From Oscillospiraceae bacterium (GTDB lineage: Bacteria; Bacillota; Clostridia; Oscillospirales; Oscillospiraceae), in contig JAFTGD010000023.1 of NCBI GenBank assembly GCA_017458065.1, positions 35,722-99,721 of the forward strand: a stretch of DNA of 64,000 bases, given 5' to 3'. How positions within the stretch are numbered: the first letter of the stretch is position 1; every line of letters starts with the position of its first letter. Under the pieces are notes generated by a model. The model saw only the letters and a list, made by a program, of their open reading frames with translations, was not told the DNA's origin and ran no database searches. A program made the translations under genes and the position numbers. Positions 1 to 64,000 of this stretch are shown here, in pieces.

Positions 1-607
1 ATTCACCTCCCACTTTCTGGAAATCGGGAAAACACTGATGACGCTTGACGATTCCCCCATCGAGCAGAGCCTTCGGTGGAGGGATCTCTACGAGGCCGTT
101 GTCCTGCGGATCTACCGGGTATACCCCTGGCTGCGCCTGTATTATCACCCGGAGGAGTTCCTCCGGGCGGATTTCATCCGGGAGCAGGACACCCAGACGG
201 TTCGCAACACCTGTCTCCGCAAAAGCAGGCTGCTCCACGCGGCCCTGATCGAGCTTCTTCCCCCGGAAGCCAATGAGGAGATGACGTCGATCCTGATTTA
301 CCTGCTTCGAAATCTGGAACAGAATCTGCAGCAGAAGGAAGTCGCCGAGCACTTTTATATCACAAACTCCACGCTGAGCGCCCGTTTTCAGACGCATCTC
401 GGATATTCCTATCGGGATTACATGACCCGTGTTAAGATGATCCGCGCCAGATATCTCATCCGCTATTCCGATCTGGAGCTCCGGGACCTTGCCGGCCGCC
501 TCGGTTATAAAGACCGGGAGTATTTTTCCGAACTGTTCGAGCAGCGCACGGGGCAGTCCCTCGCGGCGTACGCTGCGGATCACGAAGGGACACACTACGT
601 TATTTAA
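1..607 (+). CDS. AraC-family transcriptional regulator, C-terminal part (5' end outside window)
   Basis: The frame is open to the left edge of the window, so the gene is probably cut by it; the first in-frame ATG is at 38 but has no convincing ribosome site. The last ~90 residues form the double helix-turn-helix of AraC/XylS regulators (pattern AEHFYITNSTLSARFQ followed by LAGRLGYKDREYFSELFEQRTGQS). The N-terminal part looks like the linker of a two-domain response or ligand-sensing regulator. It lies 33 bases before the ABC binding-protein gene on the same strand, so control of that importer is likely (inference). The ligand cannot be told from the visible part. Confidence 0.85.
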   Translation, partial: FTSHFLEIGKTLMTLDDSPIEQSLRWRDLYEAVVLRIYRVYPWLRLYYHPEEFLRADFIREQDTQTVRNTCLRKSRLLHAALIELLPPEANEEMTSILIYLLRNLEQNLQQKEVAEHFYITNSTLSARFQTHLGYSYRDYMTRVKMIRARYLIRYSDLELRDLAGRLGYKDREYFSELFEQRTGQSLAAYAADHEGTHYVI

Positions 608-640
608 GACAAACGTCTTCGAAAGGAAGAGCTCATTCTC

Positions 641-1591
641 ATGAAGAAAAAAACCGCATTCGGGTTTCTGGCTTTCATCTGTGTGTGCAGCAAGCTGCTC
701 GTCATCGGCGCCGCTGCGTCTGCGGAAGAACCGGCCTCTGTCACCGTCGTCGACGACCTCGGCAGAGAGGTCATAGCGCCTTACCGTCCGCAGCGCGTCG
801 CTGCGCTGCTCGGCAGCTTTGCCGACATCTGGACGCTGGCGGACGGCCCCGACAGCCTCGTCGCCGCGGCCGAGGACACCTGGACTTCGTTCGATCTGGA
901 TCTGGGCGAAGATGTCGTCAATCTGGGCCCGGTACGGAGCTTTGACCTTGAAAAGCTTATCGCTTCCGAGCCGGATCTCATTCTCGCCAGTTCCGTGCAG
1001 GCTCTGGACCTGGAGCTGCTGCCCACATTTGAGGAGCTTGGCTATCCTGTCGTCTACTTTGACGTCTCCGGTTTTGCCGAGTATCTTCACATGCTGGAGG
1101 TATGCACGCAGATCACCGGCGCACAGGACCGTTACACCCGCTACGGCAGCGACGTGGTGGCACAGGTGGACGCCGCCATCGCCCTGCAGGACGGCAGCGC
1201 ACCCTCCGTTCTCTACATCCGGGCTTCCTCAGGCAGCTTCAGCGTCAAAGGCAGCGAGGGCAATGTGCTCGGCGAGATGCTTGCCGCGCTGGGCTGCCGG
1301 AACATTGCCGACGGGGACAACAGTCTGCTGGAAAACCTGAGTCTGGAAGTGATTCTGGAGGAAGACCCCGACTACATTTTCATTGTCTATCAGGCCGCCG
1401 ATCCCACCCAGGCGCAGGCCCTGCTGGAGGAATCTCTGCTGTCCAATCCCGCCTGGTCCGGGCTGCGGGCCGTGCAGGAGGGGCGGGTTTTTGTTCTGGA
1501 ACACCGGCTGTATAATCTCAAGCCGAATGCGCAGTGGGGAGCCGCCTATGAAGCGCTCGCCCGGATCCTGTACGGGGATGACGAATCATAA
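641..1591 (+). CDS. ABC transporter substrate-binding protein, iron-siderophore/corrinoid type
   Basis: This 316-residue exported protein has a signal peptide (KKK start, hydrophobic stretch to about residue 25, AASA-EE cleavage). The mature part is a TroA/BtuF-like fold: the DDLGREVIAPYRPQRVAAL start, PDLILAS, PDYIFIV and NPAWSGLRAVQEGRVF signatures are typical of binding proteins for Fe(III)-siderophores, heme or cobalamin. An AAGGAAGAG ribosome site precedes the ATG. No lipobox cysteine follows the hydrophobic stretch, which is unusual for a Gram-positive binding protein. It overlaps the permease gene by 14 bases. The linked siroheme gene favours iron or a tetrapyrrole as cargo, but that is inference. 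Confidence 0.88.
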   Translation: MKKKTAFGFLAFICVCSKLLVIGAAASAEEPASVTVVDDLGREVIAPYRPQRVAALLGSFADIWTLADGPDSLVAAAEDTWTSFDLDLGEDVVNLGPVRSFDLEKLIASEPDLILASSVQALDLELLPTFEELGYPVVYFDVSGFAEYLHMLEVCTQITGAQDRYTRYGSDVVAQVDAAIALQDGSAPSVLYIRASSGSFSVKGSEGNVLGEMLAALGCRNIADGDNSLLENLSLEVILEEDPDYIFIVYQAADPTQAQALLEESLLSNPAWSGLRAVQEGRVFVLEHRLYNLKPNAQWGAAYEALARILYGDDES

Positions 1592-2579
1592 GCGGCTCTT
1601 CAGGACCGCCGCCGCTCTCGGCGTCTGCGTCCTGCTTTCCGCGCTGCTGAGCATCTGTCTGGGGCCGGTGAAGCTCTCCCCGGCGCAGATTCTTCTTGCG
1701 CTGTTTGAAGGGGACAGGGCCAGCACCTCCGCGCGGATCATTGCGCATGTCCGACTTCCGCGCACCTTTGCCTCGCTTCTGACCGGGGCGGCGCTGGCCG
1801 TCTCCGGGGCCATGATTCAGAGCGTTCTGGAAAACCCCCTCGCCGCGCCCAATGTGATCGGCGTCAACACCGGCGCCGGTCTGGCCGTGGCCCTCTGCTC
1901 CGCCCTGATGCCGGGCGCTTTTGCTTTTCTGCCGGTTGCCGCCTTCCTGGGCGCGCTGGCCGGTGTGCTGCTGGTCATGCTGATCGGGGAACGGACAGGC
2001 GCCTCGCGCCTGACCCTTGTGCTCGCAGGCATCGCCGTCTCAGCGGTTTTTTCCGGCGCCATCGACATGATCCTTACACTTGTCCCGGAATCTCTGAGCG
2101 CCTATTCCGACTTTCGCATCGGAGGCTTTGCCGGTGTGACGATGCAGAAAATCCGCCCGGCCGCCGTCGTTATCGGCGCGGCGTTTCTCCTGGCGAGTTC
2201 TCTCGCGCCCCAGATGGAACTGCTTGCCCTCGGGCAGGACACCGCCCGTAGCCTCGGTCTGAGAGTGAAACCGGTTCGCATCCTGCTTCTGACGGCCGCC
2301 GCCGCGCTGGCGGGGGCCGCGGTCAGCGTTGCGGGGCTGGTGGGCTTTGTGGGGCTGATTGTCCCCCATGCCGCAAGGAAGCTTTCAAACGGGGAAGGAC
2401 TCTGGCTCCTGGTCTTCTCCGCGCTGGGCGGTGCCGCTTTTGTTACCGTATGCGATCTGATCGCGCGGACGCTTTTTTCTCCCTACGAGCTGCCCGTCGG
2501 CATCGTGCTTTCCTTCCTCGGCGGGCCCTTCTTTCTCTGGCTGATTCTTCGCCGGAAAGGGGGCCGCGGAGATGCTTGA
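1578..2579 (+). CDS. FecCD-type ABC transporter permease
   Basis: This 333-residue polytopic membrane protein is of the FecCD/BtuC family. The hallmark stretches are visible: LPRTFASLLTGAALAVSGAM, NPLAAPNVIGVNTGAGL, LGQDTARSLGL and the cytoplasmic GLVGFVGLIVPHAARKL motif that contacts the ATPase. A longer reading frame runs upstream to 1383, but that extra part is the out-of-frame shadow of the binding-protein gene. The ATG at 1578 gives the normal family length and begins MTNHKRLFR before the first helix. It overlaps its neighbours on both sides (14 and 8 bases), indicating translational coupling. Confidence 0.9.
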   Translation: MTNHKRLFRTAAALGVCVLLSALLSICLGPVKLSPAQILLALFEGDRASTSARIIAHVRLPRTFASLLTGAALAVSGAMIQSVLENPLAAPNVIGVNTGAGLAVALCSALMPGAFAFLPVAAFLGALAGVLLVMLIGERTGASRLTLVLAGIAVSAVFSGAIDMILTLVPESLSAYSDFRIGGFAGVTMQKIRPAAVVIGAAFLLASSLAPQMELLALGQDTARSLGLRVKPVRILLLTAAAALAGAAVSVAGLVGFVGLIVPHAARKLSNGEGLWLLVFSALGGAAFVTVCDLIARTLFSPYELPVGIVLSFLGGPFFLWLILRRKGGRGDA

Positions 2580-3348
2580 GCTTTGCAATGTGTGCAGCGC
2601 CTACGGCGGCAGAGAGGCGCTGTCCGAGATCAGCCTTCGCTTTGAACCGGGAGAGGTTCTGGTGATCATCGGTCCCAACGGCAGCGGAAAAAGCACGCTT
2701 CTGCGCACCGCGCTCGGCCTGCAGCCCAAAACCGCCGGCGAGATTCTTCTGGACGGGCAGCCTCTGGAACAGTTCAGCCCCCGGCAGACAGCCAGAAAAA
2801 TTTCCTATCTGCCCCAATTCCGAAACGTCCCGGACATTACGGTCCAGCGCCTGGTGATGCACGGCCGCTTTCCCCATATGGGTTATCCCCGCCGATACAC
2901 GGCGCAGGATCGCAAGATTGTCGCCCGCGCGCTCGATCGCGCGGGAATCCCGGATCTGGCCGCAAGGCCCATTAAGAGCCTGAGCGGGGGGCAGCGCCAG
3001 AAAGCCTATCTTGCTATGACGCTCGCTCAGGAGAGCGAGACGCTCCTTCTGGATGAACCGACAACCTATCTTGATGTCCGTCACCAGTTGCAGCTGGCTG
3101 CGCTCGCCCGGGTGCTTGCCTCCGAAGGGAAGGCTGTGGTCCTGGTGCTGCACGAATTGCCTCTGGCTTTCCGCGTCGCCGACCGCATCGCTCTGCTGGA
3201 CGGGGGCCGTCTGATTGCTCTGGCGGTGCCGGAGGCGCTTTTCTCGGATCAGATCCTGGCCGAGCTCTTCGGCGTTACCCTGCGGCGGGTCAGGGACGAG
3301 GGCGGCTGGCAGTATTATTACAGCATCCATGCAGATCTGGAGGGATAA
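2572..3348 (+). CDS. FecE/BtuD-type ABC transporter ATP-binding protein
   Basis: This 258-residue ATPase powers the FecCD permease. Walker A is GPNGSGKST (about residues 35-43), the ABC signature is LSGGQRQ, Walker B is ETLLLDEPTTYLD, and the switch histidine lies in VLVLHELPLAF. The layout matches FecE/FhuC/BtuD. The start overlaps the permease stop by 8 bases, and the next gene begins 2 bases after its stop. It thus belongs to a four-gene importer/siroheme transcription unit. Confidence 0.92.
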   Translation: MLELCNVCSAYGGREALSEISLRFEPGEVLVIIGPNGSGKSTLLRTALGLQPKTAGEILLDGQPLEQFSPRQTARKISYLPQFRNVPDITVQRLVMHGRFPHMGYPRRYTAQDRKIVARALDRAGIPDLAARPIKSLSGGQRQKAYLAMTLAQESETLLLDEPTTYLDVRHQLQLAALARVLASEGKAVVLVLHELPLAFRVADRIALLDGGRLIALAVPEALFSDQILAELFGVTLRRVRDEGGWQYYYSIHADLEG

Positions 3349-3350
3349 CC

Positions 3351-3968
3351 ATGGCCTGGTTCCCGATGTTTATTCAGCTTGAAGGCGCCCGTGCGCTTCT
3401 GATCGGCGGAGGGAAAACCGCCCTCGGCAAGGCGCAGCGGCTGGAACCCTACGGCGTCACGCTGCACGTCGTCGCGCCGGAGATATTGCCTGCGCTGGCG
3501 GCGCTGCCCCATGTAAGCGTCAGGGCGCAGCGTGTTTTCTGTCCGGAGGACCTGGAGGAAGACTTTCTGTTCGTGATTGCGGCGACGGACGACCGCGAAG
3601 CGAATCACAGGGTATCGCAGCTTTGCCACGAAAAAAGAATCCCCGTGAACGTGGTCGACACGCCGGAGGACTGCTCTTTCCTTTTTCCCGCGCTGGTGCG
3701 CCGGGGACCTCTGAGCATCGGCATCTCAACCGGCGGAGCAAGCCCCTCAGGCGCACGCCGCCTGAAGGACGACATCGACCGGATGCTTCCCTCCGGCATT
3801 GGGGACATTCTCACCTGGCTGGATACGACGCGCCCCGCGATCAAAGCGCGCGTTTCCTCCGAAGCGCAGCGCAAGACCGTTTTCGATCTGCTTTACAGCC
3901 GCTGTGTCGCCCTCGGCCGCCCTTTGACAGAGGCGGAACTGCAGGCGCTTCTGGAGGACTTCCGATAA
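3351..3968 (+). CDS. Precorrin-2 dehydrogenase / sirohydrochlorin ferrochelatase (Met8p/CysG N-terminal type)
   Basis: This 205-residue protein is of the bifunctional family that oxidises precorrin-2 with NAD and inserts Fe(II) to give siroheme. The N-terminal Rossmann segment ALLIGGGKTALGKAQRL binds NAD, DFLFVIAATDD follows, and the C-terminal half carries SIGISTGGASPSGARRLKDD, the counterpart of the SSGGTSP-ARL region of CysG. It follows the ATPase gene by 2 bases. Siroheme is the prosthetic group of sulfite reductase, and two siroheme-type genes lie 1.8 kb away on the opposite strand. The placement therefore makes sense as cofactor supply plus iron uptake for the sulfur operon. Confidence 0.88.
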   Translation: MAWFPMFIQLEGARALLIGGGKTALGKAQRLEPYGVTLHVVAPEILPALAALPHVSVRAQRVFCPEDLEEDFLFVIAATDDREANHRVSQLCHEKRIPVNVVDTPEDCSFLFPALVRRGPLSIGISTGGASPSGARRLKDDIDRMLPSGIGDILTWLDTTRPAIKARVSSEAQRKTVFDLLYSRCVALGRPLTEAELQALLEDFR

Positions 3969-4029
3969 AAGCGCCGCACACATTGATTCGCGGCGGCGAC
4001 GTTTTCTCCCCGAACCCTGCGCTGATTGT

Positions 4030-4066
4030 AAAAGACGGCACTGACTTTTTGTCAGTGCCGTCTTTT
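4030..4066. terminator. Bidirectional rho-independent terminator
   Basis: A perfect 16-bp stem (AAAAGACGGCACTGAC and its complement) with a TTTTT loop lies between two convergent operons. The stem ends give A/T-rich tails on both strands. It should stop the importer/siroheme unit and the sulfur operon. Confidence 0.9.
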
Positions 4067-4493
4067 AATCATAGAGTTCCAGGATTTCCCATTCCGCCTC
4101 GCCGTTTCGAATGCGGAATGCATTCAGGTTCGGGACGGTTTCGGACTCCAGCGACAGAATCATATACGTCGCGGCAGGGTCATAGGCCAGCCGGATATCC
4201 TCTTCGGACGGTCTGGAGGGCGTCTCGGGATGGGAGTGCCAGTTGCCCAGCGGATTCAGGCCTTTTTCCCTCATATCCCGGATTGCGGCCAGCTGTTCCA
4301 TGGGATCCAGAGAGAAATGCTCCGGAGAGGCATCCGTGTTGCGGAGAAGATAGACCTCTTTGATGTCCCGGATTCCGTTCTCCTCCGTTCCGGCAAGCAG
4401 GCCGCAGGCTTCATTGGGCAGTTCCCGCAGGGCATGCTCAATCAGCTTCTTCGCGTTTGCCCCGCTGAGTCTCACCTTTGTATTCGGGTTCAA
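4065..4493 (-). CDS. JAMM/M67-family metallopeptidase of a sulfur-carrier system
   Basis: This 142-residue protein carries a complete JAMM zinc-protease signature: Glu28, then His86-x-His88, Ser96 and Asp99 in NWHSHPETPSRPSEED. Stand-alone bacterial JAMM proteases next to ThiS and ThiF homologues (QbsD, Mec+, HcyD) trim residues after the GG of the carrier or release the finished amino acid from it. Here the carrier two genes upstream ends GGGC, so a removable residue is present. The ATG overlaps the ThiF-like stop by 4 bases. It is the last gene of the operon and ends at the shared terminator. Confidence 0.9.
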   Translation of the reverse strand: MNPNTKVRLSGANAKKLIEHALRELPNEACGLLAGTEENGIRDIKEVYLLRNTDASPEHFSLDPMEQLAAIRDMREKGLNPLGNWHSHPETPSRPSEEDIRLAYDPAATYMILSLESETVPNLNAFRIRNGEAEWEILELYD

Positions 4494-5308
4494 GGCGCTT
4501 CTCCCTTCAGGTCGCAGGAGGGCTGTTCATAATCGATCAGCTCGGTGATCGTGGGGTGTTCGCCGCAGACCGGGCAGTCCGGCACGTTTTCCGGCAGCTT
4601 GACGGTATAGAACTCGTTGCTCAGCGCATCGTAGGTCAGCAGCTTTCCGACGAGAAGCTCCCCTGCCCCGGTGATGTACTTGACCGCCTCCAGCGCCTGC
4701 AGGCAGCCGATCACCCCTGCCATCGCCCCTACCACGCCGGCCTGTCTGCAGGTCGGGACGGCGTCCTTGGGCGGCGGGTTTTTAAAGATGCAGCGATAGC
4801 ACGGGCCTTCGCCCGGCACATAGGTCATCAGTTGTCCGCTGAAGCGGATGATACCCGCATGGCAGAAGGGCTTCTTTGCCATGACGCAGGCGTCATTGAT
4901 CAGGAACTTTGCCGGGAAGTTGTCCGTGCCGTCGAGGATGAAATCATAGTCGTTTATAATGTTCAGGATATTCTCCGCGGAGATAAACTCATGATAGGTC
5001 ACGACTTTTACGTCCGGGTTTAAGGCCTCGATGGTTTCACGGGCCGATTCCACCTTGGGCTTGCCGATATCCGCGGTGCTGTGGATAATCTGCCTCTGCA
5101 GATTGGACAGATCCACCACATCGGCATCCGCGATCCCGATCGTCCCCACTCCTGCCGCCGCAAGATACATCGCAGCAGGCGCGCCGAGTCCGCCGGCGCC
5201 GATGATCAGCACTTTCGCATTCAGCAGCTTCTTCTGTCCCTTTACGCCGATGTCTTTCAGAATAATATGGCGCGAATACCGCTCCAGCTGCTCATTGGTG
5301 AACGCCAT
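4490..5308 (-). CDS. ThiF/MoeB/HcyF-family carrier-protein adenylyltransferase
   Basis: This 272-residue E1-like enzyme activates the C-terminus of a ubiquitin-fold sulfur carrier as an acyl-adenylate. The nucleotide loop is GAGGLG (37-42), the NLQRQ and GKPK residues follow, then DGTDN (126-130), and two zinc-binding pairs CYRC (170-173) and CPVC (245-248). The ATG at 5308 overlaps the carrier stop in TGATG and is preceded by a G-rich ribosome site; a TTG start six bases upstream is possible. No thiG, thiH or moaE gene is near, so a role in thiamine or molybdopterin synthesis is not supported by context. Confidence 0.88.
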   Translation of the reverse strand: MAFTNEQLERYSRHIILKDIGVKGQKKLLNAKVLIIGAGGLGAPAAMYLAAAGVGTIGIADADVVDLSNLQRQIIHSTADIGKPKVESARETIEALNPDVKVVTYHEFISAENILNIINDYDFILDGTDNFPAKFLINDACVMAKKPFCHAGIIRFSGQLMTYVPGEGPCYRCIFKNPPPKDAVPTCRQAGVVGAMAGVIGCLQALEAVKYITGAGELLVGKLLTYDALSNEFYTVKLPENVPDCPVCGEHPTITELIDYEQPSCDLKGEAP

Positions 5309-5514
5309 CAGCAACCGCCCCCCATAAAGTACAGAAATTCCACAACGTCTCCGTCGTGCAGTTCCTTTGCCGCGCGGTCTGCGGTCTGGATAAAGTCGTT
5401 GTTCACCGTTACCGTGACATACTCTGGCATATCCACCTGCTCCAGAGAGAGGAGCTGTTCTACCGTTGTCCCGTCCGGGAGCTCTTTTCTTTTGCCTGTT
5501 ACTGTAATCTGCAT
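5308..5514 (-). CDS. ThiS/HcyS-like sulfur carrier protein ending -GGGC
   Basis: This 68-residue beta-grasp protein matches ThiS in length and pattern (short strands, LHDGDVVEFLYFM near the end). The C-terminus reads MGGGC. Ordinary ThiS and MoaD end in free GG, which is adenylated and converted to a thiocarboxylate. An extra residue after the glycines is the hallmark of carriers processed by a JAMM protease (QbsE, HcyS-Ala). The adjacent JAMM and ThiF-like genes fit that. Expected role: carrying sulfide as a thiocarboxylate for transfer to an amino-acid acceptor. A metY/cysM-type acceptor enzyme is not in the window. Confidence 0.85.
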   Translation of the reverse strand: MQITVTGKRKELPDGTTVEQLLSLEQVDMPEYVTVTVNNDFIQTADRAAKELHDGDVVEFLYFMGGGC

Positions 5515-5528
5515 GGTTCTCTCCTCCG

Positions 5529-5774
5529 TCAGTCGCCGACCTTGCGTACGATCAGCTCGTAAGTTCCGTCCTCATTGTTCAGAAGCCTCAGGATCTGATG
5601 CCCCTCTTCCTTGATGCTGCGGGGTACGTTCTGCACCGGTTCGCCGTCGTTCAGCCGGACGGACAGGATATCCCCATCCTCCAGCTCTTCCAGCGCAACC
5701 TTGGCTTTTACAAAGGTCACGGGGCAGACCACATCGGTGATGTCGATATGGTCCGTTATCTGATACTCAGCCAT
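5529..5774 (-). CDS. TusA/YedF-family sulfur-transfer protein
   Basis: This 81-residue protein carries the TusA-type sequence ITDVVCPVTFVKAKVALEEL. The single Cys in CPVT corresponds to the persulfide-carrying Cys of the CPxP motif, with Pro changed to Thr at the last position. It overlaps the end of the sulfite-reductase-like gene by 8 bases and lies 14 bases before the carrier-protein gene. It is well placed to pass sulfur from the reductase to the carrier. TusA homologues are common beside such clusters; the direction of transfer here is inference. Confidence 0.85.
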   Translation of the reverse strand: MAEYQITDHIDITDVVCPVTFVKAKVALEELEDGDILSVRLNDGEPVQNVPRSIKEEGHQILRLLNNEDGTYELIVRKVGD

Positions 5775-6639
5775 GATACGCCTCCTCTACGGTCTTTTTC
5801 AGCTCGTCCCAGCCGACGCGCTCAATGGTCTTGGCAAAGCGTTCGCCGCGATTGGCATTGCGGTCGAAGAAGTCGATCGCCGCATCCGCCACCCGTAGCA
5901 TGGCATCTTCATCGGTGATGATCGGAAGCAGCTCCTGTCCCTTCTGGATCGAGTTGCCGAACGTGCCCCCGAACGAGACGATATAGCCGCTCTCGCCTTT
6001 CCACGCATCCACGGGACATGACTTGACACAGCGCCCGCAGTAATTGCACTTTGACGCATCGTACTCTACTTTTCCGTCTGTAAAGGTGATGGCCTGCAGG
6101 CGGCAAACCTTCGCGCAGACGCCGCAGTGAATGCAGCTGTCCTCCTCATAGCTCGGAACCAGCCCGCCTTTGACGCCGAAGTCGTTCTCCTCCGCTTTCA
6201 GGCAGTTGTTCTGGCAGCCGGTGACGCCGAATTTGAACTTGTGCGGGAGCTGGCGTCCGAAGTATCTCTCGTCCAGCTTCTCCGCTACCTCCAGCGCGTT
6301 GATGCATCCGCTGGGGCAGCAGACGCCGCCCTGGCAGGCGGTCACGGTGCGCACTCTCGGTCCGCAGACGCCCGGCTGGACGCCGCCTTCCGCCAGCGCT
6401 TCCTTTACGGCGTCAATATCTTTCAATTGGATAAACGGGATCTCCACGCCCTGCCGGGACGTCAGATGGACATAGCCCTTGCCGTATTTCTCCGCCACGG
6501 CCGTAACGGTGGCAAGCTGTTGGGCGGTGAGGTTGCCCCCTACTACCCGCAGCCGCAGAGAGAAGTTATCCTTCTGCATCTGCCGCATGAATCCGCCGGC
6601 TTTCAGCGCCGCATAATCCGGTTTTTTGTTTTCTGCCAT
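5767..6639 (-). CDS. Siroheme 4Fe-4S sulfite reductase-like protein with two ferredoxin clusters
   Basis: This 290-residue protein starts with a nitrite/sulfite-reductase ferredoxin-like half domain (residues ~15-90, HLTSRQGVEIPFIQL). The siroheme/4Fe-4S ligand pattern follows: Cys102 and Cys108 (C-x5-C), Cys142 and Cys146 (C-x3-C). A 2x[4Fe-4S] ferredoxin insert (Cys169-179 and Cys198-208) completes it. This is the layout of small assimilatory-type reductases such as AsrC. The ATG at 6639 has a GGGAGGAG ribosome site; the longer upstream frame is a shadow. The likely reaction is six-electron reduction of sulfite to sulfide, here using sulfite released by the neighbouring glycyl radical enzyme. 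Confidence 0.9.
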   Translation of the reverse strand: MAENKKPDYAALKAGGFMRQMQKDNFSLRLRVVGGNLTAQQLATVTAVAEKYGKGYVHLTSRQGVEIPFIQLKDIDAVKEALAEGGVQPGVCGPRVRTVTACQGGVCCPSGCINALEVAEKLDERYFGRQLPHKFKFGVTGCQNNCLKAEENDFGVKGGLVPSYEEDSCIHCGVCAKVCRLQAITFTDGKVEYDASKCNYCGRCVKSCPVDAWKGESGYIVSFGGTFGNSIQKGQELLPIITDEDAMLRVADAAIDFFDRNANRGERFAKTIERVGWDELKKTVEEAYHG

Positions 6640-6640
6640 G

Positions 6641-7108
6641 TTATCTCCTCCCAAGATATTGATCCAGACTGTAAAACAGTTCTTCCTCCTGTCGGAAAAA
6701 CTGCATGCGCCTGTTTTCTTCCGACTCGCTCTGCACGAGGTACCCCGGCTTTGCCGTGACCGCGCACACCGGGCAGACCCTCTCACAGATTCCGCAGTGC
6801 AGGCATTTTTCCCTCTCCAGGCTTATGTTTCCCTCCCGGAGCTTCAGCGCCCCGGAGGGGCATTTTCTGACACAGGCCCCGCAGCGGATACAGGCGGCGT
6901 CATCGATGTCCACTTCCTGTCCGCCGCATATTTTCAAATCGAACTGCTTCCGGCACCGGCCGGCGCGAAGGCAGCTGTTCGGGCAGCCGTAGACCCCGAT
7001 GCGGATCTCTGCCGCATCGTAGCGCAGCTTCAGCTTCTGAGCCAGCGCGCAGCTGTCGATGCAGCCCGCAGGGCAAATCGCGTTTCCCTGACAGACCGCG
7101 CTGCTCAC
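6641..7108 (-). CDS. Half-length sulfite-reductase paralogue (siroheme site plus ferredoxin, no N-terminal domain)
   Basis: This short protein (about 155 residues) aligns with the second half of the adjacent reductase. It keeps C-x5-C (Cys6, Cys12) and C-x3-C (Cys42, Cys46), and a two-cluster ferredoxin segment (Cys73-83, Cys102-112). It lacks the entire N-terminal ferredoxin-like reductase domain that helps bind siroheme and substrate, and the DNA upstream is the activase gene, so that part was not simply missed. The start is uncertain: GTG at 7108 overlaps the activase stop by 4 bases, and TTG a few codons upstream is an alternative. It may be a partner subunit or electron-transfer protein of the full-length enzyme. 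Confidence 0.75.
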   Translation of the reverse strand: MSSAVCQGNAICPAGCIDSCALAQKLKLRYDAAEIRIGVYGCPNSCLRAGRCRKQFDLKICGGQEVDIDDAACIRCGACVRKCPSGALKLREGNISLEREKCLHCGICERVCPVCAVTAKPGYLVQSESEENRRMQFFRQEEELFYSLDQYLGRR

Positions 7109-7896
7109 AGCATGCTTGGCCAATTTCCTTCCGCCCCCTCCTGTGTCGCTTCCAGCCCATAGCCCCTGACGATTTCCCGCAGGGATGAAATCTCGTCCGC
7201 GCTGAGCCGCACGTCGCCCATCGGATATTCTCTGCCGAGGCCGGTGTATTTGTCTCTGCCCAGCCGGTGATAGGGCAGCAGCTCGTAGCTCAGCTCCCCC
7301 GGCAGGCTTTTCAGAAAGCGGCAGATTTTCCCGATCTCCTCTTCGGTGTCGTTGAAGCCCGGGATCACCGGCGTACGGACGGTGAAGCGTCCTCTGCCGG
7401 AGAGTCCCGCAACCATACAGATGTTTTCCAGAATGCGGTCGTTCACTACCCCCGTCCAGTGCCTGTGCTTTTCCGGGTCCAGACACTTCAGATCCATGTA
7501 GATCATGTCCAGCTTCTCCGCGATACGCAGGACCAGTTCCTGCTCTCCGTAACCGCTTGTCTCGATCGCTGTCTTCAGATGGCGCCGTTTTGCCTCGGTC
7601 AGCAGCGCAAGTGTAAATCCGCCCTGAAACAGCGGTTCCCCGCCGCTCACGGTCAGGCCGCCTCCGCCGCGCCGGAAAAAGACTTCGTCCTTTTCCACTT
7701 CCTGCAGGATTTCATCCGTGCTCATCCGTCTGCCGATCTTCTCCAGCTTCATAAACTCCGGTTGAGCGTTCTGGGTTTCCGGGTTGCAGCACCACCTGCA
7801 GCGCAGGGGGCAGCCTTTCAGGAAAACTGTCGTACGGATCCCCGGCCCGTCCTGCAGAGAATAGTGCTGGATATTGCTGACGATCCCGTACTCCAT
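7105..7896 (-). CDS. islB: Glycyl radical enzyme activase (radical SAM), isethionate-lyase type by context
   Basis: This 263-residue radical-SAM protein carries the CxxxCxxC motif (Cys29, Cys33, Cys36), the activase opening DGPGIRTTVFLKGCPLRC and the SAM-binding GGEP. It generates the glycyl radical on the enzyme encoded just upstream. No 8-Cys ferredoxin insert follows the SAM motif, so the protein resembles the short pyruvate formate-lyase activase layout rather than the longer activases of many other glycyl radical enzymes. The ATG lies 1 base after the enzyme's stop. The symbol rests on the identity of its partner. Confidence 0.88.
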   Translation of the reverse strand: MEYGIVSNIQHYSLQDGPGIRTTVFLKGCPLRCRWCCNPETQNAQPEFMKLEKIGRRMSTDEILQEVEKDEVFFRRGGGGLTVSGGEPLFQGGFTLALLTEAKRRHLKTAIETSGYGEQELVLRIAEKLDMIYMDLKCLDPEKHRHWTGVVNDRILENICMVAGLSGRGRFTVRTPVIPGFNDTEEEIGKICRFLKSLPGELSYELLPYHRLGRDKYTGLGREYPMGDVRLSADEISSLREIVRGYGLEATQEGAEGNWPSML

Positions 7897-7897
7897 G

Positions 7898-10369
7898 TCA
7901 GACAGCCTGCTGCTCGGTTCGGGCAATGATGTCGTCCTGGAGGTCCTTCGAGAGCTCGGTAAAATATGCGCTGTAGCCGGCAATCCGCACCAGAAGGCTC
8001 CGGTACTGCTCAGGATGCCGCTGGGCCTCGATGAGCGTTTCGGTGTTCAGAACATTGAACTGAATATGCCAGAGCCGCAGATCATGCCAGGCCTGGATGA
8101 ACTGAACCAGCTTTTCCGTCCCCACGTCACCCGACACGCAGGAGGGGCTGAGCTTGACATTCAGCAGGCGCGCCGCCCGATCCCGGCACCCCTGGTTTTT
8201 GGTGGCAAAGTTCGAGAGCAGCACGGCCGTCGGACCGTTGCGGTCGGCCCCCTGCGAGGCGCTGCTGCCGTCGCTGAGCGGCATCCAGGCAAGACGCCCG
8301 TTGGGCGTCGCGGCAACCACCTTCCCGAAAGGCACATGGGACGTAAAGGGCACCAGGCGCAGATCCAGATGGACGCCCAGTTCTTTGGAGTATCTGGCCG
8401 TGAAGTCCAGCGCTTCCCTGTCCAGCCGCTTGCCGATGGCATCGGCATACGGGTCGTTGTTCCCATAGGCGGGGGCGTTCTTCAGCAGATTGCGCAGCTG
8501 CTCGCGTCCCTCAAAATTGGCGGCGATTGCTTCCTGCAGTTCCCGGATCGTGACCGTTTTCTCTTCATAGACGTATTTTTTGATGGCGGCGAGAGAATCG
8601 ATCACCGTTCCGTAGCCGATGAATTCAAAATAGCCGAGGTCGATTCCGCCCGGGATAACAGGCTGATGCAGATCCTTGTATTCCGCACGGCACAGCTCAT
8701 GGAGCATGGAGCCTAAGGGACTTGCAAAGTGCTGCGCGCGCAGCCGGATAATCTGGTATTCCTGAACAAAAGCATGCCGGATAAAATAGCGCTGTTCTTT
8801 GAGATACGCTTCGAGGAACTCCTCGAAGGTCTCAAAGTCCTCCACCGGTCCCGCGTCGATGCCGATCTCTTCCTCGCCGAACTTCAGCATCCTGCCATGG
8901 AACAGGGTCATCTCCAGCGCAGCGGCGAAATTGATATACGCGCAGGGGCTGGTATAGGTGTCGCGGTTTGGCATGCGAACCTCAGAGCAGCCCGAGACGC
9001 TGTAGTCGTTGGCCTCTTCGATCCGGGCGCCCTTTGCCAGCAGCAGCGGGATCACCTCGTCGTCGTTAATGAGCTTCGGGAAGCCGCTCCCCTCTTTGAT
9101 GGTCTCGGCAACCTCCCAGAGGTAACGGCGCGGACTGAGCGTGTGCACCCGGGCCGCGAGATCCGGATAGTTCAGAGGGAAATTCCGCTTGGAACGCAGG
9201 AACAGATAGGTAAGCTCGTTGGTCGCGTCCACACCGTCCCGGTCGACGCCGCCGACGGTCACCGCCTCCCAGTGGGCATAGCCCTCGTTGAAGGAGCCTC
9301 CGGCCGCCGAGAGATAGAGGTCCACATATTCGCTCATGGCGACCCACATGGATTCCAGCAGCTCTTCCGCGTCCTCTTCCGTCATCACGCCGGCGTCAAT
9401 GTCCTGCCGGTAGTAAGGATACAGATACTGATCCATACGTCCGTTTGAGATGACCGTGCCGGTCTTCTGCTCGATGCGCGAGAACATCTGCACATACCAC
9501 TGCGACTGCAGCGCCTCATAGAAGCTTCTCGGTGCAAACTCCGGTACATGCTCGCTTGCCTCGGCGATCCGAAGCCAGAACGCCTTCTGATCCGGGTCCG
9601 TCTCCTTCTCCGCATAGCTTCTCGCAAGCTGCGCATGCCGATGCGCCCAGAGGACGATGGCATCGCAGGTCAGGATGGCTGCCTCCAGGAAGGGCTTTTT
9701 CTCCATCGTGTCGACCGCGCTGTCGGGATCCAGCGTCTCCAGTTTTTCGGCAAATTCCTTCCTCAGGCCGGAAATGCCCTTTTTCAGCACGATTTCGTAA
9801 TCATGCACCCACTGAATAGAGGACCGGTAAGATGCCGTCTCATTGACGATAAAGCGGGAAGTCCCATCCTCGTTGTAGGTCAGCCGCCTGGTGTCCGCCG
9901 GGAAAGCTGTCAGCAGATCTTCATGGAAGGTTTTCCCCTTCCAGTAAGGAGATATGATTTTTTCCACAATCTCGGCATCCGCCGGGTCAATGTCGAAGGG
10001 GGATGTCTCCCTCTCCGGCAGATGACGGATCGCCTCGTCCAGAATGTCTCCGTCAAGCTCGGGATACAGCACGCCGTACCGCCCCGGCTTTCCGGCGCGG
10101 CCGGCCAGAAGCTGGTCTTCTTCCAGATATACCGTCGCTTTTTCGGCATAGTGATAGAGGGCCTTTGCCCAGCGCAGATTCAGCGGTTCCCCTTCGGTCT
10201 CGCGGAAGCTCTCTGTAAAAAACAGTCCCCGTTCAATGTCGATCACAGGCTTCTGATTCCTGCTGCGAAGCAGCAGCTTCACAGCTCTGTTCCGGGATAG
10301 AAACACCGGCTCTCCGGTTTTTCTTTCGTTCTCAATACGGCTCTCCTGAACCGACAAAATGTTGCTCAC
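7898..10369 (-). CDS. islA: Glycyl radical enzyme, probable isethionate sulfite-lyase
   Basis: This 823-residue enzyme has the thiyl-radical Cys461 in SGCSEV, Glu463 two residues on, and the glycyl-radical loop RIAGYSAYF with Gly798. Residues reported for isethionate sulfite-lyase (recalled as Arg189, Gln193, Cys468, Glu470, Arg678, Gly805 in Bilophila IslA) fall at Arg182, Gln186, Cys461, Glu463, Arg671 and Gly798 here, a constant offset of seven. The substrate would be isethionate (2-hydroxyethanesulfonate), the products acetaldehyde and sulfite. The genes that follow encode sulfite-reductase-type proteins, which fits. The start is GTG with AGGGA upstream. A related sulfonate such as dihydroxypropanesulfonate is the main alternative substrate. 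Confidence 0.82.
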   Translation of the reverse strand: MSNILSVQESRIENERKTGEPVFLSRNRAVKLLLRSRNQKPVIDIERGLFFTESFRETEGEPLNLRWAKALYHYAEKATVYLEEDQLLAGRAGKPGRYGVLYPELDGDILDEAIRHLPERETSPFDIDPADAEIVEKIISPYWKGKTFHEDLLTAFPADTRRLTYNEDGTSRFIVNETASYRSSIQWVHDYEIVLKKGISGLRKEFAEKLETLDPDSAVDTMEKKPFLEAAILTCDAIVLWAHRHAQLARSYAEKETDPDQKAFWLRIAEASEHVPEFAPRSFYEALQSQWYVQMFSRIEQKTGTVISNGRMDQYLYPYYRQDIDAGVMTEEDAEELLESMWVAMSEYVDLYLSAAGGSFNEGYAHWEAVTVGGVDRDGVDATNELTYLFLRSKRNFPLNYPDLAARVHTLSPRRYLWEVAETIKEGSGFPKLINDDEVIPLLLAKGARIEEANDYSVSGCSEVRMPNRDTYTSPCAYINFAAALEMTLFHGRMLKFGEEEIGIDAGPVEDFETFEEFLEAYLKEQRYFIRHAFVQEYQIIRLRAQHFASPLGSMLHELCRAEYKDLHQPVIPGGIDLGYFEFIGYGTVIDSLAAIKKYVYEEKTVTIRELQEAIAANFEGREQLRNLLKNAPAYGNNDPYADAIGKRLDREALDFTARYSKELGVHLDLRLVPFTSHVPFGKVVAATPNGRLAWMPLSDGSSASQGADRNGPTAVLLSNFATKNQGCRDRAARLLNVKLSPSCVSGDVGTEKLVQFIQAWHDLRLWHIQFNVLNTETLIEAQRHPEQYRSLLVRIAGYSAYFTELSKDLQDDIIARTEQQAV

Positions 10370-10401
10370 GGCGAGATCCCTGCCTTTTCATAAAATCCGT
10401 C

Positions 10402-10509
10402 CTATCTTAGCAAGCTTCGTATCAAACCGCAACACGACTGCAAAAAGGCAAAAATAATTCCGTCATTTTCCAATTTGTTCCGAAGCTCGTGCTTTGATAT
10501 TCCCTGCAT
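10402..10509 (-). CDS. Possible short leader ORF with tandem Cys codons before the sulfite-lyase operon
   Basis: A 35-codon frame ends 32 bases before the sulfite-lyase GTG and contains SCCG near its end (Cys codons at 10434-10429). No good ribosome site precedes its ATG, so translation is doubtful. It is listed because the divergent transporter gene has a much clearer Cys-codon leader. Confidence 0.2.
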   Translation of the reverse strand: MQGISKHELRNKLENDGIIFAFLQSCCGLIRSLLR

Positions 10510-10543
10510 AACAGGGCGTCCGGAGCGTCCGAAAATAATTCGG
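10502..10543. promoter_or_regulatory. Two adjacent inverted repeats, candidate operators between divergent operons
   Basis: CCCTG-CATAA-CAGGG (10502-10516) and CCGAA-AATAA-TTCGG (10529-10543) are perfect 5+5+5 palindromes separated by 12 bases, in which GCGTCCG is repeated directly. They lie between the sulfite-lyase operon and the promoter of the YeiH-type gene, where a shared regulator would act. No regulator gene is adjacent; the AraC-type gene at the left edge is one candidate. Confidence 0.4.
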
Positions 10544-10564
10544 CATTTTTGAAAATGACTCCCG

Positions 10565-10593
10565 TTGACAAAAATCCGCCCGGCGAGTATGAT
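10565..10593 (+). promoter_or_regulatory. Consensus sigma-A promoter of the YeiH-type transporter
   Basis: TTGACA (10565-10570), 17 bases, then TATGAT (10588-10593) is close to ideal. It predicts a start near 10600 and an untranslated leader of about 310 bases, long enough to carry the RNA structure and leader peptide described next. Confidence 0.8.
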
Positions 10594-10610
10594 GCGTGCC
10601 ATTAAACCTA

Positions 10611-10737
10611 CAATTCCGATTGGTTTCTATGCTGTGCAAATCGAATTGCAGGTATCGCGGATGACTGACCGGACAACCGGAGGTTTCCCGGCTTGGGCAA
10701 ACGTGCGCCCATCGTGGAGCCATCGGTCGTCCGGTCA
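10611..10737 (+). ncRNA. Structured 5' leader RNA (unassigned class)
   Basis: Two helices are evident. The first pairs 10611-10621 with 10639-10648 around one bulged C. The second pairs TGACCGGAC (10666-10674) with GTCCGGTCA (10729-10737), is extended by ACCG/CGGT after one mismatch, and encloses nested GGCT/AGCC and GGGC/GCCC pairs. It sits just before the leader peptide. I could not match it to a riboswitch class; it may be an aptamer, or simply shape access to the leader ORF. Confidence 0.45.
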
Positions 10738-10762
10738 TTTCATCGGGAAGGGGGGAAGGAAC

Positions 10763-10867
10763 ATGAAACATGTTTGGAGGCGCGGCGTCATACCCGATCT
10801 CCGCTTCGCAGGCGCCCTGCAAACCGGTTCCCTGGACCGAATGTGCTGCTGTCCTTATATTAAGTAA
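10763..10867 (+). CDS. Cys-Cys-Cys leader peptide upstream of the YeiH-type transporter
   Basis: This 34-codon ORF has a strong ribosome site (AAGGGGGG, 7 bases from the ATG). Its end reads RMCCCPYIK with Cys codons 28-30 at 10844-10852. It ends 46 bases before the transporter ATG. Runs of codons for one amino acid near the end of a short translated ORF are the signature of ribosome-stalling attenuation. Here slow decoding at low Cys-tRNA would hold the ribosome over sequence that otherwise pairs with the transporter's ribosome site. The amino acid fits the sulfur theme of the locus. Translation has not been shown. Confidence 0.65.
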   Translation: MKHVWRRGVIPDLRFAGALQTGSLDRMCCCPYIK

Positions 10868-10902
10868 GAAATCCACATTCGATATCTTAACGGAACTAAG
10901 GA
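10852..10902 (+). promoter_or_regulatory. Candidate ribosome-site-sequestering hairpin
   Basis: TCCTTA (10852-10857, overlapping the last Cys, Pro and Tyr codons of the leader peptide) is complementary to TAAGGA (10897-10902), which contains the transporter ribosome site AAGGAG (10898-10903). An inner TTAAG/CTTAA helix (10860-10864/10886-10890) supports it. A ribosome halted at the Cys codons would cover the left arm and free the site. The helix is only moderately stable on paper, and no T-run follows, so control of translation rather than termination is suggested. Confidence 0.45.
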
Positions 10903-10913
10903 GCAATGTAATC

Positions 10914-12290
10914 ATGAGCAATAAACCCACTTCTGCCGCTGTCGCCAGCGACGAGCTTGTCACAACTGAAAAATTCAAAGTCAGCGACCTCTGGAAGACG
11001 GATGACTGGCAGGCCGTTTGGATCGGCTTTATCATCATTCTTGTCGGCGCAATCGCCGTCTTGACCAGCGGCTTTGATTTCTCTGCGGCCAACTTCTCTA
11101 CCTGGGGACACGGTGCCAGCGTTCTGACGCAGCTGAACAGCGCGCTGCTGATAAAACTGCTGCGCACCTTCCTGGTCCTCGGTGTACTTTTCACGCTGGG
11201 CAAAGCCCTCCAGGGAAGCTCCGCCGCCAGATTTATCCCCGCGTTTGCGGGCCTGTTTGCGCTCGCAATTCTGGTCCGCTTCATCAGCGCCGAATACACC
11301 TTCAACCGCTATCTGGAATGGGCCTTTTTCGCCATCGCTGTCGGACTGCTGATTTCCAACACCGTCGGCGTTCCAAACTGGCTGCGCCCCGCGGTTCAGA
11401 CCGAGTTCTACATCAAAGCCGGGCTTGTCATCATGGGCTTTTCCGTGCTGTTTTCCAACATCATTAACTTCGGGCTTTACGGGCTCGGCATTGCCTGGGT
11501 CGTAACGCCCATCGTCATCATCTTCATGTGGTACTTTGGTACCCGTGTTCTGAAGATCGATAACAAGCCTCTGATCATCACCATGGCCACCGCCACCAGC
11601 GTTTGCGGCACCAGCGCCGCCATTGCCTCAGGTGCTGCAGCCAAGGCGAAGAAAACGGATCTTTCTCTCACGGTTTCCATCTCCATTCTGTTCACTGTTC
11701 TCATGATGGTGCTGGAGCCCATTATCATCCGAGCTGTCGGCCTCGGGGAGGTCATGGGCGGCGCGCTGATCGGCGGTACTGTCGATTCTACCGGTGCTGT
11801 CACCGTCGCCGGCACAGCGCTTGGCGAGACGGCCCAAACCGTCGCCGTGCTGGTCAAATCCATCCAGAATATCCTCATCGGCTTCATTGCCTTTGCTGTT
11901 GCGGTGTTCTTCACCACCCGCGTTGAAAAAGCAGATGGCAGCGGGCGGAAGGTCGGCGCGTCAGAGATTTGGTACCGGTTGCCCAAGTTCATTCTCGGCT
12001 TCTTTGCGGCAAGCCTGGCAGCCTCTTTCATCGTACGTCCTCTCGCCGGTGGCGACGCTGTTTCCGCTATTAACAAAGTGCTTGATCAGTACAAAAACTG
12101 GGCCTTTGTCCTTGCGTTTACCAGCATCGGTCTGGATACCAACTTCCGTGAAATCAAAGAACAGCTGCAGGGCGGAAAGCCCCTTGCTCTGTACGTAGTC
12201 GGCCAGCTTTTCAATATTGTGCTGACTTTCCTGGCGGTCTATTTGCTGCTGTCCGGCAAGTTCTTCCCACTGCCCGCTCTGGCCGCATGA
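10914..12290 (+). CDS. YeiH-family (UPF0324) putative sulfate/sulfite-type transporter
   Basis: This 458-residue membrane protein has about ten or eleven hydrophobic segments. Family signatures include VGVPNWLRPAVQTEFYIKAG, the conserved ATATSVCGTSAAIA stretch, GGTVDSTGAVTVAGTALG and FTSIGLDTNFREI. The family is annotated as sulfate exporter, though few members have been tested. ATG at 10914 has AAGGAG ten bases upstream. It is divergent from the sulfonate/sulfite operon and under a Cys-codon leader. This suggests movement of a sulfur oxyanion or sulfonate; raised expression on Cys shortage would suit an importer better than an exporter. Confidence 0.8.
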   Translation: MSNKPTSAAVASDELVTTEKFKVSDLWKTDDWQAVWIGFIIILVGAIAVLTSGFDFSAANFSTWGHGASVLTQLNSALLIKLLRTFLVLGVLFTLGKALQGSSAARFIPAFAGLFALAILVRFISAEYTFNRYLEWAFFAIAVGLLISNTVGVPNWLRPAVQTEFYIKAGLVIMGFSVLFSNIINFGLYGLGIAWVVTPIVIIFMWYFGTRVLKIDNKPLIITMATATSVCGTSAAIASGAAAKAKKTDLSLTVSISILFTVLMMVLEPIIIRAVGLGEVMGGALIGGTVDSTGAVTVAGTALGETAQTVAVLVKSIQNILIGFIAFAVAVFFTTRVEKADGSGRKVGASEIWYRLPKFILGFFAASLAASFIVRPLAGGDAVSAINKVLDQYKNWAFVLAFTSIGLDTNFREIKEQLQGGKPLALYVVGQLFNIVLTFLAVYLLLSGKFFPLPALAA

Positions 12291-12302
12291 CAGAAAACGC
12301 AG

Positions 12303-12455
12303 ATGCATATCGGAAAAACACCCCGCCGCACACGGAAGGACCGCGTAATCTGCGCCGTTTCGGTAGTGGTCTTTGCGGCGGCCGTACTTGCAGCCGGCTA
12401 TATCATGGTATCTCTGCAACTGCATTGCGTTCTTCACAGCAGCACCTCCAAGTAA
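12303..12455 (+). pseudogene. N-terminal fragment of a membrane-anchored protein
   Basis: Fifty codons beginning with ATG encode a basic stretch (PRRTRKDR), one membrane segment (ICAVSVVVFAAAVLAAGYIM) and then run into DNA that belongs to the AbiE locus on the other strand. This is how a signal-anchored protein such as a sortase starts, but the rest is missing. The fragment ends at the same junction (~12412) where the AbiEii toxin reading frame is lost, so one deletion or recombination probably removed both gene bodies. Confidence 0.4.
12411..12437 (-). pseudogene. Remnant of the AbiEii toxin gene (first codons only)
   Basis: A GTG overlapping the AbiEi stop by four bases opens a frame reading MKNAMQLQ, the usual beginning of AbiEii nucleotidyltransferase toxins (MKNAMQLK). 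Homology stops after about eight codons and unrelated sequence follows. The toxin is therefore deleted and the antitoxin is left alone. Confidence 0.6.
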
Positions 12456-13027
12456 GCCCTGAGCTTTTCTTCAACCCGCAGTTTATGTGCATACTCCGAC
12501 AACAACGGGATGTTCTTTTCTTTGCGGGAGGCGTATTTTTTAAACGCATCTGTAACAATCTGAACATCTGTATGATTCCGGGGTCTTAAAACATCACAGA
12601 GTGAACGCTCTGCGCAGTATCCTCTAACTGCATTGCCACCGGGTGTTTTCAGATCAACGACTCCGAGGTTATACAAAGGTTCTTTTGAACCGCTGCATAC
12701 AATTCCTTCCTGCTTTGGCCCTGAAAGATTATAGGTTGCAGGAAAAACCATATGAAATTTGCTTGGCGTCCTGTCCGTGAGTTCACACAAGAAAAGCGCT
12801 GTCTCCAACGAGTAGATGCCTCGCTTAAACCGGCTCTGGATATTCACGAACTCGTCTTCCCACACTTCCGGCAACGTGTAAACCCCGCGTGATGCCCTCT
12901 CGAGACCACCGGTATCTGACAAATATTTCAGTGTGCCACGGGATATACCGGCTTCAACAACCATGGCAGTGGTAATAATGCCGTTATTCCGTTTCGCAAG
13001 TTCTAATAGTTTCTGAGTATCCGTCAT
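12434..13027 (-). CDS. abiEi: AbiEi-family antitoxin / transcriptional repressor (orphan)
   Basis: This 197-residue protein has the AbiEi layout: an N-terminal winged helix (NNGIITTAMVVEAGISRGTLKYLSDTG, ~15-40), the LERASRGVYTLP joint and a C-terminal antitoxin domain (AERSLCDVLRPRNH, ~140-155). The AbiE system is a type IV toxin-antitoxin and phage-defence pair in which AbiEi represses its own operon. Start at 13027 follows AAAGGCGGTGAC. The toxin that should overlap its stop is deleted, so only repressor or cross-protective functions are possible. A near-perfect palindromic operator with promoter lies directly upstream. Confidence 0.88.
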   Translation of the reverse strand: MTDTQKLLELAKRNNGIITTAMVVEAGISRGTLKYLSDTGGLERASRGVYTLPEVWEDEFVNIQSRFKRGIYSLETALFLCELTDRTPSKFHMVFPATYNLSGPKQEGIVCSGSKEPLYNLGVVDLKTPGGNAVRGYCAERSLCDVLRPRNHTDVQIVTDAFKKYASRKEKNIPLLSEYAHKLRVEEKLRAYLEVLL

Positions 13028-13042
13028 ATCGTCACCGCCTTT

Positions 13043-13091
13043 CTTGACTTTCTCGCTTGTTATTATAAAGAAATCAAGCAAGAAAGTCAAG
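13043..13091 (-). promoter_or_regulatory. Promoter and palindromic operator of the AbiEi gene
   Basis: Arms CTTGACTTTCTCGCTTG (13043-13059) and CAAGCAAGAAAGTCAAG (13075-13091) pair with one mismatch over 17 bp. Within them lies a minus-strand promoter: TTGACT (13090-13085), 17 bases, TATAAT (13067-13062). AbiEi proteins bind inverted repeats at their own promoters, so this is the expected autoregulatory site and it is intact. Confidence 0.8.
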
Positions 13092-13220
13092 AATTGAACG
13101 ATAAAATGACGCTCCCGGAGGAGCGCCGGTCCAATTGGATGTTGTTATATCTGAACTTTGGTTTCAAATTCAGATTAGAATTCAGAAGCAAGGCAGCCGT
13201 CATAAATGATGACACCGGAG

Positions 13221-14170
13221 TTACTCTGTCGGCAGCGTTACGACAAACCGGCTTCCTTCGCCCGGTTCGCTTTCGCAGATGATTGTGCCGTGATGTGCCT
13301 GGACGATCGCCTTTGAGATCGAAAGCCCTATCCCGGCCCCTCCGGTTTTTCTTGTTCTGGACTTGTCCGTTCGATAAAAGCGCTCAAACACCCGGCTGCA
13401 CTCATCCTTCGCAATTCCGATCCCGGTGTCCTCTACGGCCAGCTCCGCTTTGCCCTTTTCTTTTTTCACCGAAACGGTGATCCTGCCGTTTTCATCTGTC
13501 TATTTGAGCGCGTTAGACAGCAGATTGGCGATCACTTGGCCGATTCTTCCCCGATCGGCACAGAGGTGCACTTCCTCCCCGACGAGCTGTGCATCGATGC
13601 GCTTTTCCCGCAGCTGCGTCTCAAAGCCCAACAGAATGGTTTCGGCGAGACGGTATAACTCCACATCCTCTTTGTTCAGATCATATGCGGTCGCCTCCGC
13701 GCTCTCCAGGCGTTCCAGATCGGCGATCAGGCCGGACAGCCGGGCGAGCTCATCATAACAGCTTTTCAGCCGCTCTGTCGTCGGTTCCATCACATCATCC
13801 ATCATCATCTCCATGTAGGACGATATGTTTGTGACCGGCGTCCTCAGTTCGTGCGCGATGTCCTCGGTCATCTGTCTGCGCAGATATTCCTGCTCCTCCA
13901 AGGCTTCCGCCATGTGGTTCACCGCGTCCGCAAGCTCATAGGTTTCCCTCTCCTTCAGTTCCGTGCTCACCCTTACGCCGTAATCCCCCTCAGAGATCTT
14001 TTTCGTCGCGGAGATCACACCGGAAATCGGCTTTGTAACGCGTCTTGCAATCAGCAGTCCCAACAGGACCGCGACAGCCAGGGACGCCGCGCCCGCGAGA
14101 CTGAGGATCAGATTCAGGGCATGGATGAATTGAAAGCCGTTTTCATCCAGATAAAGATTCCCTTCGACTC
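13221..14170 (-). pseudogene. Histidine kinase, 5'-truncated and interrupted by an in-frame TAG
   Basis: One frame encodes the second membrane helix (LILSLAGAASLAVAVLLGLL), a HAMP domain (RRVTKPISGVISATKKISEG), the HisKA box with the phospho-acceptor His (MTEDIAHELRTPVTNISSY), the N-box (IANLLSNALK) and, after a TAG at 13502-13500, the G-boxes (VEDTGIGI, GGAGIGLSISKAIV). The TAG replaces the residue after NALK, usually Tyr or Phe, leaving the ATP-binding half separate. The N-terminal helix and sensor domain are missing; the frame fades into the DUF2318 gene end. No response regulator is adjacent. Nonsense mutation plus truncation makes this a pseudogene. Confidence 0.8.
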
Positions 14171-14665
14171 TGCAAGAAAATCGTAGGAAATCAGGATGCT
14201 GTCTTCGGTAACGGTTTTGTTCTCTTCAAAAATAGGCCAGGGATTGCATCCCCCGGAGCTCACCTCGACCTGATCCGGGGAAAAGCGGAAACCGCAATTG
14301 TTGCAGACCAGTTCTCCCTCTTCAAAGCGATAGAACCCGGCTCCGGAGGTATAGCAGCTCTGGCAGGTGTTGAACGCCGTGCGGATTGTCCCGTCGGACG
14401 CTTTGACCGCAAGCACTTCCATCGCTTCCCCGTCCACGGTGAACGGATAAAACCTTGCCTCTTCACTGATTTCCGAAATCGGGATCACCAGGGATTCCCC
14501 TTTGGCAATCACGGCCGGAGTATCGGCTGCAGGCTCTGCACTCGGCCTGTTCCCGTTCACAAGGAACACCAGGGCCGCGCAGGCAAGGACCGCCGCCGCG
14601 ATCAGGGGCAGGACCTTTCTGTTCCCGCTCGCTTCCGCCTTGCTCTTATCATTCTTAGTTGCCAT
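14114..14665 (-). CDS. DUF2318 membrane-anchored protein, 3' end fused to foreign sequence
   Basis: A single N-terminal membrane anchor (VLPLIAAAVLACAALVFLV) is followed by a DUF2318 domain with its cysteine pairs: CQSC, CNNC, then SGGCNPWPI. These Cys motifs suggest metal binding. The last ~15 residues (WMKTAFNSSMP) are encoded by DNA that in another frame is the broken histidine kinase, so the natural C-terminus was replaced at the rearrangement point. The neighbour encodes a copper-type HMA/cupredoxin membrane protein, and DUF2318 proteins often accompany such genes. Function is inferred only. Confidence 0.75.
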   Translation of the reverse strand: MATKNDKSKAEASGNRKVLPLIAAAVLACAALVFLVNGNRPSAEPAADTPAVIAKGESLVIPISEISEEARFYPFTVDGEAMEVLAVKASDGTIRTAFNTCQSCYTSGAGFYRFEEGELVCNNCGFRFSPDQVEVSSGGCNPWPIFEENKTVTEDSILISYDFLAESKGIFIWMKTAFNSSMP

Positions 14666-14712
14666 TTTGTTTTCCTCCTATGCTTATTGTTATGCCCGTC
14701 AAAAACAGGCCG

Positions 14713-16320
14713 TCATCCGCAGCACGACGCTGCCGCGCCGGAATCTGCCGCCGGAACGCCGCAGCAGGAAGGCGCGTAGACTACAGCCTCGCTGCCGGTG
14801 CTCTCCGGCGCCGGCCCTTCCGAATCATCGAGCACATAGATGTTTCCGTGTATCATCCCCATCCAGCAGCTGTAGCGCACGGTGCCGGACTGATCCGGTA
14901 TAAATTCGATCACATTCTCCCCGCTGCTGAAGGTGTGTTCCAGTTTATAGTCCTGTATCAGCATCCGATAGTTGCATCCGTTGATGCTCCCCTCCGGCGC
15001 TTCGATGGTCCAGCGCACCGGGACGCCCTTCTGCACCGTGATGTCCGGATAGGCGCCCGGCGCAAGGGTGCTTCTCACCACCTGCACGCCGTCTGCAAGC
15101 TGCGCTTTCCCTTCGATGCGGCCCTGATCCCCTGAAGCGGCCGCATTCCCGTTCCACAGGGCGAAGGCCCCGACAACAACCGCGAGCGAGGCGGCAAACG
15201 CAGCGTATCGCATCCAGCGTTTCCGATTGGGAAGGCTGATCAGCACCCCCGCGGCGGAAAACGCAATCACAAGGTAAAACAGCAGATCCGGCGGAAGCCA
15301 GCCGCTCAACGACCCTCCCTGCGACAGCATGGAGAGGCCCAGAACAACCACTAAAATGGCGCCTGCCCGCATGACCTGATTGGCAAATTTCTTCCCGAGC
15401 AGGGACACGACCGAGCCGAGACCCAGCATAAGGGGCACGGTCCCCAGGCTGAACAGGAACATCGACAAGGCCCCTGCAAACGGATTGGCCGTTGCCAGCG
15501 CCACAATCCACATCGACTGCAGCGGTCCGCAGGGCATCAGGCCATTCAGCAGCCCGATGGCAAATGGACGGCTCGCAGTTCTTCTTTTGGTCCCGAGTTT
15601 TTTTGTGATTCCCTTCGGAACCGGAATCGCAAACCTGCGCAACCGCGGGAAGATCCCCAGCATGTTGAGCCCCATAACGATCATGAACAGACCGGCAATC
15701 ATCTTCAGCAGTCCCTGCAGCAGAGAGGAGATCCCGACATCCGATCCACCGCCGATGATCATGCCGACAAGCCCGAACACGAATCCGATCGCCGTGTACG
15801 AGCATACTCTCCCCATGTTGTAGGCAAGCGAAGGCAGAAAGACCTGTAGCCCGCTGTTCCCGCTCTCCGGGGAACCGGTCCGATTCGGCAGGCTCTGTGA
15901 GAGGCCTATACCGCCGCACATGGCAATGCAATGGACGGATGTGATCAGCCCGATCACGAACAGCATTCCGTAGCCCATGCCGGTGTCCGCAAGGCTTTTC
16001 GGGATCAGACGGTTCAGGATGCCGAGAGACTGCAGCATATAATACAAAGCTGCGATGATCGCTAGGATGCTGACAGCGCTCAACGGATCAAAAGAAGCGG
16101 CGCTGTCCGGCGCAAGCACTTCATAATCCAGGTTTTCAATCACGCTGACGATACGCTCTCTGCTTATGATGTTTTCGTCATACTCCACATCGGCCGTTCC
16201 TTTGGGATAGCTTACCGAAGCCTGAAGCACACCGTCCGTGGAGTTCAGGCCGTTTTCGATCCTGTTCTGGCAGTTGATGCAGGTCATCCCGCCTATATTC
16301 AGATGAAGTTTCTTGCTCAC
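14713..16320 (-). CDS. HMA - TauE/SafE membrane - cupredoxin fusion protein
   Basis: Three parts are visible in 535 residues: an N-terminal heavy-metal-associated domain with GMTCINC (Cys14, Cys17); a membrane domain of the sulfite exporter TauE/SafE or DsbD-like type (~90-410, repeated helices, GLLNGLMPCGPLQSMW); and a C-terminal cupredoxin-like domain (ITVQKGVPVRWTIEAPEGSI through YSCWMGMIHG) with Cys and Met ligands. The tail adds two CCG groups (SCCG and SCCG at the end). Copper delivery or export across the membrane is the likely role, and the TauE/SafE label need not mean sulfite transport. It precedes the DUF2318 gene by 47 bases, probably in one operon. Confidence 0.82.
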   Translation of the reverse strand: MSKKLHLNIGGMTCINCQNRIENGLNSTDGVLQASVSYPKGTADVEYDENIISRERIVSVIENLDYEVLAPDSAASFDPLSAVSILAIIAALYYMLQSLGILNRLIPKSLADTGMGYGMLFVIGLITSVHCIAMCGGIGLSQSLPNRTGSPESGNSGLQVFLPSLAYNMGRVCSYTAIGFVFGLVGMIIGGGSDVGISSLLQGLLKMIAGLFMIVMGLNMLGIFPRLRRFAIPVPKGITKKLGTKRRTASRPFAIGLLNGLMPCGPLQSMWIVALATANPFAGALSMFLFSLGTVPLMLGLGSVVSLLGKKFANQVMRAGAILVVVLGLSMLSQGGSLSGWLPPDLLFYLVIAFSAAGVLISLPNRKRWMRYAAFAASLAVVVGAFALWNGNAAASGDQGRIEGKAQLADGVQVVRSTLAPGAYPDITVQKGVPVRWTIEAPEGSINGCNYRMLIQDYKLEHTFSSGENVIEFIPDQSGTVRYSCWMGMIHGNIYVLDDSEGPAPESTGSEAVVYAPSCCGVPAADSGAAASCCG

Positions 16321-16423
16321 AGCGCATCCCTTCCTTTGCGTTTACAGGCTGCAATATATCCCGCAGATATGTGGATTTTATGTGGATTGGGCGAAACCGG
16401 ACGCCGGATGCCTCCGAAAAGAA

Positions 16424-16466
16424 AAAGCGTTAAGCCCTCCGGATTCTCCGAAGTTCTTAACGCTTT
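16424..16466 (-). terminator. Rho-independent terminator of the CobW-like gene
   Basis: AAAGCGTTAAG (16424-16434) pairs with CTTAACGCTTT (16456-16466), an 11-bp perfect stem with an inner CGGA/TCCG helix. On the minus strand a TTTTTCTTTT tail follows. It lies 57 bases after the CobW-like stop codon. Confidence 0.85.
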
Positions 16467-16522
16467 CCTCTTTGGCGCTCTGCTTCTCAGGAGCGCCTGT
16501 TTCAAATTCAGGATATCAGATG

Positions 16523-17479
16523 TTACAGGATATGGAGCTCCGGGATTTTCCCGGTCAGGAGCAGGTTGATCTCCGCTTCGTTCAGCGACAGACCGATAAC
16601 GACGATCGCCGCGCGCGTGTCGGGTACCGGTTCCACATGGGTCTCCTGCGCCGTCGCGTTGAGCTGGTACCAGACGCCCTCTTCCTGAAATAAGCCCTTG
16701 ACCCGGAGGACCCTGCCGTAGCGGCTGTCGTGGAACAGGCGCTCCGTCTTCTCCCGGAGCGCTTCCTGCGTCAGCGGCAGATCCAGGAACGAGAGCGACT
16801 GGAAATCCGCGTGCTGCCCGGCGATCGTCTTCACATACTCCGGGAGCTGATAACCGCAGGCCGTCAAACGCGCATAGTCTTCCTCCGTCAGCTCGTCCCA
16901 GGGCTTGACGAGAATGCTCTTTGCCCCGGTCGGAGGGCAGCCGACGCGCTCCTCCGCACGCCGCAGGTGGGCGAGGGTCCGCTCGATATCTTCTTCCTCC
17001 GCCAGCTGCACTCTGCTGAGCACCACGCAGCCCGCGCTCGCCGCCTGTGTCGCGAGGAAAAAGTCCTCTTCCTCCGTCAGCTTCTCTTCCAGCTTTGCGT
17101 CGACTATCGTGACGACGCTGCCGATTTCATACCAGCGGTCCAGCGGCGCTTCCTGCAGGGTATCGTAGAACTCGTCCATATCGAAAACGCCGGAGGGCTC
17201 GATGAGGACGCGGTCATAGCCGCTCATGGCCATGGAGATCAGCTTGGTCCGAAACCTCCTGCGGTGGCAGTCCGGGTCGCAGGAGCCGGCGAGCATCTCC
17301 AGCTCGCAGTACTCCCCTCTCAGCTCGTTCAGCAGAGGAAAGTCCACATTCACGGCGCCGTGGTCGTAGACCAGGATGCCGATTTTGATCTTCTGTTCGA
17401 TCAGATGCCGCGCATAGCGCAGCAGGAACGTCGTCTTCCCCGCGCCGAGGAAGCCAGTGATCAGATCCACTTTTATCAT
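16523..17479 (-). CDS. CobW/G3E-family GTPase (metallochaperone type)
   Basis: This 318-residue protein has the G3E P-loop GFLGAGKTT (9-17), the Walker-B-like VLIEPSGVFD and the C-terminal CobW domain (RYGRVLRVKGLFQ to AAIVVIGLSLNEAEI). Family members insert or deliver Zn, Co or Ni. The usual metal motif GCxCC is absent: at that place stands GSCDPDCHRR with Cys67 and Cys71, so two Cys in new spacing. It lies downstream of the PucR-family regulator with 92 bases between and ends at its own terminator. The metal and client protein are unknown. Confidence 0.85.
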   Translation of the reverse strand: MIKVDLITGFLGAGKTTFLLRYARHLIEQKIKIGILVYDHGAVNVDFPLLNELRGEYCELEMLAGSCDPDCHRRRFRTKLISMAMSGYDRVLIEPSGVFDMDEFYDTLQEAPLDRWYEIGSVVTIVDAKLEEKLTEEEDFFLATQAASAGCVVLSRVQLAEEEDIERTLAHLRRAEERVGCPPTGAKSILVKPWDELTEEDYARLTACGYQLPEYVKTIAGQHADFQSLSFLDLPLTQEALREKTERLFHDSRYGRVLRVKGLFQEEGVWYQLNATAQETHVEPVPDTRAAIVVIGLSLNEAEINLLLTGKIPELHIL

Positions 17480-17571
17480 CTTCGTCTTCTCCTTCTATGC
17501 TCTTACGGATCTCTGCGGATCATTTTGGCCTCGGGTTTTACCGGCAAGGCCGGTTCCCCTTCCGCCCAGCC

Positions 17572-19095
17572 TTATACCATCTCCATGGAGACGGCCGCAT
17601 GCACCAGCTCGGCGGAATCGGAAAAAGCAAACCCGGTCAGTTCCTGGATCCGCTTCATCCGATAGATGAGCGTCGTCCGGTGAATCTTCAGGTCCCGTGC
17701 CGCGTCTGACTGCCGCAGTCCGTTCTTCAGCAGACACCGCAGCGTCTCCAGATATTCCGTCCCCGCGGTCTCGTCGAGCTCCTTCAGCTTCAGCACCGCC
17801 GGATGCATCAGATCCTCACAATATTCGGCGGATTTCAGGTATCCGATCATGCGGGCGAAGCGGACCTCCTGATAGGGGACGATGTCCCGCCGGCCCAGAT
17901 CCAGCGCGGCAACCGCCTGCGTAACAAAGTGCGGGGTGTCCAGCAGATCCTCATAGACGTTGCTGATGCCGCAGCGCATTTGGTGGGATGCGCAGTAGCG
18001 CTCCAGCAGGTCCATGGAACTGGGCCTGATCTCTTCCGATGCGGAGGTATACAGGTAACAGATGTGGCTGTGGCTCTCGTGGACGACACAGCCGATGCCG
18101 TTCATCCCGCTGCGGTGCAGGTCCTCCAGGTTTCGCTTCCAGTGCATGTCGTTGAGAAAAGACAGCTTGGACGTAAAAACCAGCAGGCGGAAATGAGTTT
18201 TGTATCTCCACTGAGAGGCGATCAGCCGGGTGCTGAGCCTGTCCTGAGAGGTGATGGCGCCGGACAGCAGATCCTGCAGCAGCCGGTCGCCGGCGCCCTC
18301 CTCCGCAAGAAACTGCGCGTCATGCTCCCGGAAGCGGAGCGCGATGAGATCCGAGAAGACCTGGAGCAGTTCGACCTGCCCCGGCGTCAGCGGCGCATGG
18401 TATTCGATGACCGTGATCATTCCGCAGCGGTTTCCCTGCACCATGACATTGCAGTTATAAAACGGATCGGACATCCCTTCCCCGATATGGCGGAAGGGTT
18501 TTGCGTTTTTGTCCAGCTTTGAGACATATTTCCAGAGCTCATCGGCCTGCGAGGCGTTCTCCACCCTGGCGGTACCCGAGGCGATCGTATCCTTCCACAC
18601 CTCATCGTCGGTGCCGTCTTCCCGCGTATAGGCCAGCACCTTCATGCTTCTGTCATACAGCAGGATCGGATTGCGCAGCACCTTGTGCCCCTCCTCCACG
18701 ACGGAAAACCAGGAAGCCCCGCTTTGGAGCACATACAGCAAATTGTCGTACCAGTCGTTGTAGAAGGCGAGGCAGCGGTGCAGCAGTTCCAGGCAGGCGT
18801 CCTTCCCTTTCTCCGTGCGCACGATCAGGACGGAATGACTCTGCGGAACCGGCCGTGTCAGCAGCTCGCTCTCCTCCCCCGGAGCAAGCACCGCAATCAT
18901 CCTTTGCGGGCAGCTTCCCTTCAGGGCGTCCAGGTCCTTTCCGTCCAGCAGATACAGCACATCCTCCTCGTATTCCTCCCGCGTCTGCGCAGAGATCCCC
19001 CGGACGGCGGCATCGGCCGGCGTGTGCAGCCTGAGCGGCTCTGTATCCAGCGCAGAACAAAGCCACTCCGCCATGACAGAAAACGTGAATCTCAT
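17572..19095 (-). CDS. PucR-family transcriptional regulator
   Basis: This 507-residue regulator ends with the PucR helix-turn-helix (LKNGLRQSDAARDLKIHRTTLIYRMKRIQELTG, last ~70 residues). The long N-terminal part holds a GAF-like sensory region with no membrane helices. Homologues control purine and amino-acid catabolism or, in anaerobic gut bacteria, adjacent catabolic enzymes. It is divergent from the Tat-exported FMN/OYE protein gene with 171 bases between, containing a 13-bp palindrome and an extended -10 promoter. Control of that enzyme is the simplest reading. Confidence 0.85.
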   Translation of the reverse strand: MRFTFSVMAEWLCSALDTEPLRLHTPADAAVRGISAQTREEYEEDVLYLLDGKDLDALKGSCPQRMIAVLAPGEESELLTRPVPQSHSVLIVRTEKGKDACLELLHRCLAFYNDWYDNLLYVLQSGASWFSVVEEGHKVLRNPILLYDRSMKVLAYTREDGTDDEVWKDTIASGTARVENASQADELWKYVSKLDKNAKPFRHIGEGMSDPFYNCNVMVQGNRCGMITVIEYHAPLTPGQVELLQVFSDLIALRFREHDAQFLAEEGAGDRLLQDLLSGAITSQDRLSTRLIASQWRYKTHFRLLVFTSKLSFLNDMHWKRNLEDLHRSGMNGIGCVVHESHSHICYLYTSASEEIRPSSMDLLERYCASHQMRCGISNVYEDLLDTPHFVTQAVAALDLGRRDIVPYQEVRFARMIGYLKSAEYCEDLMHPAVLKLKELDETAGTEYLETLRCLLKNGLRQSDAARDLKIHRTTLIYRMKRIQELTGFAFSDSAELVHAAVSMEMV

Positions 19096-19132
19096 CCGGA
19101 CGCCCCCTTTTCGGTTCTTACCATTTATTTTA

Positions 19133-19145
19133 CTACAAGTTGTAG
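19133..19145. promoter_or_regulatory. 13-bp palindrome between divergent pucR-type and OYE genes
   Basis: CTACAAGTTGTAG is a perfect palindrome around one central base, placed 38 bases upstream of the PucR-family start and about 85 bases upstream of the OYE promoter. A related half, TTCTAC, follows downstream. It is a reasonable operator candidate for the regulator. Confidence 0.35.
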
Positions 19146-19226
19146 AAATAGCAATACGGATTTTCTACTTCCTGACGCTTGAAGAACCGATCCGTTCTGT
19201 TAAAATAAAGATTAGCAGTACCACGA

Positions 19227-19235
19227 TGTTATAAT
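19227..19235 (+). promoter_or_regulatory. Extended -10 promoter of the FMN/OYE gene
   Basis: TGTTATAAT is a perfect extended -10 element. No good -35 is present 17 bases upstream, typical of promoters that need an activator. The ribosome site AAAGGGG lies before the ATG at 19267. Confidence 0.5.
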
Positions 19236-19266
19236 CAACAAAACAGAATCTGAAAGGGGTAAAACA

Positions 19267-21762
19267 ATGAGCAATGTAAGCCGCAGAGATTTTATCAAGG
19301 GCCTTGCCGCAGGCGCCGTCAGCGTCGGTGCTTTCGGCCTGGCAGGCACAGTCAAAACCGCAGCCTTCGCCGATGACGCAGCCGCGGCGCTGTACATTCC
19401 CGGCACCTACAAAAGCGTACAGGCTACCGAGTTTGCCAAGGTGGAAGTATCCTGCACCTTCTCCGAGACGGCACTTACTGACGTGAGCTATGAGCTGGTC
19501 GAGACTTCGGCGGACGACTACTTTGCCAAGATGGAAGGCGCCGTGCAGGCCTACTGTCAGCGGATCAAAGACGCCGGGACTACCGCAGAGGTCGACGGCA
19601 TCTCCGGCGCAAGCCTCTGCACCGCTGCCATCCGCGACGGCGTCAACGCCTGCCGTGCGCAGGCTCTCGGCGTGGCGATTCCCGCGGCCGCGGAAGGCGC
19701 CGCCGTGATCAACCCGCAGTACACGGACTTCCACGCCAATTCCAGCGACGATCTCTCCAAGACCGCTCTGTTCTCCGACTGGCAGCTCGGCGGCAGGACC
19801 TTCAACCACCGCATGGTGAAATCCGCCGCGTTCCAGCTCGCCTTCCTCCGCCGCAATCCCGACGAGTACATCAACTACTACAAGCGGATGGCTGACGGCG
19901 GCGTGCAGATGATCTGGATCGAAGACTTTGCCGACATCTGGTCCGTCACCAGCGGCGGCCCGTTCAAGGGCCCGCTTGAGGAGTACGATGTCAAGGGTCT
20001 GGTCGACACGCTGCATGCGGCAGGCTGCACCATCGGCTACCAGTTTGACACCATGGGCGCACCGATCGGCCCGCTCGACTTCACCGAGCCCTTCCTCGGC
20101 AACTATGACACCGACACCATCAAGCAGTGGATCCAGGACATCATCGGCATCGGCCAGAATCTGCAGGCCAACGGCTTCGACGCGTTTGAGCTGAACTTTG
20201 CCGCGAACAATCTGGGCCAGTCCTTCTTCTCCCGGGCGCGCAACAACCGCACCGACGAGTACGGTCCCCAGACGCTGGAAAGCCGCTGCAAATTCGCCAC
20301 CGAAGTCGTCTCAGGCCTCAAGGCAGCCTGCGGCAAGGACTTTATCGTCCAGGTGCTCATCAACGGCGTCGAAGAGAACGACAAGGACCTCGGCAACAAC
20401 GACGAGTACAACACCATCGAGGAAACCATCGCCATTGCAAAGAAGATGGAAGAAGCGGGCGCCGACAGCCTGCATGTCCGCATCGGGCCCTGCGGCCAGC
20501 ACATCGCCCAGTTTGCCGGCGACCTGTACTTTGCCTGCCGCGGCTTTGAGGGCTTCAACGGCTACGGCAAGCGCCTCGACTTTGACAAACACTTCCAGGG
20601 TCTGGTCCGCGGCAACAACTCCGGCGTTGGCCTGAACCTCGATATCGCGGCTCGGGTCAAAGCCGCCGTCAGCATCCCTGTGGGCTGCGCCACCTACAAC
20701 GATCCCGCCCAGGCTCCCGACCTGTTCAACGCCGCCATCGAAGAGGGCAAGGTCGACTTCCTGGTCATGAACCGTCCCTTCTGCGTGGATCCGGAGTACG
20801 TCAACAAGATGCGCGAGAACCGTCTGGACGAGATCGCGCCCTGCACCCGCTGCCTGCACTGCTTCTATGACACCCCGGCCGACAACTGCAATCTGGAGCA
20901 CTGCCGTGTCAACGCGTCCAACTTCCGCGCCTACAGCGAAGTCATGCCAGAGGGCTTTGAGCCGCTGCCGGCTGAAACCGCAAAGAAGGTCATGGTCATC
21001 GGCGCGGGTCCCGCCGGTCTGGAAGCGGCGCGCATTGCAGCCCAGCGCGGCCACGATGTCACCCTCTACGACAAGGACAGCAGCGTCGGCGGCCTCCTCG
21101 GCTTTGCCGAAGCGGTGAAAGGCCCGCACGAGAACCTCGGCCGTCTGCGCAGCTATCTGGCCCGCCAGATCGAGCTTGCCGGTGTAAAGCTTGTTCTGAA
21201 CACCGTGGTGGACAAGGCCCTGATTGAGAGCGAAGCTCCCGATGCCGTCATCCTCGCCGTCGGCGGCAAGAGAGATTCCCTCGGCTTCGCCTCCGCCGGC
21301 GCCACCAAGGTCATCTCGATTGACGACGTCCTCGGCGGCGGCATCGGCGAGAACGTCGTCATCCTCGGCAGCAATGCTCAGGCGGTCGACACGGCCATCT
21401 ACCTGCTGAGCCAGGGCAAGAAGGTCACCGTTGTGACCCCGTCCGCCAAAGAAGACTTTGAAAAGGGCCACTCCGTCAACATGAAGGAGTTTGTCCAGCC
21501 CACCTTCTTCGCAAACGGCGGTCGCCTCTTCCCGAATGCAGCCGTGACCGGCGTCGGCGACGGATTTATCTCCTTCACGGCCGAGTCCGGGCTCGCATAT
21601 GAATATGCCTGCGACACCGTGATCGAAGCGCTCGACATGCTCCCGAACACTGAGCTCATCGTCGGGCTCAATGTGGAAGCCATCGCCGTCGGCGACTGTG
21701 CGCTGCCGCTGAACATCGCAAACGCGATCGCCACCGGCAACGTCGCCGCCCGCAAGCTCTGA
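19267..21762 (+). CDS. Tat-exported FMN-binding domain / Old Yellow Enzyme-type flavin reductase
   Basis: This 831-residue protein starts with a twin-arginine signal (SRRDFIKG, then AGAVSVGAFGLAG). An FMN-binding domain follows (~40-125), then an NADH:flavin oxidoreductase TIM barrel (~160-520), a 4Fe-4S motif (CTRCLHCFYDTPADNC ... C) and an FAD/NAD-binding half (VIGAGPAGLEAARIAAQRGH). This is the layout of 2,4-dienoyl-CoA reductase or BaiCD-type enoate reductases with an extra FMN domain. The ApbE flavinylation motif reads DGISGASLC, placing Cys118 where Thr/Ser normally takes FMN. The protein probably acts outside the membrane on an unsaturated acid or steroid. The substrate is unknown. Confidence 0.88.
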   Translation: MSNVSRRDFIKGLAAGAVSVGAFGLAGTVKTAAFADDAAAALYIPGTYKSVQATEFAKVEVSCTFSETALTDVSYELVETSADDYFAKMEGAVQAYCQRIKDAGTTAEVDGISGASLCTAAIRDGVNACRAQALGVAIPAAAEGAAVINPQYTDFHANSSDDLSKTALFSDWQLGGRTFNHRMVKSAAFQLAFLRRNPDEYINYYKRMADGGVQMIWIEDFADIWSVTSGGPFKGPLEEYDVKGLVDTLHAAGCTIGYQFDTMGAPIGPLDFTEPFLGNYDTDTIKQWIQDIIGIGQNLQANGFDAFELNFAANNLGQSFFSRARNNRTDEYGPQTLESRCKFATEVVSGLKAACGKDFIVQVLINGVEENDKDLGNNDEYNTIEETIAIAKKMEEAGADSLHVRIGPCGQHIAQFAGDLYFACRGFEGFNGYGKRLDFDKHFQGLVRGNNSGVGLNLDIAARVKAAVSIPVGCATYNDPAQAPDLFNAAIEEGKVDFLVMNRPFCVDPEYVNKMRENRLDEIAPCTRCLHCFYDTPADNCNLEHCRVNASNFRAYSEVMPEGFEPLPAETAKKVMVIGAGPAGLEAARIAAQRGHDVTLYDKDSSVGGLLGFAEAVKGPHENLGRLRSYLARQIELAGVKLVLNTVVDKALIESEAPDAVILAVGGKRDSLGFASAGATKVISIDDVLGGGIGENVVILGSNAQAVDTAIYLLSQGKKVTVVTPSAKEDFEKGHSVNMKEFVQPTFFANGGRLFPNAAVTGVGDGFISFTAESGLAYEYACDTVIEALDMLPNTELIVGLNVEAIAVGDCALPLNIANAIATGNVAARKL

Positions 21763-21802
21763 TCTCCTTTCCGGGCATTCATAAAAGTCCATAATTACGC
21801 AG

Positions 21803-21842
21803 CGAGGGCTGCTTCCGTTCGGAAGCAGCCCTCGTCTTGTTT
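21803..21842 (+). terminator. Rho-independent terminator
   Basis: CGAGGGCTGCTTCC (21803-21816), a GTTC loop and the exact complement to 21834 are followed by TCTTGTTT. It stands 41 bases after the FMN/OYE stop, facing the convergent fusion kinase gene. Confidence 0.92.
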
Positions 21843-21888
21843 GCTTATGCGGTTTTTGATGCTGTTCTTAGAAACCCACCGGCAGGAT

Positions 21889-24693
21889 TCACGCCGATGG
21901 GTTCTTCTCGCTGAGTATTCTGGTAAGGGTTTTTATCATGACGTTGACGTCAACGGGCTTTGCGATGTGGGCGTTCATGCCGGCTTCCTCCGCCGCCTTG
22001 ACGTCCTCGGCAAAGGCATTTGCTGTCATGGCGATGATCGGGATGTTTGCCAGCGCTTTGTCGTCCAGCCTGCGGATCTCCCTCGTCGCGGTATAGCCGT
22101 CCATCACGGGCATCTGGATGTCCATCAGGACCGCGCCATAGGTTCCCGGTTCGGAGGCCGCAACCCTGTCCACGGCGAGCTTGCCGTTTTCCGCCTTGTC
22201 CACGGTGAAGCCCATCTGCTCCAGGATCATGGCGGCGATCTCCATGTTAACGGGGTTGTCCTCCACCAGCAGGAGGCGGATCTTCGTAAAGTCGACATCG
22301 GTCTTCTCCCCGGCGGGTTCTTCCTCTTCCCGTGTGCCGGGGATATCTTTTGCTTCCGCGAGGCGCAGCTTCAGCCGGATGACAAATTCGGTGCCGCTGC
22401 CGGGCGCAGTCAGCACCTCAATGGTGCCGCCCATCAGGTCGACAATGCTCTTGGTGATGGCAAGGCCCAGGCCTGTCCCCTCAATCCCGCTGACGGTGGA
22501 GCTGCGCTCGCGCTCAAAGGCGTTGAACATCCTGTCGGCAAACTCTCTGGACATACCGATGCCGCTGTCCTTGACGCGGATCTCATAGGATCCGTATCCG
22601 CTCTCTCCGCTGACGGTCTCCCAGAGGGAAACGGAGACGTCGCCGCCCTCCGGGGTAAACTTATAGGCGTTGCTGAGCACGTTGAGGAGGATGCGGTTCA
22701 GGTTCTTCCTGTCGCACCAAACATAGGGGTGCTGAACCTGGGTGGTGAAAACGTGGAACTCCATCTCCTTCTGTTTCATCTGCTCGGAGAAGAGATCCCG
22801 GATCCCGTCAAACACCGCGGACAGATCCGTCGGCAGGTATTCCAGCTCGATCTTGCCGCTCTCGATGCGGCTCATCTCAAGAATGTCGTTGATAAGCTCC
22901 AGCAGATGCTTGCTGGAGGCGTCGATCTTCTTCAGGTAATCATGGACCTCCGGCGAGGCGGGCTCCTTCATGGCCAGGTTGGTGTAGCCGATGATGGCGT
23001 TCATCGGGGTGCGGATATCGTGGGACATGTTGAACAGGAACTGGCTCTTCGCCAGGCTGCTCTCCACGGCGCGGATCTTGTCCCGCTCCGCCTCCTCATG
23101 CTTCCTGCGGACCAGCTCCTGCACGTACAGCATGATGATCAGCCCTGCAAAAATGATGATGCCCAGCACCGTGCCGCCCCGGACCAGCGTCAGGCGGATC
23201 TGCTCCAGGCTCTCTTTGGCGATCAGCAGTTTTGCCAGCCACATCATGGAGGTATAGATCAGCAGCGCAAAGAGCACGATCCCCGAGACAGACATCCCGC
23301 TGTACTCCGTCAGCGTGCTGTGGTTGATTGTCCGCCAGTAGAAGATGAACCCCAGCAGGCACCACAGCGCTAGCAGAAGCAGGGCCTCGCTGCCCATGGC
23401 CTCCATCGCGGTCAGCCGCGGGACCAGCTGCACAATCACGAACACAGCCGAAATGGCCGTGCCGCCAAGCCCCGTCGCCGCAGTCGCCCGGTTCCCCTCG
23501 GACCTGGCGATCTTCCAGGCCGCCGCGGACGTATAGCCGAAGCCGACGATCGCGCCGAAGGAGGTCAGGTCCACAAACCAGTTCAGGGTGTTGCGCCCGA
23601 GCAGCGCGAGGACGATGGAGATCACCATGATAAACAGGATGCTGTAGGTCGTCTCAGAGAACTTTTCCGAGAGGATGCGGTCTTCCGCCATGGTGGACAG
23701 GACGCGGGTCGTGGCGCGATAGCCGCCGATGATGCCGGTCAGGATGGCTGCCACCGCCGTCACGGTCATCATCACAAGACCGAAGGGCCCCATAATCGCC
23801 CTTGCGGCGTAGAAGGTGGGTACTGATGCAATCCCGCTCAGGCCGCCGAGCCCCCCGATATACGCCTGCCAGTCAGCAAAGCCGTCCGGGACAGCCGCCA
23901 CGCTGACAAAGGTCATGGCGATATAGGCCAGGGCGGCCGCCAGAATGGATGCAGCGATAAGACGCTTCGACTTTCGAATCGGGAACTTGAAGTGGGCCGT
24001 GTCAAAGGCTGTCACCTCAAAGCCGACAAAGGCCCAGGGCGCCATAATAACAATGCTGAAAACCGCGTATGGCCTGCTGATGCTGCCCGTGCCGAAGGTA
24101 TGCAGCGCGCCGTTTGCAACGGCGTGCGGAACGCAGGCCGCCCCGGTAACGACGATGCCGAGCAGCAGCACAACCGACAGGACGGTATGCAGCCGCTGCA
24201 GCATGGGCTTGGCTGTGACAAACAGAAGGCCTACCCCGGCCAGGACAAGGACGGAGACAAGCGTCTCGCTCAGGTAGATCGTGTTGCCTGCCACGGTATA
24301 GCAGATGCCGTGCATCGCATCCCCCATCAGGGTCCGGATGATATAAAACAGCGCGGTGCCGTTGAGGAAGACGATGGTCAGATAAGAGAGGCACAGGAAC
24401 CAGGAGCTCAAAAACGCGTGGTCGCGGCCGAAGGCCTCCTTGGTGTAGGAGTAGACACCGCCTGTGATGGAGCTCCGGCCCATGAGGTAGGAGAAGTTGG
24501 ATCCGATGATCAGCATGATCAGCATGCCGACCGTCATGGCGATCAGCGTCCCCGCGGGGCCGGCCACCGGCAGGAAGGTGTTGCCGGGCATGGCAAAAAC
24601 GCCCCAGCCGACCATGCAGCCGAAGGCCATTGCCCAGACATCTACCGGCGAGAGGTACCGGTCCAACGCCTTGCCGTTTTCCTGATGATCCAT
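21889..24693 (-). CDS. Amino-acid permease - histidine kinase - receiver fusion
   Basis: Residues ~1-440 form an APC-superfamily permease with about 12 helices (GWGVFAMPGNTFLPVAGPAG, SITGGVYSYTKEAFG). One or two more helices lead to a HisKA domain with the phospho-acceptor His (FLFNMSHDIRTPMNAIIGY, ~545), the N-box (LLNVLSNAYKFTPEGGD) and G-boxes (VKDSGIGMSREF, GTGLGLAITKSIV). A C-terminal receiver (~800-925) carries the phospho-acceptor Asp in VLMDIQMPVMDGY. The length of 934 residues shows no break. As in CbrA-like transporter-kinases, the permease part probably senses or imports the signal. No DNA-binding output domain is attached, so a separate partner is needed. Confidence 0.9.
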   Translation of the reverse strand: MDHQENGKALDRYLSPVDVWAMAFGCMVGWGVFAMPGNTFLPVAGPAGTLIAMTVGMLIMLIIGSNFSYLMGRSSITGGVYSYTKEAFGRDHAFLSSWFLCLSYLTIVFLNGTALFYIIRTLMGDAMHGICYTVAGNTIYLSETLVSVLVLAGVGLLFVTAKPMLQRLHTVLSVVLLLGIVVTGAACVPHAVANGALHTFGTGSISRPYAVFSIVIMAPWAFVGFEVTAFDTAHFKFPIRKSKRLIAASILAAALAYIAMTFVSVAAVPDGFADWQAYIGGLGGLSGIASVPTFYAARAIMGPFGLVMMTVTAVAAILTGIIGGYRATTRVLSTMAEDRILSEKFSETTYSILFIMVISIVLALLGRNTLNWFVDLTSFGAIVGFGYTSAAAWKIARSEGNRATAATGLGGTAISAVFVIVQLVPRLTAMEAMGSEALLLLALWCLLGFIFYWRTINHSTLTEYSGMSVSGIVLFALLIYTSMMWLAKLLIAKESLEQIRLTLVRGGTVLGIIIFAGLIIMLYVQELVRRKHEEAERDKIRAVESSLAKSQFLFNMSHDIRTPMNAIIGYTNLAMKEPASPEVHDYLKKIDASSKHLLELINDILEMSRIESGKIELEYLPTDLSAVFDGIRDLFSEQMKQKEMEFHVFTTQVQHPYVWCDRKNLNRILLNVLSNAYKFTPEGGDVSVSLWETVSGESGYGSYEIRVKDSGIGMSREFADRMFNAFERERSSTVSGIEGTGLGLAITKSIVDLMGGTIEVLTAPGSGTEFVIRLKLRLAEAKDIPGTREEEEPAGEKTDVDFTKIRLLLVEDNPVNMEIAAMILEQMGFTVDKAENGKLAVDRVAASEPGTYGAVLMDIQMPVMDGYTATREIRRLDDKALANIPIIAMTANAFAEDVKAAEEAGMNAHIAKPVDVNVMIKTLTRILSEKNPSA

Positions 24694-24850
24694 AGAGCCC
24701 CAAGCCCCTCCTTTTACCGCGAACTTTCTGCTTCGATATTACCACATTTTCAGTCTCTCCACAATCCCCGGAAATCGGCCTACAATACGGTCGGCACTTC
24801 TGCTTAGGGCCTATGTCACAGAATCAGGCTCAGAGGGTTTCCGTATGGTC

Positions 24851-25603
24851 TTATCTTCTTTCCATCTTCTTCATGGCTGCAACGGCCGTGCCATCGATCA
24901 TCTGATACCGGTCCTCGGGCGGATACAGGCACCCGCCATAATAGATAGAGCGGTTGTTCACGGTCGAGGTGTCCATGAAGCTGCGGTGCACCGCGACATG
25001 AAGCTGGCCTGCGCCGGTCTCTTCCGCCACACGCCGGATGTTCCGCATCGTAATGCCCGCTCCGGGCAGAATCTGGATCCGGTCTCCGGCATAGTCCAGC
25101 ATCTCGCGTATCGTGTCAGTCGCGTCGCTGACGTCCGGCGCCTGCCCGCTGGTCAGGATCCTCGTGATGCCGAGGTCGGCCAGCAGGTCGACCGCCTCCC
25201 TCCAGTCCGGGACCACGTCAATTGCCCGGTGAAATACGGTCTCTTTTCCCGCTTTCTGCGCGATTTCCGCTATTTGTCTCGTACGCTCCGGATCGATTCT
25301 CCCGTCCGCAGTCAGGAAGCCAAAGACCAGTCCGTCCGCTCCGTGCTCCAGCAGCAGCTGCGCATCCGCCAGGCACACTCGGAACTCCGTCTCCGTGTAG
25401 CAGAAGCCGCCTTCCCGAGGACGTACCATGGTCATAACCGAGATGTCTGTCTCCCGTTTTGCAACCAGCAGCGAGCCCACAGTCGGTGTCAGGCCGCCGT
25501 GGAACAGGTTGCTGTTCAGTTCGACCCGGTCTGCCCCCGCTTTATAAGCCTCTATTACATCGTCCGCGCTGCCGCAGCAGACCTCCAATAAGATGTTTTT
25601 CAT
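24851..25603 (-). CDS. cutC: CutC-family protein
   Basis: This 250-residue TIM-barrel protein has the CutC signatures LLEVCCGSADDVIEAYKAGADRVELNSNL, GGLTPTVGSL and MVRPREGGF. CutC was first tied to copper tolerance in E. coli, but the true biochemical role is unsettled. Its ATG overlaps the stop of the acetyltransferase gene by 4 bases, so the two are co-translated. Confidence 0.92.
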   Translation of the reverse strand: MKNILLEVCCGSADDVIEAYKAGADRVELNSNLFHGGLTPTVGSLLVAKRETDISVMTMVRPREGGFCYTETEFRVCLADAQLLLEHGADGLVFGFLTADGRIDPERTRQIAEIAQKAGKETVFHRAIDVVPDWREAVDLLADLGITRILTSGQAPDVSDATDTIREMLDYAGDRIQILPGAGITMRNIRRVAEETGAGQLHVAVHRSFMDTSTVNNRSIYYGGCLYPPEDRYQMIDGTAVAAMKKMERR

Positions 25604-26187
25604 ATGCTCTCCTTTTCAAACTGTCCCGATGTCAGCTTAAACTGCAATTGATAGAACGTCGCGGGCAGAAGCTTCTTGTAGACCCCGGAGTAGAACGCCG
25701 CGATCGTCCCGTCGTCGTGCCATTTTTCGGTCGGGACCTCGAGAATGCGGTAATGCGCGCCGAAAACGCAGGAGGTGACGCCGGTCTGCCGGTATCCGTT
25801 GCGCAGGTAGAACTGCAGCCGTTTCTCCCGCTGCCGGCGGTCTTCTTCGTCCTTTGCCTTCTCCGGGTCTTCCACTTCGCCGATGATGCATTCGGCCTCC
25901 GGGATCCTGAGCTGCCGGAGGAAGGCGGAACCGTAGCCCTGATCCCGGTGCTCCTCGGCAATGGCCAGATAGTCAAAGAGGTACCGGCTTCCCTGCCTGA
26001 CGAAAAAGGCGTAGCCCAGCAGCTCGTCGCCCTCATACAGGCCAAAGCAGTCGTATTCCTCCCGTTCCCAGGACTTGCGCAGGGATGAGAGCGGGCGCAG
26101 CTCATTCCGGGCAAAGTCCTTTTTCATCCTCTGCCGGTACAGTTCTTCAATCTGATGAAATTCCGTCAGCCGTTTTGTCTGCAGCAT
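25600..26187 (-). CDS. GNAT-family N-acetyltransferase
   Basis: This 195-residue protein has the GNAT core. Strand beta-4 and the acetyl-CoA loop are visible in YLAIAEEHRDQGYGSAFLRQL (~90-110), preceded by LGYAFFVRQGSRYLFDYL. The substrate is not evident. It lies 11 bases after the nuclease-like gene and overlaps cutC, giving a three-gene unit. Confidence 0.8.
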   Translation of the reverse strand: MLQTKRLTEFHQIEELYRQRMKKDFARNELRPLSSLRKSWEREEYDCFGLYEGDELLGYAFFVRQGSRYLFDYLAIAEEHRDQGYGSAFLRQLRIPEAECIIGEVEDPEKAKDEEDRRQREKRLQFYLRNGYRQTGVTSCVFGAHYRILEVPTEKWHDDGTIAAFYSGVYKKLLPATFYQLQFKLTSGQFEKESI

Positions 26188-26198
26188 TTTCTCACGCT

Positions 26199-26957
26199 CT
26201 ACCTTTCCAGAAACCCTATATACTCGTCGAAGACGTTGAACAGCATGTCTCCCGAGCAGACCGGCAGCACGGCGTCCTGATTGCCGATCTGGACAAAGTC
26301 AAAATACTCCCGCCGACGGGTCAGCACCAGGATCGGGACGACCTCATAGTCCGGCCCGAACAGGATCTCCAGGTAGGGGCAGTACTTTGCTGCCTGCTGG
26401 ACCTCCTCCGGGTCGATTTTGTTCTTCATCTTAAACTCCAGCGAGAACACTCGCTCCTCCGTGATGATCAGCACATCGGCGTAGATCCTCACATGGCGCG
26501 ACTGCTTCAGCCGCAGCTCAAAGGCAATCTCCCAGCCGAGGCAGCTCTCACCGAGCATCGCTTTGAGGTCGCCGAACAGGTTCACCACCGTTTCCCGGCA
26601 GTCCCGGAACGAATGAAACAGTCCCCTTGTGTCGTTCAGGTTCCGGGCGATGTTCAGGCAGCCCTCCTGCAGCCTCGCCATCCACTCTTCTTCGGAGAGG
26701 TCGAGGAACTCCCCGACCGTCGAGTAATACCCGGCGAATTCCTGCAGGCCGGTATGCGGGCGGGCCTGCTTCACGATGCCGTGCCAGCGGTAATCCCGGT
26801 CCTGATAGCATAGCTCCTTCATCAGCGGCGAGCGGTAGAGAGCCTGATTGACCTCTTTCCGCTCCAGGCCCAGAAGGGCCGCAATGTCCTTCGCCTTGAT
26901 TCCGTCATGGCGGCAGATCGCCGCACATATTTCCCGATCGTGCATGTCGTCCCTCAT
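26199..26957 (-). CDS. Hypothetical protein: winged-helix N-terminus and nuclease-like core
   Basis: The 252 residues begin with a short helix-turn-helix (HDGIKAKDIAALLGLERKEVNQALYRS, ~15-40). The middle has DVLIITEERVFSLEFKMKN (~160-180), which follows the D-x(n)-E-x-K pattern of PD-(D/E)XK nucleases, with hydrophobic strands on either side and a helix after it. No family name is certain. The E-x-K stretch resembles the N-terminal region of DUF2075-type proteins. It is the first gene of the unit with GNAT and cutC. A DNA-modifying or defence role is possible but unproven. Confidence 0.6.
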   Translation of the reverse strand: MRDDMHDREICAAICRHDGIKAKDIAALLGLERKEVNQALYRSPLMKELCYQDRDYRWHGIVKQARPHTGLQEFAGYYSTVGEFLDLSEEEWMARLQEGCLNIARNLNDTRGLFHSFRDCRETVVNLFGDLKAMLGESCLGWEIAFELRLKQSRHVRIYADVLIITEERVFSLEFKMKNKIDPEEVQQAAKYCPYLEILFGPDYEVVPILVLTRRREYFDFVQIGNQDAVLPVCSGDMLFNVFDEYIGFLER

Positions 26958-27057
26958 CCGTCCATCTTGTCGCTGTTTTCCCGGATATTATACCCGACCG
27001 GACTGATTTTGTACACGTTTTTTGAATTCTTCCCGTGTGAAACGGGAAAACGACATC

Positions 27058-27103
27058 CAGCAGGAGGGCCCTGAATGCTTCACCGTTCAGGACCCTCCTG
27101 CTG
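27058..27103 (-). terminator. Terminator-like hairpin after a gene remnant
   Basis: CAGCAGGAGGG, one mismatch and CCTGAA pair with TTCAGG, mismatch and CCCTCCTGCTG. The minus-strand tail is only weakly T-rich (GTCGTTTTCCC). It lies just past the remnant reading frame that ends at 27130. Confidence 0.6.
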
Positions 27104-27129
27104 CTCATTAATGGATTTGATTTGTGTTC

Positions 27130-27249
27130 TTACGCGATTGCAGTAGCGACAAGCTCTCCGGCCAGGTTGGAGATCTCGCCGCTCTCGGCATTCAGGACCA
27201 GAGGATCGGAACTCGAGAGAATGTTAGCGGCGTTCTCCGCGTCGAATCA
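27130..27249 (-). pseudogene. C-terminal remnant of an unidentified gene
   Basis: An open frame of ~38 codons without a start ends DPLVLNAESGEISNLAGELVATAIA. It has the look of a genuine protein C-terminus and is followed by a terminator-like hairpin. The bases upstream carry no continuing frame. I do not recognise the family. Confidence 0.3.
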
Positions 27250-27295
27250 CCTGGCGTCTTTGTTGTAATACACACTTTGAATTTGTTTCTATGAA

Positions 27296-29416
27296 TTATT
27301 CTTTGAACTCACCCAGGATGCTCTTGGCGCAGAGCCAGCCGCCGACGCCGGACATGGCGACGGAGCCGAAGGGAGAGCACTTGCCAAACTGGCCGATAAA
27401 CATGTTCTCGCCGCAGAGGCCGCCCGCAGTGGTCCAGCCCGCGTACAGACCTGGGATCGCCTCATGCTCGGTATTGAGCACCTGCATGTCCGCGTTTACG
27501 CGCAGGCCGGCCAGTGTCTTGCCGACCTGACCGCCGACGACAGCTGCATAGAAGGGGCCTTCGCTCAGCGGCGTGAGCCACTCGGGCTTGTAAGGAACGG
27601 CGAGCACATCGTCATAGCCCTGCTCCACGATGCGGTTCCATTCCTCTGCGGCTTTTACCAGTGCCTCCGGCTTCATGCCGATCATGGGTGCCAGTTCCTC
27701 CAGTGTATCGGCGACCTTGATGGCGCCGCGGTCAATATGTGCCTGAAAATCCTCGTCCATATCCAGATGGCCGACGAACTTCTTGCCGACCTCATTGGTG
27801 GCCTGGTAGAAGGTCTTGGGGTTGCAGCGGTTCACGCCGCCCCATGCGGTCTGCTGGAAGCCGTCCAGATAATCCCGGAATTTGGAATCAAATATTACGC
27901 GGGAACGGTGATCGGGCGTGGCCATGGTGGTGGCCGTCATGGATTCGCCGCCGCCTGTAAAGGGAGAGCCGACGAAGTTGTCCTGCCCGGCATAGAACGG
28001 GATCAGGTTGCCCAGTACATCCACGCGCATATATGGATTGCAGATGATATCACGGGTAGGCTCAAAGAGGTAGTTGCAGAAGTTCCCGTTGCCGTCGCCC
28101 CAGTATTCGTCCAGGCCGTCTTCCCAGACGCAGAAGGAGTTGAAGCCGGAGATTGCGGCGCCCATGCCGACGCCCATGCGGATCGCCTCACCGGTGTGGG
28201 TGAAGATCGGGCCGCCCTGCACCGCGTACATATAGGCGGAGGGTGTGTACTTCTCCAGCATATCGAGGTTGCAGCCGAAGCCGCCCGCGCAGAGGATCAC
28301 ACCGTCATTGGCCTTGAAGAACTTGTCCCCGCACTGGACGCCGACTACGCGGCTTTCGTCCGCGACCAGCGCATCCACAGCTGTATTGGTCTTCACCTCA
28401 CAGCCTGCCTCGCGGCAGTCTTCGGTCATGGCGTCGATGGCATAGGTATTGGAGCAGATGACGTTATCGGTCCCGCCGGCGACCGCAATATCCGTGTGAA
28501 CATCGGCAAAGTAATAGCCGGGGCAGTTGAGGTTGATATCTTTTTGTTTGCAGAGCCAGTCTGCCCATTTCCCGCCCTCATCGACAGCACGCAGCAGCAT
28601 GGTGTTCTCAATGGAATACTGATAATGGCTTTGCATCGCTGCAGCGGCCTGCTTGGGATCAAAGTGATCCAGCGCCTCGCCGTTGGGTTTCTGGGTCGGC
28701 CAGAAGTATCCGATCTCGTTCTGTGCTTCCGACCCGCCGGCGTTGATTTGGATAAACGCTGCGTGACGGCTTGCGCCGCCGGTAGATCCGTCCTTCTCCA
28801 GCAACGCTACCTTTTTCCCGGCTTGTGCGGTGTAGAGGGCAGCGGTCAATCCCCCGATGCCTGAGCCGACCACAATCACGTCGTATTCCTCATCCCAGTT
28901 CGCGGGGACAGCGGCAGGAGGAATGGGCTGCGCCCCGTTGCGGAAGGAACCGTAATCGCTGGGGAAACCTTCTCCCTTTTCCGGGCGGAACGCCATGTTG
29001 CCGTTCTCTTCCTCTACTGCGAGTTCCACGGTCTCGCCCATAGCCTGGGCAATGCATGCAGCGGCTGCAGTCCGAATGGCCACGCTGGTAATCGAAGCGC
29101 CGGAGACGCCGTCAATCTCGGCGGCCTGTGCCGACAGGATCGCCTGCTCCATTGTTTCGCCGATCGCCCCGCCGATCCCCGGAGTTTCGCCCGAGACATC
29201 GATCTTCACATCGGTGATGCTGTTCTCATCAAAAGTCATGGTGACCGTCACATCGCTGGCTATTCCTGCTGCCTTGGCGGAATAGGTGCCGGGGGTATAC
29301 AAGCCGGCTGCACGTGCCGACGGGACAGACGGCAACACGGTGGCTGCGGCAACGCCGAACGCGCCTGCGGCGATGCCCTTAATAAAGTCTCTGCGGGAAA
29401 GGTCTTTTGTACTCAT
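27296..29416 (-). CDS. Tat-exported FMN-binding / fumarate-reductase-type flavoprotein
   Basis: This 706-residue protein has a Tat signal (SRRDFIKGIAAGAFG), an FMN-binding domain (~38-125) with a complete ApbE motif DGVSGASIT (acceptor Thr110), and a large FAD-dependent oxidoreductase domain starting with the dinucleotide motif VVGSGIGGLTAALYTAQAGKK (~180-200). The order matches urocanate-, fumarate- and methacrylate-type reductases used as periplasmic or cell-surface electron sinks. GGTCAAVV-type family differences prevent a substrate call. The LysR-type gene is divergent, 140 bases away, and likely controls it. The ribosome site AGGAGG precedes the ATG. Confidence 0.88.
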   Translation of the reverse strand: MSTKDLSRRDFIKGIAAGAFGVAAATVLPSVPSARAAGLYTPGTYSAKAAGIASDVTVTMTFDENSITDVKIDVSGETPGIGGAIGETMEQAILSAQAAEIDGVSGASITSVAIRTAAAACIAQAMGETVELAVEEENGNMAFRPEKGEGFPSDYGSFRNGAQPIPPAAVPANWDEEYDVIVVGSGIGGLTAALYTAQAGKKVALLEKDGSTGGASRHAAFIQINAGGSEAQNEIGYFWPTQKPNGEALDHFDPKQAAAAMQSHYQYSIENTMLLRAVDEGGKWADWLCKQKDINLNCPGYYFADVHTDIAVAGGTDNVICSNTYAIDAMTEDCREAGCEVKTNTAVDALVADESRVVGVQCGDKFFKANDGVILCAGGFGCNLDMLEKYTPSAYMYAVQGGPIFTHTGEAIRMGVGMGAAISGFNSFCVWEDGLDEYWGDGNGNFCNYLFEPTRDIICNPYMRVDVLGNLIPFYAGQDNFVGSPFTGGGESMTATTMATPDHRSRVIFDSKFRDYLDGFQQTAWGGVNRCNPKTFYQATNEVGKKFVGHLDMDEDFQAHIDRGAIKVADTLEELAPMIGMKPEALVKAAEEWNRIVEQGYDDVLAVPYKPEWLTPLSEGPFYAAVVGGQVGKTLAGLRVNADMQVLNTEHEAIPGLYAGWTTAGGLCGENMFIGQFGKCSPFGSVAMSGVGGWLCAKSILGEFKE

Positions 29417-29493
29417 GTTTTTCCTCCTGATGATTATTCCATAACAACAACCTGATTACTTCTTTCTGTAAAACAAATGTACCATATTCGCTC

Positions 29494-29522
29494 TTGTCCG
29501 TGAAATGAAAGAATGCTATACT
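29494..29522 (+). promoter_or_regulatory. Promoter of the LysR-type gene
   Basis: TTGTCC (29494-29499), 17 bases, TATACT (29517-29522) points at the LysR-family start. It lies in the divergent intergenic region shared with the flavoprotein gene, as usual for LysR regulators. Confidence 0.55.
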
Positions 29523-29555
29523 CTATAACGAAACGGAATAGATGGAGGCATGTTT

Positions 29556-30482
29556 ATGAATACATCGCAACTCGAATGTTTTGTCACTCTCGCCGGCACG
29601 CTGAACTTTGTCAAGACGGCAGATCTGCTTGGCCTTACTCAGCCTGCCGTATCCAAGCAGATCCGGGCAATCGAAGATGAGCTCGGGGCAACTCTGTTTC
29701 ACAGGACTTCACGCTCGGTCTCACTTACACCCGTCGGAGAGCAGTTTCTCCCGGAAGCAACCGACATGCTCAACATCTTCAATCGTTCGAAGGACTGGAT
29801 TCGATCATATACGGGGGAAAACAGAAATCCCCTGAGAATCGGATATTCGGATCCCCTTGTCATGCAGCTTTTAAGCGTTCTTCTAAAAAACTATCTTTCC
29901 AGTTGGCCGGAAACAATCATTACTCCGGAATTTGTTTGTGATCAGACGGACGCCAATCTAAGCCGGCTGCAAAAAGGACAGCTGGACTGTGTGCTGGCCA
30001 TAAAGGATCCCTCTTTTGATAACTCAGATTTCCTTTTTACGACTCTGCAGAACTGCGGTTTTCTCTGCGGTGTGGCAATGTCTCACCCACTGGCGTCGGG
30101 TTATCTTCAGGATCCCACAAAAAAGCCGGAAATCACAACCGAGGAACTCTGGCCGTACCGCCAGATTGTTGCAATCCCTCCTTATATGTTAAGGAAGTAT
30201 TTCTCCCGCAGCCGCCAGCTTCTCCCTGTTAACGACGAGGTCGATAACATTTTCTGCAGCAATATCAATGAAGCTTATGCTTTAATTCTGTCTGGGATCG
30301 GGTATTCCATGATTCCGGAATATCTGAATGTAGAACATCCTGAGGTTCTGTATCTGAAATGGGTGGAGTCCGCCCAGGCGCCTTTTGGCGTTTACCATCG
30401 GAAAACCGGAAGCAGGAAAGACACGCTGGCCCGCTTCTTGCGGATTGCCGGGGAGTATTACTCTGCCCAGATCCGGTCCTGA
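29556..30482 (+). CDS. LysR-family transcriptional regulator
   Basis: This 308-residue protein has an N-terminal LysR helix-turn-helix (LNFVKTADLLGLTQPAVSKQIRAIEDELGATLFHR, ~14-50) followed by a periplasmic-binding-like effector domain. ATG 29556 is preferred over 29550 because GGAGG then lies 7 bases upstream instead of 1. It is divergent from the Tat flavoprotein gene, which is its probable target. The downstream nitroreductase, PPC and flavin-reductase genes begin about 200 bases later on the same strand and might also respond. Confidence 0.9.
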   Translation: MNTSQLECFVTLAGTLNFVKTADLLGLTQPAVSKQIRAIEDELGATLFHRTSRSVSLTPVGEQFLPEATDMLNIFNRSKDWIRSYTGENRNPLRIGYSDPLVMQLLSVLLKNYLSSWPETIITPEFVCDQTDANLSRLQKGQLDCVLAIKDPSFDNSDFLFTTLQNCGFLCGVAMSHPLASGYLQDPTKKPEITTEELWPYRQIVAIPPYMLRKYFSRSRQLLPVNDEVDNIFCSNINEAYALILSGIGYSMIPEYLNVEHPEVLYLKWVESAQAPFGVYHRKTGSRKDTLARFLRIAGEYYSAQIRS

Positions 30483-30679
30483 TTGCCAGTTACCTTTTTG
30501 TGCCTACTTTACAGACGTAAGAAGCGGCCATATACTGATATCCGCATCAAGATTTTCAGGGTCGAGGTGAAACAATATGAATCAGTCTGGCCGAAAACTC
30601 CGTAAAGGGATTGATCGTGTCCCTGATAACCACACTGCTCTATAAGCGGATTTCTCCTATTCTGAAAGGACGGTAAATC

Positions 30680-31336
30680 ATGGATTTTCGTGATATATCC
30701 AAAATGCGCGTAACTGTACGCAAGTTTGATCAGCGCCAGGTGGAAAAGGAAAAAGTCGATCTGATTCTGGAGGCAGGCCGCTGGAGCCCCACCGCGGTAG
30801 ACTTTCAGCCGCAGCGTATCCTTGTGCTGAACACAGTGGAGAGCCTGGGCAAGGTACGGCAGTTCTGTACCTTCGGGTATGACAGAAAATATGTCGAGCT
30901 GGCCGAAGAATGTGATACTGCCGATCACAAACATAATGTTTATTATTACGGGTCTCCGCTTGTGTTTCTGATCTGCTGGGATAAAACCGCATGCTGGACG
31001 CATCCGCAAAACGGACAGAGCAGCGGCTCCACCGATGCCACCATCGTCACGACCCACATGATGCTGGAGGCGGCAAGCCTGGGGTTGGGTACGGTCTGGA
31101 TCAGCTATTTTGACCACGCAAAAGCAAGGGAGCTTCTGAACATTCCGGAGAACTTTGAGATCAACGGTATGCTGTATGTCGGTTATCCTGCATCGGACTT
31201 CAAGCCCAACCCGAAAATGAGCGGCAAACGCTATCCCATCGCGCGCACCTGCTTTGATAACTGTTTTGAAACCCCATACAGAACGGACTTTTTTGAGGAA
31301 GCGGCGGAAGTGAAATTTGAGACCCAGGAGGACTGA
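30680..31336 (+). CDS. Nitroreductase-family FMN oxidoreductase
   Basis: This 218-residue protein has the nitroreductase fold: VRKFDQRQVEKEKVDLILEAGRWSPTA at the FMN-binding start, then a central THMMLEAASLGLGTVWI helix (~120-140) and YVGYPASDFKPNPK near the end. It uses NAD(P)H and FMN to reduce unknown electron-poor substrates. AGGACGG lies before the ATG. The next gene starts 2 bases after its stop and a flavin reductase follows, forming a three-gene redox unit. Confidence 0.85.
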   Translation: MDFRDISKMRVTVRKFDQRQVEKEKVDLILEAGRWSPTAVDFQPQRILVLNTVESLGKVRQFCTFGYDRKYVELAEECDTADHKHNVYYYGSPLVFLICWDKTACWTHPQNGQSSGSTDATIVTTHMMLEAASLGLGTVWISYFDHAKARELLNIPENFEINGMLYVGYPASDFKPNPKMSGKRYPIARTCFDNCFETPYRTDFFEEAAEVKFETQED

Positions 31337-31338
31337 GC

Positions 31339-31779
31339 ATGGATTTCAGGAAAACAGATAACCGTTACTATCTACGCGTCGATCAGGATGAAGATATCCT
31401 GCCATCCATCCTGAAGGTCTGCGAGAGCGAGGGAATTCACTCAGCGACTTTCCATGGGATCGGTGCATTCGGGGAGGTCTGTGTCGCAACCTATATTCCG
31501 GCCAGGAACGATTTTCTCGACCATCAGAAAACCGGAATGCTGGAGTTGGTGTCCCTTGACGGCAATGTCAGCCATGACGCTGACGGCACGCTTCATGAAC
31601 ATACGCATGCGATGTTCTCCTATCTGGATGAAAACGGCGAAGTCGCCTTCTTCGGCGGCCACCTGAAAAAGGCGGTCGTCAGCTATACTGCAGAGCTTGT
31701 CATCGAGCCGGTACCCGGCGAAGGCATCGGACGCATGACCGATCCGCAAACCGGTATCACAGTATGGAAACTTTCTTAA
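31339..31779 (+). CDS. PPC/DUF296-domain protein
   Basis: This 146-residue protein is a single PPC (DUF296) domain: YLRVDQDEDILPSILKVCESEGIHSATFHGIGA, then HEHTHAMFSY and GGHLKKAVVSYTAELVIEP. Bacterial single-domain members form trimers with conserved histidines (His-x-His here) and are suspected metal- or ligand-binding proteins; their activity is not known. The close spacing to the nitroreductase and flavin-reductase genes (2 and 10 bases) suggests a shared role. Confidence 0.85.
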   Translation: MDFRKTDNRYYLRVDQDEDILPSILKVCESEGIHSATFHGIGAFGEVCVATYIPARNDFLDHQKTGMLELVSLDGNVSHDADGTLHEHTHAMFSYLDENGEVAFFGGHLKKAVVSYTAELVIEPVPGEGIGRMTDPQTGITVWKLS

Positions 31780-31789
31780 GAGTAAAATA

Positions 31790-32290
31790 ATGTACTTCAA
31801 AGAAAAGAAATACGACGTCTTTCAGATGTTCAACGACCGCTGGGCGCTCGCTACGGCGGGAATCATTGACGATTACAACACCATGACAATCGCCTGGGGC
31901 AGCATGGGCACGATCTGGGGGCCGCCGCATAAAGGCAAGCCCATCCTCACCATCTATGTTTCTCCGGCACGCTACACCCACAACTATTTGGAGAAGAACG
32001 ACTATTTCACAGTCAGCTTCTTTTCAGAGGAATTTCGCCGGGATCTGAGCATCTTAGGCAGCAAGTCCGGGCGGGATGGCGACAAGGTCGCGTTGACTTC
32101 CTTGACTCCTGTTTCCGTGGAGCACGGCGTGGACTTTGAGCAGGCGGAGCTGACTTTCGTGTGCAGAAAACTCTACTCCCACCAGTTTGAAAAGGAGCAG
32201 GTGCCGCAGGAAGTAGCCGACTGGATCTACACCCGCGTCCCGCCCCACACCATGTTTATCGGTGAAGTCGTGGATGTAATCGAGCGCTGA
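31790..32290 (+). CDS. Flavin reductase-like FMN-binding protein
   Basis: This 166-residue protein resembles the flavin-reductase/split-barrel family: NDRWALATAGIIDDYNTMTIAWGSMGTIWGPP (~10-40), then YVSPARYTHNYLEKNDYFTVSFFSEE. It likely supplies or binds reduced FMN for its neighbours. The gene ends at a clear terminator and is the last of the nitroreductase unit. Confidence 0.85.
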   Translation: MYFKEKKYDVFQMFNDRWALATAGIIDDYNTMTIAWGSMGTIWGPPHKGKPILTIYVSPARYTHNYLEKNDYFTVSFFSEEFRRDLSILGSKSGRDGDKVALTSLTPVSVEHGVDFEQAELTFVCRKLYSHQFEKEQVPQEVADWIYTRVPPHTMFIGEVVDVIER

Positions 32291-32304
32291 CAGAACATAG
32301 CGAA

Positions 32305-32340
32305 AGGACAGCTCCCTCGTTGAGAGCTGTCCTCTTTTAT
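32305..32340 (+). terminator. Rho-independent terminator
   Basis: AGGACAGCTC (32305-32314) and GAGCTGTCCT (32324-32333) form a 10-bp stem followed by CTTTTAT. It separates the flavin-reductase unit from the convergent peptide-transport operon, whose last stop is at 32340. Confidence 0.88.
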
Positions 32341-33299
32341 CATTTTTGCCAGCAGGCGGCCAGATGCCCTTTTCCCCGATCTGTCAGCGGCGGAACCTTC
32401 TGTCGGCATTTTTCTGTCGCATAGGGGCAGCGGGGCGCGAATTTGCAGCCTGCCGGGACATGGGCAGGATCCGGCACCTCGCCGGTGAGCTGTACGCGCG
32501 CGTTTAACCAATTGCTGTCCGGCTCGACCTTGGGAATGGCTGAGAACAGCGCCTTCGTGTAGGGGTGCATTGGATTTGAGTAAAGTTCTTCCGTGTCACT
32601 GAGCTCCACAATGGAGCCCAGATACAGGACCGCCACCCTGTCGGAGACAAGCCGCACCATCGTGAGATCGTGGGAGATCATCAGATAGGTCAGGCCCCGC
32701 TCTCTTTGCAGGCGCATCAGGAGATTCAGAATCTGCGCCTGGATCGACACGTCCAGCGCCGCGATTGGTTCATCGCAGGCGAGAAATTCCGGCTCCAGCG
32801 CGAGCGCCCTTGCAATACCGACGCGCTGCCGCTGGCCGCCCGAGAGTTCATGCGGAAAGCGGGCGGCAAACTCCGCTGTCAGGCCGACGGTCTCCAGCAA
32901 TTGTTTCACGAGTTTCCGGCGCTCCGCAGCGGTCTCAGAAAAATGCCGCCGTCGCCCCTCCTCCATGATCTCCGCTACGGTCATGCGTGGGTCGAGGCTT
33001 GCGTAGGGATCCTGAAAGATCATCTGATTGCGGCGGCGAAAGTCCGTGCGCTGGGCGCGGGTGAGGCTTTTGGTGTCCTGACCGTTCCAGAGGACACTAC
33101 CCTCTGTGGGTTCGTAAACGCCCAGCAGAGTCCGGGCGCAGGTTGTCTTGCCGCAGCCGGACTCGCCCACGAGGCTTAGCGTCTCGCCCTTATTGATGTC
33201 AAAGCTCACGCCGTCCAATGCCCGGACGGTGTTTTTCCCGCTTATAAAGTGCTTTGTCAGATCTTGAATCTGAAACAGCGTCTCACGCATCCCTGTCAC
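32340..33299 (-). CDS. oppF: Oligopeptide ABC transporter ATP-binding protein (OppF-like)
   Basis: This 319-residue ATPase has Walker [10 protein letters not shown], signature [15 protein letters not shown], Walker [15 protein letters not shown] and the C-terminal oligopeptide/dipeptide extension with cysteines ([17 protein letters not shown]) that in this family can hold a 4Fe-4S cluster. It overlaps the OppD-like gene by 17 bases. It is last in the operon. Confidence 0.92.
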
Positions 33300-34284
33300 C
33301 TTCCATTAAATCAACTTTTGGCGCCATGGGATGCCGCAGCCAGCAGCGGCAGCCTTCCGTCTCCTCCGGCATTTGCTTTTTGCAGATCGGCATGGCAAAA
33401 CGGCAACGGGCGGCAAAGGGACAGCCATTCAGCTCCAGGCGCAGGTCGGGCGGTGTACCCGGCAGCGCGGTGAGGGGCTGCCGCCGCTCCATATTCCGGC
33501 GCGGGATTGCTGTCAGGAGTGCCGCAGTGTACGGGTGCTTTGGCGCTTGAAAAATCTCTCTCGTTGTTCCGCGCTCAATGATCTGCCCGGCGTACATGAC
33601 CTGCACACGGTCGGCCACGCCTGCCACCAGGCCAAGATCGTGCGTAATGAGCAGCACGGACATATTGAGTTTCTTCTGCAATTTTAGCAGAAGCCCCAGG
33701 ATCTGGGCTTGCACGGTCACGTCGAGGGCGGTGGTCGGCTCGTCCGCGATCAGGAGCTTCGGATCACAGCTTAAGGCCATGGCGATCATGACGCGCTGGC
33801 GCTGCCCGCCCGAAAGCTCGTGGGGATAGCGCTTCAAAAGGCCTTCCGGGTCCGGCAGTTCAACAAGCGCAAGCAGTTCACAAGCCTTTTTCGCCGCCTC
33901 CCGTTTTCCCACCGCCTGATGAGCACGGACGGTCTCCATAATCTGATTGCCAACGGTCATGGTGGGGTTCAATGACGCCATCGCGTCCTGAAACACCATG
34001 CTGATCTCACTGCCGCGAATCCGATTCAGTTCCCGCTTGGGTAAGGTCAGCAGGTTTTTCCCTTTGTACAAGACGGCAGACGCCGACGACACCTTGGCAG
34101 AGCTGTGATCCAGCAGGCGCAGAATCGCTTTGGCCGTGACACTTTTGCCGCAGCCGGACTCGCCCACCATGGCAAGTGTCTCGCCCTCATAGACGGGAAA
34201 ACTCACGTCGCGCACGGCCTTTACTTCCCCATGATAGGCCGAGAAGGTGACGGACAGGTTTTTGACAGTTAACAGTTCTCTCAT
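33283..34284 (-). CDS. oppD: Oligopeptide ABC transporter ATP-binding protein (OppD-like)
   Basis: This 333-residue protein has Walker A GESGCGKSVTAKAI, signature [15 protein letters not shown], Walker B LLIADEPTTALDVT and the C-terminal oligopeptide domain (LELNGCPFAARCRFAMPIC). It pairs with the OppF-like ATPase. Its start lies 4 bases after the OppC-like stop. Confidence 0.92.
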   Translation of the reverse strand: MRELLTVKNLSVTFSAYHGEVKAVRDVSFPVYEGETLAMVGESGCGKSVTAKAILRLLDHSSAKVSSASAVLYKGKNLLTLPKRELNRIRGSEISMVFQDAMASLNPTMTVGNQIMETVRAHQAVGKREAAKKACELLALVELPDPEGLLKRYPHELSGGQRQRVMIAMALSCDPKLLIADEPTTALDVTVQAQILGLLLKLQKKLNMSVLLITHDLGLVAGVADRVQVMYAGQIIERGTTREIFQAPKHPYTAALLTAIPRRNMERRQPLTALPGTPPDLRLELNGCPFAARCRFAMPICKKQMPEETEGCRCWLRHPMAPKVDLMEGDRDA

Positions 34285-34288
34285 GTCC

Positions 34289-35206
34289 TCACCTCCTGAG
34301 ACGCGGGTCCAACGCGTCCCTCAGGCCGTCCCCCAGCAGGGTGAAGGCCAGCATGGTCAGGGCGATACCACCAGCGGGGAACAGGAGCTGCCAGGGATAG
34401 AACTGGAACATACTCTGCGCCGCGGCAGCCAATGCACCCCAACTCGTCTGCGGCGGCTGCACGCCGAGACCGACGTAGCTCAGAAAAGCCTCGCTGAAGA
34501 TAAAGCCGGGGATGCGGAAGGTGGTGTCCACGAGGATCACGCTCATGGTGTTGGGAATGAGGTGCCGCAGCACGATCTTTATAGGGGCTATGTCCATGAG
34601 TCGCGCCGCCATTATATACTCCGACTGGCTGATCCGGAGCATCTGACTACGCACGATTCGCGCCGTGGGGCACCAACCGGTAACCGTCATGGCAAAGATC
34701 ATCGTTGCAATACTCTTGCTGTCAATGACCACCGAAATCAAAAGGATGACCAGCAGGTTCGGCACACTGGAGAGAATGTCCACCGTGCGCATCATGAGAT
34801 TATCTGCCCTTCCGCCCAGGAGCGCGGCGATTCCGCCGTAGAAACTGCCGAGCACAATGACGATGGCGGCGCCCGCAAGGCCGATCAGAATGGAGGCCCG
34901 CCCGCCAAGGCAAACGCGGGTAAAGAGATCGCGGCCCATGCTGTCGGTGCCGAACCAATGCTCCGCATTTGGCGCCAGATTTCGCGCTCTGGCATTGGCG
35001 CGCTCAGCAGCGGGATAATCGCTTACCATCGGGCCGACGATCACCAGCAGCGTAAGGCAGAGCAGCAGGATCGCCGCCGCGACGGCGACTTTGTTTTTCT
35101 TGAAGCGGTTCCAGGCATCCCGCGCATAGGTCACGGGCTTTGTCGCCAGAAGCTCCTGTTCGGAGGCGGGAGAACCCCCCTCGATGATAAAATCCTCTGC
35201 TCTCAT
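34289..35206 (-). CDS. oppC: Oligopeptide ABC transporter permease (OppC-like)
   Basis: This 305-residue permease has the OppC N-terminal tail and first helix (NRFKKNKVAVAAAILLLCLTLLV), the GTDSMGRDLFTRVCLGGRASI motif and the EAA loop (IVLRHLIPNTMSVILV). It overlaps the OppB-like gene by 4 bases. Confidence 0.92.
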   Translation of the reverse strand: MRAEDFIIEGGSPASEQELLATKPVTYARDAWNRFKKNKVAVAAAILLLCLTLLVIVGPMVSDYPAAERANARARNLAPNAEHWFGTDSMGRDLFTRVCLGGRASILIGLAGAAIVIVLGSFYGGIAALLGGRADNLMMRTVDILSSVPNLLVILLISVVIDSKSIATMIFAMTVTGWCPTARIVRSQMLRISQSEYIMAARLMDIAPIKIVLRHLIPNTMSVILVDTTFRIPGFIFSEAFLSYVGLGVQPPQTSWGALAAAAQSMFQFYPWQLLFPAGGIALTMLAFTLLGDGLRDALDPRLRR

Positions 35207-36138
35207 GCTTTTACCCCCGTGCGTATTCTGGGATCAAGCAGCATCAGCAAAATGTCGGACAGCAGGATGGCGCAGACATAGACCCCGGTCAATACTACGT
35301 TCAGGCCGAGCACCACGAAGTAGTCCCGGTCGCTGATGGCGGAGATGAAATAGCGCCCCAGGCCGGGCAGCGCGAAGATGGACTCCACGATGAAGGAACC
35401 GGCAAAGATGCCGGCCACGCTGACGCAGAGCATGGTGACGCAGGGCAGCAGGGAGTTTCGCAGCATGTGCTTCATGACGATTCGCCCTTCGCTTAAACCC
35501 TTTGCCTCGGCTGTGAGGATGTAATCGGCGTTCACCACGTCCAGCATACTGGAGCGCATATACCGCGCGTAAGTGGCAAGCGGTCCCACGCACATGCAGA
35601 CGACCGGCAAAACCAGATATCGTGCGCCTTTGTAGCCCGTGGTCGGGAAGACCGGCCAGGTGACGCTTAAGGCGTATTGCAGGAGCGCCGCGATCACAAA
35701 CGTGGGGATCGTCGTCCCCAGCAGAGCCAGCACCATCACCGCCCGATCCGGCCAACGATCCCGATTCAGCGCGGCCAGAACCCCGCAGGCAAGCCCCAGC
35801 GTCACGCCGATGAGCAGCGCAATCCCGCCCACCAGGGCGGAAACGGGCGAATAGTTTGCCACGATATCCGCCACCTTGCGCCCCGGATAGCGCAGGGACT
35901 GACCGAGGTCGCCGGTCAAAAGCTGACGCAGGTACAGCAGATACTGTTTTCCCAGGGGCTGTTCAAAGCCGTAAGCAGCCAGATAGTTCTGCCGCGTTTC
36001 CTCCGGCAGATCCTGTACCATGGCGGTAATAGGATCGCCGGGGATCAAGTGCAGCAAAAAGAAAGTGATGGTCGTCACCGTGAGCATCACCAGTGCCATA
36101 TAAGCAATTCGCTTGAAGATGTACTTCAGCATAAGCAT
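35203..36138 (-). CDS. oppB: Oligopeptide ABC transporter permease (OppB-like)
   Basis: This 311-residue permease has the OppB/DppB features: YIFKRIAYMALVMLTVTTITFFLLHLIPGDP at the start, GLDQPLxxQYL-type sequence GFEQPLGKQYLLYL, and the EAA loop. It follows the binding-protein gene after a hairpin. Start could be M1 or M3. Confidence 0.92.
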   Translation of the reverse strand: MLMLKYIFKRIAYMALVMLTVTTITFFLLHLIPGDPITAMVQDLPEETRQNYLAAYGFEQPLGKQYLLYLRQLLTGDLGQSLRYPGRKVADIVANYSPVSALVGGIALLIGVTLGLACGVLAALNRDRWPDRAVMVLALLGTTIPTFVIAALLQYALSVTWPVFPTTGYKGARYLVLPVVCMCVGPLATYARYMRSSMLDVVNADYILTAEAKGLSEGRIVMKHMLRNSLLPCVTMLCVSVAGIFAGSFIVESIFALPGLGRYFISAISDRDYFVVLGLNVVLTGVYVCAILLSDILLMLLDPRIRTGVKA

Positions 36139-36149
36139 CCAACTTTCAA

Positions 36150-36179
36150 AAGCCGGTGCAGATGCGTCTGCACCGGCTT
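36150..36179 (-). terminator. Intercistronic hairpin between binding-protein and permease genes
   Basis: A 13-bp perfect stem (AAGCCGGTGCAGA with complement, TGCG loop) follows the binding-protein stop and ends in TTTTG on the minus strand. Partial termination or 3'-end protection here would give more binding protein than membrane components. Confidence 0.7.
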
Positions 36180-36191
36180 GATTCCATATGG

Positions 36192-37775
36192 TTATTGATG
36201 GATAAAGAAGGTCTTCATCCCGGTGGTGTCAAAGGGATTGGTGGGAATGCCGCCAACGTAGTCGTAGGCGTAGGTCCGGGTGGCGTTGTAGTAAGTCGGC
36301 GCGATAGCGGCGTCCAGGATGAGCAGCGCTTCCGCCTGCTGATACTTTGCAAGGCGCTCTGCGTCATCCATGCTGGCAGAGCCCTCGGCCACCAGCGCGC
36401 CATATTCGGCACTTGTCCAGCGGGATTGCCCACCGGTGGACCAGCGGCTGAGCTGAAATAGCGGCTCGTAGGTGCTGCCCCAGCCCACGCTGCCGATCTG
36501 ATACTCACCGGCGCGAATGCTGGCCAATGCGCTCTCGTTGAAGTCGATTTCAATCTTCACGCCCAGCGCATCCTCCCAGAGCTGCTGGTACAGCTCCGCA
36601 TAGCTGCGGCCTGTGGCGCTGGTGTCGCGCCAGGTGAATTTGAGAGTGAGCTTCGAGGGGTCAGCGCCGAGTCCGGCTTCCTCCATGCCCTCCAGAAGCA
36701 GGGCAGCGGGGTCAAAGTCCAGCAGCGCCAGAAGCGGCTCCTCTGTTGCCTCTCGGAAATTCACGCCGCCAACATAGCAGACTGTGGGGACAAGACCGTA
36801 AGCCGGGGTGCCGAGACCGCCGTTCGTGATGTCAATGATGAGCTCGCGGTCCAGCGCCAGCGACAGAGCCTGCCGGATTTTCGCGTTGGAGAGCACCGGG
36901 TCCTCGCAGTTGAAGACGAGCATACTGGTGCGGTCGGTGGTGATGTCGATGACGTAGAGATCGCTCCGCGTGTCAAACTTTGCGGCATACTCCGAGGTGC
37001 TCACCGAGGCGTAGTCCAGGGAACCGTTTTCAAGGGACGCCATCTGCGCGCTCTCGTCGGGGATGATCTGATCGGCAAAGCCGTCAAGCCGCACGTTCTC
37101 CGCGTCCCAGTACTGTTCGTTGCGGCTGAAGCGCAATTCGCTGTTGTGGACCCATGTGTCCAGCTTGAAGGGTCCGCAGGAAGAAACCGTCCCCGCTTCG
37201 CTGCCGTAGCTGTCGCCGGATGCCGCCACGTCGCTCTCACGGCAGGGGAAGATATCCACGGTGGATAAGAACGCGGGATTCGGCGCGTTCAGCGTGATGA
37301 CGAGCGTGCTATCGCCGGCTGCCTCAACGCCGATTTCATCGGTTCCGACCTCACCGTTGAACGCGGCCTCAAAGTTTACGATGCTGAAAAAGTCGCCGGC
37401 AAAGCTCCAGGCGTTTTTCGGATCGGCCTCGCGCCGGAGAGCATAGGCATAATCCGCCGCCGTGACCGGAGTCCTGTCGTCCCAGCGGTTTTCCCGCAGG
37501 GTGAAGGTGTAGGTCAGGCCGTCGTCCGACACTGTCCAGCTCTCCGCACCGGCCGGGGTGACAATGCCGTTTTCAATGCGAGTCAGAGGTTCGGTAATGG
37601 AGTGGAGGATGTTGCGGTCAACGATTCCCAGAAAGCGGGCGCAGTCCAGCGTGGAGGGATCGGAGGTGATGAGGGCATTGATCGTCTGCCCATCGGCACA
37701 GGCCCCCATGGAAACAGTGGAAAAGAGGCTCAGGACAAGCGTTAAAGTAAGGATCAGGCGGATGGTTTTTTTCAT
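36192..37775 (-). CDS. Oligopeptide/dipeptide ABC transporter substrate-binding protein
   Basis: This 527-residue SBP_bac_5 (OppA/DppA) family protein has a signal peptide (KKTIRLILTLTLVLSLFSTVSMGACA). Family motifs include SDDGLTYTFTLRENRWDDRTPVTAADYAYALRR and LVFNCEDPVLSNAKIRQALSLALDRE. Start at 37775 follows AAAGGAGCC; the longer frame upstream lacks a ribosome site. It lies 23 bases after the peptidase gene. Peptide ligands are likely. Confidence 0.9.
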   Translation of the reverse strand: MKKTIRLILTLTLVLSLFSTVSMGACADGQTINALITSDPSTLDCARFLGIVDRNILHSITEPLTRIENGIVTPAGAESWTVSDDGLTYTFTLRENRWDDRTPVTAADYAYALRREADPKNAWSFAGDFFSIVNFEAAFNGEVGTDEIGVEAAGDSTLVITLNAPNPAFLSTVDIFPCRESDVAASGDSYGSEAGTVSSCGPFKLDTWVHNSELRFSRNEQYWDAENVRLDGFADQIIPDESAQMASLENGSLDYASVSTSEYAAKFDTRSDLYVIDITTDRTSMLVFNCEDPVLSNAKIRQALSLALDRELIIDITNGGLGTPAYGLVPTVCYVGGVNFREATEEPLLALLDFDPAALLLEGMEEAGLGADPSKLTLKFTWRDTSATGRSYAELYQQLWEDALGVKIEIDFNESALASIRAGEYQIGSVGWGSTYEPLFQLSRWSTGGQSRWTSAEYGALVAEGSASMDDAERLAKYQQAEALLILDAAIAPTYYNATRTYAYDYVGGIPTNPFDTTGMKTFFIHQ

Positions 37776-37798
37776 GTTGGATGGCTCCTTTCGGGGGT

Positions 37799-38851
37799 TC
37801 AAAATCTTTCTTCTTTCGGCATGTACACCGGGTCTGGCAGCAGACTCAGTAAGTCCAGGTTCAAATATTCTTTTCGGACGACGGCGGAGAGCACATAGGC
37901 GTCAAACCAATCGTCTGTCATCACATAGTGCCCGTCTGGTCCGGTCTCGAGACCGTGGCTGTCCTGCACCTTCCAGCGCCCTTCGGACGCCCAGCCGTCA
38001 ATGCTCATCACATGGCAGGCATTGATCTGCCGGTAGGCGATGGCGTCCGCCTTGGAGAGTCGGCGCTTTCCGCTCAGATGGAGCTCTCCCTCTGCACGGC
38101 TGCTCTCCTGCCGGACGTCCGCGCCGACCACCACCTGCTCGCCGTCCCGGAGCTGCCGCAGGGTGCAGCGCCTGATCGCCTCCATATCAACGCTCATCAG
38201 CGTGAGGAACGGGTCGCGCCCGACCGGGTCATGCGTCTCATGGTATGCGCACGGACTCGGCCAGCGGGCGGAGGGATGGTGGATCAGCGTCACATAATCG
38301 GTCAGGTCAATGCCGCTGTTACGATAAAAACTTTGCGGCGTGAAAGTTTCGGCTCTGTACGAAAAGCTCTCTGGCGGCGCACCCAACGATTCCCGCAGAA
38401 TATCCATGATCTCCCGGAGGATCTCCGGCTTCTCCGCTTTTCCGTTTCGCAGTTCCCAGGCCCCCAGACGCAGGCGGGTGTTCAGCGCAAGGGTAAGCGG
38501 GATGCTGCTTTCCGTGGCTGCCGTGTCCGGCATTGCGGTAAGCGGGACCAGTCCGTGTTCATGAACGATGGAGGCAAAATAGCACCACTGGCCGACGGTG
38601 GAAATTGGTTCCCGCAGCATGGCGGAAAGCATCGGGGCTGAAAGGTCTTGTCCCCTGCTTGCCTCGATCTGCTCGAGAAAAGCGTTTGCCTTTCGCATCT
38701 GGTCAAAAAAGTAGATATAGTTTATAGACAGCGGCAGATTCAGCTTCTGTCGGAAGGGCGCCAGGGAGGCGTAGATCCAGCAGCGCCCGTTTTGCTTCTG
38801 GTCGCAGAGCAGGCCGGGAAAAAGGTCGATCTCAAATGAACGCTCCAGCAT
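37799..38851 (-). CDS. C1B-family cysteine peptidase (aminopeptidase C / bleomycin-hydrolase-like) with Asn-to-Asp change
   Basis: The 350 residues carry the C1B nucleophile motif QKQNGRCWIYAS (Cys24) and the C-terminal His280 (NACHVMSIDGW). The third triad residue, Asn in the family's VENSWG, is Asp297 here (VQDSHG). The protein is ~100 residues shorter than PepC, mainly at the N-terminus, where the usual ~70-residue lead is missing. ATG at 38851 overlaps the previous stop (ATGA). The Cys and His suggest it still cleaves or binds peptides. Linked to a peptide importer, it could process imported peptides. Confidence 0.78.
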   Translation of the reverse strand: MLERSFEIDLFPGLLCDQKQNGRCWIYASLAPFRQKLNLPLSINYIYFFDQMRKANAFLEQIEASRGQDLSAPMLSAMLREPISTVGQWCYFASIVHEHGLVPLTAMPDTAATESSIPLTLALNTRLRLGAWELRNGKAEKPEILREIMDILRESLGAPPESFSYRAETFTPQSFYRNSGIDLTDYVTLIHHPSARWPSPCAYHETHDPVGRDPFLTLMSVDMEAIRRCTLRQLRDGEQVVVGADVRQESSRAEGELHLSGKRRLSKADAIAYRQINACHVMSIDGWASEGRWKVQDSHGLETGPDGHYVMTDDWFDAYVLSAVVRKEYLNLDLLSLLPDPVYMPKEERF

Positions 38852-39471
38852 CATTCTCCAAGCCACTCGATGGCCTGCACGGGGCAGTTTTCAAAGCAGT
38901 TGCCGCACTGGAGGCAGTGTGCTTCGTCGATCACAAAGGGACTGCCCTCGGTAATGACCTGCTGGGGACAGACACTCTGGCAGGTGGCGCAGCCGATGCA
39001 GGCGTCCGAAATGCGATAGCCTTTCTTCTCGCGCGAAGCGCCTCTCACCTCAAAGAATTCCCGTGTGATGGGGTGGGTTTTCAGCGTGAAATATTCCATC
39101 GCGTAGGCCGGGATACGATACATCACGTCGATCTCCTTGGTCTCGCCGGGGTACACATTTTCAAGATAGGGGTAGACCTCATACATCCGCTTACGGCAGG
39201 CGAGCTGCTCCGCTTCCGGCACGCGCTCGGCCTTGCCGGTCAGGCGCACCATGTCGTTTGCCTGCTCGTCAAAGGCAATTACGGCAACATTCGGGTTTTT
39301 CTCCAGCTGTCGTGCAAAGGCTTTTCCGCGAGCGGTGAGAAACACCATCGTGCTGCCTTCAAAGTAGCGTGCGGAGATCACACGCACATGGGGACATGCG
39401 CTCTCGTCCACTGTGGCGATTTCCAGCGAGTCGATCTTCATCATCTTTTCCAGACATTTTTCATGCGTCAT
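38851..39471 (-). CDS. Pyridoxamine-phosphate-oxidase-like flavin protein with 2x[4Fe-4S] ferredoxin tail
   Basis: This 206-residue fusion starts with a PNPOx-like split barrel (~5-120, IATVDESACPHVRVISARYFEGSTMVFLTARGKAFARQL) and ends with a two-cluster ferredoxin (CIGCATCQSVCPQQ, CLQCGNCFENCPVQ; ~165-200). Such fusions probably pass electrons between ferredoxin clusters and bound flavin. It overlaps the nitroreductase gene by 4 bases and the peptidase gene at its stop. Substrate unknown. Confidence 0.85.
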   Translation of the reverse strand: MTHEKCLEKMMKIDSLEIATVDESACPHVRVISARYFEGSTMVFLTARGKAFARQLEKNPNVAVIAFDEQANDMVRLTGKAERVPEAEQLACRKRMYEVYPYLENVYPGETKEIDVMYRIPAYAMEYFTLKTHPITREFFEVRGASREKKGYRISDACIGCATCQSVCPQQVITEGSPFVIDEAHCLQCGNCFENCPVQAIEWLGE

Positions 39472-40340
39472 TTTTCTGCTCCTTCAAAAGTAAGTGTATA
39501 TACCTTCACCGGGTCGACTCTCCGTTGGGAGCCGCGGCGGTATCGGATTTCCGGATATCCCACGCCGACGATCAGTGGAGCGTAGTGGTTATCAGGGATT
39601 TGAAGCAGGGCGCGGATCTCCGGCATTGTAGCCAGAACACCCATCGGGAAGGAGATAATGGAGGAACCCAGGCCCCTTGCGGCGCACTGAAGATCCAACT
39701 GCGTGCAAGCCACCACCAGATCCAGCTCACACTCGCCCCGACCACGGGGGCCGTGGGGGATCACCAGGTGTGGAGCACCGCAGAAAAGCATGTCCGGACG
39801 CACCAGGCTCGTCCAGCGCTTCATGTCCCGGTAGACCTTTTCGCCGAACTCTGCGGGATAGACGCCCTCGGTCGCCAACTCCTCCATCCGGTCATAGACC
39901 AGCTTCCGGAGAAATTTGACCTGTTCCTTGTCGTCGATCACCGTATATTCCAGCAGCATGTGGTTGCCGCCGTTGGGGATGTTGCCCAGACGAGAGATCA
40001 TGTCGTAAAGGATCTCTTTCGGCACGTTCTTATCCAGATATCGCCGGCAAGTATGCCGATTGGCCAGCACAGCATCCAGCATGGGGGCGGCCTCGGCCGG
40101 GTTTGCGGGCGGCAGACTGTCCTCCGGTTTTTTCCCTAGGATACTGATCGCTCCCCTGGGGCAGACGGCCAGACAGTGTTCGCAGCGCCAGCAGCCATTC
40201 CATCCCAGAGTATCTACCTCCACGGTGGCGGCCTTGCGATCCTCATCCAGATACAGCAGCTGCCCGGGGCAAACCTTGGTACACAGCCCGCAGCCGATGC
40301 ATTTTTCTTTGTCCACCCGGAAGTTGGCAATGTTGTTCAT
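39468..40340 (-). CDS. Ferredoxin - nitroreductase fusion protein
   Basis: The 290 residues open with two 4Fe-4S motifs (CIGCGLCTKVCPG, CWRCEHCLAVCPRGAISI; ~11-60) and continue as a nitroreductase-type FMN domain (NRHTCRRYLDKNVPKEILYDMISRLGNIPNGGN). ATG 40340 has GGAGG nine bases upstream; a longer frame is not needed. It is second in the peptide operon and overlaps the radical-SAM-like remnant by 4 bases. Likely a ferredoxin-driven reductase of unknown substrate. Confidence 0.87.
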   Translation of the reverse strand: MNNIANFRVDKEKCIGCGLCTKVCPGQLLYLDEDRKAATVEVDTLGWNGCWRCEHCLAVCPRGAISILGKKPEDSLPPANPAEAAPMLDAVLANRHTCRRYLDKNVPKEILYDMISRLGNIPNGGNHMLLEYTVIDDKEQVKFLRKLVYDRMEELATEGVYPAEFGEKVYRDMKRWTSLVRPDMLFCGAPHLVIPHGPRGRGECELDLVVACTQLDLQCAARGLGSSIISFPMGVLATMPEIRALLQIPDNHYAPLIVGVGYPEIRYRRGSQRRVDPVKVYTLTFEGAEK

Positions 40341-40741
40341 GCGGTTCTTCCTCCCTGCATTTTCTTGACTTCCCACAGGTCGCCCACGCGGTCAGATAGC
40401 ACGTTTCCCAATGATCCCAGCTCGCAGGTTGCCTCTCCGTCTGCTCTGATCCGGATCTTATCTCTCAATTCACCGCTGCGAAGGGCATCATATTCGTCCC
40501 TCTCCGGCTCAGTGAGCAAAGAAAACGTCGCGTTTTCCTCCCGCAGGATCTCCAGCATGCGCCAGAGCTCCGGGTGTCCGGCGGCGTCAAGCCCGGTCAA
40601 AAAGAAATGAGCCTGCTTTCGGTACAGGAGGCAAAAATCCAAGCAGTTATACAGCATATTTTCCAGCTGCTGCCCGGTCGGACGCTCTGTGTCAGAACCC
40701 AAATCCAGTTCAAAGGTAAACAAATCGCTCGTTGATCTCAC
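40337..40741 (-). CDS. Small protein resembling an internally deleted radical-SAM/SPASM-type protein
   Basis: The 134 residues show two pieces of the radical-SAM peptide-maturase pattern: HFFLTGLDAAGHPELWRMLEILREE (like the fTGGDPxLHPdFW segment) and, further on, IRIRADGEATCELGSLGNVLSDRVGDLWE (like the C-terminal xxDGxVxPC--GNVxedSLxeiW). The CxxxCxxC cluster motif and most of the barrel are missing, so it cannot be an active radical enzyme. It could be a decayed gene or a small partner domain. It is first in the operon and intact as an ORF, overlapping the next gene by 4 bases. Confidence 0.5.
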   Translation of the reverse strand: MRSTSDLFTFELDLGSDTERPTGQQLENMLYNCLDFCLLYRKQAHFFLTGLDAAGHPELWRMLEILREENATFSLLTEPERDEYDALRSGELRDKIRIRADGEATCELGSLGNVLSDRVGDLWEVKKMQGGRTA

Positions 40742-40830
40742 TTCCCTTGCTTTCTGTTTTCATCATAATAGAATGTCTCTGTTCGCGCAAGTACGCACCT
40801 TTTTGTAACCCGCCCAATGTCAGAAAGCTC

Positions 40831-40875
40831 TTGCTTTTACATGCATGTTACAGTATAATTTGACTGTAACATGCA
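40831..40875 (+). promoter_or_regulatory. HxlR-type promoter with 13-bp palindromic operator
   Basis: TGCATGTTACAGT (40842-40854) and ACTGTAACATGCA (40863-40875) are perfect 13-bp arms eight bases apart. Promoter TTGCTT (40831-40836), 17 bases, TATAAT (40854-40859) lies inside it. The HxlR-family start is at 40902, so autoregulation is likely, and the divergent peptide operon begins 100 bases to the left. Confidence 0.75.
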
Positions 40876-40901
40876 ATTTGAAATTAATAGAGGTGTGACT
40901 G

Positions 40902-41243
40902 ATGAGATCAAAAGAAGATATCCTGCCCGATTGCCCGGTAGCCTTGACCGTCTCCATGATCGGCAGCAAGTGGAAGCTGCTGATCATGCGCAATCTCCTT
41001 GCCCGCCCCTGGCGCTTTAACGAGCTGCAAAAAAGTATCGACGGCATCAGCCAGAAGGCGCTGACGGAAGCCCTGCGCTCCATGGAGGCCGACGGCATCG
41101 TCAGCCGCACTGTCTATCCGGAGGTCCCTCCCCGCGTGGAATACGCCCTGACCGAGCTCGGAGAATCCATGCGTCCGATTATTCAATCGATGGAACAGTG
41201 GGGCAACAACTACAAGACGCAGACAGACAGATACACCACGTAA
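40902..41243 (+). CDS. HxlR-family winged-helix regulator
   Basis: This 113-residue protein has the HxlR pattern: CPVALTVSMIGSKWKLLIMRNLLARPWRFNELQKSI, SQKALTEALRSMEADGIVSR, YPEVPPRVEYALTELGESM. Such regulators respond to redox or electrophile stress and often use the Cys near residue 9. It is divergent from the peptide/ferredoxin-flavin operon and has an autoregulatory palindrome upstream. Confidence 0.9.
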   Translation: MRSKEDILPDCPVALTVSMIGSKWKLLIMRNLLARPWRFNELQKSIDGISQKALTEALRSMEADGIVSRTVYPEVPPRVEYALTELGESMRPIIQSMEQWGNNYKTQTDRYTT

Positions 41244-41250
41244 AGAGAAG

Positions 41251-41275
41251 CGCCGCCCGGCCGGGCGGCGTCTTT
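41251..41275 (+). terminator. Terminator after the HxlR-type gene
   Basis: CGCCGCCCGG followed at once by its complement CCGGGCGGCG, then TCTTTG. It lies 8 bases after the stop codon. Confidence 0.7.
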
Positions 41276-41354
41276 GATAGCACAAAAGATTCAAGCGGAA
41301 AATCGAACTGATTCTCAAATAAGCGTACTGCATGTTAAGGTGCAAAAAATTATT

Positions 41355-41382
41355 TTACTTATCTGAAAGCATCCTGTATAAT
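41355..41382 (+). promoter_or_regulatory. Promoter of the PhzF-like gene
   Basis: TTACTT (41355-41360), 16 bases, TATAAT (41377-41382). The ribosome site AAGGAGG follows, before ATG 41413. Confidence 0.6.
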
Positions 41383-41412
41383 GCAGGCATAACAATCAAG
41401 GAGGCAGCCGAC

Positions 41413-42192
41413 ATGAAACAGTATGTTGTTGACGCTTTTACCGATTCTGTCTTTCACGGGAACCAGGCCGCTGTGTGCGTGCTGGACAAATGGCCCGATG
41501 AGGAGCTGATGCTCAGCATCACCAGAGAGAACAACTTCTCCGAGACCGCCTTCACCGTCAAGGAGGGCGACAAATACCATCTGCGCTGGTTCACCCCCGG
41601 CGGCGAGATCGATCTCTGCGGGCACGCCACGCTGGGCACTGCCTACGTGCTGTTCCGCTTTTATGAGCAGAATGCGGACAAGCTTGTGTTTGACACGCTT
41701 TCCGGCGACCTGATCGTCACCCGCAAGGGCGATCTGCTGGAGATGGAGTTCCCCGCTTACGACCTGAAGCCGGTGGAAGTGACCGACGCCATGGAAGAAG
41801 CGCTCGGCGTCCGTCCCAACGCCGCCTATATGGCCCGCGACCTGCTCTGCGTGCTGGACGATGAACAGACGGTCCGCACCCTCACCCCCGACCTTGAGAA
41901 GATCAAGCAGATCGACGGACTGCTGCTGCACGTCACCGCCCGCGGCAGGGACGAGGACTGCGTATCCCGCAGCTTTGCGCCGAAGCTGGCGGTCTCGGAG
42001 GACCCGGTCTGCGGTTCCGGCCACTGCCACATCATCCCCTACTGGGCCGACACCCTGGCCAAAGATGAACTGGTGGCCTACCAGGCGTCCAAACGCGGCG
42101 GCACTCTCTACTGCCGTCGGGAGGGCAGCAAAATCTTCATGGCAGGCAAAGCGGCCCTCTACTCCATCGACGAGCTGTTCGTCGGCGTATAA
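41413..42192 (+). CDS. PhzF-family isomerase/epimerase-like protein
   Basis: This 259-residue protein has PhzF/DapF-fold features: VDAFTDSVFHGNQAAVCVL at the start, the acid Glu in NNFSETAFTV, FTPGGEIDLCGHATLGTAYVLF, and the second-half DPVCGSGHCHIIPYW. The family contains isomerases; PhzF itself acts in phenazine synthesis, but most members have unknown substrates and there is no phenazine gene here. ATG 41413 is chosen by AAGGAGG upstream; a longer frame from 41332 lacks one. Confidence 0.9.
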   Translation: MKQYVVDAFTDSVFHGNQAAVCVLDKWPDEELMLSITRENNFSETAFTVKEGDKYHLRWFTPGGEIDLCGHATLGTAYVLFRFYEQNADKLVFDTLSGDLIVTRKGDLLEMEFPAYDLKPVEVTDAMEEALGVRPNAAYMARDLLCVLDDEQTVRTLTPDLEKIKQIDGLLLHVTARGRDEDCVSRSFAPKLAVSEDPVCGSGHCHIIPYWADTLAKDELVAYQASKRGGTLYCRREGSKIFMAGKAALYSIDELFVGV

Positions 42193-42203
42193 AAAAGCAT
42201 CAG

Positions 42204-42250
42204 GCAAGTCACCCGAGGACGGGTTTCGTCCTCGGGTGACTTGCTTTTTT
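42204..42250. terminator. Strong bidirectional terminator
   Basis: An 18-bp perfect stem (42204-42221 with 42227-42244) is flanked by AAAAAAGCAT on the left and TTTTTT on the right. It serves the PhzF-like gene and the convergent LtrA-like gene. Confidence 0.93.
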
Positions 42251-42296
42251 GTTATGATCTTTCGCCGCCTGAAGCCTCGGTTCGGTCAGCCCGGTT

Positions 42297-43439
42297 TTAC
42301 TCCCCTTCTTCAGCGGGCAGCTCTTTCTTCACCGCTTCCGAGAAACGGTACATCATGAGAAAGATCCCGAAGATATAGAGGACCGTGATGGCGATGTTGA
42401 GATACATGCGCGTCCGGAACAGCAGCATCAGCGCCACAAAGCTGGCCGCGATCCCGAAGAGAAGCCACCGGAACCGGCGGGAAAAATCCAGGCGTTTTTT
42501 CGCATACCGCCCGGTGAGAAACAGGAAGACAAAATACAGGAGGAACGAGCCGATCAGAAACAGCGTCTTCGGCCACAGCGCAACCTCTTCCTCCCGCATG
42601 AACTCCAGCGCCGTCGTGATATTGTTCAGCGCAAAGATCAGCACCACATGGATCATCATATACCCCGTGCCGACCGTCTCTTTCTCCCGGTCCAGGATCC
42701 GGTTGTAGAGGATCCCGTAGCTCAGGAACAGCCCGACGACGATCAAAAATGCCATCAGAGAGAAGTAGACCGCGCTCAGGTTGAAGGCCCCTTCAAAGTA
42801 CGCCGCAATGGCGATGATCATTTCGCCGAAGGTGAACACCACGTACAGCATTGCGCGCTCGCTGAGATGGGCAAAGTCCGTGGACAGCAGACGGTTGATC
42901 CCGGTCGACAGCCCTGTGGCGATGATACCGAACAGGATCGGGATCAGGGCGATCGAAACTCCCGTCGCATGATAGATCGGGATCCCGATGAGGATAATCG
43001 CCGCCTCACCAAAGAGGATCGCAACGGTCCGTTTGATCGGGGCGACCTCCCAGGGGGCTTCGCGGTGCTCCCGCAGCTCGATGAGATACTGCACGCCGAT
43101 GTTGATCAGAATCAGGGCCCAGGCGATGTTGTACTGGTTAAAATAGTCCTGCCATGCCGTCCGGGTGCCTTCTGCCATGTAGTAAAGCAGATACATGTTG
43201 ATAAACAGGAAGACATGCTCCCGGACACCGTTCTTTCCAAAGCGGTTGATGTAGAAGGTAGAGAAGTTCCAGATCTGGATAATAGCGAGCGTACAGAGCA
43301 GATAGGTCAGGAAGGTCCATCCGCTGACAAAGCCGTTTTCGATATGGTGCATCAGCGAGTTGTTGCGCCCGATGATATAGACAAAGATCAGGTCGTAGAT
43401 AAGCTCCAGATATTCGACTTTCTTTTCTTCCTTCTGCAT
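42297..43439 (-). CDS. LtrA-family membrane protein
   Basis: This 380-residue membrane protein with about ten helices has the LtrA (low temperature requirement A) features: VEYLELIYDLIFVYIIGR at the start, ERAMLYVVFTFGEMIIAI in the middle. The function of the family is unknown despite the name. It lies 60 bases after the M18 aminopeptidase stop on the same strand. Confidence 0.88.
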   Translation of the reverse strand: MQKEEKKVEYLELIYDLIFVYIIGRNNSLMHHIENGFVSGWTFLTYLLCTLAIIQIWNFSTFYINRFGKNGVREHVFLFINMYLLYYMAEGTRTAWQDYFNQYNIAWALILINIGVQYLIELREHREAPWEVAPIKRTVAILFGEAAIILIGIPIYHATGVSIALIPILFGIIATGLSTGINRLLSTDFAHLSERAMLYVVFTFGEMIIAIAAYFEGAFNLSAVYFSLMAFLIVVGLFLSYGILYNRILDREKETVGTGYMMIHVVLIFALNNITTALEFMREEEVALWPKTLFLIGSFLLYFVFLFLTGRYAKKRLDFSRRFRWLLFGIAASFVALMLLFRTRMYLNIAITVLYIFGIFLMMYRFSEAVKKELPAEEGE

Positions 43440-43499
43440 GGCCGACTCTCCCGTTCTTTTATGTCGGTTTCACCGTCGTGAACCCGCTCGTGCTGTCTG

Positions 43500-44822
43500 T
43501 TATTCAATGGGGAAACGCGGTGTGATGATCTCGATGCCGTCTTCTTTTTCCGACAGGGAGCTGGAATACAGCATCTTTGCCAGCTTCACCAGTTCCGCCG
43601 TGTCCGCGGCGCCGCAGGTCTCATAGGGCGAGTGCATGGCAAGCTGGGCGATGCCGACATCCGCTGTTTTGACCGCGACCTGCTGGGACGAGATGTTGCC
43701 CAGCGTCGAGCCGCCGGGAATGTCCGAATGGTTGGTGAAGACCTGGAGTCTGACGCCTGCTTTCTCCGCAAGCATCCGGACGACGGCGGCCGATACCGCG
43801 TCGGTCGCGTATTTCTGATTACCGCTCTGCTTCAGTACCACGCCGCCGCCCAGCACCGGACGGTTGACCGGATCGCATTTCTCCGGATAATTGGGGTGCA
43901 GCGCGTGCGCGTTGTCCGCCGACAGCATAAAGCTCTGCGCCAGCTTTTCCCGGTACTCGCCCCGTGACAGTCCCAGCTCTTCCGCAATCCGCTCCAGGAC
44001 GTCTTTCAGGAAGGAAGATGCCGCGCCCTGCTTTGTCATGGAACCGACCTCTTCATTGTCAAAGACCACGTGAACCGGGATGCTGTCCGCGTCCGTGCTC
44101 TCCAGAAAACCGCAGAGCGAGGAATAGACACATTGCAGGTCGTCAAGCCTCGGGCTTGACAGGAACTCACCCGCTGCGCCCCAGACGCTTGGCGCCTGCC
44201 GGTTATACACAAAGAGATCATAGCTGACGATGGATTCCGCCGGTACGCCGGCTTCTGCCGCGATCAAGTCCGGGAAGCTCATGTCCCCCGCCAGTCCGTA
44301 CAGCGGCAGCATGTCCTTCTGAACCTTGAGGGCGCGGCCCTCGTTGGCGGTCCGGTCCATATGAATGGCAAGGCTGGGGATCAGGACCAGATCGCGCGGA
44401 ATATTCAGCAGTTTGCTTGATATTCGGCTGTCCGTCCGGACCAGCACGCGGCCGGCCACAGAAAGCGGCCTGTCAAACCAGGGCCCCAGCAGCGCGCCGC
44501 CGTACAGTTCGACGTTCAGTTTTGTATACTTGCCGTCGACCGTGATTTCGGGGTTCTCCTTGATTTTGAGCACCGGCGAATCACTGTGCGAGGCCATGAT
44601 CATAAATCCCCGGAAGGAACGCCTGGGGATGCGAAAGGCAATGAGCGCCGAGTCGTTGCGGGTGACAAAATACTTTCCGCCCTCCTGCAGCTTCCACTGT
44701 CTGCTCTCAGAAAGCGGCGCATAGCCCGCCTCCGTAAGCTTCCGGCGCTGGCCTTCAATGACATGATAAACGCTCGGATGCTCCTGGATAAACGTCAATA
44801 ATCCCTTGCTGTACTGGTCCAT
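43500..44822 (-). CDS. M18-family aminopeptidase
   Basis: This 440-residue zinc aminopeptidase has the family metal and active-site motifs: MIMASHSDSPVLKIKENPE (first His), VVFDNEEVGS (Glu pair), SADNAHALHPNYPE, and HSDIPGGSTLGNISSQ near the end. It removes N-terminal, often acidic or neutral, residues from peptides in the cytoplasm. Length matches the family. It fits the peptide-utilising profile of this region. Confidence 0.92.
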   Translation of the reverse strand: MDQYSKGLLTFIQEHPSVYHVIEGQRRKLTEAGYAPLSESRQWKLQEGGKYFVTRNDSALIAFRIPRRSFRGFMIMASHSDSPVLKIKENPEITVDGKYTKLNVELYGGALLGPWFDRPLSVAGRVLVRTDSRISSKLLNIPRDLVLIPSLAIHMDRTANEGRALKVQKDMLPLYGLAGDMSFPDLIAAEAGVPAESIVSYDLFVYNRQAPSVWGAAGEFLSSPRLDDLQCVYSSLCGFLESTDADSIPVHVVFDNEEVGSMTKQGAASSFLKDVLERIAEELGLSRGEYREKLAQSFMLSADNAHALHPNYPEKCDPVNRPVLGGGVVLKQSGNQKYATDAVSAAVVRMLAEKAGVRLQVFTNHSDIPGGSTLGNISSQQVAVKTADVGIAQLAMHSPYETCGAADTAELVKLAKMLYSSSLSEKEDGIEIITPRFPIE

Positions 44823-45090
44823 CTTACGGTCTCCTTTGCCTCATTTCAGCTTGTATTTTACCAGAGATTCCATTTTCTGTCCATAATCCGCTGAAAACAC
44901 AGCTGCACCGCCCAGCCGGGCGGCGCTTTATCATGCTGTCTGATGCTCTCAAACGGCCGGTCGAACTTGCTGTTACCGGATCTTGAAAACCATTTGACCC
45001 TTTCCGCTCCAAAAAACTTACTCTACAGCACTCTTTTCTCCGCGCAACACTTTCGGCTATTTTTGTTTTCGAGCAAAAATCTGCCGCAAA

Positions 45091-45557
45091 TCGGTTGACT
45101 TGGGATCATCTTTCTGCTGCATCCCTACTCCAACAACGTCCTCAAACGCACGATAAAGACGCCAAAGGTGTACTTCTATGATACCGGTCTCGTCTGCTAC
45201 CTCACGCGCTGGTCCTCTCCGGAGGTTGCCGAGAGCGGCGCCATGAACGGCGCTCTGCTGGAAAACTTCACCGCGTCGGAGATCATGAAGAGTTATCAGA
45301 ATGCGGGACTGGAGCCGTATCTCTACTTCTACCGCGACCGCGACTCCAAGGAGATCGACGTCATCCTCGAGGGCGACGGCAAGCTCTGTCCGCTTGAGAT
45401 CAAAAAAACCGCCACACCGGACAAACGTCTGACCCGCGTCTTCAACGTGATCGACAAATCCCCGCTCCAGCTCGGCACCGGCGCAATTCTCTGCATGGCC
45501 GATAAATTCAGCGCTTTTGACAGCGATCATTTGATCGTGCCGATTTGGATGATATAA
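45091..45557 (+). pseudogene. C-terminal remnant of an AAA ATPase with DUF4143 domain
   Basis: The frame TIKTPKVYFYDTGLVCYLTRW through LEPYLYFYRDRDSKEIDVIL and LCPLEIKKTATPDKR is the C-terminal half of AAA/DUF4143 proteins. A TGA stops the frame at 45088-45090 and the N-terminal ATPase domain is gone. The remaining piece has a possible internal GTG start at 45168 but no clear ribosome site, so it is called a remnant. Confidence 0.75.
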
Positions 45558-45620
45558 CGTGATTTGCTATTCTTGCAAATCCTCAAATCGGTCTGACTTC
45601 AAGATATGCTGATGGTTCTT

Positions 45621-46934
45621 TCAAAGCAGACGGTTAACTCGCTTAATATAGAAAAATGCTGTGATAGCAATCAACACCTCTGTAGCAGGCAATGCCAGCC
45701 AGACACCGTCCATACCCGTCAAGAGAGGCAGCAGGAAGCACATAGCGCTGCTAAGGATTATACTATGCGCAAAACCAACCAGAATGGAAGCCTTCTCTCT
45801 CATGACAGACTGCAAATAATAGGCAGCAAGAACGGTCACGCCAAGAAAAGGATAAACCAGGAAATGAAGTCGGAATGCTCTTGGGACTACAGCCAATACC
45901 TCATTGTTCGCATCCATGAAAACTCTTGTGATCTGAGCAGGGATCAATTCACCAAGAGTCATGAAAACTGCGCCCATTATGATTACCGTAATGAAAGAGT
46001 ATTTCCAAACAATTCGGATTCGCTCTGACTGATTTGCACCGTAATTTGTTGAAACAAGTGGCTGTATTGCCTGCCCAACACCGCCGAAAAGGGCCTGTAG
46101 CAGAGACATGATTGTCGCAATGACCCCATAAACCGCAAGTTCCGTTGTTCCGCCGTATCTAAGAATCTGATTGTTCACCACCGCGCTAATAACTATTGTG
46201 CCCAGATCCAATGCGCTTGCACCGATTCCAATCTGAAAGATTTTGCGGATACCTTTTGAATAATGCCGTGGTTTGATGAGCTTCAGCCTGCAGTCCGCCC
46301 GGAAGAAATAGCACCCCATGATAATCGCCTGCACGATAGTGCCGATTACAGTGGCTAATGCAGCTCCTGTCATTCCCATTTTCATAGGGAATACCAGAAA
46401 CCAATCTCCAAACATGTTCATGCAGCCGCCCACAATCACGGCGGCCATAACAAGCTTTGGAGCGCCATCGTTTCGTATGAACGCTGGTATAAAAATCGTA
46501 AAGACAAAAACAGGCAAAAACCAGATAATCAGGCTCCCGTATTCAATGGTTTTCGGCAACACATCGTCATTTGCTCCAAACAGCCGAAAGGTCTGCTCCT
46601 TAAAAAGCAGTAAGGCAATCCATGCCACAGCAGTGATAACCGCCATAAGCAGACACGCAACCGTGAAGCAGGCGTTTCCTTTCTCTTCGTTGCCTTCCCC
46701 TCTGGCAATACTCATCATAACAGAGCCACCGATTCCGCAAAGAATCGAAAGAAACACTATAAGGCCATAGATCGGAGCAATGACTGCCATTGAACCAGTA
46801 CCAGGCACACCTTCTGATTGCCCTACAGCAATTGTGTCAACGAAGCTATAGATTGACATTACAATCGCACCGATCAAAGAGGGAGCAAGCAACTTGTGAT
46901 AAAGGAGACTGATGTCATCTTTCAGAAAATCCAT
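45621..46934 (-). CDS. MATE-family efflux transporter
   Basis: This 437-residue protein with about 12 helices matches MATE exporters: APSLIGAIVMSIYSFVDTIAVGQSEG in helix 1, IRNDGAPKLVMAAVIVGGCMNMFGDWFLV in the middle, and the repeat GVGQAIQPLVSTNYGANQSERI in the second half. It likely exports a drug or metabolite in exchange for cations. ATG 46934 is fixed by GGAGG eight bases upstream. The gene is visibly lower in G+C than its neighbours, suggesting separate acquisition. Confidence 0.9.
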   Translation of the reverse strand: MDFLKDDISLLYHKLLAPSLIGAIVMSIYSFVDTIAVGQSEGVPGTGSMAVIAPIYGLIVFLSILCGIGGSVMMSIARGEGNEEKGNACFTVACLLMAVITAVAWIALLLFKEQTFRLFGANDDVLPKTIEYGSLIIWFLPVFVFTIFIPAFIRNDGAPKLVMAAVIVGGCMNMFGDWFLVFPMKMGMTGAALATVIGTIVQAIIMGCYFFRADCRLKLIKPRHYSKGIRKIFQIGIGASALDLGTIVISAVVNNQILRYGGTTELAVYGVIATIMSLLQALFGGVGQAIQPLVSTNYGANQSERIRIVWKYSFITVIIMGAVFMTLGELIPAQITRVFMDANNEVLAVVPRAFRLHFLVYPFLGVTVLAAYYLQSVMREKASILVGFAHSIILSSAMCFLLPLLTGMDGVWLALPATEVLIAITAFFYIKRVNRLL

Positions 46935-47169
46935 GTCAAAACCTCCAATTCGTCGGCGTTTGACATAGAAAAACGCCGAACAAGAATCACCGATCCTCAC
47001 CCTTTCTCAGACGGCATCGCCTCATACGCTGCGCTTGCCTCGTCCAGTCTTTTTGGATCGACATCTTATCCGGCGTGCAATTACGATTTACACATCCTCC
47101 GATGAACCTATTCAATATAGCACGAATTTAAAAGCTTGTCACGCATTAATTGCGAGTTGTCGTGATTGC

Positions 47170-47640
47170 TTATAACCGCCCTTCCTGATATACAAAGGTG
47201 GTAATACTTTCACTCGTCACAGAGACAATATTATCTCCATGCCGCAGTTCCAATTCCGGGATCTCCCAGGTGCCCGCGCTGACGGTTTTGCCGATAGATT
47301 CTCCGTCAACCGTCCAGCGGAGTGTAGTATCCGCTGTGGTAGTAATAATGGGAACAACAGGCATGAAATCATTCGTAAGCGTGGCTGTTCCGCTCCCAGA
47401 GACGATCACGGTGCTTTCTGCCACGGTAGAGGAATGCGTCCCCATCCGTACAGGAGAGTACAAGCTGTCCCTTACCCGTTTTCGGATCATAGTTAGGTTC
47501 AGCCTCCAGAGTCCCGACCGCGTACAGCGTAGGATTCTCACTGAGGATCACCTGGCAGAGCCGCCCGGCGAAGAGGTTCACGACGTCAGTGACCAGGTTA
47601 TCGTAGTAAGCGCGGCGGCCAAGCATGGAGAAGCGTTCTG
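47170..47640 (-). pseudogene. Remnant of a siphophage tail protein, frameshifted
   Basis: Two frames together give the C-terminal part of a distal-tail-type protein: LGRRAYYDNLVTDVVNLFAGR to LVLSCTDGDAFLY in one frame, then VSGSGTATLTNDFMPVVPIITTT to GDNIVSVTSESITTFVYQEG in another. The break is near 47440. The left end abuts a DUF1016 fragment out of frame. No other phage gene is nearby, so this is debris from a lost prophage. Confidence 0.65.
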
Positions 47641-47981
47641 TAATGCGTCCATGAGAGCAGTGGCAAAGATTTTCCACTCGCTGCGTGGAAAATCTCCGGG
47701 AAGGTCTTATAAAACAGATAGAAGTTATACAGGTTTGTTTTCGTAAAACCCTTGCCGTACTCATCGGTCAGCTCTCTCGACAGCCTTTTGATGATCTCTA
47801 TCCCATACTCGGCGCGCTCCCCTCCGCGCAGTTCCTCTTCTGCGATCCTGCGACCGAGGAGCCAGTTGCGCTGCACAAGGGCAACATTGACTGCCTGATA
47901 TGCACTGTCACGGGCAACCTCGATGATACCGCGCATATCCTGCAGGATATCTTGGCTGCTTTCGTAGGGAAGCATAGACAT
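47600..47981 (-). pseudogene. N-terminal fragment of a DUF1016/YhcG-type PD-(D/E)XK nuclease
   Basis: About 120 residues match the DUF1016 N-terminal domain (VNVALVQRNWLLGRRIAEEEL, YGKGFTKTNLYNFYLFYKTFPEIF, LSWTHYRTLL). Right after the conserved HYRTLL the frame leaves the family and runs into the phage-tail remnant, so the C-terminal nuclease domain is deleted. Confidence 0.75.
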
Positions 47982-48026
47982 ATTCTGATGGAGATCACCA
48001 AGACGCTATGAGCCGGGATAAAACAC

Positions 48027-48075
48027 AAGCGCCTGTGACGGAGGGAAGAAGCCTCTCCACACAGGCGCTTTTCTC
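48027..48075 (+). terminator. Orphan terminator hairpin
   Basis: AAGCGCCTGTG (48027-48037) pairs with CACAGGCGCTT (48060-48070), followed by TTCTC. No plus-strand gene precedes it, so it may remain from a lost gene. To its right, GAAACGATAGC is repeated directly (near 48079 and 48098). Confidence 0.5.
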
Positions 48076-48295
48076 ATTGAAACGATAGCCGGTTTTGAAA
48101 CGATAGCTTTTCTGCCCGGAGGCCGGAACAGGCTTTTCGCAGCGGAAATCAGGCGGCTTTTCGGATGATCGATATGCATGATGCACCCGCCATTTCCTGA
48201 AAAGTGCCTGTTCTCAGCTCCGGGGTGCATTTTTGAGGGTGGGGTGCATCCCTACAAACGGGAATTTTATGAAGTCATTCAAACATCACCATAAA

Positions 48296-48688
48296 TTATA
48301 ATGTAATAGCCTTGGGTGTTTCCGTAAATGAATAGATCGTTGCCGTTCCGCTCTCAAAAAAGAATACGGTCATTGTCCCGTTATCCGGGTCTGCTAGACC
48401 TTTCAGTGACGGATTGGCTTCCAACATGGCAACCCTTGCCTCACGGCGCAGGTCTTCTTTCATGATACCCTCAACACGAATCCATTTCCCTTCATGCATG
48501 CCGCAGATTTCAACTCGTCCATTTTTTGAAAGTTGCTGATATACCTTTTTCGTATTGTTGGTTTCAATATAGAGTTTCCCCTCATAGTCGCAAAGCGCTC
48601 CGAACGGCCGGACATGCGGCTGTCCTTCTTCATCGGTTGCAAGGAAAAATGTTCCACAGTTCCTTAAAAAATCGTATGCTTCTTTCAT
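48296..48688 (-). CDS. Pyridoxamine 5'-phosphate oxidase-family protein
   Basis: This 130-residue protein is a PNPOx-like split barrel: FLATDEEGQPHVRPFGALCDYEGKLYIETNNTKKVYQQL, then GRVEICGMHEGKWIRVEG. Such proteins bind FMN or similar cofactors; substrates are mostly unknown. ATG 48688 has AAGGAG upstream; the longer frame does not. It lies downstream of the CobI-type gene on the same strand, separated by a terminator-like hairpin. Confidence 0.87.
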   Translation of the reverse strand: MKEAYDFLRNCGTFFLATDEEGQPHVRPFGALCDYEGKLYIETNNTKKVYQQLSKNGRVEICGMHEGKWIRVEGIMKEDLRREARVAMLEANPSLKGLADPDNGTMTVFFFESGTATIYSFTETPKAITL

Positions 48689-48792
48689 TGGTTTGTACTC
48701 CTTTCTGTTAATCAAATCCCGATATGTCAGCATGATTCTAACATAAATTCCGACCTTATGCAATCGCACATCTTTATTCCACATTAAATAAA

Positions 48793-48822
48793 ACCCCCGA
48801 GAACTGTTATTCCTCAGGGGAA
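48793..48822 (-). terminator. Terminator after the CobI-type gene
   Basis: On the minus strand CCCCTGAG pairs with CTCGGGG across one bulge, followed by TTTTATTT. It lies about 80 bases after the CobI-type stop. Confidence 0.6.
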
Positions 48823-48902
48823 GATAAATAAACTGGAATTATCTAATTCAAATAAAGCATATTTGCGAGCAACCAAATGCTCTTTCTTGACGGCGTCGCT
48901 GC

Positions 48903-49592
48903 TCACTCATGCTGCTCTTTCGCAATAATCAAAGAGAAGTACCCGGCAACATCGGGAAGCTCATCCAGACTGTGAAAAACTGTTTCCGTTGCCATACCGC
49001 AATTCTCCACGGCACAGATCTGACGTCTGCTTTCTCTTAGAAGTTCTTTCACCTCCGCCATATGGCTTGCGGATTTCATAAGTACATAGGTTCCGGGCTG
49101 ATTTAGCGGATCGGAGGTTTTGTAAACGTCAGGCACAATATGCAAAGATTCGTTCGAACTCACTAAAGTCAGGTTCAGGCGGGCAGCGGCAGCACAAAAT
49201 GAAGTTACGCCCGGTACCAGCTCCACGGGATAGCCATCCCTCTCCAGAATATGCTGCAGATAGCTGAAGGTACAGTAAATCGTGGGATCACCCAGTGTCA
49301 GATAAACTACATTTCTGCCTTGATCCAAATACTGTTCCAATAGCTTTGCTCCCTTGATGTGTTCAGCATTCATCTGTTCCCGGTCTTTGATCATCGGGAG
49401 AAAAATGGGAACCAGTTCCTTTTCCGCAATCTCCGGGACGGCGGTGATTGCAATCTGATATGCTACAGACTCCTGGGCGACTTTGCCGGGTACAGCAATC
49501 ACGCGATTCTCACGGATCAGGCGGATAGCTTTTTGTGTCATTAGTTCTGGGTCGCCAGGGCCAACGCCTACACCATATGCGATGCCTCTCAT
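48903..49592 (-). CDS. cobI: Precorrin-2 / cobalt-factor-II C20-methyltransferase
   Basis: This 229-residue SAM methyltransferase of corrin synthesis (CobI/CbiL) has the tetrapyrrole methylase motifs VGVGPGDPELMTQKAIRLI, VVYLTLGDPTIYCTFSYL, ELVPGVTSFCAAAARL and GTYVLMKSASHMAEV. It adds the C20 methyl on the way to cobalamin. It stands alone, with no other cob/cbi gene in the window, so either the rest is elsewhere or the pathway is incomplete. ATG follows TAAGGAG at the end of a small upstream ORF. Confidence 0.92.
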   Translation of the reverse strand: MRGIAYGVGVGPGDPELMTQKAIRLIRENRVIAVPGKVAQESVAYQIAITAVPEIAEKELVPIFLPMIKDREQMNAEHIKGAKLLEQYLDQGRNVVYLTLGDPTIYCTFSYLQHILERDGYPVELVPGVTSFCAAAARLNLTLVSSNESLHIVPDVYKTSDPLNQPGTYVLMKSASHMAEVKELLRESRRQICAVENCGMATETVFHSLDELPDVAGYFSLIIAKEQHE

Positions 49593-49605
49593 TGATTTTG
49601 TCTCC

Positions 49606-49725
49606 TTACTTTTTCCGAACAGAATTCAGCTCACCCAGAAAAGTCATTTTGGGCAGAACATCCGTCAGAAATCCATCGGCTCCGTTTCTGAATTCCTGCA
49701 AGATAAGAAGAATCTTCATAACCAT
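49606..49725 (-). CDS. Small ORF upstream of cobI
   Basis: A 39-codon frame (MVMKILLILQEF ... ELNSVRKK) ends inside the cobI ribosome site (TAAGGAG). A TATAAT stands upstream of it. It could be a short translated leader or the end of a lost gene; I do not recognise it. Confidence 0.3.
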   Translation of the reverse strand: MVMKILLILQEFRNGADGFLTDVLPKMTFLGELNSVRKK

Positions 49726-49861
49726 TTCGCTGCCTCTGCAAATCCAAAGTTGGTGGGATGATTATATCAGACAAAGTATAATATGGGAAGAAGAAAACGG
49801 ACTCTGATTGTATTATGAGCAGGGCTCCCTTCCTAGATGCCCAATTCAGTTCTTTTCTACG

Positions 49862-50030
49862 TTAGCTTGTGGTGTCCGTCCCGTCGTAAAAATGAAAGAC
49901 CAGCGTTCCGTCCCGGTGTACTTCCACATAGTCCACCAGGGAAAGCCAGAGCCGATTGTCGAACTCGGTGAGAAGATCTTCACGCTTGCTGACCGTGGAA
50001 ATGAACCGGTCTATTGCCTTCGCCTTTCTT
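49862..50030 (-). pseudogene. C-terminal remnant of a large serine recombinase
   Basis: One frame reads AKAIDRFISTVSKREDLL, then EFDNRLWLSLVDYVEVHRDG and TLVFHFYDGTD before TAA. The motif FDxxLWxxLVDxVxVxxDGxxxFxFxDGT is the usual end of resolvase/recombinase-type site-specific recombinases. It begins within a DUF362 remnant in another frame, so the two were joined by a deletion. Confidence 0.6.
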
Positions 50031-50189
50031 GCCCGGATCGTCCGCGTTCACCACCGCGTCGTAGCAGGCCTGGTCCAGAGCCACCGGGTCGCTTGATGCG
50101 AAGATCCCGAGGTCCGCCATCTCCGGCTTGTGCGGGCTGCCGTCGCAGTCGCAGTCCGCGCTCAGCCGGTTTGCCACCGAATGGAAGAC
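50020..50189 (-). pseudogene. Fragment of a DUF362 (ferredoxin-type) protein
   Basis: About 50 residues (SADCDCDGSPHKPEMADLG, FASSDPVALDQACYDAVV) match the conserved C-terminal part of DUF362 proteins (CDCxGxPxxPxxPDIGILAS-DPVALDQAC). The frame shows no start and both sides are foreign sequence. Confidence 0.65.
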
Positions 50190-50196
50190 GAAAGGG

Positions 50197-50420
50197 AAGA
50201 TCGAGCGGGCGCAGAATGCGTCTGACCGTGCGCTGGAACTGCTCGATTTCACGATCGCCGGAGTAGTTGAAAAAAGGAAAAATCCGCGAGAGCTGTTACG
50301 TATGCGGGAAGTCCTCTGTGTTTTTTTTACGGAGAAAATCAGTACGCCTCGACGAATGAATCGCTGAACAAGTATTTCGAGCCGTTTTCCATGAAAGCCG
50401 CACGTCAGCGCCTGGGCTGA
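50197..50420 (+). pseudogene. C-terminal fragment of an unidentified gene with a T8-tract frameshift
   Basis: A plus-strand frame (KIERAQNASDRALELLDFTI, then RELLRMREVLCVFF) reaches a run of eight T. Shifting frame there continues as YGENQYASTNESLNKYF and FEPFSMKAARQRLG to TGA at 50418. A strong terminator follows, so this looks like the true end of a gene. I do not recognise the family. The shift could be mutation or a sequencing error. Confidence 0.4.
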
Positions 50421-50452
50421 GATTCCGCTAAGATTATTATGGCTTATCGAAA

Positions 50453-50497
50453 GGCCGCCGGGAGAATTTTGTTCTGTTCTCCTGGCGGCCATGTTCT
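50453..50497 (+). terminator. Rho-independent terminator
   Basis: GGCCGCCGGGAGAA (50453-50466) pairs with TTCTCCTGGCGGCC (50477-50490) with one mismatch, then ATGTTCTTATTT. Confidence 0.75.
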
Positions 50498-50663
50498 TAT
50501 TTCTTCAACACGGAAAGAGCTCCCTGCTCTTGATAGATTGAGATAGACAGCGGCAAATCGAGGCATATCAAGGTATCACTGCACGCGCTCCTCGACAACC
50601 ACCGGCTCGATAACTGCTTCCGTGAAGGATCGCTTATGCGTATTGTTTTAACAGGATCGGCGG

Positions 50664-51658
50664 TTAGAAGAACAGCGGCAGGGCGTTATACAGGTATTCC
50701 TGCACGGCGTTAAAGTCATGATAACCGCCGTCCTTCAGATAAAAGACATAGTGCTCCGGCGTGAACAGCTCTCTGGTGAGCATCTCGTCCGCCATATCGA
50801 TGGACTGACTTTTTACGGAATCATTCGTTCCGACCGCGTGATAGATGAAGTAGCCGTGCTCTTCCAGATCGTTGTCGCGCACCAGCTGCTCGATGAAGTC
50901 CACGTTTTTCTCAATCTGGAAGTCTCCGTAGGTCCCATAATACCAGCTGGAGCCGCTCATGGGCAGGAAGTAACGGATGTAATCGGCATCGTAGCAGAAC
51001 TGCAGCCATGTGGTGACGGAGCCCAGGGAGAAGCCGCCGAAGGCGCGGTGATCGCGGGAGGCCTTCAGATCCTCCGGGGATGTGGACGCCGCCCAGGTGT
51101 GGAACTGTCCTTCTACCGCGGGCATCAGGTGCTCTTCAAAGTCCTGATGAAAGGCGCGAAACTCCTGAATGGAGCTTGAGAAATCTGTGCGGCTGTTCTC
51201 GTTGTAAAAGCTCGCGGAGACGATGATGATCGGCGGGATATCTCCGTTTGCGATCAGGTTGTCAAAGAGGTTTTTTGTCTCCGTAAATTCAAAGTATTCC
51301 CCGCGTGCCCGCCCCAGCCGTGCATGAGGTAGAGAATGTTATACCGGGTTTGCAGATCGCTCTCGTCATAGCCGCAGGGTGTGTAGACCCAGGCTGTTTT
51401 GGTAATGGGAGCGCTGTCGCGTACATAGTCCCGGGATTCATAGTCCAGCCGGGTGACCGTACCCGGCTGCGCGGAGGCCTGCAGATAGGCCGCGGGGACT
51501 GAGGTGGTATAACCAGTTTGGGCGATCTGCCCGGGGCTGACCGCCTCCGCGCAGGCCTCAGCCGGGTTGACGGGGCTGACCGCCTCCGCGCAGGCGGAGA
51601 GGCCGAGCGCAAGGCAAAGGGAAAACAGAAACGACGCTTGTTTTCTCATAGGCCTCAC
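50664..51658 (-). pseudogene. Secreted lipoprotein esterase (feruloyl-esterase-like), frameshifted
   Basis: The first part (51658-51254) encodes a lipoprotein signal (FLFSLCLALGLSAC) and the start of an alpha/beta hydrolase (YNILYLMHGWGGHAG). At a GGGG run near 51298 the frame shifts; the continuing frame reads EYFEFTETKNLFDNL, then the esterase core AVEGQFHTW, the nucleophile GGFSLGSV and the final His in DGGYHDF. One missing G restores the whole. It is most like the esterase domain family of xylanase/feruloyl esterases. The region after the lipobox has two copies of CAEAVSP from a short tandem duplication. Either a recent pseudogene or a sequence error. Confidence 0.75.
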
Positions 51659-52518
51659 TCGTGGATCTTCCAGCCGCAGAGCATCTTGACAAAAGCGGGG
51701 TTGGAGTGATCGACGATCTCGCTGTGGCCGAGGTCCTTCTTCGCGATGACGGCGTTATCCTCGTCGGTGAGGGCAAAGTCCCAAATATCCATGTTCTGGG
51801 CCATGCGCTCGGGCTTGACGGATTTGGGGATGATGACCACACCGCGCTGCACATTCCAGCGGAGGACGACCTGCGCCGCGCTCTTGCCGTATTTTTCGCC
51901 GATGGCGGTCAGTTCCGTGTCGGTGAAGATGCCGTGCTTGCCCTCGGCCAAAGGACCCCATGCCATAGGCTGAACACCGTAGTTGCGCATGTTCTCCAGC
52001 GCGTCCCACTGCTGGAAGAAGGGGTGCAGCTCCACCTGGCAGACGGCGGGGATAACATCCACCGTCTCGCAGATGTTGGCGAGGATGGCGGGATAGCAGT
52101 TGGCCACGCCGATGGCCTTGAGCTTTCCTTCCCTGTATGCTTCTTCCATGGCGCGGTAGGCGCCGAAGTAATCGCCCATGGGCTGGTGGAACAGATACAG
52201 GTCCACATAGTCGAGACCCAGCTTCTGCAGAGAGACGTCGATGGCAACCTTGGCGGCCTCGTAGTTCGAGTCCTGCACCCAGAGCTTGGTGACAATGAAA
52301 AGTTCTTCGCGCGTTACAAGCCCGTCGGCGATGGCGCGGGCGATGGCCTTGCCGACCGCCTCTTCGTTAAAGTAGGACGCGGCGGTGTCAAACAGACGGT
52401 AGCCGACCTTGATGGCGTTGTAGACGACTTCCTCGCACTGCGCCATATCGGGGATCTGAAAAACGCCGAAGCCCTCCAGAGGCATCTTTGCGCCGGTGTT
52501 CAAAGTAATATATTCCAT
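51655..52518 (-). CDS. Aldo/keto reductase
   Basis: This 287-residue NADPH-dependent reductase has the catalytic set Asp/Tyr (GYRLFDTAASYFNEEAVGKA), Lys (FIVTKLW) and His (VDLYLFHQPMG) and the C-terminal cofactor motif IIPKSVKPERMAQN. ATG 52518 is fixed by GGAGGAAAT upstream. It overlaps the esterase gene by 4 bases. Its promoter carries a palindrome whose half-site recurs at the LysR-type gene at 53.8 kb. Confidence 0.92.
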   Translation of the reverse strand: MEYITLNTGAKMPLEGFGVFQIPDMAQCEEVVYNAIKVGYRLFDTAASYFNEEAVGKAIARAIADGLVTREELFIVTKLWVQDSNYEAAKVAIDVSLQKLGLDYVDLYLFHQPMGDYFGAYRAMEEAYREGKLKAIGVANCYPAILANICETVDVIPAVCQVELHPFFQQWDALENMRNYGVQPMAWGPLAEGKHGIFTDTELTAIGEKYGKSAAQVVLRWNVQRGVVIIPKSVKPERMAQNMDIWDFALTDEDNAVIAKKDLGHSEIVDHSNPAFVKMLCGWKIHE

Positions 52519-52552
52519 GATAATTTCCTCCTGTTTTTTGTTTTGTGGCTTC

Positions 52553-52589
52553 ATTATAAAGGGGAAACCGGCATTTGTACAATGCCGGT
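52553..52589 (-). promoter_or_regulatory. Promoter of the aldo/keto reductase with palindromic operator
   Basis: Minus-strand -35 TTGTAC (52582-52577), 18 bases, -10 TATAAT (52558-52553). Arms ACCGGCATT (52567-52575) and AATGCCGGT (52581-52589) form a perfect palindrome covering the -35. The word TTGTACAATGCC (52575-52586) recurs exactly at 53762-53773. Confidence 0.7.
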
Positions 52590-52613
52590 TCCTGATACTG
52601 CTATGCGTCTGAA

Positions 52614-52703
52614 TTATACCTTTGCCGCGAGAGCTTTCGCCTGCCGGGTGTCGGTTGTCATACCAAGATATTCCATGCCGCAGAGCATGGTAAAGCGGCT
52701 CAT
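52614..52703 (-). other. Short open frame between hydrolase and aldo/keto reductase
   Basis: A 29-codon frame (MSRFTMLCGMEYLGMTTDTR ...) directly after the hydrolase stop. It has no ribosome site and may be the tail of a lost gene. I see nothing else in this gap. Confidence 0.2.
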
Positions 52704-52716
52704 GGTGTACTCGCCC

Positions 52717-53712
52717 TTATCCGATCATGTTTCTCTCCCAGAAGGCCACGGCGTTGTCGATCCAGCCCTCGGCCACGGTGCCGATCCCCAAGCCGAAGCC
52801 GTGGGGCAGGCCGTCGTAAATGTCGATCTCCGCGTCCGTACCGTTCCGTTTGATCGCGTCGATACGCCGCTGCATGGTGCGCCAGCTTGCGATCCCGTCT
52901 GAAGTTCCCACGCAGTTATAGGTGGGCGGCTCGTTGCCGTATACCTCGCTGAGGCCCGTGTACTGCATGATAACCGCCGCGGGCTGGGGATATTCTTTCT
53001 CACCAAAGGCCGCTGTGCCATAGCTGCCCAGCCAGGCCGCCATCCGCGCCCCGGCGCTGCCGCCCCAGAGGGAGTAGTCGTTTACATCGACCTGCAGCTC
53101 GTCGGCGTGGTCAAAGATAAAGGCAATGGCCCGGGCCAGATCCTCGCAGGCGGTCTGCGCGCCGGGGCGGTAGATCAGGGCAAAGGCGTTGTAGCCTTTT
53201 TTCGGCAGCTCCAGCGCGTGGGGGAAGCTGTCGTGCATGGCACCGACAAAGGCAAAGCCTCCGCCCGCGTTGCAGACGGCGAACCTGGCCCCCGGCTCGC
53301 CCCGGAAGAAGAACAGGCCGGTGTCCCTCTTGTCCGGATCTGCGGCCTTTTCCTCCTCGCTGTAGATGTCATAGAAGATCTGCTCGCCGCTCTCTGCCCG
53401 GGCTCTCAGCGTATTGACGATCTCGACAGTCTTCTCGGTATTCACATAGTTATACCAGGTCAGACGGAGATTACGCAGCTTGTCCCCGCTCCAGTAGTAT
53501 TCATCCGCAGGGAGCAGCAGACGGCCATAGTCACCAAAGACCGGATCGTTCATCACATCCCTCACGGAACTCTCCGCGGTATAAGGGCCGTTTATTGTTT
53601 TTCCCATTTCGTTTCCTTTTTCATTTTCTGCCTGTGCGCTTTGTCCAAAGCCCGCTGTCAACGCAGCGCAGGCGGACAGGATCAGCGCCAGGGTTCGCTT
53701 GATCGTGTTCAT
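52717..53712 (-). CDS. Exported alpha/beta hydrolase (esterase-like)
   Basis: This 331-residue protein has a signal peptide (TLALILSACAALTAGFG), and an alpha/beta-hydrolase core with the nucleophile elbow WGGSAGARMAAW (~217), FAVCNAGGGFAFVG for the oxyanion region and the final His in YDGLPHGFGLG. It resembles carbohydrate-ester or carboxyl esterases of the BD-FAE/lipase class. It is divergent from the LysR-family gene with ~107 bases between, and is followed by the aldo/keto reductase and a second esterase. Control by that regulator is likely. Confidence 0.8.
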   Translation of the reverse strand: MNTIKRTLALILSACAALTAGFGQSAQAENEKGNEMGKTINGPYTAESSVRDVMNDPVFGDYGRLLLPADEYYWSGDKLRNLRLTWYNYVNTEKTVEIVNTLRARAESGEQIFYDIYSEEEKAADPDKRDTGLFFFRGEPGARFAVCNAGGGFAFVGAMHDSFPHALELPKKGYNAFALIYRPGAQTACEDLARAIAFIFDHADELQVDVNDYSLWGGSAGARMAAWLGSYGTAAFGEKEYPQPAAVIMQYTGLSEVYGNEPPTYNCVGTSDGIASWRTMQRRIDAIKRNGTDAEIDIYDGLPHGFGLGIGTVAEGWIDNAVAFWERNMIG

Positions 53713-53761
53713 AAACTCACTTCCTTCTCACCATCCCGCAGTATACCAGCAAAAACTTTTG

Positions 53762-53791
53762 TTGTACAATGCCATTGAATTATGATATTAT
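53762..53791 (+). promoter_or_regulatory. Promoter/operator of the LysR-type gene (53.8 kb)
   Basis: TTGTAC (53762-53767), 18 bases, TATTAT (53786-53791). The overlapping word TTGTACAATGCC is identical to the one in the aldo/keto reductase operator, with the same promoter geometry. This suggests the LysR protein binds both. Confidence 0.6.
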
Positions 53792-53819
53792 AACTACAGA
53801 TGATAGTGAGGTGATCCTG

Positions 53820-54671
53820 ATGCTGGAGATCTATCTGCTGGAACAGCTGGAGGCCTTTGCACGCTGCGGGACGCTCTCCGCCGCGGCGGAGGAACTGCAC
53901 CTGAGCCAGCCGGCCCTGACCCGCTCGATGAAAAAGCTGGAGGAGGTCATTGGCGTGCCGCTGTTCGAGCGGCAGAAGAACAAGCTGACCCTGAACGAAA
54001 ACGGCAGACTGGCCGCCGAGTATGCCCGGCGGGTGCTGGACCAGGACCGGGAGATTGTCGAGCGCGTGCGGGCCTTTGACCGGGCCAGCCGCACCATCAG
54101 CATCGGCTCCTGCGCGCCGGTCCCACTGGACCAGATTGTACCGGTGCTGTCCCGCCTTTATGTGGGAATGACGATCTCCCAGGAGCTCGGCAATGACGAT
54201 GCGCTGCTTGAGCGCCTCCTGGCGGGCGAGCATAAGCTGGTGATCCTGCACGAGCAGCCGGAGGACGAGTCGCTGCACTGGAAACCCTGCAGTTCGGAAA
54301 AGCTCTTTTTGGTGGTTCCGTCGACCCATCCCCTGGCGAAGCATGAGAAAGGGATCCGGCTCAAAGAGCTGGAGGGGCAGAGTATTCTGCTCTTCTCCCA
54401 GATCGGCTTCTGGTACGAACTCTGCAAGGAGAAGATCCCCCATCCCCGCTTTATCCTGCAGGACGATTTCCATACCTTCGGCGAGCTGGCTTATGCTTCC
54501 GCCCTGCCGGTGTTCACCACAGACTACTGGGTTAAGCGGGACGAATATGCCTCGGACGGCCGCGTCCTGCTACCGATCCTGGACCCGGAAGCCAGCGTAA
54601 ACTATTATCTGGCCTGCGCCGGAAAAGACAGGCGCCGTTTCAAAGCCCTGTTTGAACAGATCGAAGCCTGA
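53820..54671 (+). CDS. LysR-family transcriptional regulator
   Basis: This 283-residue protein has the LysR helix-turn-helix (LEAFARCGTLSAAAEELHLSQPALTRSMKKLEEVIGVPLF) and an effector-binding domain. ATG 53820 is preferred (AGGTG upstream, normal N-terminus MLEIYLLEQL); an in-frame ATG at 53769 overlaps the promoter. It is divergent from the exported hydrolase and shares an operator word with the aldo/keto reductase promoter. Confidence 0.88.
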   Translation: MLEIYLLEQLEAFARCGTLSAAAEELHLSQPALTRSMKKLEEVIGVPLFERQKNKLTLNENGRLAAEYARRVLDQDREIVERVRAFDRASRTISIGSCAPVPLDQIVPVLSRLYVGMTISQELGNDDALLERLLAGEHKLVILHEQPEDESLHWKPCSSEKLFLVVPSTHPLAKHEKGIRLKELEGQSILLFSQIGFWYELCKEKIPHPRFILQDDFHTFGELAYASALPVFTTDYWVKRDEYASDGRVLLPILDPEASVNYYLACAGKDRRRFKALFEQIEA

Positions 54672-54675
54672 ATTT

Positions 54676-54712
54676 GACAGCCCTCACGAAATCCTGTGAG
54701 GGCTGTCGTCAT
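54676..54712 (+). terminator. Rho-independent terminator
   Basis: GACAGCCCTCAC (54676-54687) with its complement at 54696-54707, then GTCATTT. It follows the LysR-type stop by 4 bases and faces the ElaA-like gene. Confidence 0.85.
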
Positions 54713-54736
54713 TTCTCAATTGAAATTTTGTGCTTT

Positions 54737-55174
54737 TTACAATTCCAGTGTCATCTTCACATGGGGGATGCCGTCCAGCAGGAACTCGTCCGAGATCTGC
54801 CGGAAGCCCTGCTTCTCGTAAAGCCCTTTGGCATAGGTCTGCGCCTCCAGATAGATGCGGTCGGCGCCAAAGACCTCCTGAGCAGTCCGTATCCCCTCGG
54901 CAAGAACCCGGCTGCCGTAGCCTTTTCTTCTCTCCGCGGCGATCACGCGCCCGATGGATACCGCCTCGTTTTCCGCCCCTCTGTCCAGCACGCGGAGGTA
55001 CGCTTTGATCTCTCCGTTCTCTTCCAGCCAGACATGCACCGCCCCCTGGTCCAGATCATCGAGCTCCATATAGGGGCAGTTCTGTTCCACTACAAAGACC
55101 GAGACGCGCAGGCGCAGGATCCGATACAGCTCTTCGGCCGTCAGCTCATGAAATATTTTGATTACCGTATTCAT
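54737..55174 (-). CDS. GNAT acetyltransferase, ElaA-like
   Basis: This 145-residue protein matches the ElaA subgroup of GNAT: LYRILRLRVSVFVVEQNCPYMELDDLD near the start, SIGRVIAAERRKGYGSRVLAEGI for acetyl-CoA binding, and YEKQGFRQISDEFLLDGIPHVKM near the end. The acceptor is unknown. Confidence 0.9.
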   Translation of the reverse strand: MNTVIKIFHELTAEELYRILRLRVSVFVVEQNCPYMELDDLDQGAVHVWLEENGEIKAYLRVLDRGAENEAVSIGRVIAAERRKGYGSRVLAEGIRTAQEVFGADRIYLEAQTYAKGLYEKQGFRQISDEFLLDGIPHVKMTLEL

Positions 55175-55233
55175 ATACTCTTACTCCTGTAAAGATGATT
55201 TGAACCGGAACTTGCTTCTGCAATCGCGCTTGC

Positions 55234-55374
55234 CTAATACAAGGTTGTTTCCATTCGCCTCAGAAAATAGCCGTCATGGCCGTTTTGCTCGATGGGTGTT
55301 GCCTCGGCATAGCCTTCGCCTTGCCGTGTGATGCGGCCGGATGCCTCTGCGCTTTGCGCCTGTGCAGGCGTCAT
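55234..55374 (-). pseudogene. Duplicated C-terminal fragment of the 59.7-kb lipoprotein gene
   Basis: The frame MTPAQAQSAEASGRITRQG to EATPIEQNGHDGYFLRRMET is nearly identical to the end of the lipoprotein encoded at 59665-60954. Only the last ~46 codons are present. Directly upstream (55388-55400) stand the first codons (GTG AAT GAG) and promoter of a YgjV-type gene copied from 58.9 kb. It is a recombinant joint of two neighbouring genes. Confidence 0.8.
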
Positions 55375-55387
55375 GAACAACATACTC

Positions 55388-55457
55388 ATTCACGTTATAA
55401 CTACCTCACATTATCACGGTCTGACAAGATGATACCACAGAAACAGAAGCGTGTAAA
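55388..55457 (-). repeat. Promoter module, copy B (minus)
   Basis: TTTACA (55457-55452), 17 bases, TATCAT (55434-55429), with the spacer ending TGTGG and the downstream CTTGTCAGACCGTGAT. It continues as ATGTGAGGTAGTTATAACGTG, cut to that length here, matching copy A before the YgjV-type gene almost base for base. Here it drives only a gene fragment. Confidence 0.75.
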
Positions 55458-55533
55458 ACATTTACAGCGCAAACGGCAGATGCAGGGCCATTGCGCAGAT
55501 GAAAACGTTATATCCGGCTTGCACATCTTTGCC

Positions 55534-56232
55534 CTAAAGAGAGGAATCAGCAGGTGAATTCGGTCTTAACCATTCAGCAACTCTACTCACCGTTTCCGTC
55601 TGTTGTTCCAGAGCTGTGATTACCGCTTCGCCATCGCCTTTCTGAATCCCATAGTTTCCAAACTGCGCATGGTTACCGCCATCAAGGACCGCTTCCTCAA
55701 CCGTTCCGTACTGTTCTGCCGCTTTCACTCTTTCCATATTCAGCACGCAGTCTTCCGATCCGTAGACGATCAGCATGGGCTCGTCGAGTTTTTTTGTGGG
55801 ATACGCCGCGAGAAGAATCACACCGTCCATATCATGGTTGGATGCATATTTCGCGGCCATTGCCCCACCCAGAGAGTGTCCGCCGATGTAGATCTTTCCA
55901 TAGTCGTATCTGCGCTGGATCTCTTCCGCCTTGTTGCTGCCGAAGAAAGCAAGATGAAGCGGCATTTTCACAAGGCAAACATCCAGACCTGACTCCGCCA
56001 ATTGAAGGAGCATCGGCGCATATGCCGTCTCCTCTACTTTCGCCCCAGGGTAGAAGATCAGGAGGGAACTGTCTCCCGGGCCATCAAAAAGCCATCCATA
56101 GTCAGTCTGTGTCACAATATCGGATTGCAGAGCATCCAGAGCTGTTTCGTCAGCGCGGTAATAAACTGAAGTATAGAGGAAAATGGCAAGCAGCAGAATA
56201 ACCGGCACTGCTGCGAATATCCACTTTTTCAT
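55534..56232 (-). CDS. Alpha/beta hydrolase with N-terminal membrane anchor
   Basis: The 232 residues start with one membrane helix (WIFAAVPVILLLAIFLYTSVYY), then an alpha/beta hydrolase of the YqiA/dienelactone-like small type: LLIFYPGAKVEETAYAPMLLQLAESGLDVCLV, the nucleophile GGHSLGGAMAAKYA, and the His in DGGNHAQFGNYG. ATG 56232 is chosen by GGAGGAAAGG upstream. Substrate unknown. The membrane gene upstream on the same strand ends 137 bases earlier and may share the promoter. Confidence 0.85.
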   Translation of the reverse strand: MKKWIFAAVPVILLLAIFLYTSVYYRADETALDALQSDIVTQTDYGWLFDGPGDSSLLIFYPGAKVEETAYAPMLLQLAESGLDVCLVKMPLHLAFFGSNKAEEIQRRYDYGKIYIGGHSLGGAMAAKYASNHDMDGVILLAAYPTKKLDEPMLIVYGSEDCVLNMERVKAAEQYGTVEEAVLDGGNHAQFGNYGIQKGDGEAVITALEQQTETVSRVAEWLRPNSPADSSL

Positions 56233-56369
56233 TCCCTTTCCTCCTGATCTTTCATGATCATCTTCCTGTATGTGACTGCCTGCCCATCGCAAGCAAGCAG
56301 CCAGCCGGGCTCGACAAACTGAAATTTGCGCCTGGTCATTAGCCGCGATATGATCGGCCCTTATCCTCA

Positions 56370-56864
56370 TTACAACAGGGATTCAATTCCAGCTACGATA
56401 AATCCTACGATTGGGCAAAACACAGCAGGCCAGAAAATAAGATGCTCCGGGAGCCCCAGTTTCAACAGTTCGTTCTTAGGCTCATAGAATGGATCATCCT
56501 TCACCCCATCTGCATGCAGCCTGTTTCCCGTCTTCTTGAGAAGCAAGTAGTCCAAAAAGAACAAATCGCCGAGACTTATCAGCATCATCTCAAAATACGC
56601 TGTCCAAAATACTTGCCAGAATCCACGTATACCCGCTTGATATGCGCTTAATATCATCCAGATAATTACTGACGGATACAGGATCAAATACATTAGAAGC
56701 GTATGTCTGCGCTCATCCCTTGTGACTGGCCTTGCTTTTTTTTGCAGCGCTTTCGGGAACATTGTAATGAAAGAATGGGGTTTCAAAAGCCAGAACACTG
56801 CTACACAGCTGTTAAATACAGCACTCATAGCCAATCCGTCAAGAATTGCCCTAAGCCAGTTCAT
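56370..56864 (-). CDS. Unknown four-helix membrane protein
   Basis: The 164 residues contain about four hydrophobic segments (MSAVFNSCVAVFWLL, LLMYLILYPSVIIWMILSAY, VFWTAYFEMMLISLGDLFFLDYLL, LIFWPAVFCPIVGFIVAGI) with the motif DLFFLDY in the third. I cannot name a family with confidence. It has one of the shared promoter modules and the ribosome site GGAGGTG. Confidence 0.65.
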   Translation of the reverse strand: MNWLRAILDGLAMSAVFNSCVAVFWLLKPHSFITMFPKALQKKARPVTRDERRHTLLMYLILYPSVIIWMILSAYQAGIRGFWQVFWTAYFEMMLISLGDLFFLDYLLLKKTGNRLHADGVKDDPFYEPKNELLKLGLPEHLIFWPAVFCPIVGFIVAGIESLL

Positions 56865-56882
56865 TTGATTTCACCTCCAGAC

Positions 56883-56929
56883 AAATCCCGACTTGCCAAG
56901 ATAATACCACAGAATCAACACCCTGTAAA
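56883..56929 (-). repeat. Promoter module, copy C (minus)
   Basis: TTTACA (56929-56924), 17 bases, TATTAT (56906-56901), spacer ending TGTGG, then CTTGGCAAGTCGGGAT. A terminator-like hairpin (CCGGGAGCC/GGCCCCCGG, 56940-56959) stands just upstream of it, as at copy A. Confidence 0.75.
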
Positions 56930-56988
56930 ACACGAAAATCCGGGAGCCGAGGCCCCCGGGTAAATCTTCTTATCGTGGATATTGCGGC

Positions 56989-57057
56989 ATGATGGGGTAT
57001 ACTGAGAAAAACGGATGCCGCGAAATCTATGAGACGATGAACGCCATCTTGAAATAG
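56989..57057 (+). other. Small open frame of 22 codons
   Basis: ATG ATG GGG opens a short frame (MGYTEKNGCREIYETMNAIL) with a terminator-like CAGGA/TCCTG hairpin and T-run about 25 bases after it. It has no clear ribosome site and probably is the tail or core of a lost gene. Confidence 0.2.
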
Positions 57058-57111
57058 GAGAAGTGATCAGGATTGCTCAATACGGGCGGTCCTGTATTTT
57101 TTAGGTATTAT

Positions 57112-58017
57112 CTATGCATTCCCTGCATATTCCCGCAAGGCGTCAATATAGATTGCCCCCAGCTCGGAAAGACTTTGATCCCGGTTCAGGAGGTAGCCGA
57201 TCTCCATATACTCTGGTTCATCCAGCGGCAGAGCGATAATCTCTTCCCCCTGGAGGTGGCGGGGAAAGATGCCGCTTGAGATCGTGTATCCATGCAGGCC
57301 GATCATCAGATTGACGATCGCCGCCCGGTCACTGACCTTGATGCTTTTCTCCGATGGCACGGTGCTGAACAGCTCCTCAGAGAAAAACGGCGATTCATAC
57401 GCTCCCTGAAGAAAGCTCAGCCTGGGATATGGCTCCAGATCCGCAAGTCTGACTTTTGCGCAGGCAACCAAAGGATGTTCCCGATGCAGGAAAACATGGG
57501 GCTTTGCTGTGAAAAGAGATGTAAAACGAAGATCCAGATCGGCAAAGCTTTTTTGCAGCACCGCCCTGTTCTCCCGGCTGAGATAGAGAATCCCCACATC
57601 ACAGAAACGGTTTCGTACATCCTGCAGGATCTGGTTGGTTTGTGTTTCGTTGAAAATGAATTCATAGCGTTCCTGTCCATAGCGCTGAACCATTTTGACG
57701 AACGCATTGGCGGTAAAAGTATAGTGTTGCGTGGATACGCAGAAGCGCTGACGCTCCGGCCGCCCGGAAATGTAGCGATCTGTCAGCGCCTGCATGGGCT
57801 CCACAACCTGCCGGGCATAACCGAGAAACTCCAGGCCCTCCGCTGTGATAGATATCCCCGCCCGACTGCGGACAAAGAGCTGGACGCCGACCTCTGTTTC
57901 CAATTCCCGAATGGCGCTGGACAGACTTGGCTGCGCAATAAAAAGCCGTCGCGCCGCCTCTGTAATGGATCCGGTCTCCGCCACGGTGATCACATACCGA
58001 AGCTGTTGAGCCGTCAT
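57112..58017 (-). CDS. LysR-family transcriptional regulator
   Basis: This 301-residue protein has the LysR DNA-binding domain (VAETGSITEAARRLFIAQPSLSSAIRELETEVGVQLFVR) and effector domain. ATG 58017 follows GGGAGG. It is divergent from the LysE-type exporter (156 bases between), the textbook arrangement in which a LysR protein senses an amino acid and turns on its exporter. Confidence 0.9.
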   Translation of the reverse strand: MTAQQLRYVITVAETGSITEAARRLFIAQPSLSSAIRELETEVGVQLFVRSRAGISITAEGLEFLGYARQVVEPMQALTDRYISGRPERQRFCVSTQHYTFTANAFVKMVQRYGQERYEFIFNETQTNQILQDVRNRFCDVGILYLSRENRAVLQKSFADLDLRFTSLFTAKPHVFLHREHPLVACAKVRLADLEPYPRLSFLQGAYESPFFSEELFSTVPSEKSIKVSDRAAIVNLMIGLHGYTISSGIFPRHLQGEEIIALPLDEPEYMEIGYLLNRDQSLSELGAIYIDALREYAGNA

Positions 58018-58172
58018 GGAAAAACCTCCCGTTCGTTTTGCTGTTATCTTGATTTTACGAGAATCGACCCAGCCTGTCAATAGGCAAAAACTATGATTTA
58101 ATATTGAGAATAGGTATTAACAATATTATCCCGCGATCTGTTATGATAACCGGCAGAAAGGGGATGTGTTTT

Positions 58173-58757
58173 ATGCCCAGTTATATTCTTGCCAGTTTTC
58201 TTCTCTATTGTGTGATCAATGCCTTTACACCGGGGCCGGGAAATATTCTGGCTCTCAATACCGTGACCAACTATGGCTGGAAAAAAGGGAAACCGCTGTT
58301 TTTTGGCATCTTTGCAGGATACTATGTGGTGCAGATCATTTGCGCTGTCTTTGTATACGGTATAGGCGCGTTCCTGCCGAAGGCTTTGACCGTCATGAAA
58401 TATGTAGGCGCAGCCTATATTCTGTGGCTTGCGATCCATATCGCCATAAGCAAGCCGGAGAGCACGGACAGCGAAGGATCCGCCTCTTTTCTCAAGGGCT
58501 TTCTGCTCCAATTTGTGAATGTCAAAATCTATATGTTTGGGATCACTGCTCTGACCGGTTTTGTGACGCCCTACAGCACGGCTTTTCTTCCGCTTCTGGG
58601 ATATGAATTGTTGATTGCAACCATCGGGACAATTGCAACCTTAACATGGATCGGGATGGGGCTTGTGATTCAGAAGTTCTATCTGAAATACTATCGTCCG
58701 ATCAACATTATCCTTGCATTGACGTTGCTGGAGTGCATATGGAGCATGCTGAAATAA
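58173..58757 (+). CDS. LysE/RhtB-family amino-acid exporter
   Basis: This 194-residue membrane protein has the LysE-family start LLYCVINAFTPGPGNILALNTVTNYGWKKG with the conserved TPGPxN motif, and six hydrophobic segments. ATG 58173 (AAAGGGG nine bases upstream) is preferred over 58164. It exports an amino acid or related small molecule; the LysR-type gene beside it is the probable regulator. Confidence 0.9.
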   Translation: MPSYILASFLLYCVINAFTPGPGNILALNTVTNYGWKKGKPLFFGIFAGYYVVQIICAVFVYGIGAFLPKALTVMKYVGAAYILWLAIHIAISKPESTDSEGSASFLKGFLLQFVNVKIYMFGITALTGFVTPYSTAFLPLLGYELLIATIGTIATLTWIGMGLVIQKFYLKYYRPINIILALTLLECIWSMLK

Positions 58758-58890
58758 AGCGCATCCTGAAGGATTCGGTCGGCTTTTCTATATCCATTGA
58801 CTCCGCAGGAGTATCTGGTGCGAAAGGAATAGCCAAAGGGTATAACAGAATCATCTATGACTGCATTTATCAAAACCTGCTTATGTGATT

Positions 58891-58925
58891 ACCGGGAGCT
58901 GCGGCTCCCGGTGTTTTTTATTTTA
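58891..58925 (+). terminator. Rho-independent terminator
   Basis: ACCGGGAGC-TGC-GGCTCCCGGT followed by GTTTTTTATTTT. The T-run leads straight into the -35 of promoter module A, so terminator and next promoter are merged. Confidence 0.9.
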
Positions 58926-58968
58926 CATGCCTCTGTTTTTGTGATATCATCTCGTCAGATCATGATCA
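58922..58968 (+). repeat. Promoter module, copy A (plus), before the YgjV-type gene
   Basis: TTTACA (58922-58927), 17 bases, TATCAT (58945-58950), then CTCGTCAGATCATGATC, an imperfect palindrome that is conserved in the other copies. It drives the YgjV-type gene at 58986. Confidence 0.8.
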
Positions 58969-58985
58969 TGTGAGGTAGTGATAAC

Positions 58986-59510
58986 GTGAATGAGCTTGTT
59001 GTCCAGGGGATCGGTTTTGTCGGCGTAGCACTGTTTATTATCTCTTATCAGATCAAATCCAACAGGGCGCTGTTTCTTTTCCAGCTTTTGGGGTGCGCTG
59101 CCTTCTGTACGCAGTTCACGCTTATGGGGGCATACACCGGCGCAATCACCCTGTTTATTAACATCGTCAGGAATATTCTTCTCCTGAATGCCGGACGCTG
59201 GAAATGGGCGAGAAGCAAATGGACGCTGATCGTGATCCTCGTTCTGCTGACCATCGTGACCGCCGCTACCTGGGCGGGTTGGCCAAGCCTGCTGCCGTAT
59301 GCCTCTGTTGCGGTCACAAGTGTTGGCTACTGGACTCAGAATGCGCAGAAAATCCGGTTGTCTCAGCTGTTTGGATCACCGTGCGGCCTTCTCTACGATG
59401 CCATCATCCGCTCGTGGGGCGGCGTAGCGAACGAGGCGCTTGTGATTGTTTCCATCCTGATATCGATTTACCGCTTTGGATGGAAGAACCTGGGGCTGGA
59501 AACATCGTGA
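58986..59510 (+). CDS. YgjV-family inner membrane protein
   Basis: The 174 residues with five or six helices match the YgjV family: QGIGFVGVALFIISYQIKSNRALFLFQLLGC, GAITLFINIVRNILLL, then RLSQLFGSPCGLLYDAIIRSWGGVANEALVI and IYRFGWKN at the end. The start is GTG after a GAGGTAG ribosome site. The function of the family is unknown. A second member lies at 61787. Confidence 0.88.
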   Translation: MNELVVQGIGFVGVALFIISYQIKSNRALFLFQLLGCAAFCTQFTLMGAYTGAITLFINIVRNILLLNAGRWKWARSKWTLIVILVLLTIVTAATWAGWPSLLPYASVAVTSVGYWTQNAQKIRLSQLFGSPCGLLYDAIIRSWGGVANEALVIVSILISIYRFGWKNLGLETS

Positions 59511-59571
59511 GAGAAAACAGGGCCGCCCGCCATGACCATTCGAAGGTTGTTGCGATAAATTGACGACAAAA

Positions 59572-59612
59572 GATCCCTCAAGCATCAAATTCATGCTTGA
59601 GGGATCAGTTTA
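59572..59612 (+). terminator. Rho-independent terminator
   Basis: GATCCCTCAAGCAT (59572-59585) pairs exactly with ATGCTTGAGGGATC (59593-59606), followed by AGTTTAT. It follows the YgjV-type gene. Confidence 0.85.
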
Positions 59613-59664
59613 TCCTGCCTGGCAAAATGCCTGGAACACGCCGTATTAACAGAGCAAGCCTCGT

Positions 59665-60954
59665 CTAATACATGGTTGTTTCCATTCTCAGCAGACAATA
59701 GCCGTCATGGCCGTTTTGTTCGATGGGTGTTGCTTCGGCATAACCATAGCCGCGCCGTGTGACGCGCCCGGATACCTCTGCGGTCTGCGCCTGTGCAGGG
59801 GTCATGCGATAGAGTGCGCCGTCCATACCGCTTTTCCAGTATTCCTCCAGATTGAGCTCGTACACGTCATAGCCCAGGATCACGTCCCCGCCCTCGAGCT
59901 GCAAATAGCTGTTGACCACGGCGAAACGGTTGTAGGCCTCGCCGTCCCCCGTCGGGAAGTGGAACTTCCCATCTTCGTAGGTCCAGCGCAGACCGCCCTG
60001 GTTTTCGTACAGCACGCCGTTTACCGGGTGGATCTCGCGGCCGAAGAAGCGCATGCACAGCTCATTGACTGTGTCGAGCGAGAAGGTGTCATAATTGCCG
60101 TCGGAGCTGAGCGCACCGCGCTTGTTGATTTTGCAGAAGAGCTGTGCAAAGCGCGACAGCTCATAATCCGAGCCGCCATCGGTAGGATAGTTGTTCTTAA
60201 ACTGTTCGATAAAGTCGCTGATGAAAATATTGGCCCAGTATTGCCGGTTGGCATCCATCGCCTGAAACCTGTGATCATAGGACAGGGAAAAAACTTTCAG
60301 ATCGATGTAATAGGGCAAAGCCATCTCGAGCCCTGCGCCGCCCGACCAGTAGATTACCAGATTGTCAGGGTCGCGCCAGCTCATATCCGACGGCCAGTAA
60401 AAGTCCCCGGCAGAATCGTACTTGCAGAGCGTCTTACCGTTTTTGTCGCAGGCGAAAAAGTCCGGTCCGTACCAGCCGCAGAGATAGACGTTCCCGTTGC
60501 GCGGGTCAATAAGGCCGGAAATACTCGAACCGCCGAACGCGCCGTTTTCCCACAGCAGAGTACCGTCGGAAAGCCGCAGGCAGCAGACATTGCCCTCCCG
60601 GGTGTAGTAATAGCGATCTTCCCAGGTACCAATTTCCTCGATAAGCGTCAGCTCGGTGCGGTATTGGGTCGTTTCCGTGCGCTGCCAAACGACTGCGCCG
60701 TTGCTATCCTGCCCCTCAAAGCGCACCTTCTCGCCCTCACCGTCGTCGCGCGTCATATGCACTCCAACTGCGCCGGCAGGGGCAGCGGCCTCAGGAAACG
60801 GCGCTTCCGCCGCCGGACGGGCATCGGTCGGGGCAGGTGTTTCAGGCGCAGGCGCATCGGTCCGAGGCGTCGTCCCGCCGTTGCCTGCGCAGCCTGTCAG
60901 AAGAACAATGCAGAGAATAAGCGCCGTCAAGCGCAGAAATAAACTTGAATTCAT
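59665..60954 (-). CDS. Lipoprotein with PQQ-like beta-propeller repeats
   Basis: The 429 residues start with a lipobox (LILCIVLLTGC), a Pro/Ala/Thr-rich linker (~25-65) typical of surface lipoproteins, and then blade-like repeats (YYYTREGNVCCLRLSDGTLLWENGAFGG, DPRNGNVYLCGWYGPDFFACDKNGK) as in PQQ-like propellers. The C-terminal ~150 residues are unlike known domains to me. ATG overlaps the HXXEE stop (ATGA). A fragment of its 3' end is duplicated at 55.2 kb. Confidence 0.75.
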   Translation of the reverse strand: MNSSLFLRLTALILCIVLLTGCAGNGGTTPRTDAPAPETPAPTDARPAAEAPFPEAAAPAGAVGVHMTRDDGEGEKVRFEGQDSNGAVVWQRTETTQYRTELTLIEEIGTWEDRYYYTREGNVCCLRLSDGTLLWENGAFGGSSISGLIDPRNGNVYLCGWYGPDFFACDKNGKTLCKYDSAGDFYWPSDMSWRDPDNLVIYWSGGAGLEMALPYYIDLKVFSLSYDHRFQAMDANRQYWANIFISDFIEQFKNNYPTDGGSDYELSRFAQLFCKINKRGALSSDGNYDTFSLDTVNELCMRFFGREIHPVNGVLYENQGGLRWTYEDGKFHFPTGDGEAYNRFAVVNSYLQLEGGDVILGYDVYELNLEEYWKSGMDGALYRMTPAQAQTAEVSGRVTRRGYGYAEATPIEQNGHDGYCLLRMETTMY

Positions 60955-61553
60955 ATCGTTTTTCTCAATTTCTTTTTCACATTCGCTATCACGTATTGAT
61001 AGCCAAGGCCATAAATCGCCAAAACAGTTCTTTGCATGGCGGCAAAGCATAAGATCGTAAGCGGAATACCCCACACATATCCGATTCCGCTTAAAAGCTG
61101 CTCTTTTGAATAAGTAACCAGCACAATCACAGATGTTATCCCAAGCATGATGCCTGTGGCCATGCCCGGAGTATACGGCTTGTTCATTTTATGAATTTTG
61201 ATCCCCACAACGTGGATAAACGTTTCAAACAGGCCAAGATAAATCGGCACCAGCGACAGCGTCGGACGCTGTGTAAAGAAGGGAACGAAAGTGATTACCA
61301 GCAGCAATACTGCCACGGGAATGTGCGCTTTTGCTATCAGATCCGCGTCAGCTTTCACCCCAAAGAATTTCACCATAAGATCTGCGAATCCGCCCGGGAA
61401 ACGTGTTTCTTCCCACTCATGAAGGGTAAAGAGGAACATATATCCCAGCATGATCCTCCGGATCAATCCGAGCCGGCCGCCGAAAACCGCACAAGCGGTA
61501 ATTGTACCGAAAAAGACAGCAGTCATGATTTCAAGATTATATTTCTTGAGCAT
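60951..61553 (-). CDS. HXXEE-domain membrane protein
   Basis: The 200 residues with six helices carry the signature HEWEE (FLFTLHEWEETRFPGGFADLM, ~42-62) of the HXXEE family. The conserved His and Glu residues in helix ends suggest a metal site or a hydrolase, but no activity is known. It has promoter module D upstream and overlaps the lipoprotein gene by 4 bases. Confidence 0.87.
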   Translation of the reverse strand: MLKKYNLEIMTAVFFGTITACAVFGGRLGLIRRIMLGYMFLFTLHEWEETRFPGGFADLMVKFFGVKADADLIAKAHIPVAVLLLVITFVPFFTQRPTLSLVPIYLGLFETFIHVVGIKIHKMNKPYTPGMATGIMLGITSVIVLVTYSKEQLLSGIGYVWGIPLTILCFAAMQRTVLAIYGLGYQYVIANVKKKLRKTI

Positions 61554-61569
61554 ATGCTTCTTTCTCCAT

Positions 61570-61617
61570 TCAATCCCGATCTATCGAGATGATACCACAA
61601 AACCAAATGTCTGTAAA
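61570..61617 (-). repeat. Promoter module, copy D (minus), before the HXXEE gene
   Basis: TTTACA (61617-61612), 17 bases, TATCAT (61594-61589), spacer ending TGTGG, then CTCGATAGATCGGGAT. Upstream reads GGATTTTTGTTTTACA as in copies C and the partial copy near 63.13 kb. Confidence 0.8.
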
Positions 61618-61786
61618 ACAAAAATCCAATAACTGACGCCCCCGGTGAAGCATCATTCGTTTTGGACGGGTGTGTGGGAGCTTGACAAGGGGCGCATTCT
61701 GCAGATTCATTGACAACGGTATGCTGCTATGATAAAGTACCAACAAAATTCTCAACGAAGTATAACGGAAAGAATCGCGGAGCAAA

Positions 61787-62314
61787 ATGACGATAAAGTA
61801 TATTTTCATTCAGGCAATCGGCTTTCTTGGCACAATTCTCTTCTTTCTGTCTTTTCAGTGCAGGAGCAACCGGAACCTGTTCAGAGTACAGTTTCTCTCT
61901 TACGTTTGTTACACTACTCACCTTCTCTTATTGGGCGCTGTGACAGGCGGAATCAGCTATATCATCAATACATTCCGCTCTCTTTTTCTGGGCAGCAAAT
62001 GGAAGTTTGCCCACAGCAGGGCCATGTGTATCATGATTTGTCTTTGCCAGGTAGCTGCGCTCATTTTGACATGGAGCAGCTGGCTTTCACTGCTTCCCGT
62101 CGTCGCAAACATAGCATCGACAATAGCCGGGTATACACACAACGGGCGAAAAGTCCGCATTGCCGGTATGTTCATCAATTCTCCGCTCTGGATTATCTAT
62201 GACATCCTCGTCGGATCATGGGCCGGGATCGCGGATGAAGTGGTGAGCGAGATTTCCATGCTGATTTCCATCAAACGATATGGCTGGAAGAATCTGGACA
62301 AAGCAGAAGAATAA
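61787..62314 (+). CDS. YgjV-family inner membrane protein (second copy)
   Basis: The 175 residues follow the same pattern as the protein at 58986: QAIGFLGTILFFLSFQCRSNRNLFRVQFLSY, GGISYIINTFRSLFLGSKW, MFINSPLWIIYDILVGSWAGIADEVVSE and KRYGWKN. Identity is moderate, so this is an old duplication. GCGGAGC precedes the ATG. Function unknown. Confidence 0.87.
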   Translation: MTIKYIFIQAIGFLGTILFFLSFQCRSNRNLFRVQFLSYVCYTTHLLLLGAVTGGISYIINTFRSLFLGSKWKFAHSRAMCIMICLCQVAALILTWSSWLSLLPVVANIASTIAGYTHNGRKVRIAGMFINSPLWIIYDILVGSWAGIADEVVSEISMLISIKRYGWKNLDKAEE

Positions 62315-62315
62315 C

Positions 62316-62435
62316 CCATGGGATCACCAGCGACAGCTCGCCGCAGTCCACGACGACCTCCCGGATGTCAGAAACATCATGCTCGGCGGCAAATCCTTCC
62401 ACGGTGCGGAGGCTCTGCCGGACGATGGTCCATCT
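62316..62435 (-). pseudogene. Fragment of hydrogenase maturation protein HypA
   Basis: About 40 residues (IVRQSLRTVEGFAAEHDV, REVVVDCGELSLVIP) match the N-terminal half of HypA/HybF (IVxxxLxxAExxgxxxVxxVxlxiGELSxVxP). The MHE start and the C-terminal zinc domain are absent. No hydrogenase genes are nearby. Confidence 0.55.
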
Positions 62436-62467
62436 GTTGCAAAGCGCCGGAAAAGGCATGAAAAAGA

Positions 62468-62490
62468 CGCCCTGATTTTTCAGGGCGCTG
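62468..62490 (-). terminator. Terminator of the Hsp20 gene
   Basis: CGCCCTGA (62468-62475) pairs with TCAGGGCG (62480-62487); on the minus strand a TCTTTTT tail follows. It lies 14 bases after the Hsp20 stop. Confidence 0.85.
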
Positions 62491-62500
62491 CGTTTTTCTT

Positions 62501-62947
62501 TTATCCTTCGATCATGATGGTCTTCTTCTCGGGGAGCTTGATCGTCTCTTCCTTCGGGAACTCCAGCCTCAGAACACCGTCTTCAAATTTGGCTTTTACA
62601 TTCTCTTCCGTCACATGATCGCCGACATAGAAGCTTCTGGTCATGGAACCGGAATACCGCTCCTGATGCACGATCTTGCCGTGCTTGTCCTTGCCGTCCT
62701 CTTCAAGACCTTTGCTGGCCGTGATGGTCAGATAGCCGTTTTGCAGCTGCAGATCAATCTGGTCTTTCTTGAAGCCCGGCAGATCAACCGCCAGCTCATA
62801 GTGGTCGTCGTGATCCTTCAGGTCGGTCTTCATCACACGGGCGGCGTGCTTGCCGTAAAGCTTTTGATCCACGTCGGATTCAAAGCCTCTGAACGGGAAG
62901 TCGAACCAGTCATCAAACAAACTCTCTCCAAAAATACTCGGTAACAT
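62501..62947 (-). CDS. hsp20: Hsp20/alpha-crystallin small heat-shock protein
   Basis: The 148 residues contain the alpha-crystallin domain (MKTDLKDHDDHYELAVDLPGFKKDQIDLQLQNGYLTI to GVLRLEFPKEE, ~38-135) with the VLRLEFPK motif and a C-terminal IMIEG tail. It is an ATP-independent holdase for unfolding proteins. Upstream lie a ribosome site (AAAGGAGGC) and a CIRCE operator with promoter, so HrcA control is expected. Confidence 0.93.
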   Translation of the reverse strand: MLPSIFGESLFDDWFDFPFRGFESDVDQKLYGKHAARVMKTDLKDHDDHYELAVDLPGFKKDQIDLQLQNGYLTITASKGLEEDGKDKHGKIVHQERYSGSMTRSFYVGDHVTEENVKAKFEDGVLRLEFPKEETIKLPEKKTIMIEG

Positions 62948-63041
62948 AAGTCATGCCTCCTTTTGCAATCATTCAAATCTGTTACCTGAGCAAGGGGAAG
63001 GAGGTCATTCATTCGATCTCTATTTCCTTTGTTCGATTGTT

Positions 63042-63083
63042 ATTATACCACGATTTTTAGCACTGTCAAGGCGAGAGTGCTAA
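63042..63083 (-). promoter_or_regulatory. CIRCE operator and sigma-A promoter of the Hsp20 gene
   Basis: TTAGCACTG-N9-GAGTGCTAA (63057-63083) differs from the CIRCE consensus at one base. Minus-strand promoter: TTGACA (63069-63064, inside CIRCE), 16 bases, TATAAT (63047-63042). HrcA bound here would block the -35. Confidence 0.92.
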
Positions 63084-63151
63084 TTTCTGTGAACAAAACA
63101 TGAACAAGAATTGCATGGAAATATGAACAATGAGGCATGTAAAACAAAAAT

Positions 63152-63171
63152 CCGGGAGCCACAGCCCCCGG
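63152..63171 (-). terminator. Terminator-like hairpin linked to a partial module
   Basis: CCGGGAGC and GCCCCCGG pair with one mismatch; the minus strand continues ATTTTTGTTTTACATGCCTC, matching the module upstream half (copies A and C) without its -10. Confidence 0.55.
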
Positions 63172-63208
63172 TTATCACGTCAGGGTCGATCTTTACGGTA
63201 CTCTATCT

Positions 63209-63418
63209 TTATCCTCCCGCTGACAAAAAGTTCAGCACGAACTCCCGGTGAACCTCTTCTGCATTCTCCCCTGTGATCATCACACGGGTCTGCGGAAAGG
63301 ACAGGCTGCCCAGACGGCGGTTTTCAAGCGGAATGATCGTCACTTCCGCGATCCTGTTCTGGAAGAAAGCGGTGATGCGGTCCGCGGGTATTGCCCAGAT
63401 TTCATCATGCAAACTCAT
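63209..63418 (-). CDS. Small hypothetical protein
   Basis: A 69-codon frame (MSLHDEIWAIPADRITAFFQ ... REFVLNFLSAGG) with balanced composition, ended by a terminator-like hairpin. The ribosome site is weak (AAGAG). I do not recognise it; it is probably real but could be a remnant. Confidence 0.4.
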   Translation of the reverse strand: MSLHDEIWAIPADRITAFFQNRIAEVTIIPLENRRLGSLSFPQTRVMITGENAEEVHREFVLNFLSAGG

Positions 63419-63566
63419 CTCTTACAACCGTCTACAATCATGACGCATTTATTTACGTTCATTATCGATCATCTCCTTATGGATCGGGATTATAGCAGAT
63501 AAGAAGAGCTTGGGCAAGGGCAAAACGCTGAAACACTGTTCCTTTTTTTGACGGAAGTCTCTACTG

Positions 63567-63628
63567 TATAGCAAACCGCGCCAGAGGATCGATTTCCCCG
63601 GCGCGGTTTGCTATATGGTTTTCTCTTT
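63567..63628 (+). terminator. Long perfect hairpin with T-rich right tail
   Basis: A 16-bp perfect stem (TATAGCAAACCGCGCC at 63567-63582 with 63600-63615) is followed by TGGTTTTCTCTTTTTT. No plus-strand gene precedes it, so it may be left from a lost gene or be the end of a mobile repeat. Confidence 0.55.
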
Positions 63629-63629
63629 T

Positions 63630-64000
63630 TTACAGCTCGGCCAGCTCGGCACCCAGGCTTTTCGCACGATGCGTGATCATTGACACGACGAAACAGCTGT
63701 GACAGCGTCAGATTCATCAGCATACTGTCCGTCACTGGGACAGGATCAGGTAAGCAGGATCCAGGTGGAAGCCCGGGCCCTCTGCGTCACGGAGCCGGAA
63801 GTACAGGAATAACCTTCCCTTTATTTCTCCTCTGCCGCTTCGAAAGCCTGTTTCAGATCCGCGATAATGTCATCCGTGTCTTCCCGAGTTTGCCACTTGG
63901 GTAAAGCGAAACTCTAAGCTATGCTTGGGCTTAGGGCGCTTTTTCGCATAATTTTTTGCACCTACAGATCAGAAGATTTTCACGGAAGATTTCAGGGTGC
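63630..64000. other. Right end without a supported gene
   Basis: Only gene debris is visible. On the minus strand one frame ends ITHRAKSLGAELAEL near 63631 and another ends FHLDPAYLILSQ near 63734; neither has a start or a family I recognise. A small CTAAGC/GCTTAG hairpin with a T-run lies near 63914-63945. Nothing else is supported. Confidence 0.3.

Follow-up and report, generated by a model that had tools for sequence, protein, structure and literature searches.

An operon of an Oscillospiraceae bacterium that joins a gene for an IslA-like glycyl radical enzyme to a putative sulfite-to-homocysteine module

In the window (the whole stretch of 64,000 nucleotides analysed here) eight minus-strand genes make up one tight operon (4065..10369; positions are those within the window), in which an IslA-like glycyl radical enzyme (GRE) is combined with sulfite reductase and protein-carrier genes (Table 1). 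We consider it likely that this operon serves anaerobic sulfur assimilation with a swapped front end, in which the sulfur of a sulfonate would become sulfite and then sulfide, be loaded on a carrier as a thiocarboxylate and end up in homocysteine. From the GRE end the intergenic gaps are 1, -4, 1, -8, 14, -1 and -4 nt, and the genes are presumably carried on a single mRNA. The initial annotation had claimed these eight packed genes together with a linked siroheme synthase gene; all eight were found in place, their families agreeing with Pfam and NCBIfam, and a domain scan recovered the siroheme gene. The present analysis adds four features to that annotation: a MetY-like gene outside the window, the YeiH-family protein, the lack of a ferredoxin insert in the activase, and the additional residues behind the GG of the ThiS-like carrier. 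Its reading of the whole as a route from sulfonate to amino-acid sulfur held for the IslA-like enzyme, by residues and bit scores, and for the co-occurrence of carrier genes, while the homocysteine end of the pathway is one that we still infer, from a nearby MetY gene and by analogy with Wolinella.

Table 1. Features at and around the operon
Feature	Position	Strand	Basis or remark
3' part of response-regulator/AraC-type gene (presumed), starting left of the window	1..607	+	Open reading frame
FecB-like binding protein (presumed)	641..1591	+	Open reading frame
FecCD-type permease (presumed)	1578..2579	+	Name and start from reading the sequence
FecE-type ATPase (presumed)	2572..3348	+	Open reading frame
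Siroheme synthase N-terminal domain (CysG N-terminal domain)	3351..3968	+	Profile match
17-bp hairpin, terminator-like, between convergent operons	4029..4067		-28.9 kcal/mol, z -11
JAMM metalloprotease	4065..4493	-	Prok-JAB domain; motif HSHPETPSRPSEED read from sequence
ThiF/MoeB-type adenylyltransferase	4490..5308	-	ThiF match
ThiS-like carrier, capped C-terminus (ends GGGC)	5308..5514	-	ThiS match
TusA-family protein	5529..5774	-	TusA domain; motif VVCPVTFVKAK
Siroheme-type sulfite reductase (SIR), AsrC-like	5767..6639	-	NIR_SIR_ferr + NIR_SIR + 2x4Fe-4S
Half-length SIR-like protein	6641..7108	-	C-terminal half, two 4Fe-4S motifs, lacks NIR_SIR_ferr half
Radical SAM activase, IslB-like, lacking Cys-rich ferredoxin insert	7105..7896	-	Radical_SAM domain
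IslA-like GRE (isethionate sulfite-lyase type), 823 aa	7898..10369	-	PFL-like + Gly_radical domains
Membrane protein of the YeiH family (PF03601), encoded divergently from islA	10914..12290	+	TIGR00698 score below its cut-off

The minus-strand operon is closed by the hairpin, which the consensus scan did not list. A promoter scan gave five sites versus 2.4 expected, the best of which (10565-10593, +) faces the YeiH gene, and listed no minus-strand site ahead of islA; Rfam at gathering scores found no sulfur riboswitch in the window or in 11 loci (12 sources in all). Beyond the siroheme gene lie three genes for a putative Fec-type importer and, at the window's left edge, one that is presumably of the response-regulator/AraC type; homologues of the FecB-like protein are present at IslA loci L054, L058, L061, L063 and L064. 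For sulfonate import, neither SsuABC nor TauABC is present at the locus, and no SsuA-family protein in the genome scores over the cut-off (five weak matches). According to the available part of the source, sulfite resistance of Salmonella requires yeiH (PMC12880088); the YeiH-family protein is a candidate sulfite exporter, a sulfonate permease being less likely.

The best solved relatives of the GRE are the IslA structures 7kq3 (1168 bits) and 5ymr (1142 bits), followed by 6lon (1082 bits), which we take to be HpsG. Clustering with a non-sulfonate GRE, named beforehand as refuting the initial annotation, was not seen: the IslA structures gave the top scores, and the next relative, choline lyase, reached only 515 bits versus 1082-1168 for the sulfonate-lyase structures. 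The window's enzyme contains the catalytic C468, the glutamate of the GCxE motif (E470) and the radical glycine (G805), and it keeps the sulfonate pocket residues R189, Q193 and R678 as well as the catalytic W374 and F682. R189, Q193, W374, C468, E470, R678 and F682 are likewise found in 78 of 78 loci (78 of the 80 IslA loci; L038 and L046, having no usable ORF, were left out). In Bilophila wadsworthia IslA, mutants of R189, Q193, C468, E470 or R678 are inactive and those of F682 or W374 less active, as given in the accessible part of the report (PMC8473560). A different sulfonate as substrate, for example 2,3-dihydroxypropanesulfonate as for HpsG, is in our view improbable. The sole NCBIfam model above its cut-off is indeed the HpsG-named equivalog NF048011 (1414 bits, cut-off 1000), which may be broad, the 12 NCBIfam families listed including no IslA model; HpsG can also cleave isethionate (PMC13219744), and the tree leaves 6lon and the IslA groups unseparated. 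Against this, both IslA chains outscore 6lon, and 6lon differs at positions that may set specificity, having I at 682 and a GNEFQ loop, whereas the window's enzyme has F682 and a GGSFN loop like IslA. HpsG identity was rejected for want of the 6lon residues, and residues and bit scores together speak for IslA.

In the IslA tree, whose outgroups were too distant for rooting, the GRE falls within a 51-row clade of IslAs, which contains none of the 15 rows that have respiratory genes (sigma-54, TRAP, Rnf) as neighbours; 6lon, the respiratory IslA group and the window's clade form a fork without resolution, non-sulfonate GREs standing clearly apart by bit scores. This placement bears on a dissimilatory use of the operon, in which isethionate would be an electron sink and the reduction of sulfite to H2S would keep the redox balance, with the carrier genes as bystanders. 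AsrC-like reductases can be dissimilatory. IslA is known from sulfite respirers, according to those parts of two papers that were available (PMC6386719, PMC6453916). We nevertheless think such a use quite unlikely, given that none of the 15 respiratory-marked rows is in the window's clade, that the operon's own SIR is the sole NIR_SIR match in the draft genome, with no DsrAB seen there, and that the carrier genes share an operon with the GRE. Among 149 close-relative genomes, 57 gave a GRE match of some sort, none of them full-length at >35 % identity outside the window's own genome; partial pieces reached 42 % identity.

Assimilation would also fit the company that IslA keeps elsewhere. The initial annotation had proposed a search for IslA together with carrier genes, and the outcome was positive: of 80 fetched IslA loci, 11 carry SIR no farther than 10 kb away, eight of these with TusA and six with ThiS and ThiF. 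As base rates, 16 of 390 other genomes of the class have SIR anywhere, and none has IslA. At locus L001 the genes for GRE, activase, SIR, TusA, ThiS, ThiF, JAMM and MetY are consecutive, behind an SsuABC-like importer. JAMM at at least 50 % is seen in just three of the 11 linked loci (L001, L034 of Lachnospiraceae KH1P17, and L064), and L013, L014 and L054 show SIR alone of the set (L054 also MetY), partly from contig ends; 39 of the 50 other loci of the window's IslA clade have no SIR set in the DNA examined. Locus L026, of Clostridium chromiireducens DSM 23318, has IslAB and sulfonate importers but, over the 22 kb examined, not the linked set. The starred branches force seven changes of set presence on the IslA tree, a count that may be too high because one flank is shorter than 8 kb in 12 of the 27 rows taken to lack the set; the SIR tree forces four and the ThiF tree only one.

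Many genomes repeat the grouping of SIR with TusA, ThiS, ThiF, JAMM and MetY, a MetY-like PLP partner being present at 16 of 24 SIR loci without IslA. It is this recurrence, along with the additional tail residues of the carrier, which require a protease, that makes it very improbable indeed that ThiS, ThiF and JAMM lie here by chance and work for thiamine, molybdopterin or tRNA thiolation, even though ThiS scores above its NCBIfam cut-off and ThiF above that of one MoeB model (PRK05690). Without IslA the module adjoins sulfate activation in 17 of 24 loci, versus 1 of 80 IslA loci.

Our working hypothesis for the operon is as follows. The activase would switch on the radical enzyme, which would cleave isethionate to acetaldehyde and sulfite. 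Reduction of sulfite to sulfide would fall to the siroheme reductase, assisted by the neighbouring siroheme gene. The JAMM protease would first remove the residue behind the GG of the ThiS-like carrier, ThiF would then adenylate the carrier, and the adenylate would react with sulfide, perhaps passed on by TusA, to form the thiocarboxylate. MetY, encoded beside the locus, would use the thiocarboxylate to make homocysteine, which the JAMM protease would release. The machinery of the operon probably turns the released sulfite into methionine sulfur, the downstream half being a stock module, often sulfate-fed in other bacteria of the class, and the front end here a radical sulfonate cleavage.

The carrier gene is adjoined in the operon by those for the ThiF-type activator, the JAMM protease and SIR. 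All 23 correctly read relatives of the carrier end in GGG and one or more residues, and such residues behind the GG make a protease necessary; the JAMM protein, whose HSHPETPSRPSEED we count as a JAMM motif, is a candidate for both trimming and release. The TusAs linked to the module share CPxTFV. The MetY-like gene sits 0.65 kb to the left of the window, at some 4.7 kb from where the operon ends, and scores 424 versus a TIGR01326 cut-off of 495; in the MetY tree it stands among module-linked MetYs and apart from seven other paralogues of its own genome, a position without starred support. The module might instead feed cysteine, by the logic of CysO/CysM/Mec+, with MetY acting on O-acetylserine. 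TIGR01326 spans OAH and OAS sulfhydrylases, and the mycobacterial cysteine design likewise combines a JAMM protease with a carrier, yet the recurring PLP partner is MetY-like and the tail of Wolinella HcyS is capped as well, and we hold the cysteine route to be unlikely.

The activase adjoins the GRE gene and scores 310 versus a cut-off of 430 for the sole related activase model. In the half-length SIR-like protein Pfam finds Fer4-type domains only, and its best NCBIfam match covers AsrC positions 105-223 of 314. Across 394 genomes of the order, with no more than nine candidates scored per genome, a SIR-like gene of half length was seen in the window only; it was rejected as a wider feature, since the 10 matches outside the window's genome (36-47 % identity) sit in frames of 286-362 aa and look full-length, and the second match within that genome is the operon's own SIR (37 %). 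It is tempting, if doubtful, to propose a second, assimilatory IslA branch outside the sulfite respirers, repeatedly assembled with the sulfite-to-homocysteine module, carrier proteins thereby bringing the sulfur of sulfonates into amino acids, the half-length protein here being a shared ferredoxin-type electron donor to the reductase and to the ferredoxin-less activase.

The draft genome is 96.4 % complete with 2.9 % contamination. Neither PF01747 nor PF01507 sulfate-assimilation genes were found in it, absences that are no proof because the genome is a draft. A foreign contig was rejected, the contig's aminopeptidase having its two best matches in same-genus genomes (73 %); GC is 0.58 in the operon, 0.56 in the window and 0.58 in the left part of the contig. 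Plasmid carriage was rejected too: 20 plasmid records matched, all at <60 % identity, the best 10 of the 20 at 34-35 %.

Fermenting clostridia are said, by Chien and co-workers in 1995, to obtain the sulfur of taurine and isethionate without oxygen, and in the accessible parts of the open-licence PMC literature the enzymes by which fermenters do so are not named. The operon and its recurrence offer a concrete gene set for such use and could account for the ability of some anaerobes to live on the sulfur of sulfonates. They also suggest that, among the islA genes of gut and rumen surveys, many may be signs of sulfur assimilation instead of respiration that forms H2S; if so, islA counts would have to be interpreted differently.

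IslA/IslB of Bilophila and Desulfovibrio (7kq3, 5ymr) resemble the window's proteins in fold family, active-site residues and adjacent activase; in contrast, the window's GRE belongs to another clade with no respiratory neighbours, its activase lacks the ferredoxin insert and its operon is joined to an assimilation module. The Wolinella HcyS/HcyF/HcyD/MetY protein-thiocarboxylate pathway to methionine, reportedly described by Krishnamoorthy and Begley in 2011, shares sulfite reductase, a capped ThiS-like carrier, ThiF, JAMM and, probably, MetY, a likeness drawn from the description of the pathway and not from sequence; in the window, however, a radical sulfonate lyase would supply the sulfite, and TusA and the half-length SIR-like protein are added. 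Rhodobacter capsulatus also releases sulfite from isethionate without oxygen for sulfur nutrition, through the nitrogenase-like IsrBHDK, an enzyme unrelated to the window's GRE; in the available part of that report islAB can replace nflDK, and the Isr system is set against B. wadsworthia IslAB, whose role is dissimilatory (PMC11423573). Sulfate-assimilation loci of the same class (L176, L195-L197 and others) have MetY, SIR, TusA, ThiS, ThiF and JAMM in common with the present locus, but carry a CysD/CysN/AprA front end (17 of 24 loci), frequently accompanied by sulfate transport, whereas none of CysD, CysN and AprA was found in the window, where the IslA-like enzyme would take that place.

The eight minus-strand genes described in the initial annotation are indeed tightly packed, with gaps of -8 to +14 nt (in order 1, -4, 1, -8, 14, -1 and -4 nt). 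Family scans confirmed the families assigned to the genes and also the linked siroheme synthase, represented by an N-terminal domain gene convergent with the operon. A hairpin is common to the end of the operon and to the convergent siroheme-synthase and importer genes, the latter presumably Fec-type; a consensus scan does not list it. The window spans C79:35722-99721 of a 3.6-Mb draft genome (completeness 96.4 %, contamination 2.9 %).

Coordinates of the operon, MetY gene and other features
Feature	Location	Strand	Remarks
Eight-gene operon	window 4065-10369	-	
Hairpin, 17 bp	window 4029-4067		-28.9 kcal/mol, z -11; 3' end of operon
MetY-like gene	C79 (contig of the window) 33843-35078		0.65 kb left of window
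Second, distant glycyl radical enzyme (32 % identity) and activase (locus L122)	C79:5901-8246		same contig
AbiEi-type antitoxin-like protein (presumed)	window 12434-13090	-	
Small gene with CxxC motifs	window 14114-14665		adjoins the next gene
N-terminal heavy-metal-type domain, multi-pass middle (taken to be TSUP/DsbD-type transporter-like)	window 14713-16320	-	
Diverged second JAMM (33-35 %) and ThiF (43-44 %), directly behind MetY	L034, 14.7-16.3 kb; L063, 19.8-21.5 kb		perhaps a second carrier set

The closest solved relatives of the glycyl radical enzyme are the IslA structures 7kq3 (1168 bits) and 5ymr (1142 bits; entry confirmed as IslA) and then 6lon (1082 bits), which we take to be HpsG; the next, a choline lyase, scores only 515 bits. 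The NCBIfam name of the window enzyme comes from the HpsG model (1414 bits against a cut-off of 1000), which counts against an IslA identity. However, position 682 is phenylalanine in the window enzyme and isoleucine in 6lon, and the loop reads GGSFN in the former and GNEFQ in the latter. One study maps the substrate-binding and catalytic residues of Bilophila wadsworthia IslA (PMC8473560). The window enzyme keeps all of them: R189, Q193, W374, C468, E470, R678 and F682, plus G805; the first seven are conserved at all 78 IslA loci compared (L038 and L046, of 80, had no usable ORF), and G805 at 77, L021 being gapped there.

The proposal that IslA and the carrier genes share one neighbourhood held up when checked at 80 IslA loci, which match the window best among 184 encoding a relative and so are no random sample. 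With the set scored as present where SIR (the siroheme-type sulfite reductase) had at least 50 %, ThiF at least 70 % or TusA at least 60 % identity to that of the window, it was found at 11 of the 80 (L001, L009, L013, L014, L023, L034, L054, L058, L063, L064 and L075), all with SIR, at 0.8 to 9.6 kb from islA, and with TusA at eight, ThiS, ThiF and MetY at six each and JAMM (at least 50 %) at three; several of these loci meet an early contig end. The fullest, L001, encodes an SsuABC-like importer, IslA, activase, SIR, TusA, ThiS, ThiF, JAMM and MetY. L023 additionally carries a TauABC-like importer, an aminotransferase and an alcohol dehydrogenase, possibly a path starting from taurine. L013 and L014 have TauABC-like and SsuABC-like sulfonate importers between SIR and islAB, with an alcohol dehydrogenase and an aminotransferase behind. 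In a sample comprising 391 genomes of the same class, this SIR type (E 1e-80 or better) occurs in 17, the window's included. IslA, at a threshold of E 1e-200 and with no more than two candidates scored per genome, occurs in the window's alone; from these rates and a genome size of about 3 Mb we infer that independent placement would put SIR within 10 kb of islA at well under one locus in 80.

The nearest named IslA comes from L001, an Oscillospiraceae MAG. In an IslA tree of 85 rows the window enzyme lies inside a 51-row clade (SH-aLRT 100). The 15 rows that have sigma-54, TRAP or Rnf neighbours all fall outside this clade, either next to the Desulfovibrio/Bilophila enzymes or on separate branches, and neither the sulfite-reductase set nor a siroheme gene occurs in any of them. 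The clade's 50 non-window loci include the set at 11, a siroheme gene at 10, FecB at five, sulfonate ABC importer parts at 29, and an aminotransferase with an iron alcohol dehydrogenase at 18. Judged by record titles, its members, which we take to be fermenters, are mostly Bacillota; Bifidobacterium, a Tannerella, a spirochaete and a Synergistaceae MAG also belong to it.

IslA and the set probably came together, or were parted, on several occasions, given that starred branches force seven changes in presence of the set on the clade's IslA tree (39 rows, 12 short-contig rows being left out), four on the SIR tree and only one on the ThiF tree, and that the window SIR groups not with that of L001, which has the nearest IslA, but with those of L197 and L174 (100/98), whose stretches contain no IslA. 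Because 12 of the 27 rows scored without the set have less than 8 kb to one side, the set may have been missed in some rows. Its presence is still clustered to some extent (six of 500 shuffles as low).

The SIR type was also followed at 24 loci whose stretch contains no IslA (L174-L197, 23 genomes), comprising all 17 other matches of the class-wide SIR search and seven of the 10 outside matches of the half-length-SIR search. MetY is present at 16, and CysD, CysN or AprA at 17; a sulfate-activation or APS-reductase match occurs at just one of the 80 IslA loci, L004. That single 20-kb locus holds IslAB, SsuABC, MetY, a partial AprA and a full sulfate transporter. At L187-L190 and L193 this SIR accompanies CysD/CysN and sulfate transport, without ThiS, ThiF or JAMM in the stretch, and thus seems to work without the carrier set as well. 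In the window's genome neither PF01747 nor PF01507 has a match and there is no second NIR_SIR, so that sulfite from a sulfonate or from outside is the only visible supply for its SIR.

That genome has 14 Cys/Met PLP matches, eight of them strong. The MetY-like gene best matches TIGR01326 (424 bits, under the cut-off of 495) and, in a 34-row tree, falls among module-linked MetYs, nearest that of L004 (60 % identity), its exact place being without starred support; of its seven paralogues three are far off and four share their own starred six-row group with two unlinked rows. Every one of the 23 linked ThiS proteins that were read correctly (of 24, L075 having been read at the wrong place) ends in LY(F/Y)MGGG followed by at least one further residue, for example C, R, Q, SI or AI, and that of the window ends in GGGC. 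Such a capped carrier would need trimming, and in the Wolinella pathway a JAMM protease reportedly does this.

The mechanism we favour is that IslA would convert isethionate to sulfite and acetaldehyde and SIR would reduce the sulfite to sulfide; JAMM would trim the carrier and ThiF adenylate it for conversion to a thiocarboxylate, with TusA the likely sulfur courier; MetY would then form homocysteine, which JAMM would release. The YeiH-family protein encoded divergently from islA probably serves as a sulfite valve, since yeiH is the main sulfite-resistance factor of Salmonella (PMC12880088). No SsuA-family protein exceeds the cut-off in the window genome. At L042, L054, L057, L061 and L075, all from Oscillospiraceae MAGs, the genes ahead of islA encode a GAD/MfnA-like PLP decarboxylase, another enzyme and an aminotransferase, from which one might guess at a route from cysteate through taurine to isethionate.

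The window activase has 45 residues and one Cys between its radical-SAM and GGEP motifs, and those of L001, L002 and L057 are alike (45-48 residues, one or two Cys); other readable activases have 85-150 residues and 5-10 Cys (L046, at 55, is truncated, L008 and L023 have no readable motif and seven of the 80 loci have no plus-strand activase). Directly behind it, the half-length SIR-like gene encodes two ferredoxin motifs and keeps the cysteine positions for the siroheme cluster but lacks the substrate-binding half, a form with no second case among 394 genomes of the order (at most nine candidates scored in each). A link between the two is only a guess, as L001 lacks both the Cys-rich insert and the half-length gene.

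Our search of the open-licence literature turned up neither a native IslA with an assimilatory role nor one joined to the carrier pathway. Earlier studies note IslA homologues in many Firmicutes, leaving their role to future work (PMC6386719), and describe B. wadsworthia IslAB as dissimilatory and show that islAB can sustain sulfur assimilation in a Rhodobacter mutant (PMC11423573). Here, two known half-pathways are recurrently joined, with the sulfate front end replaced.
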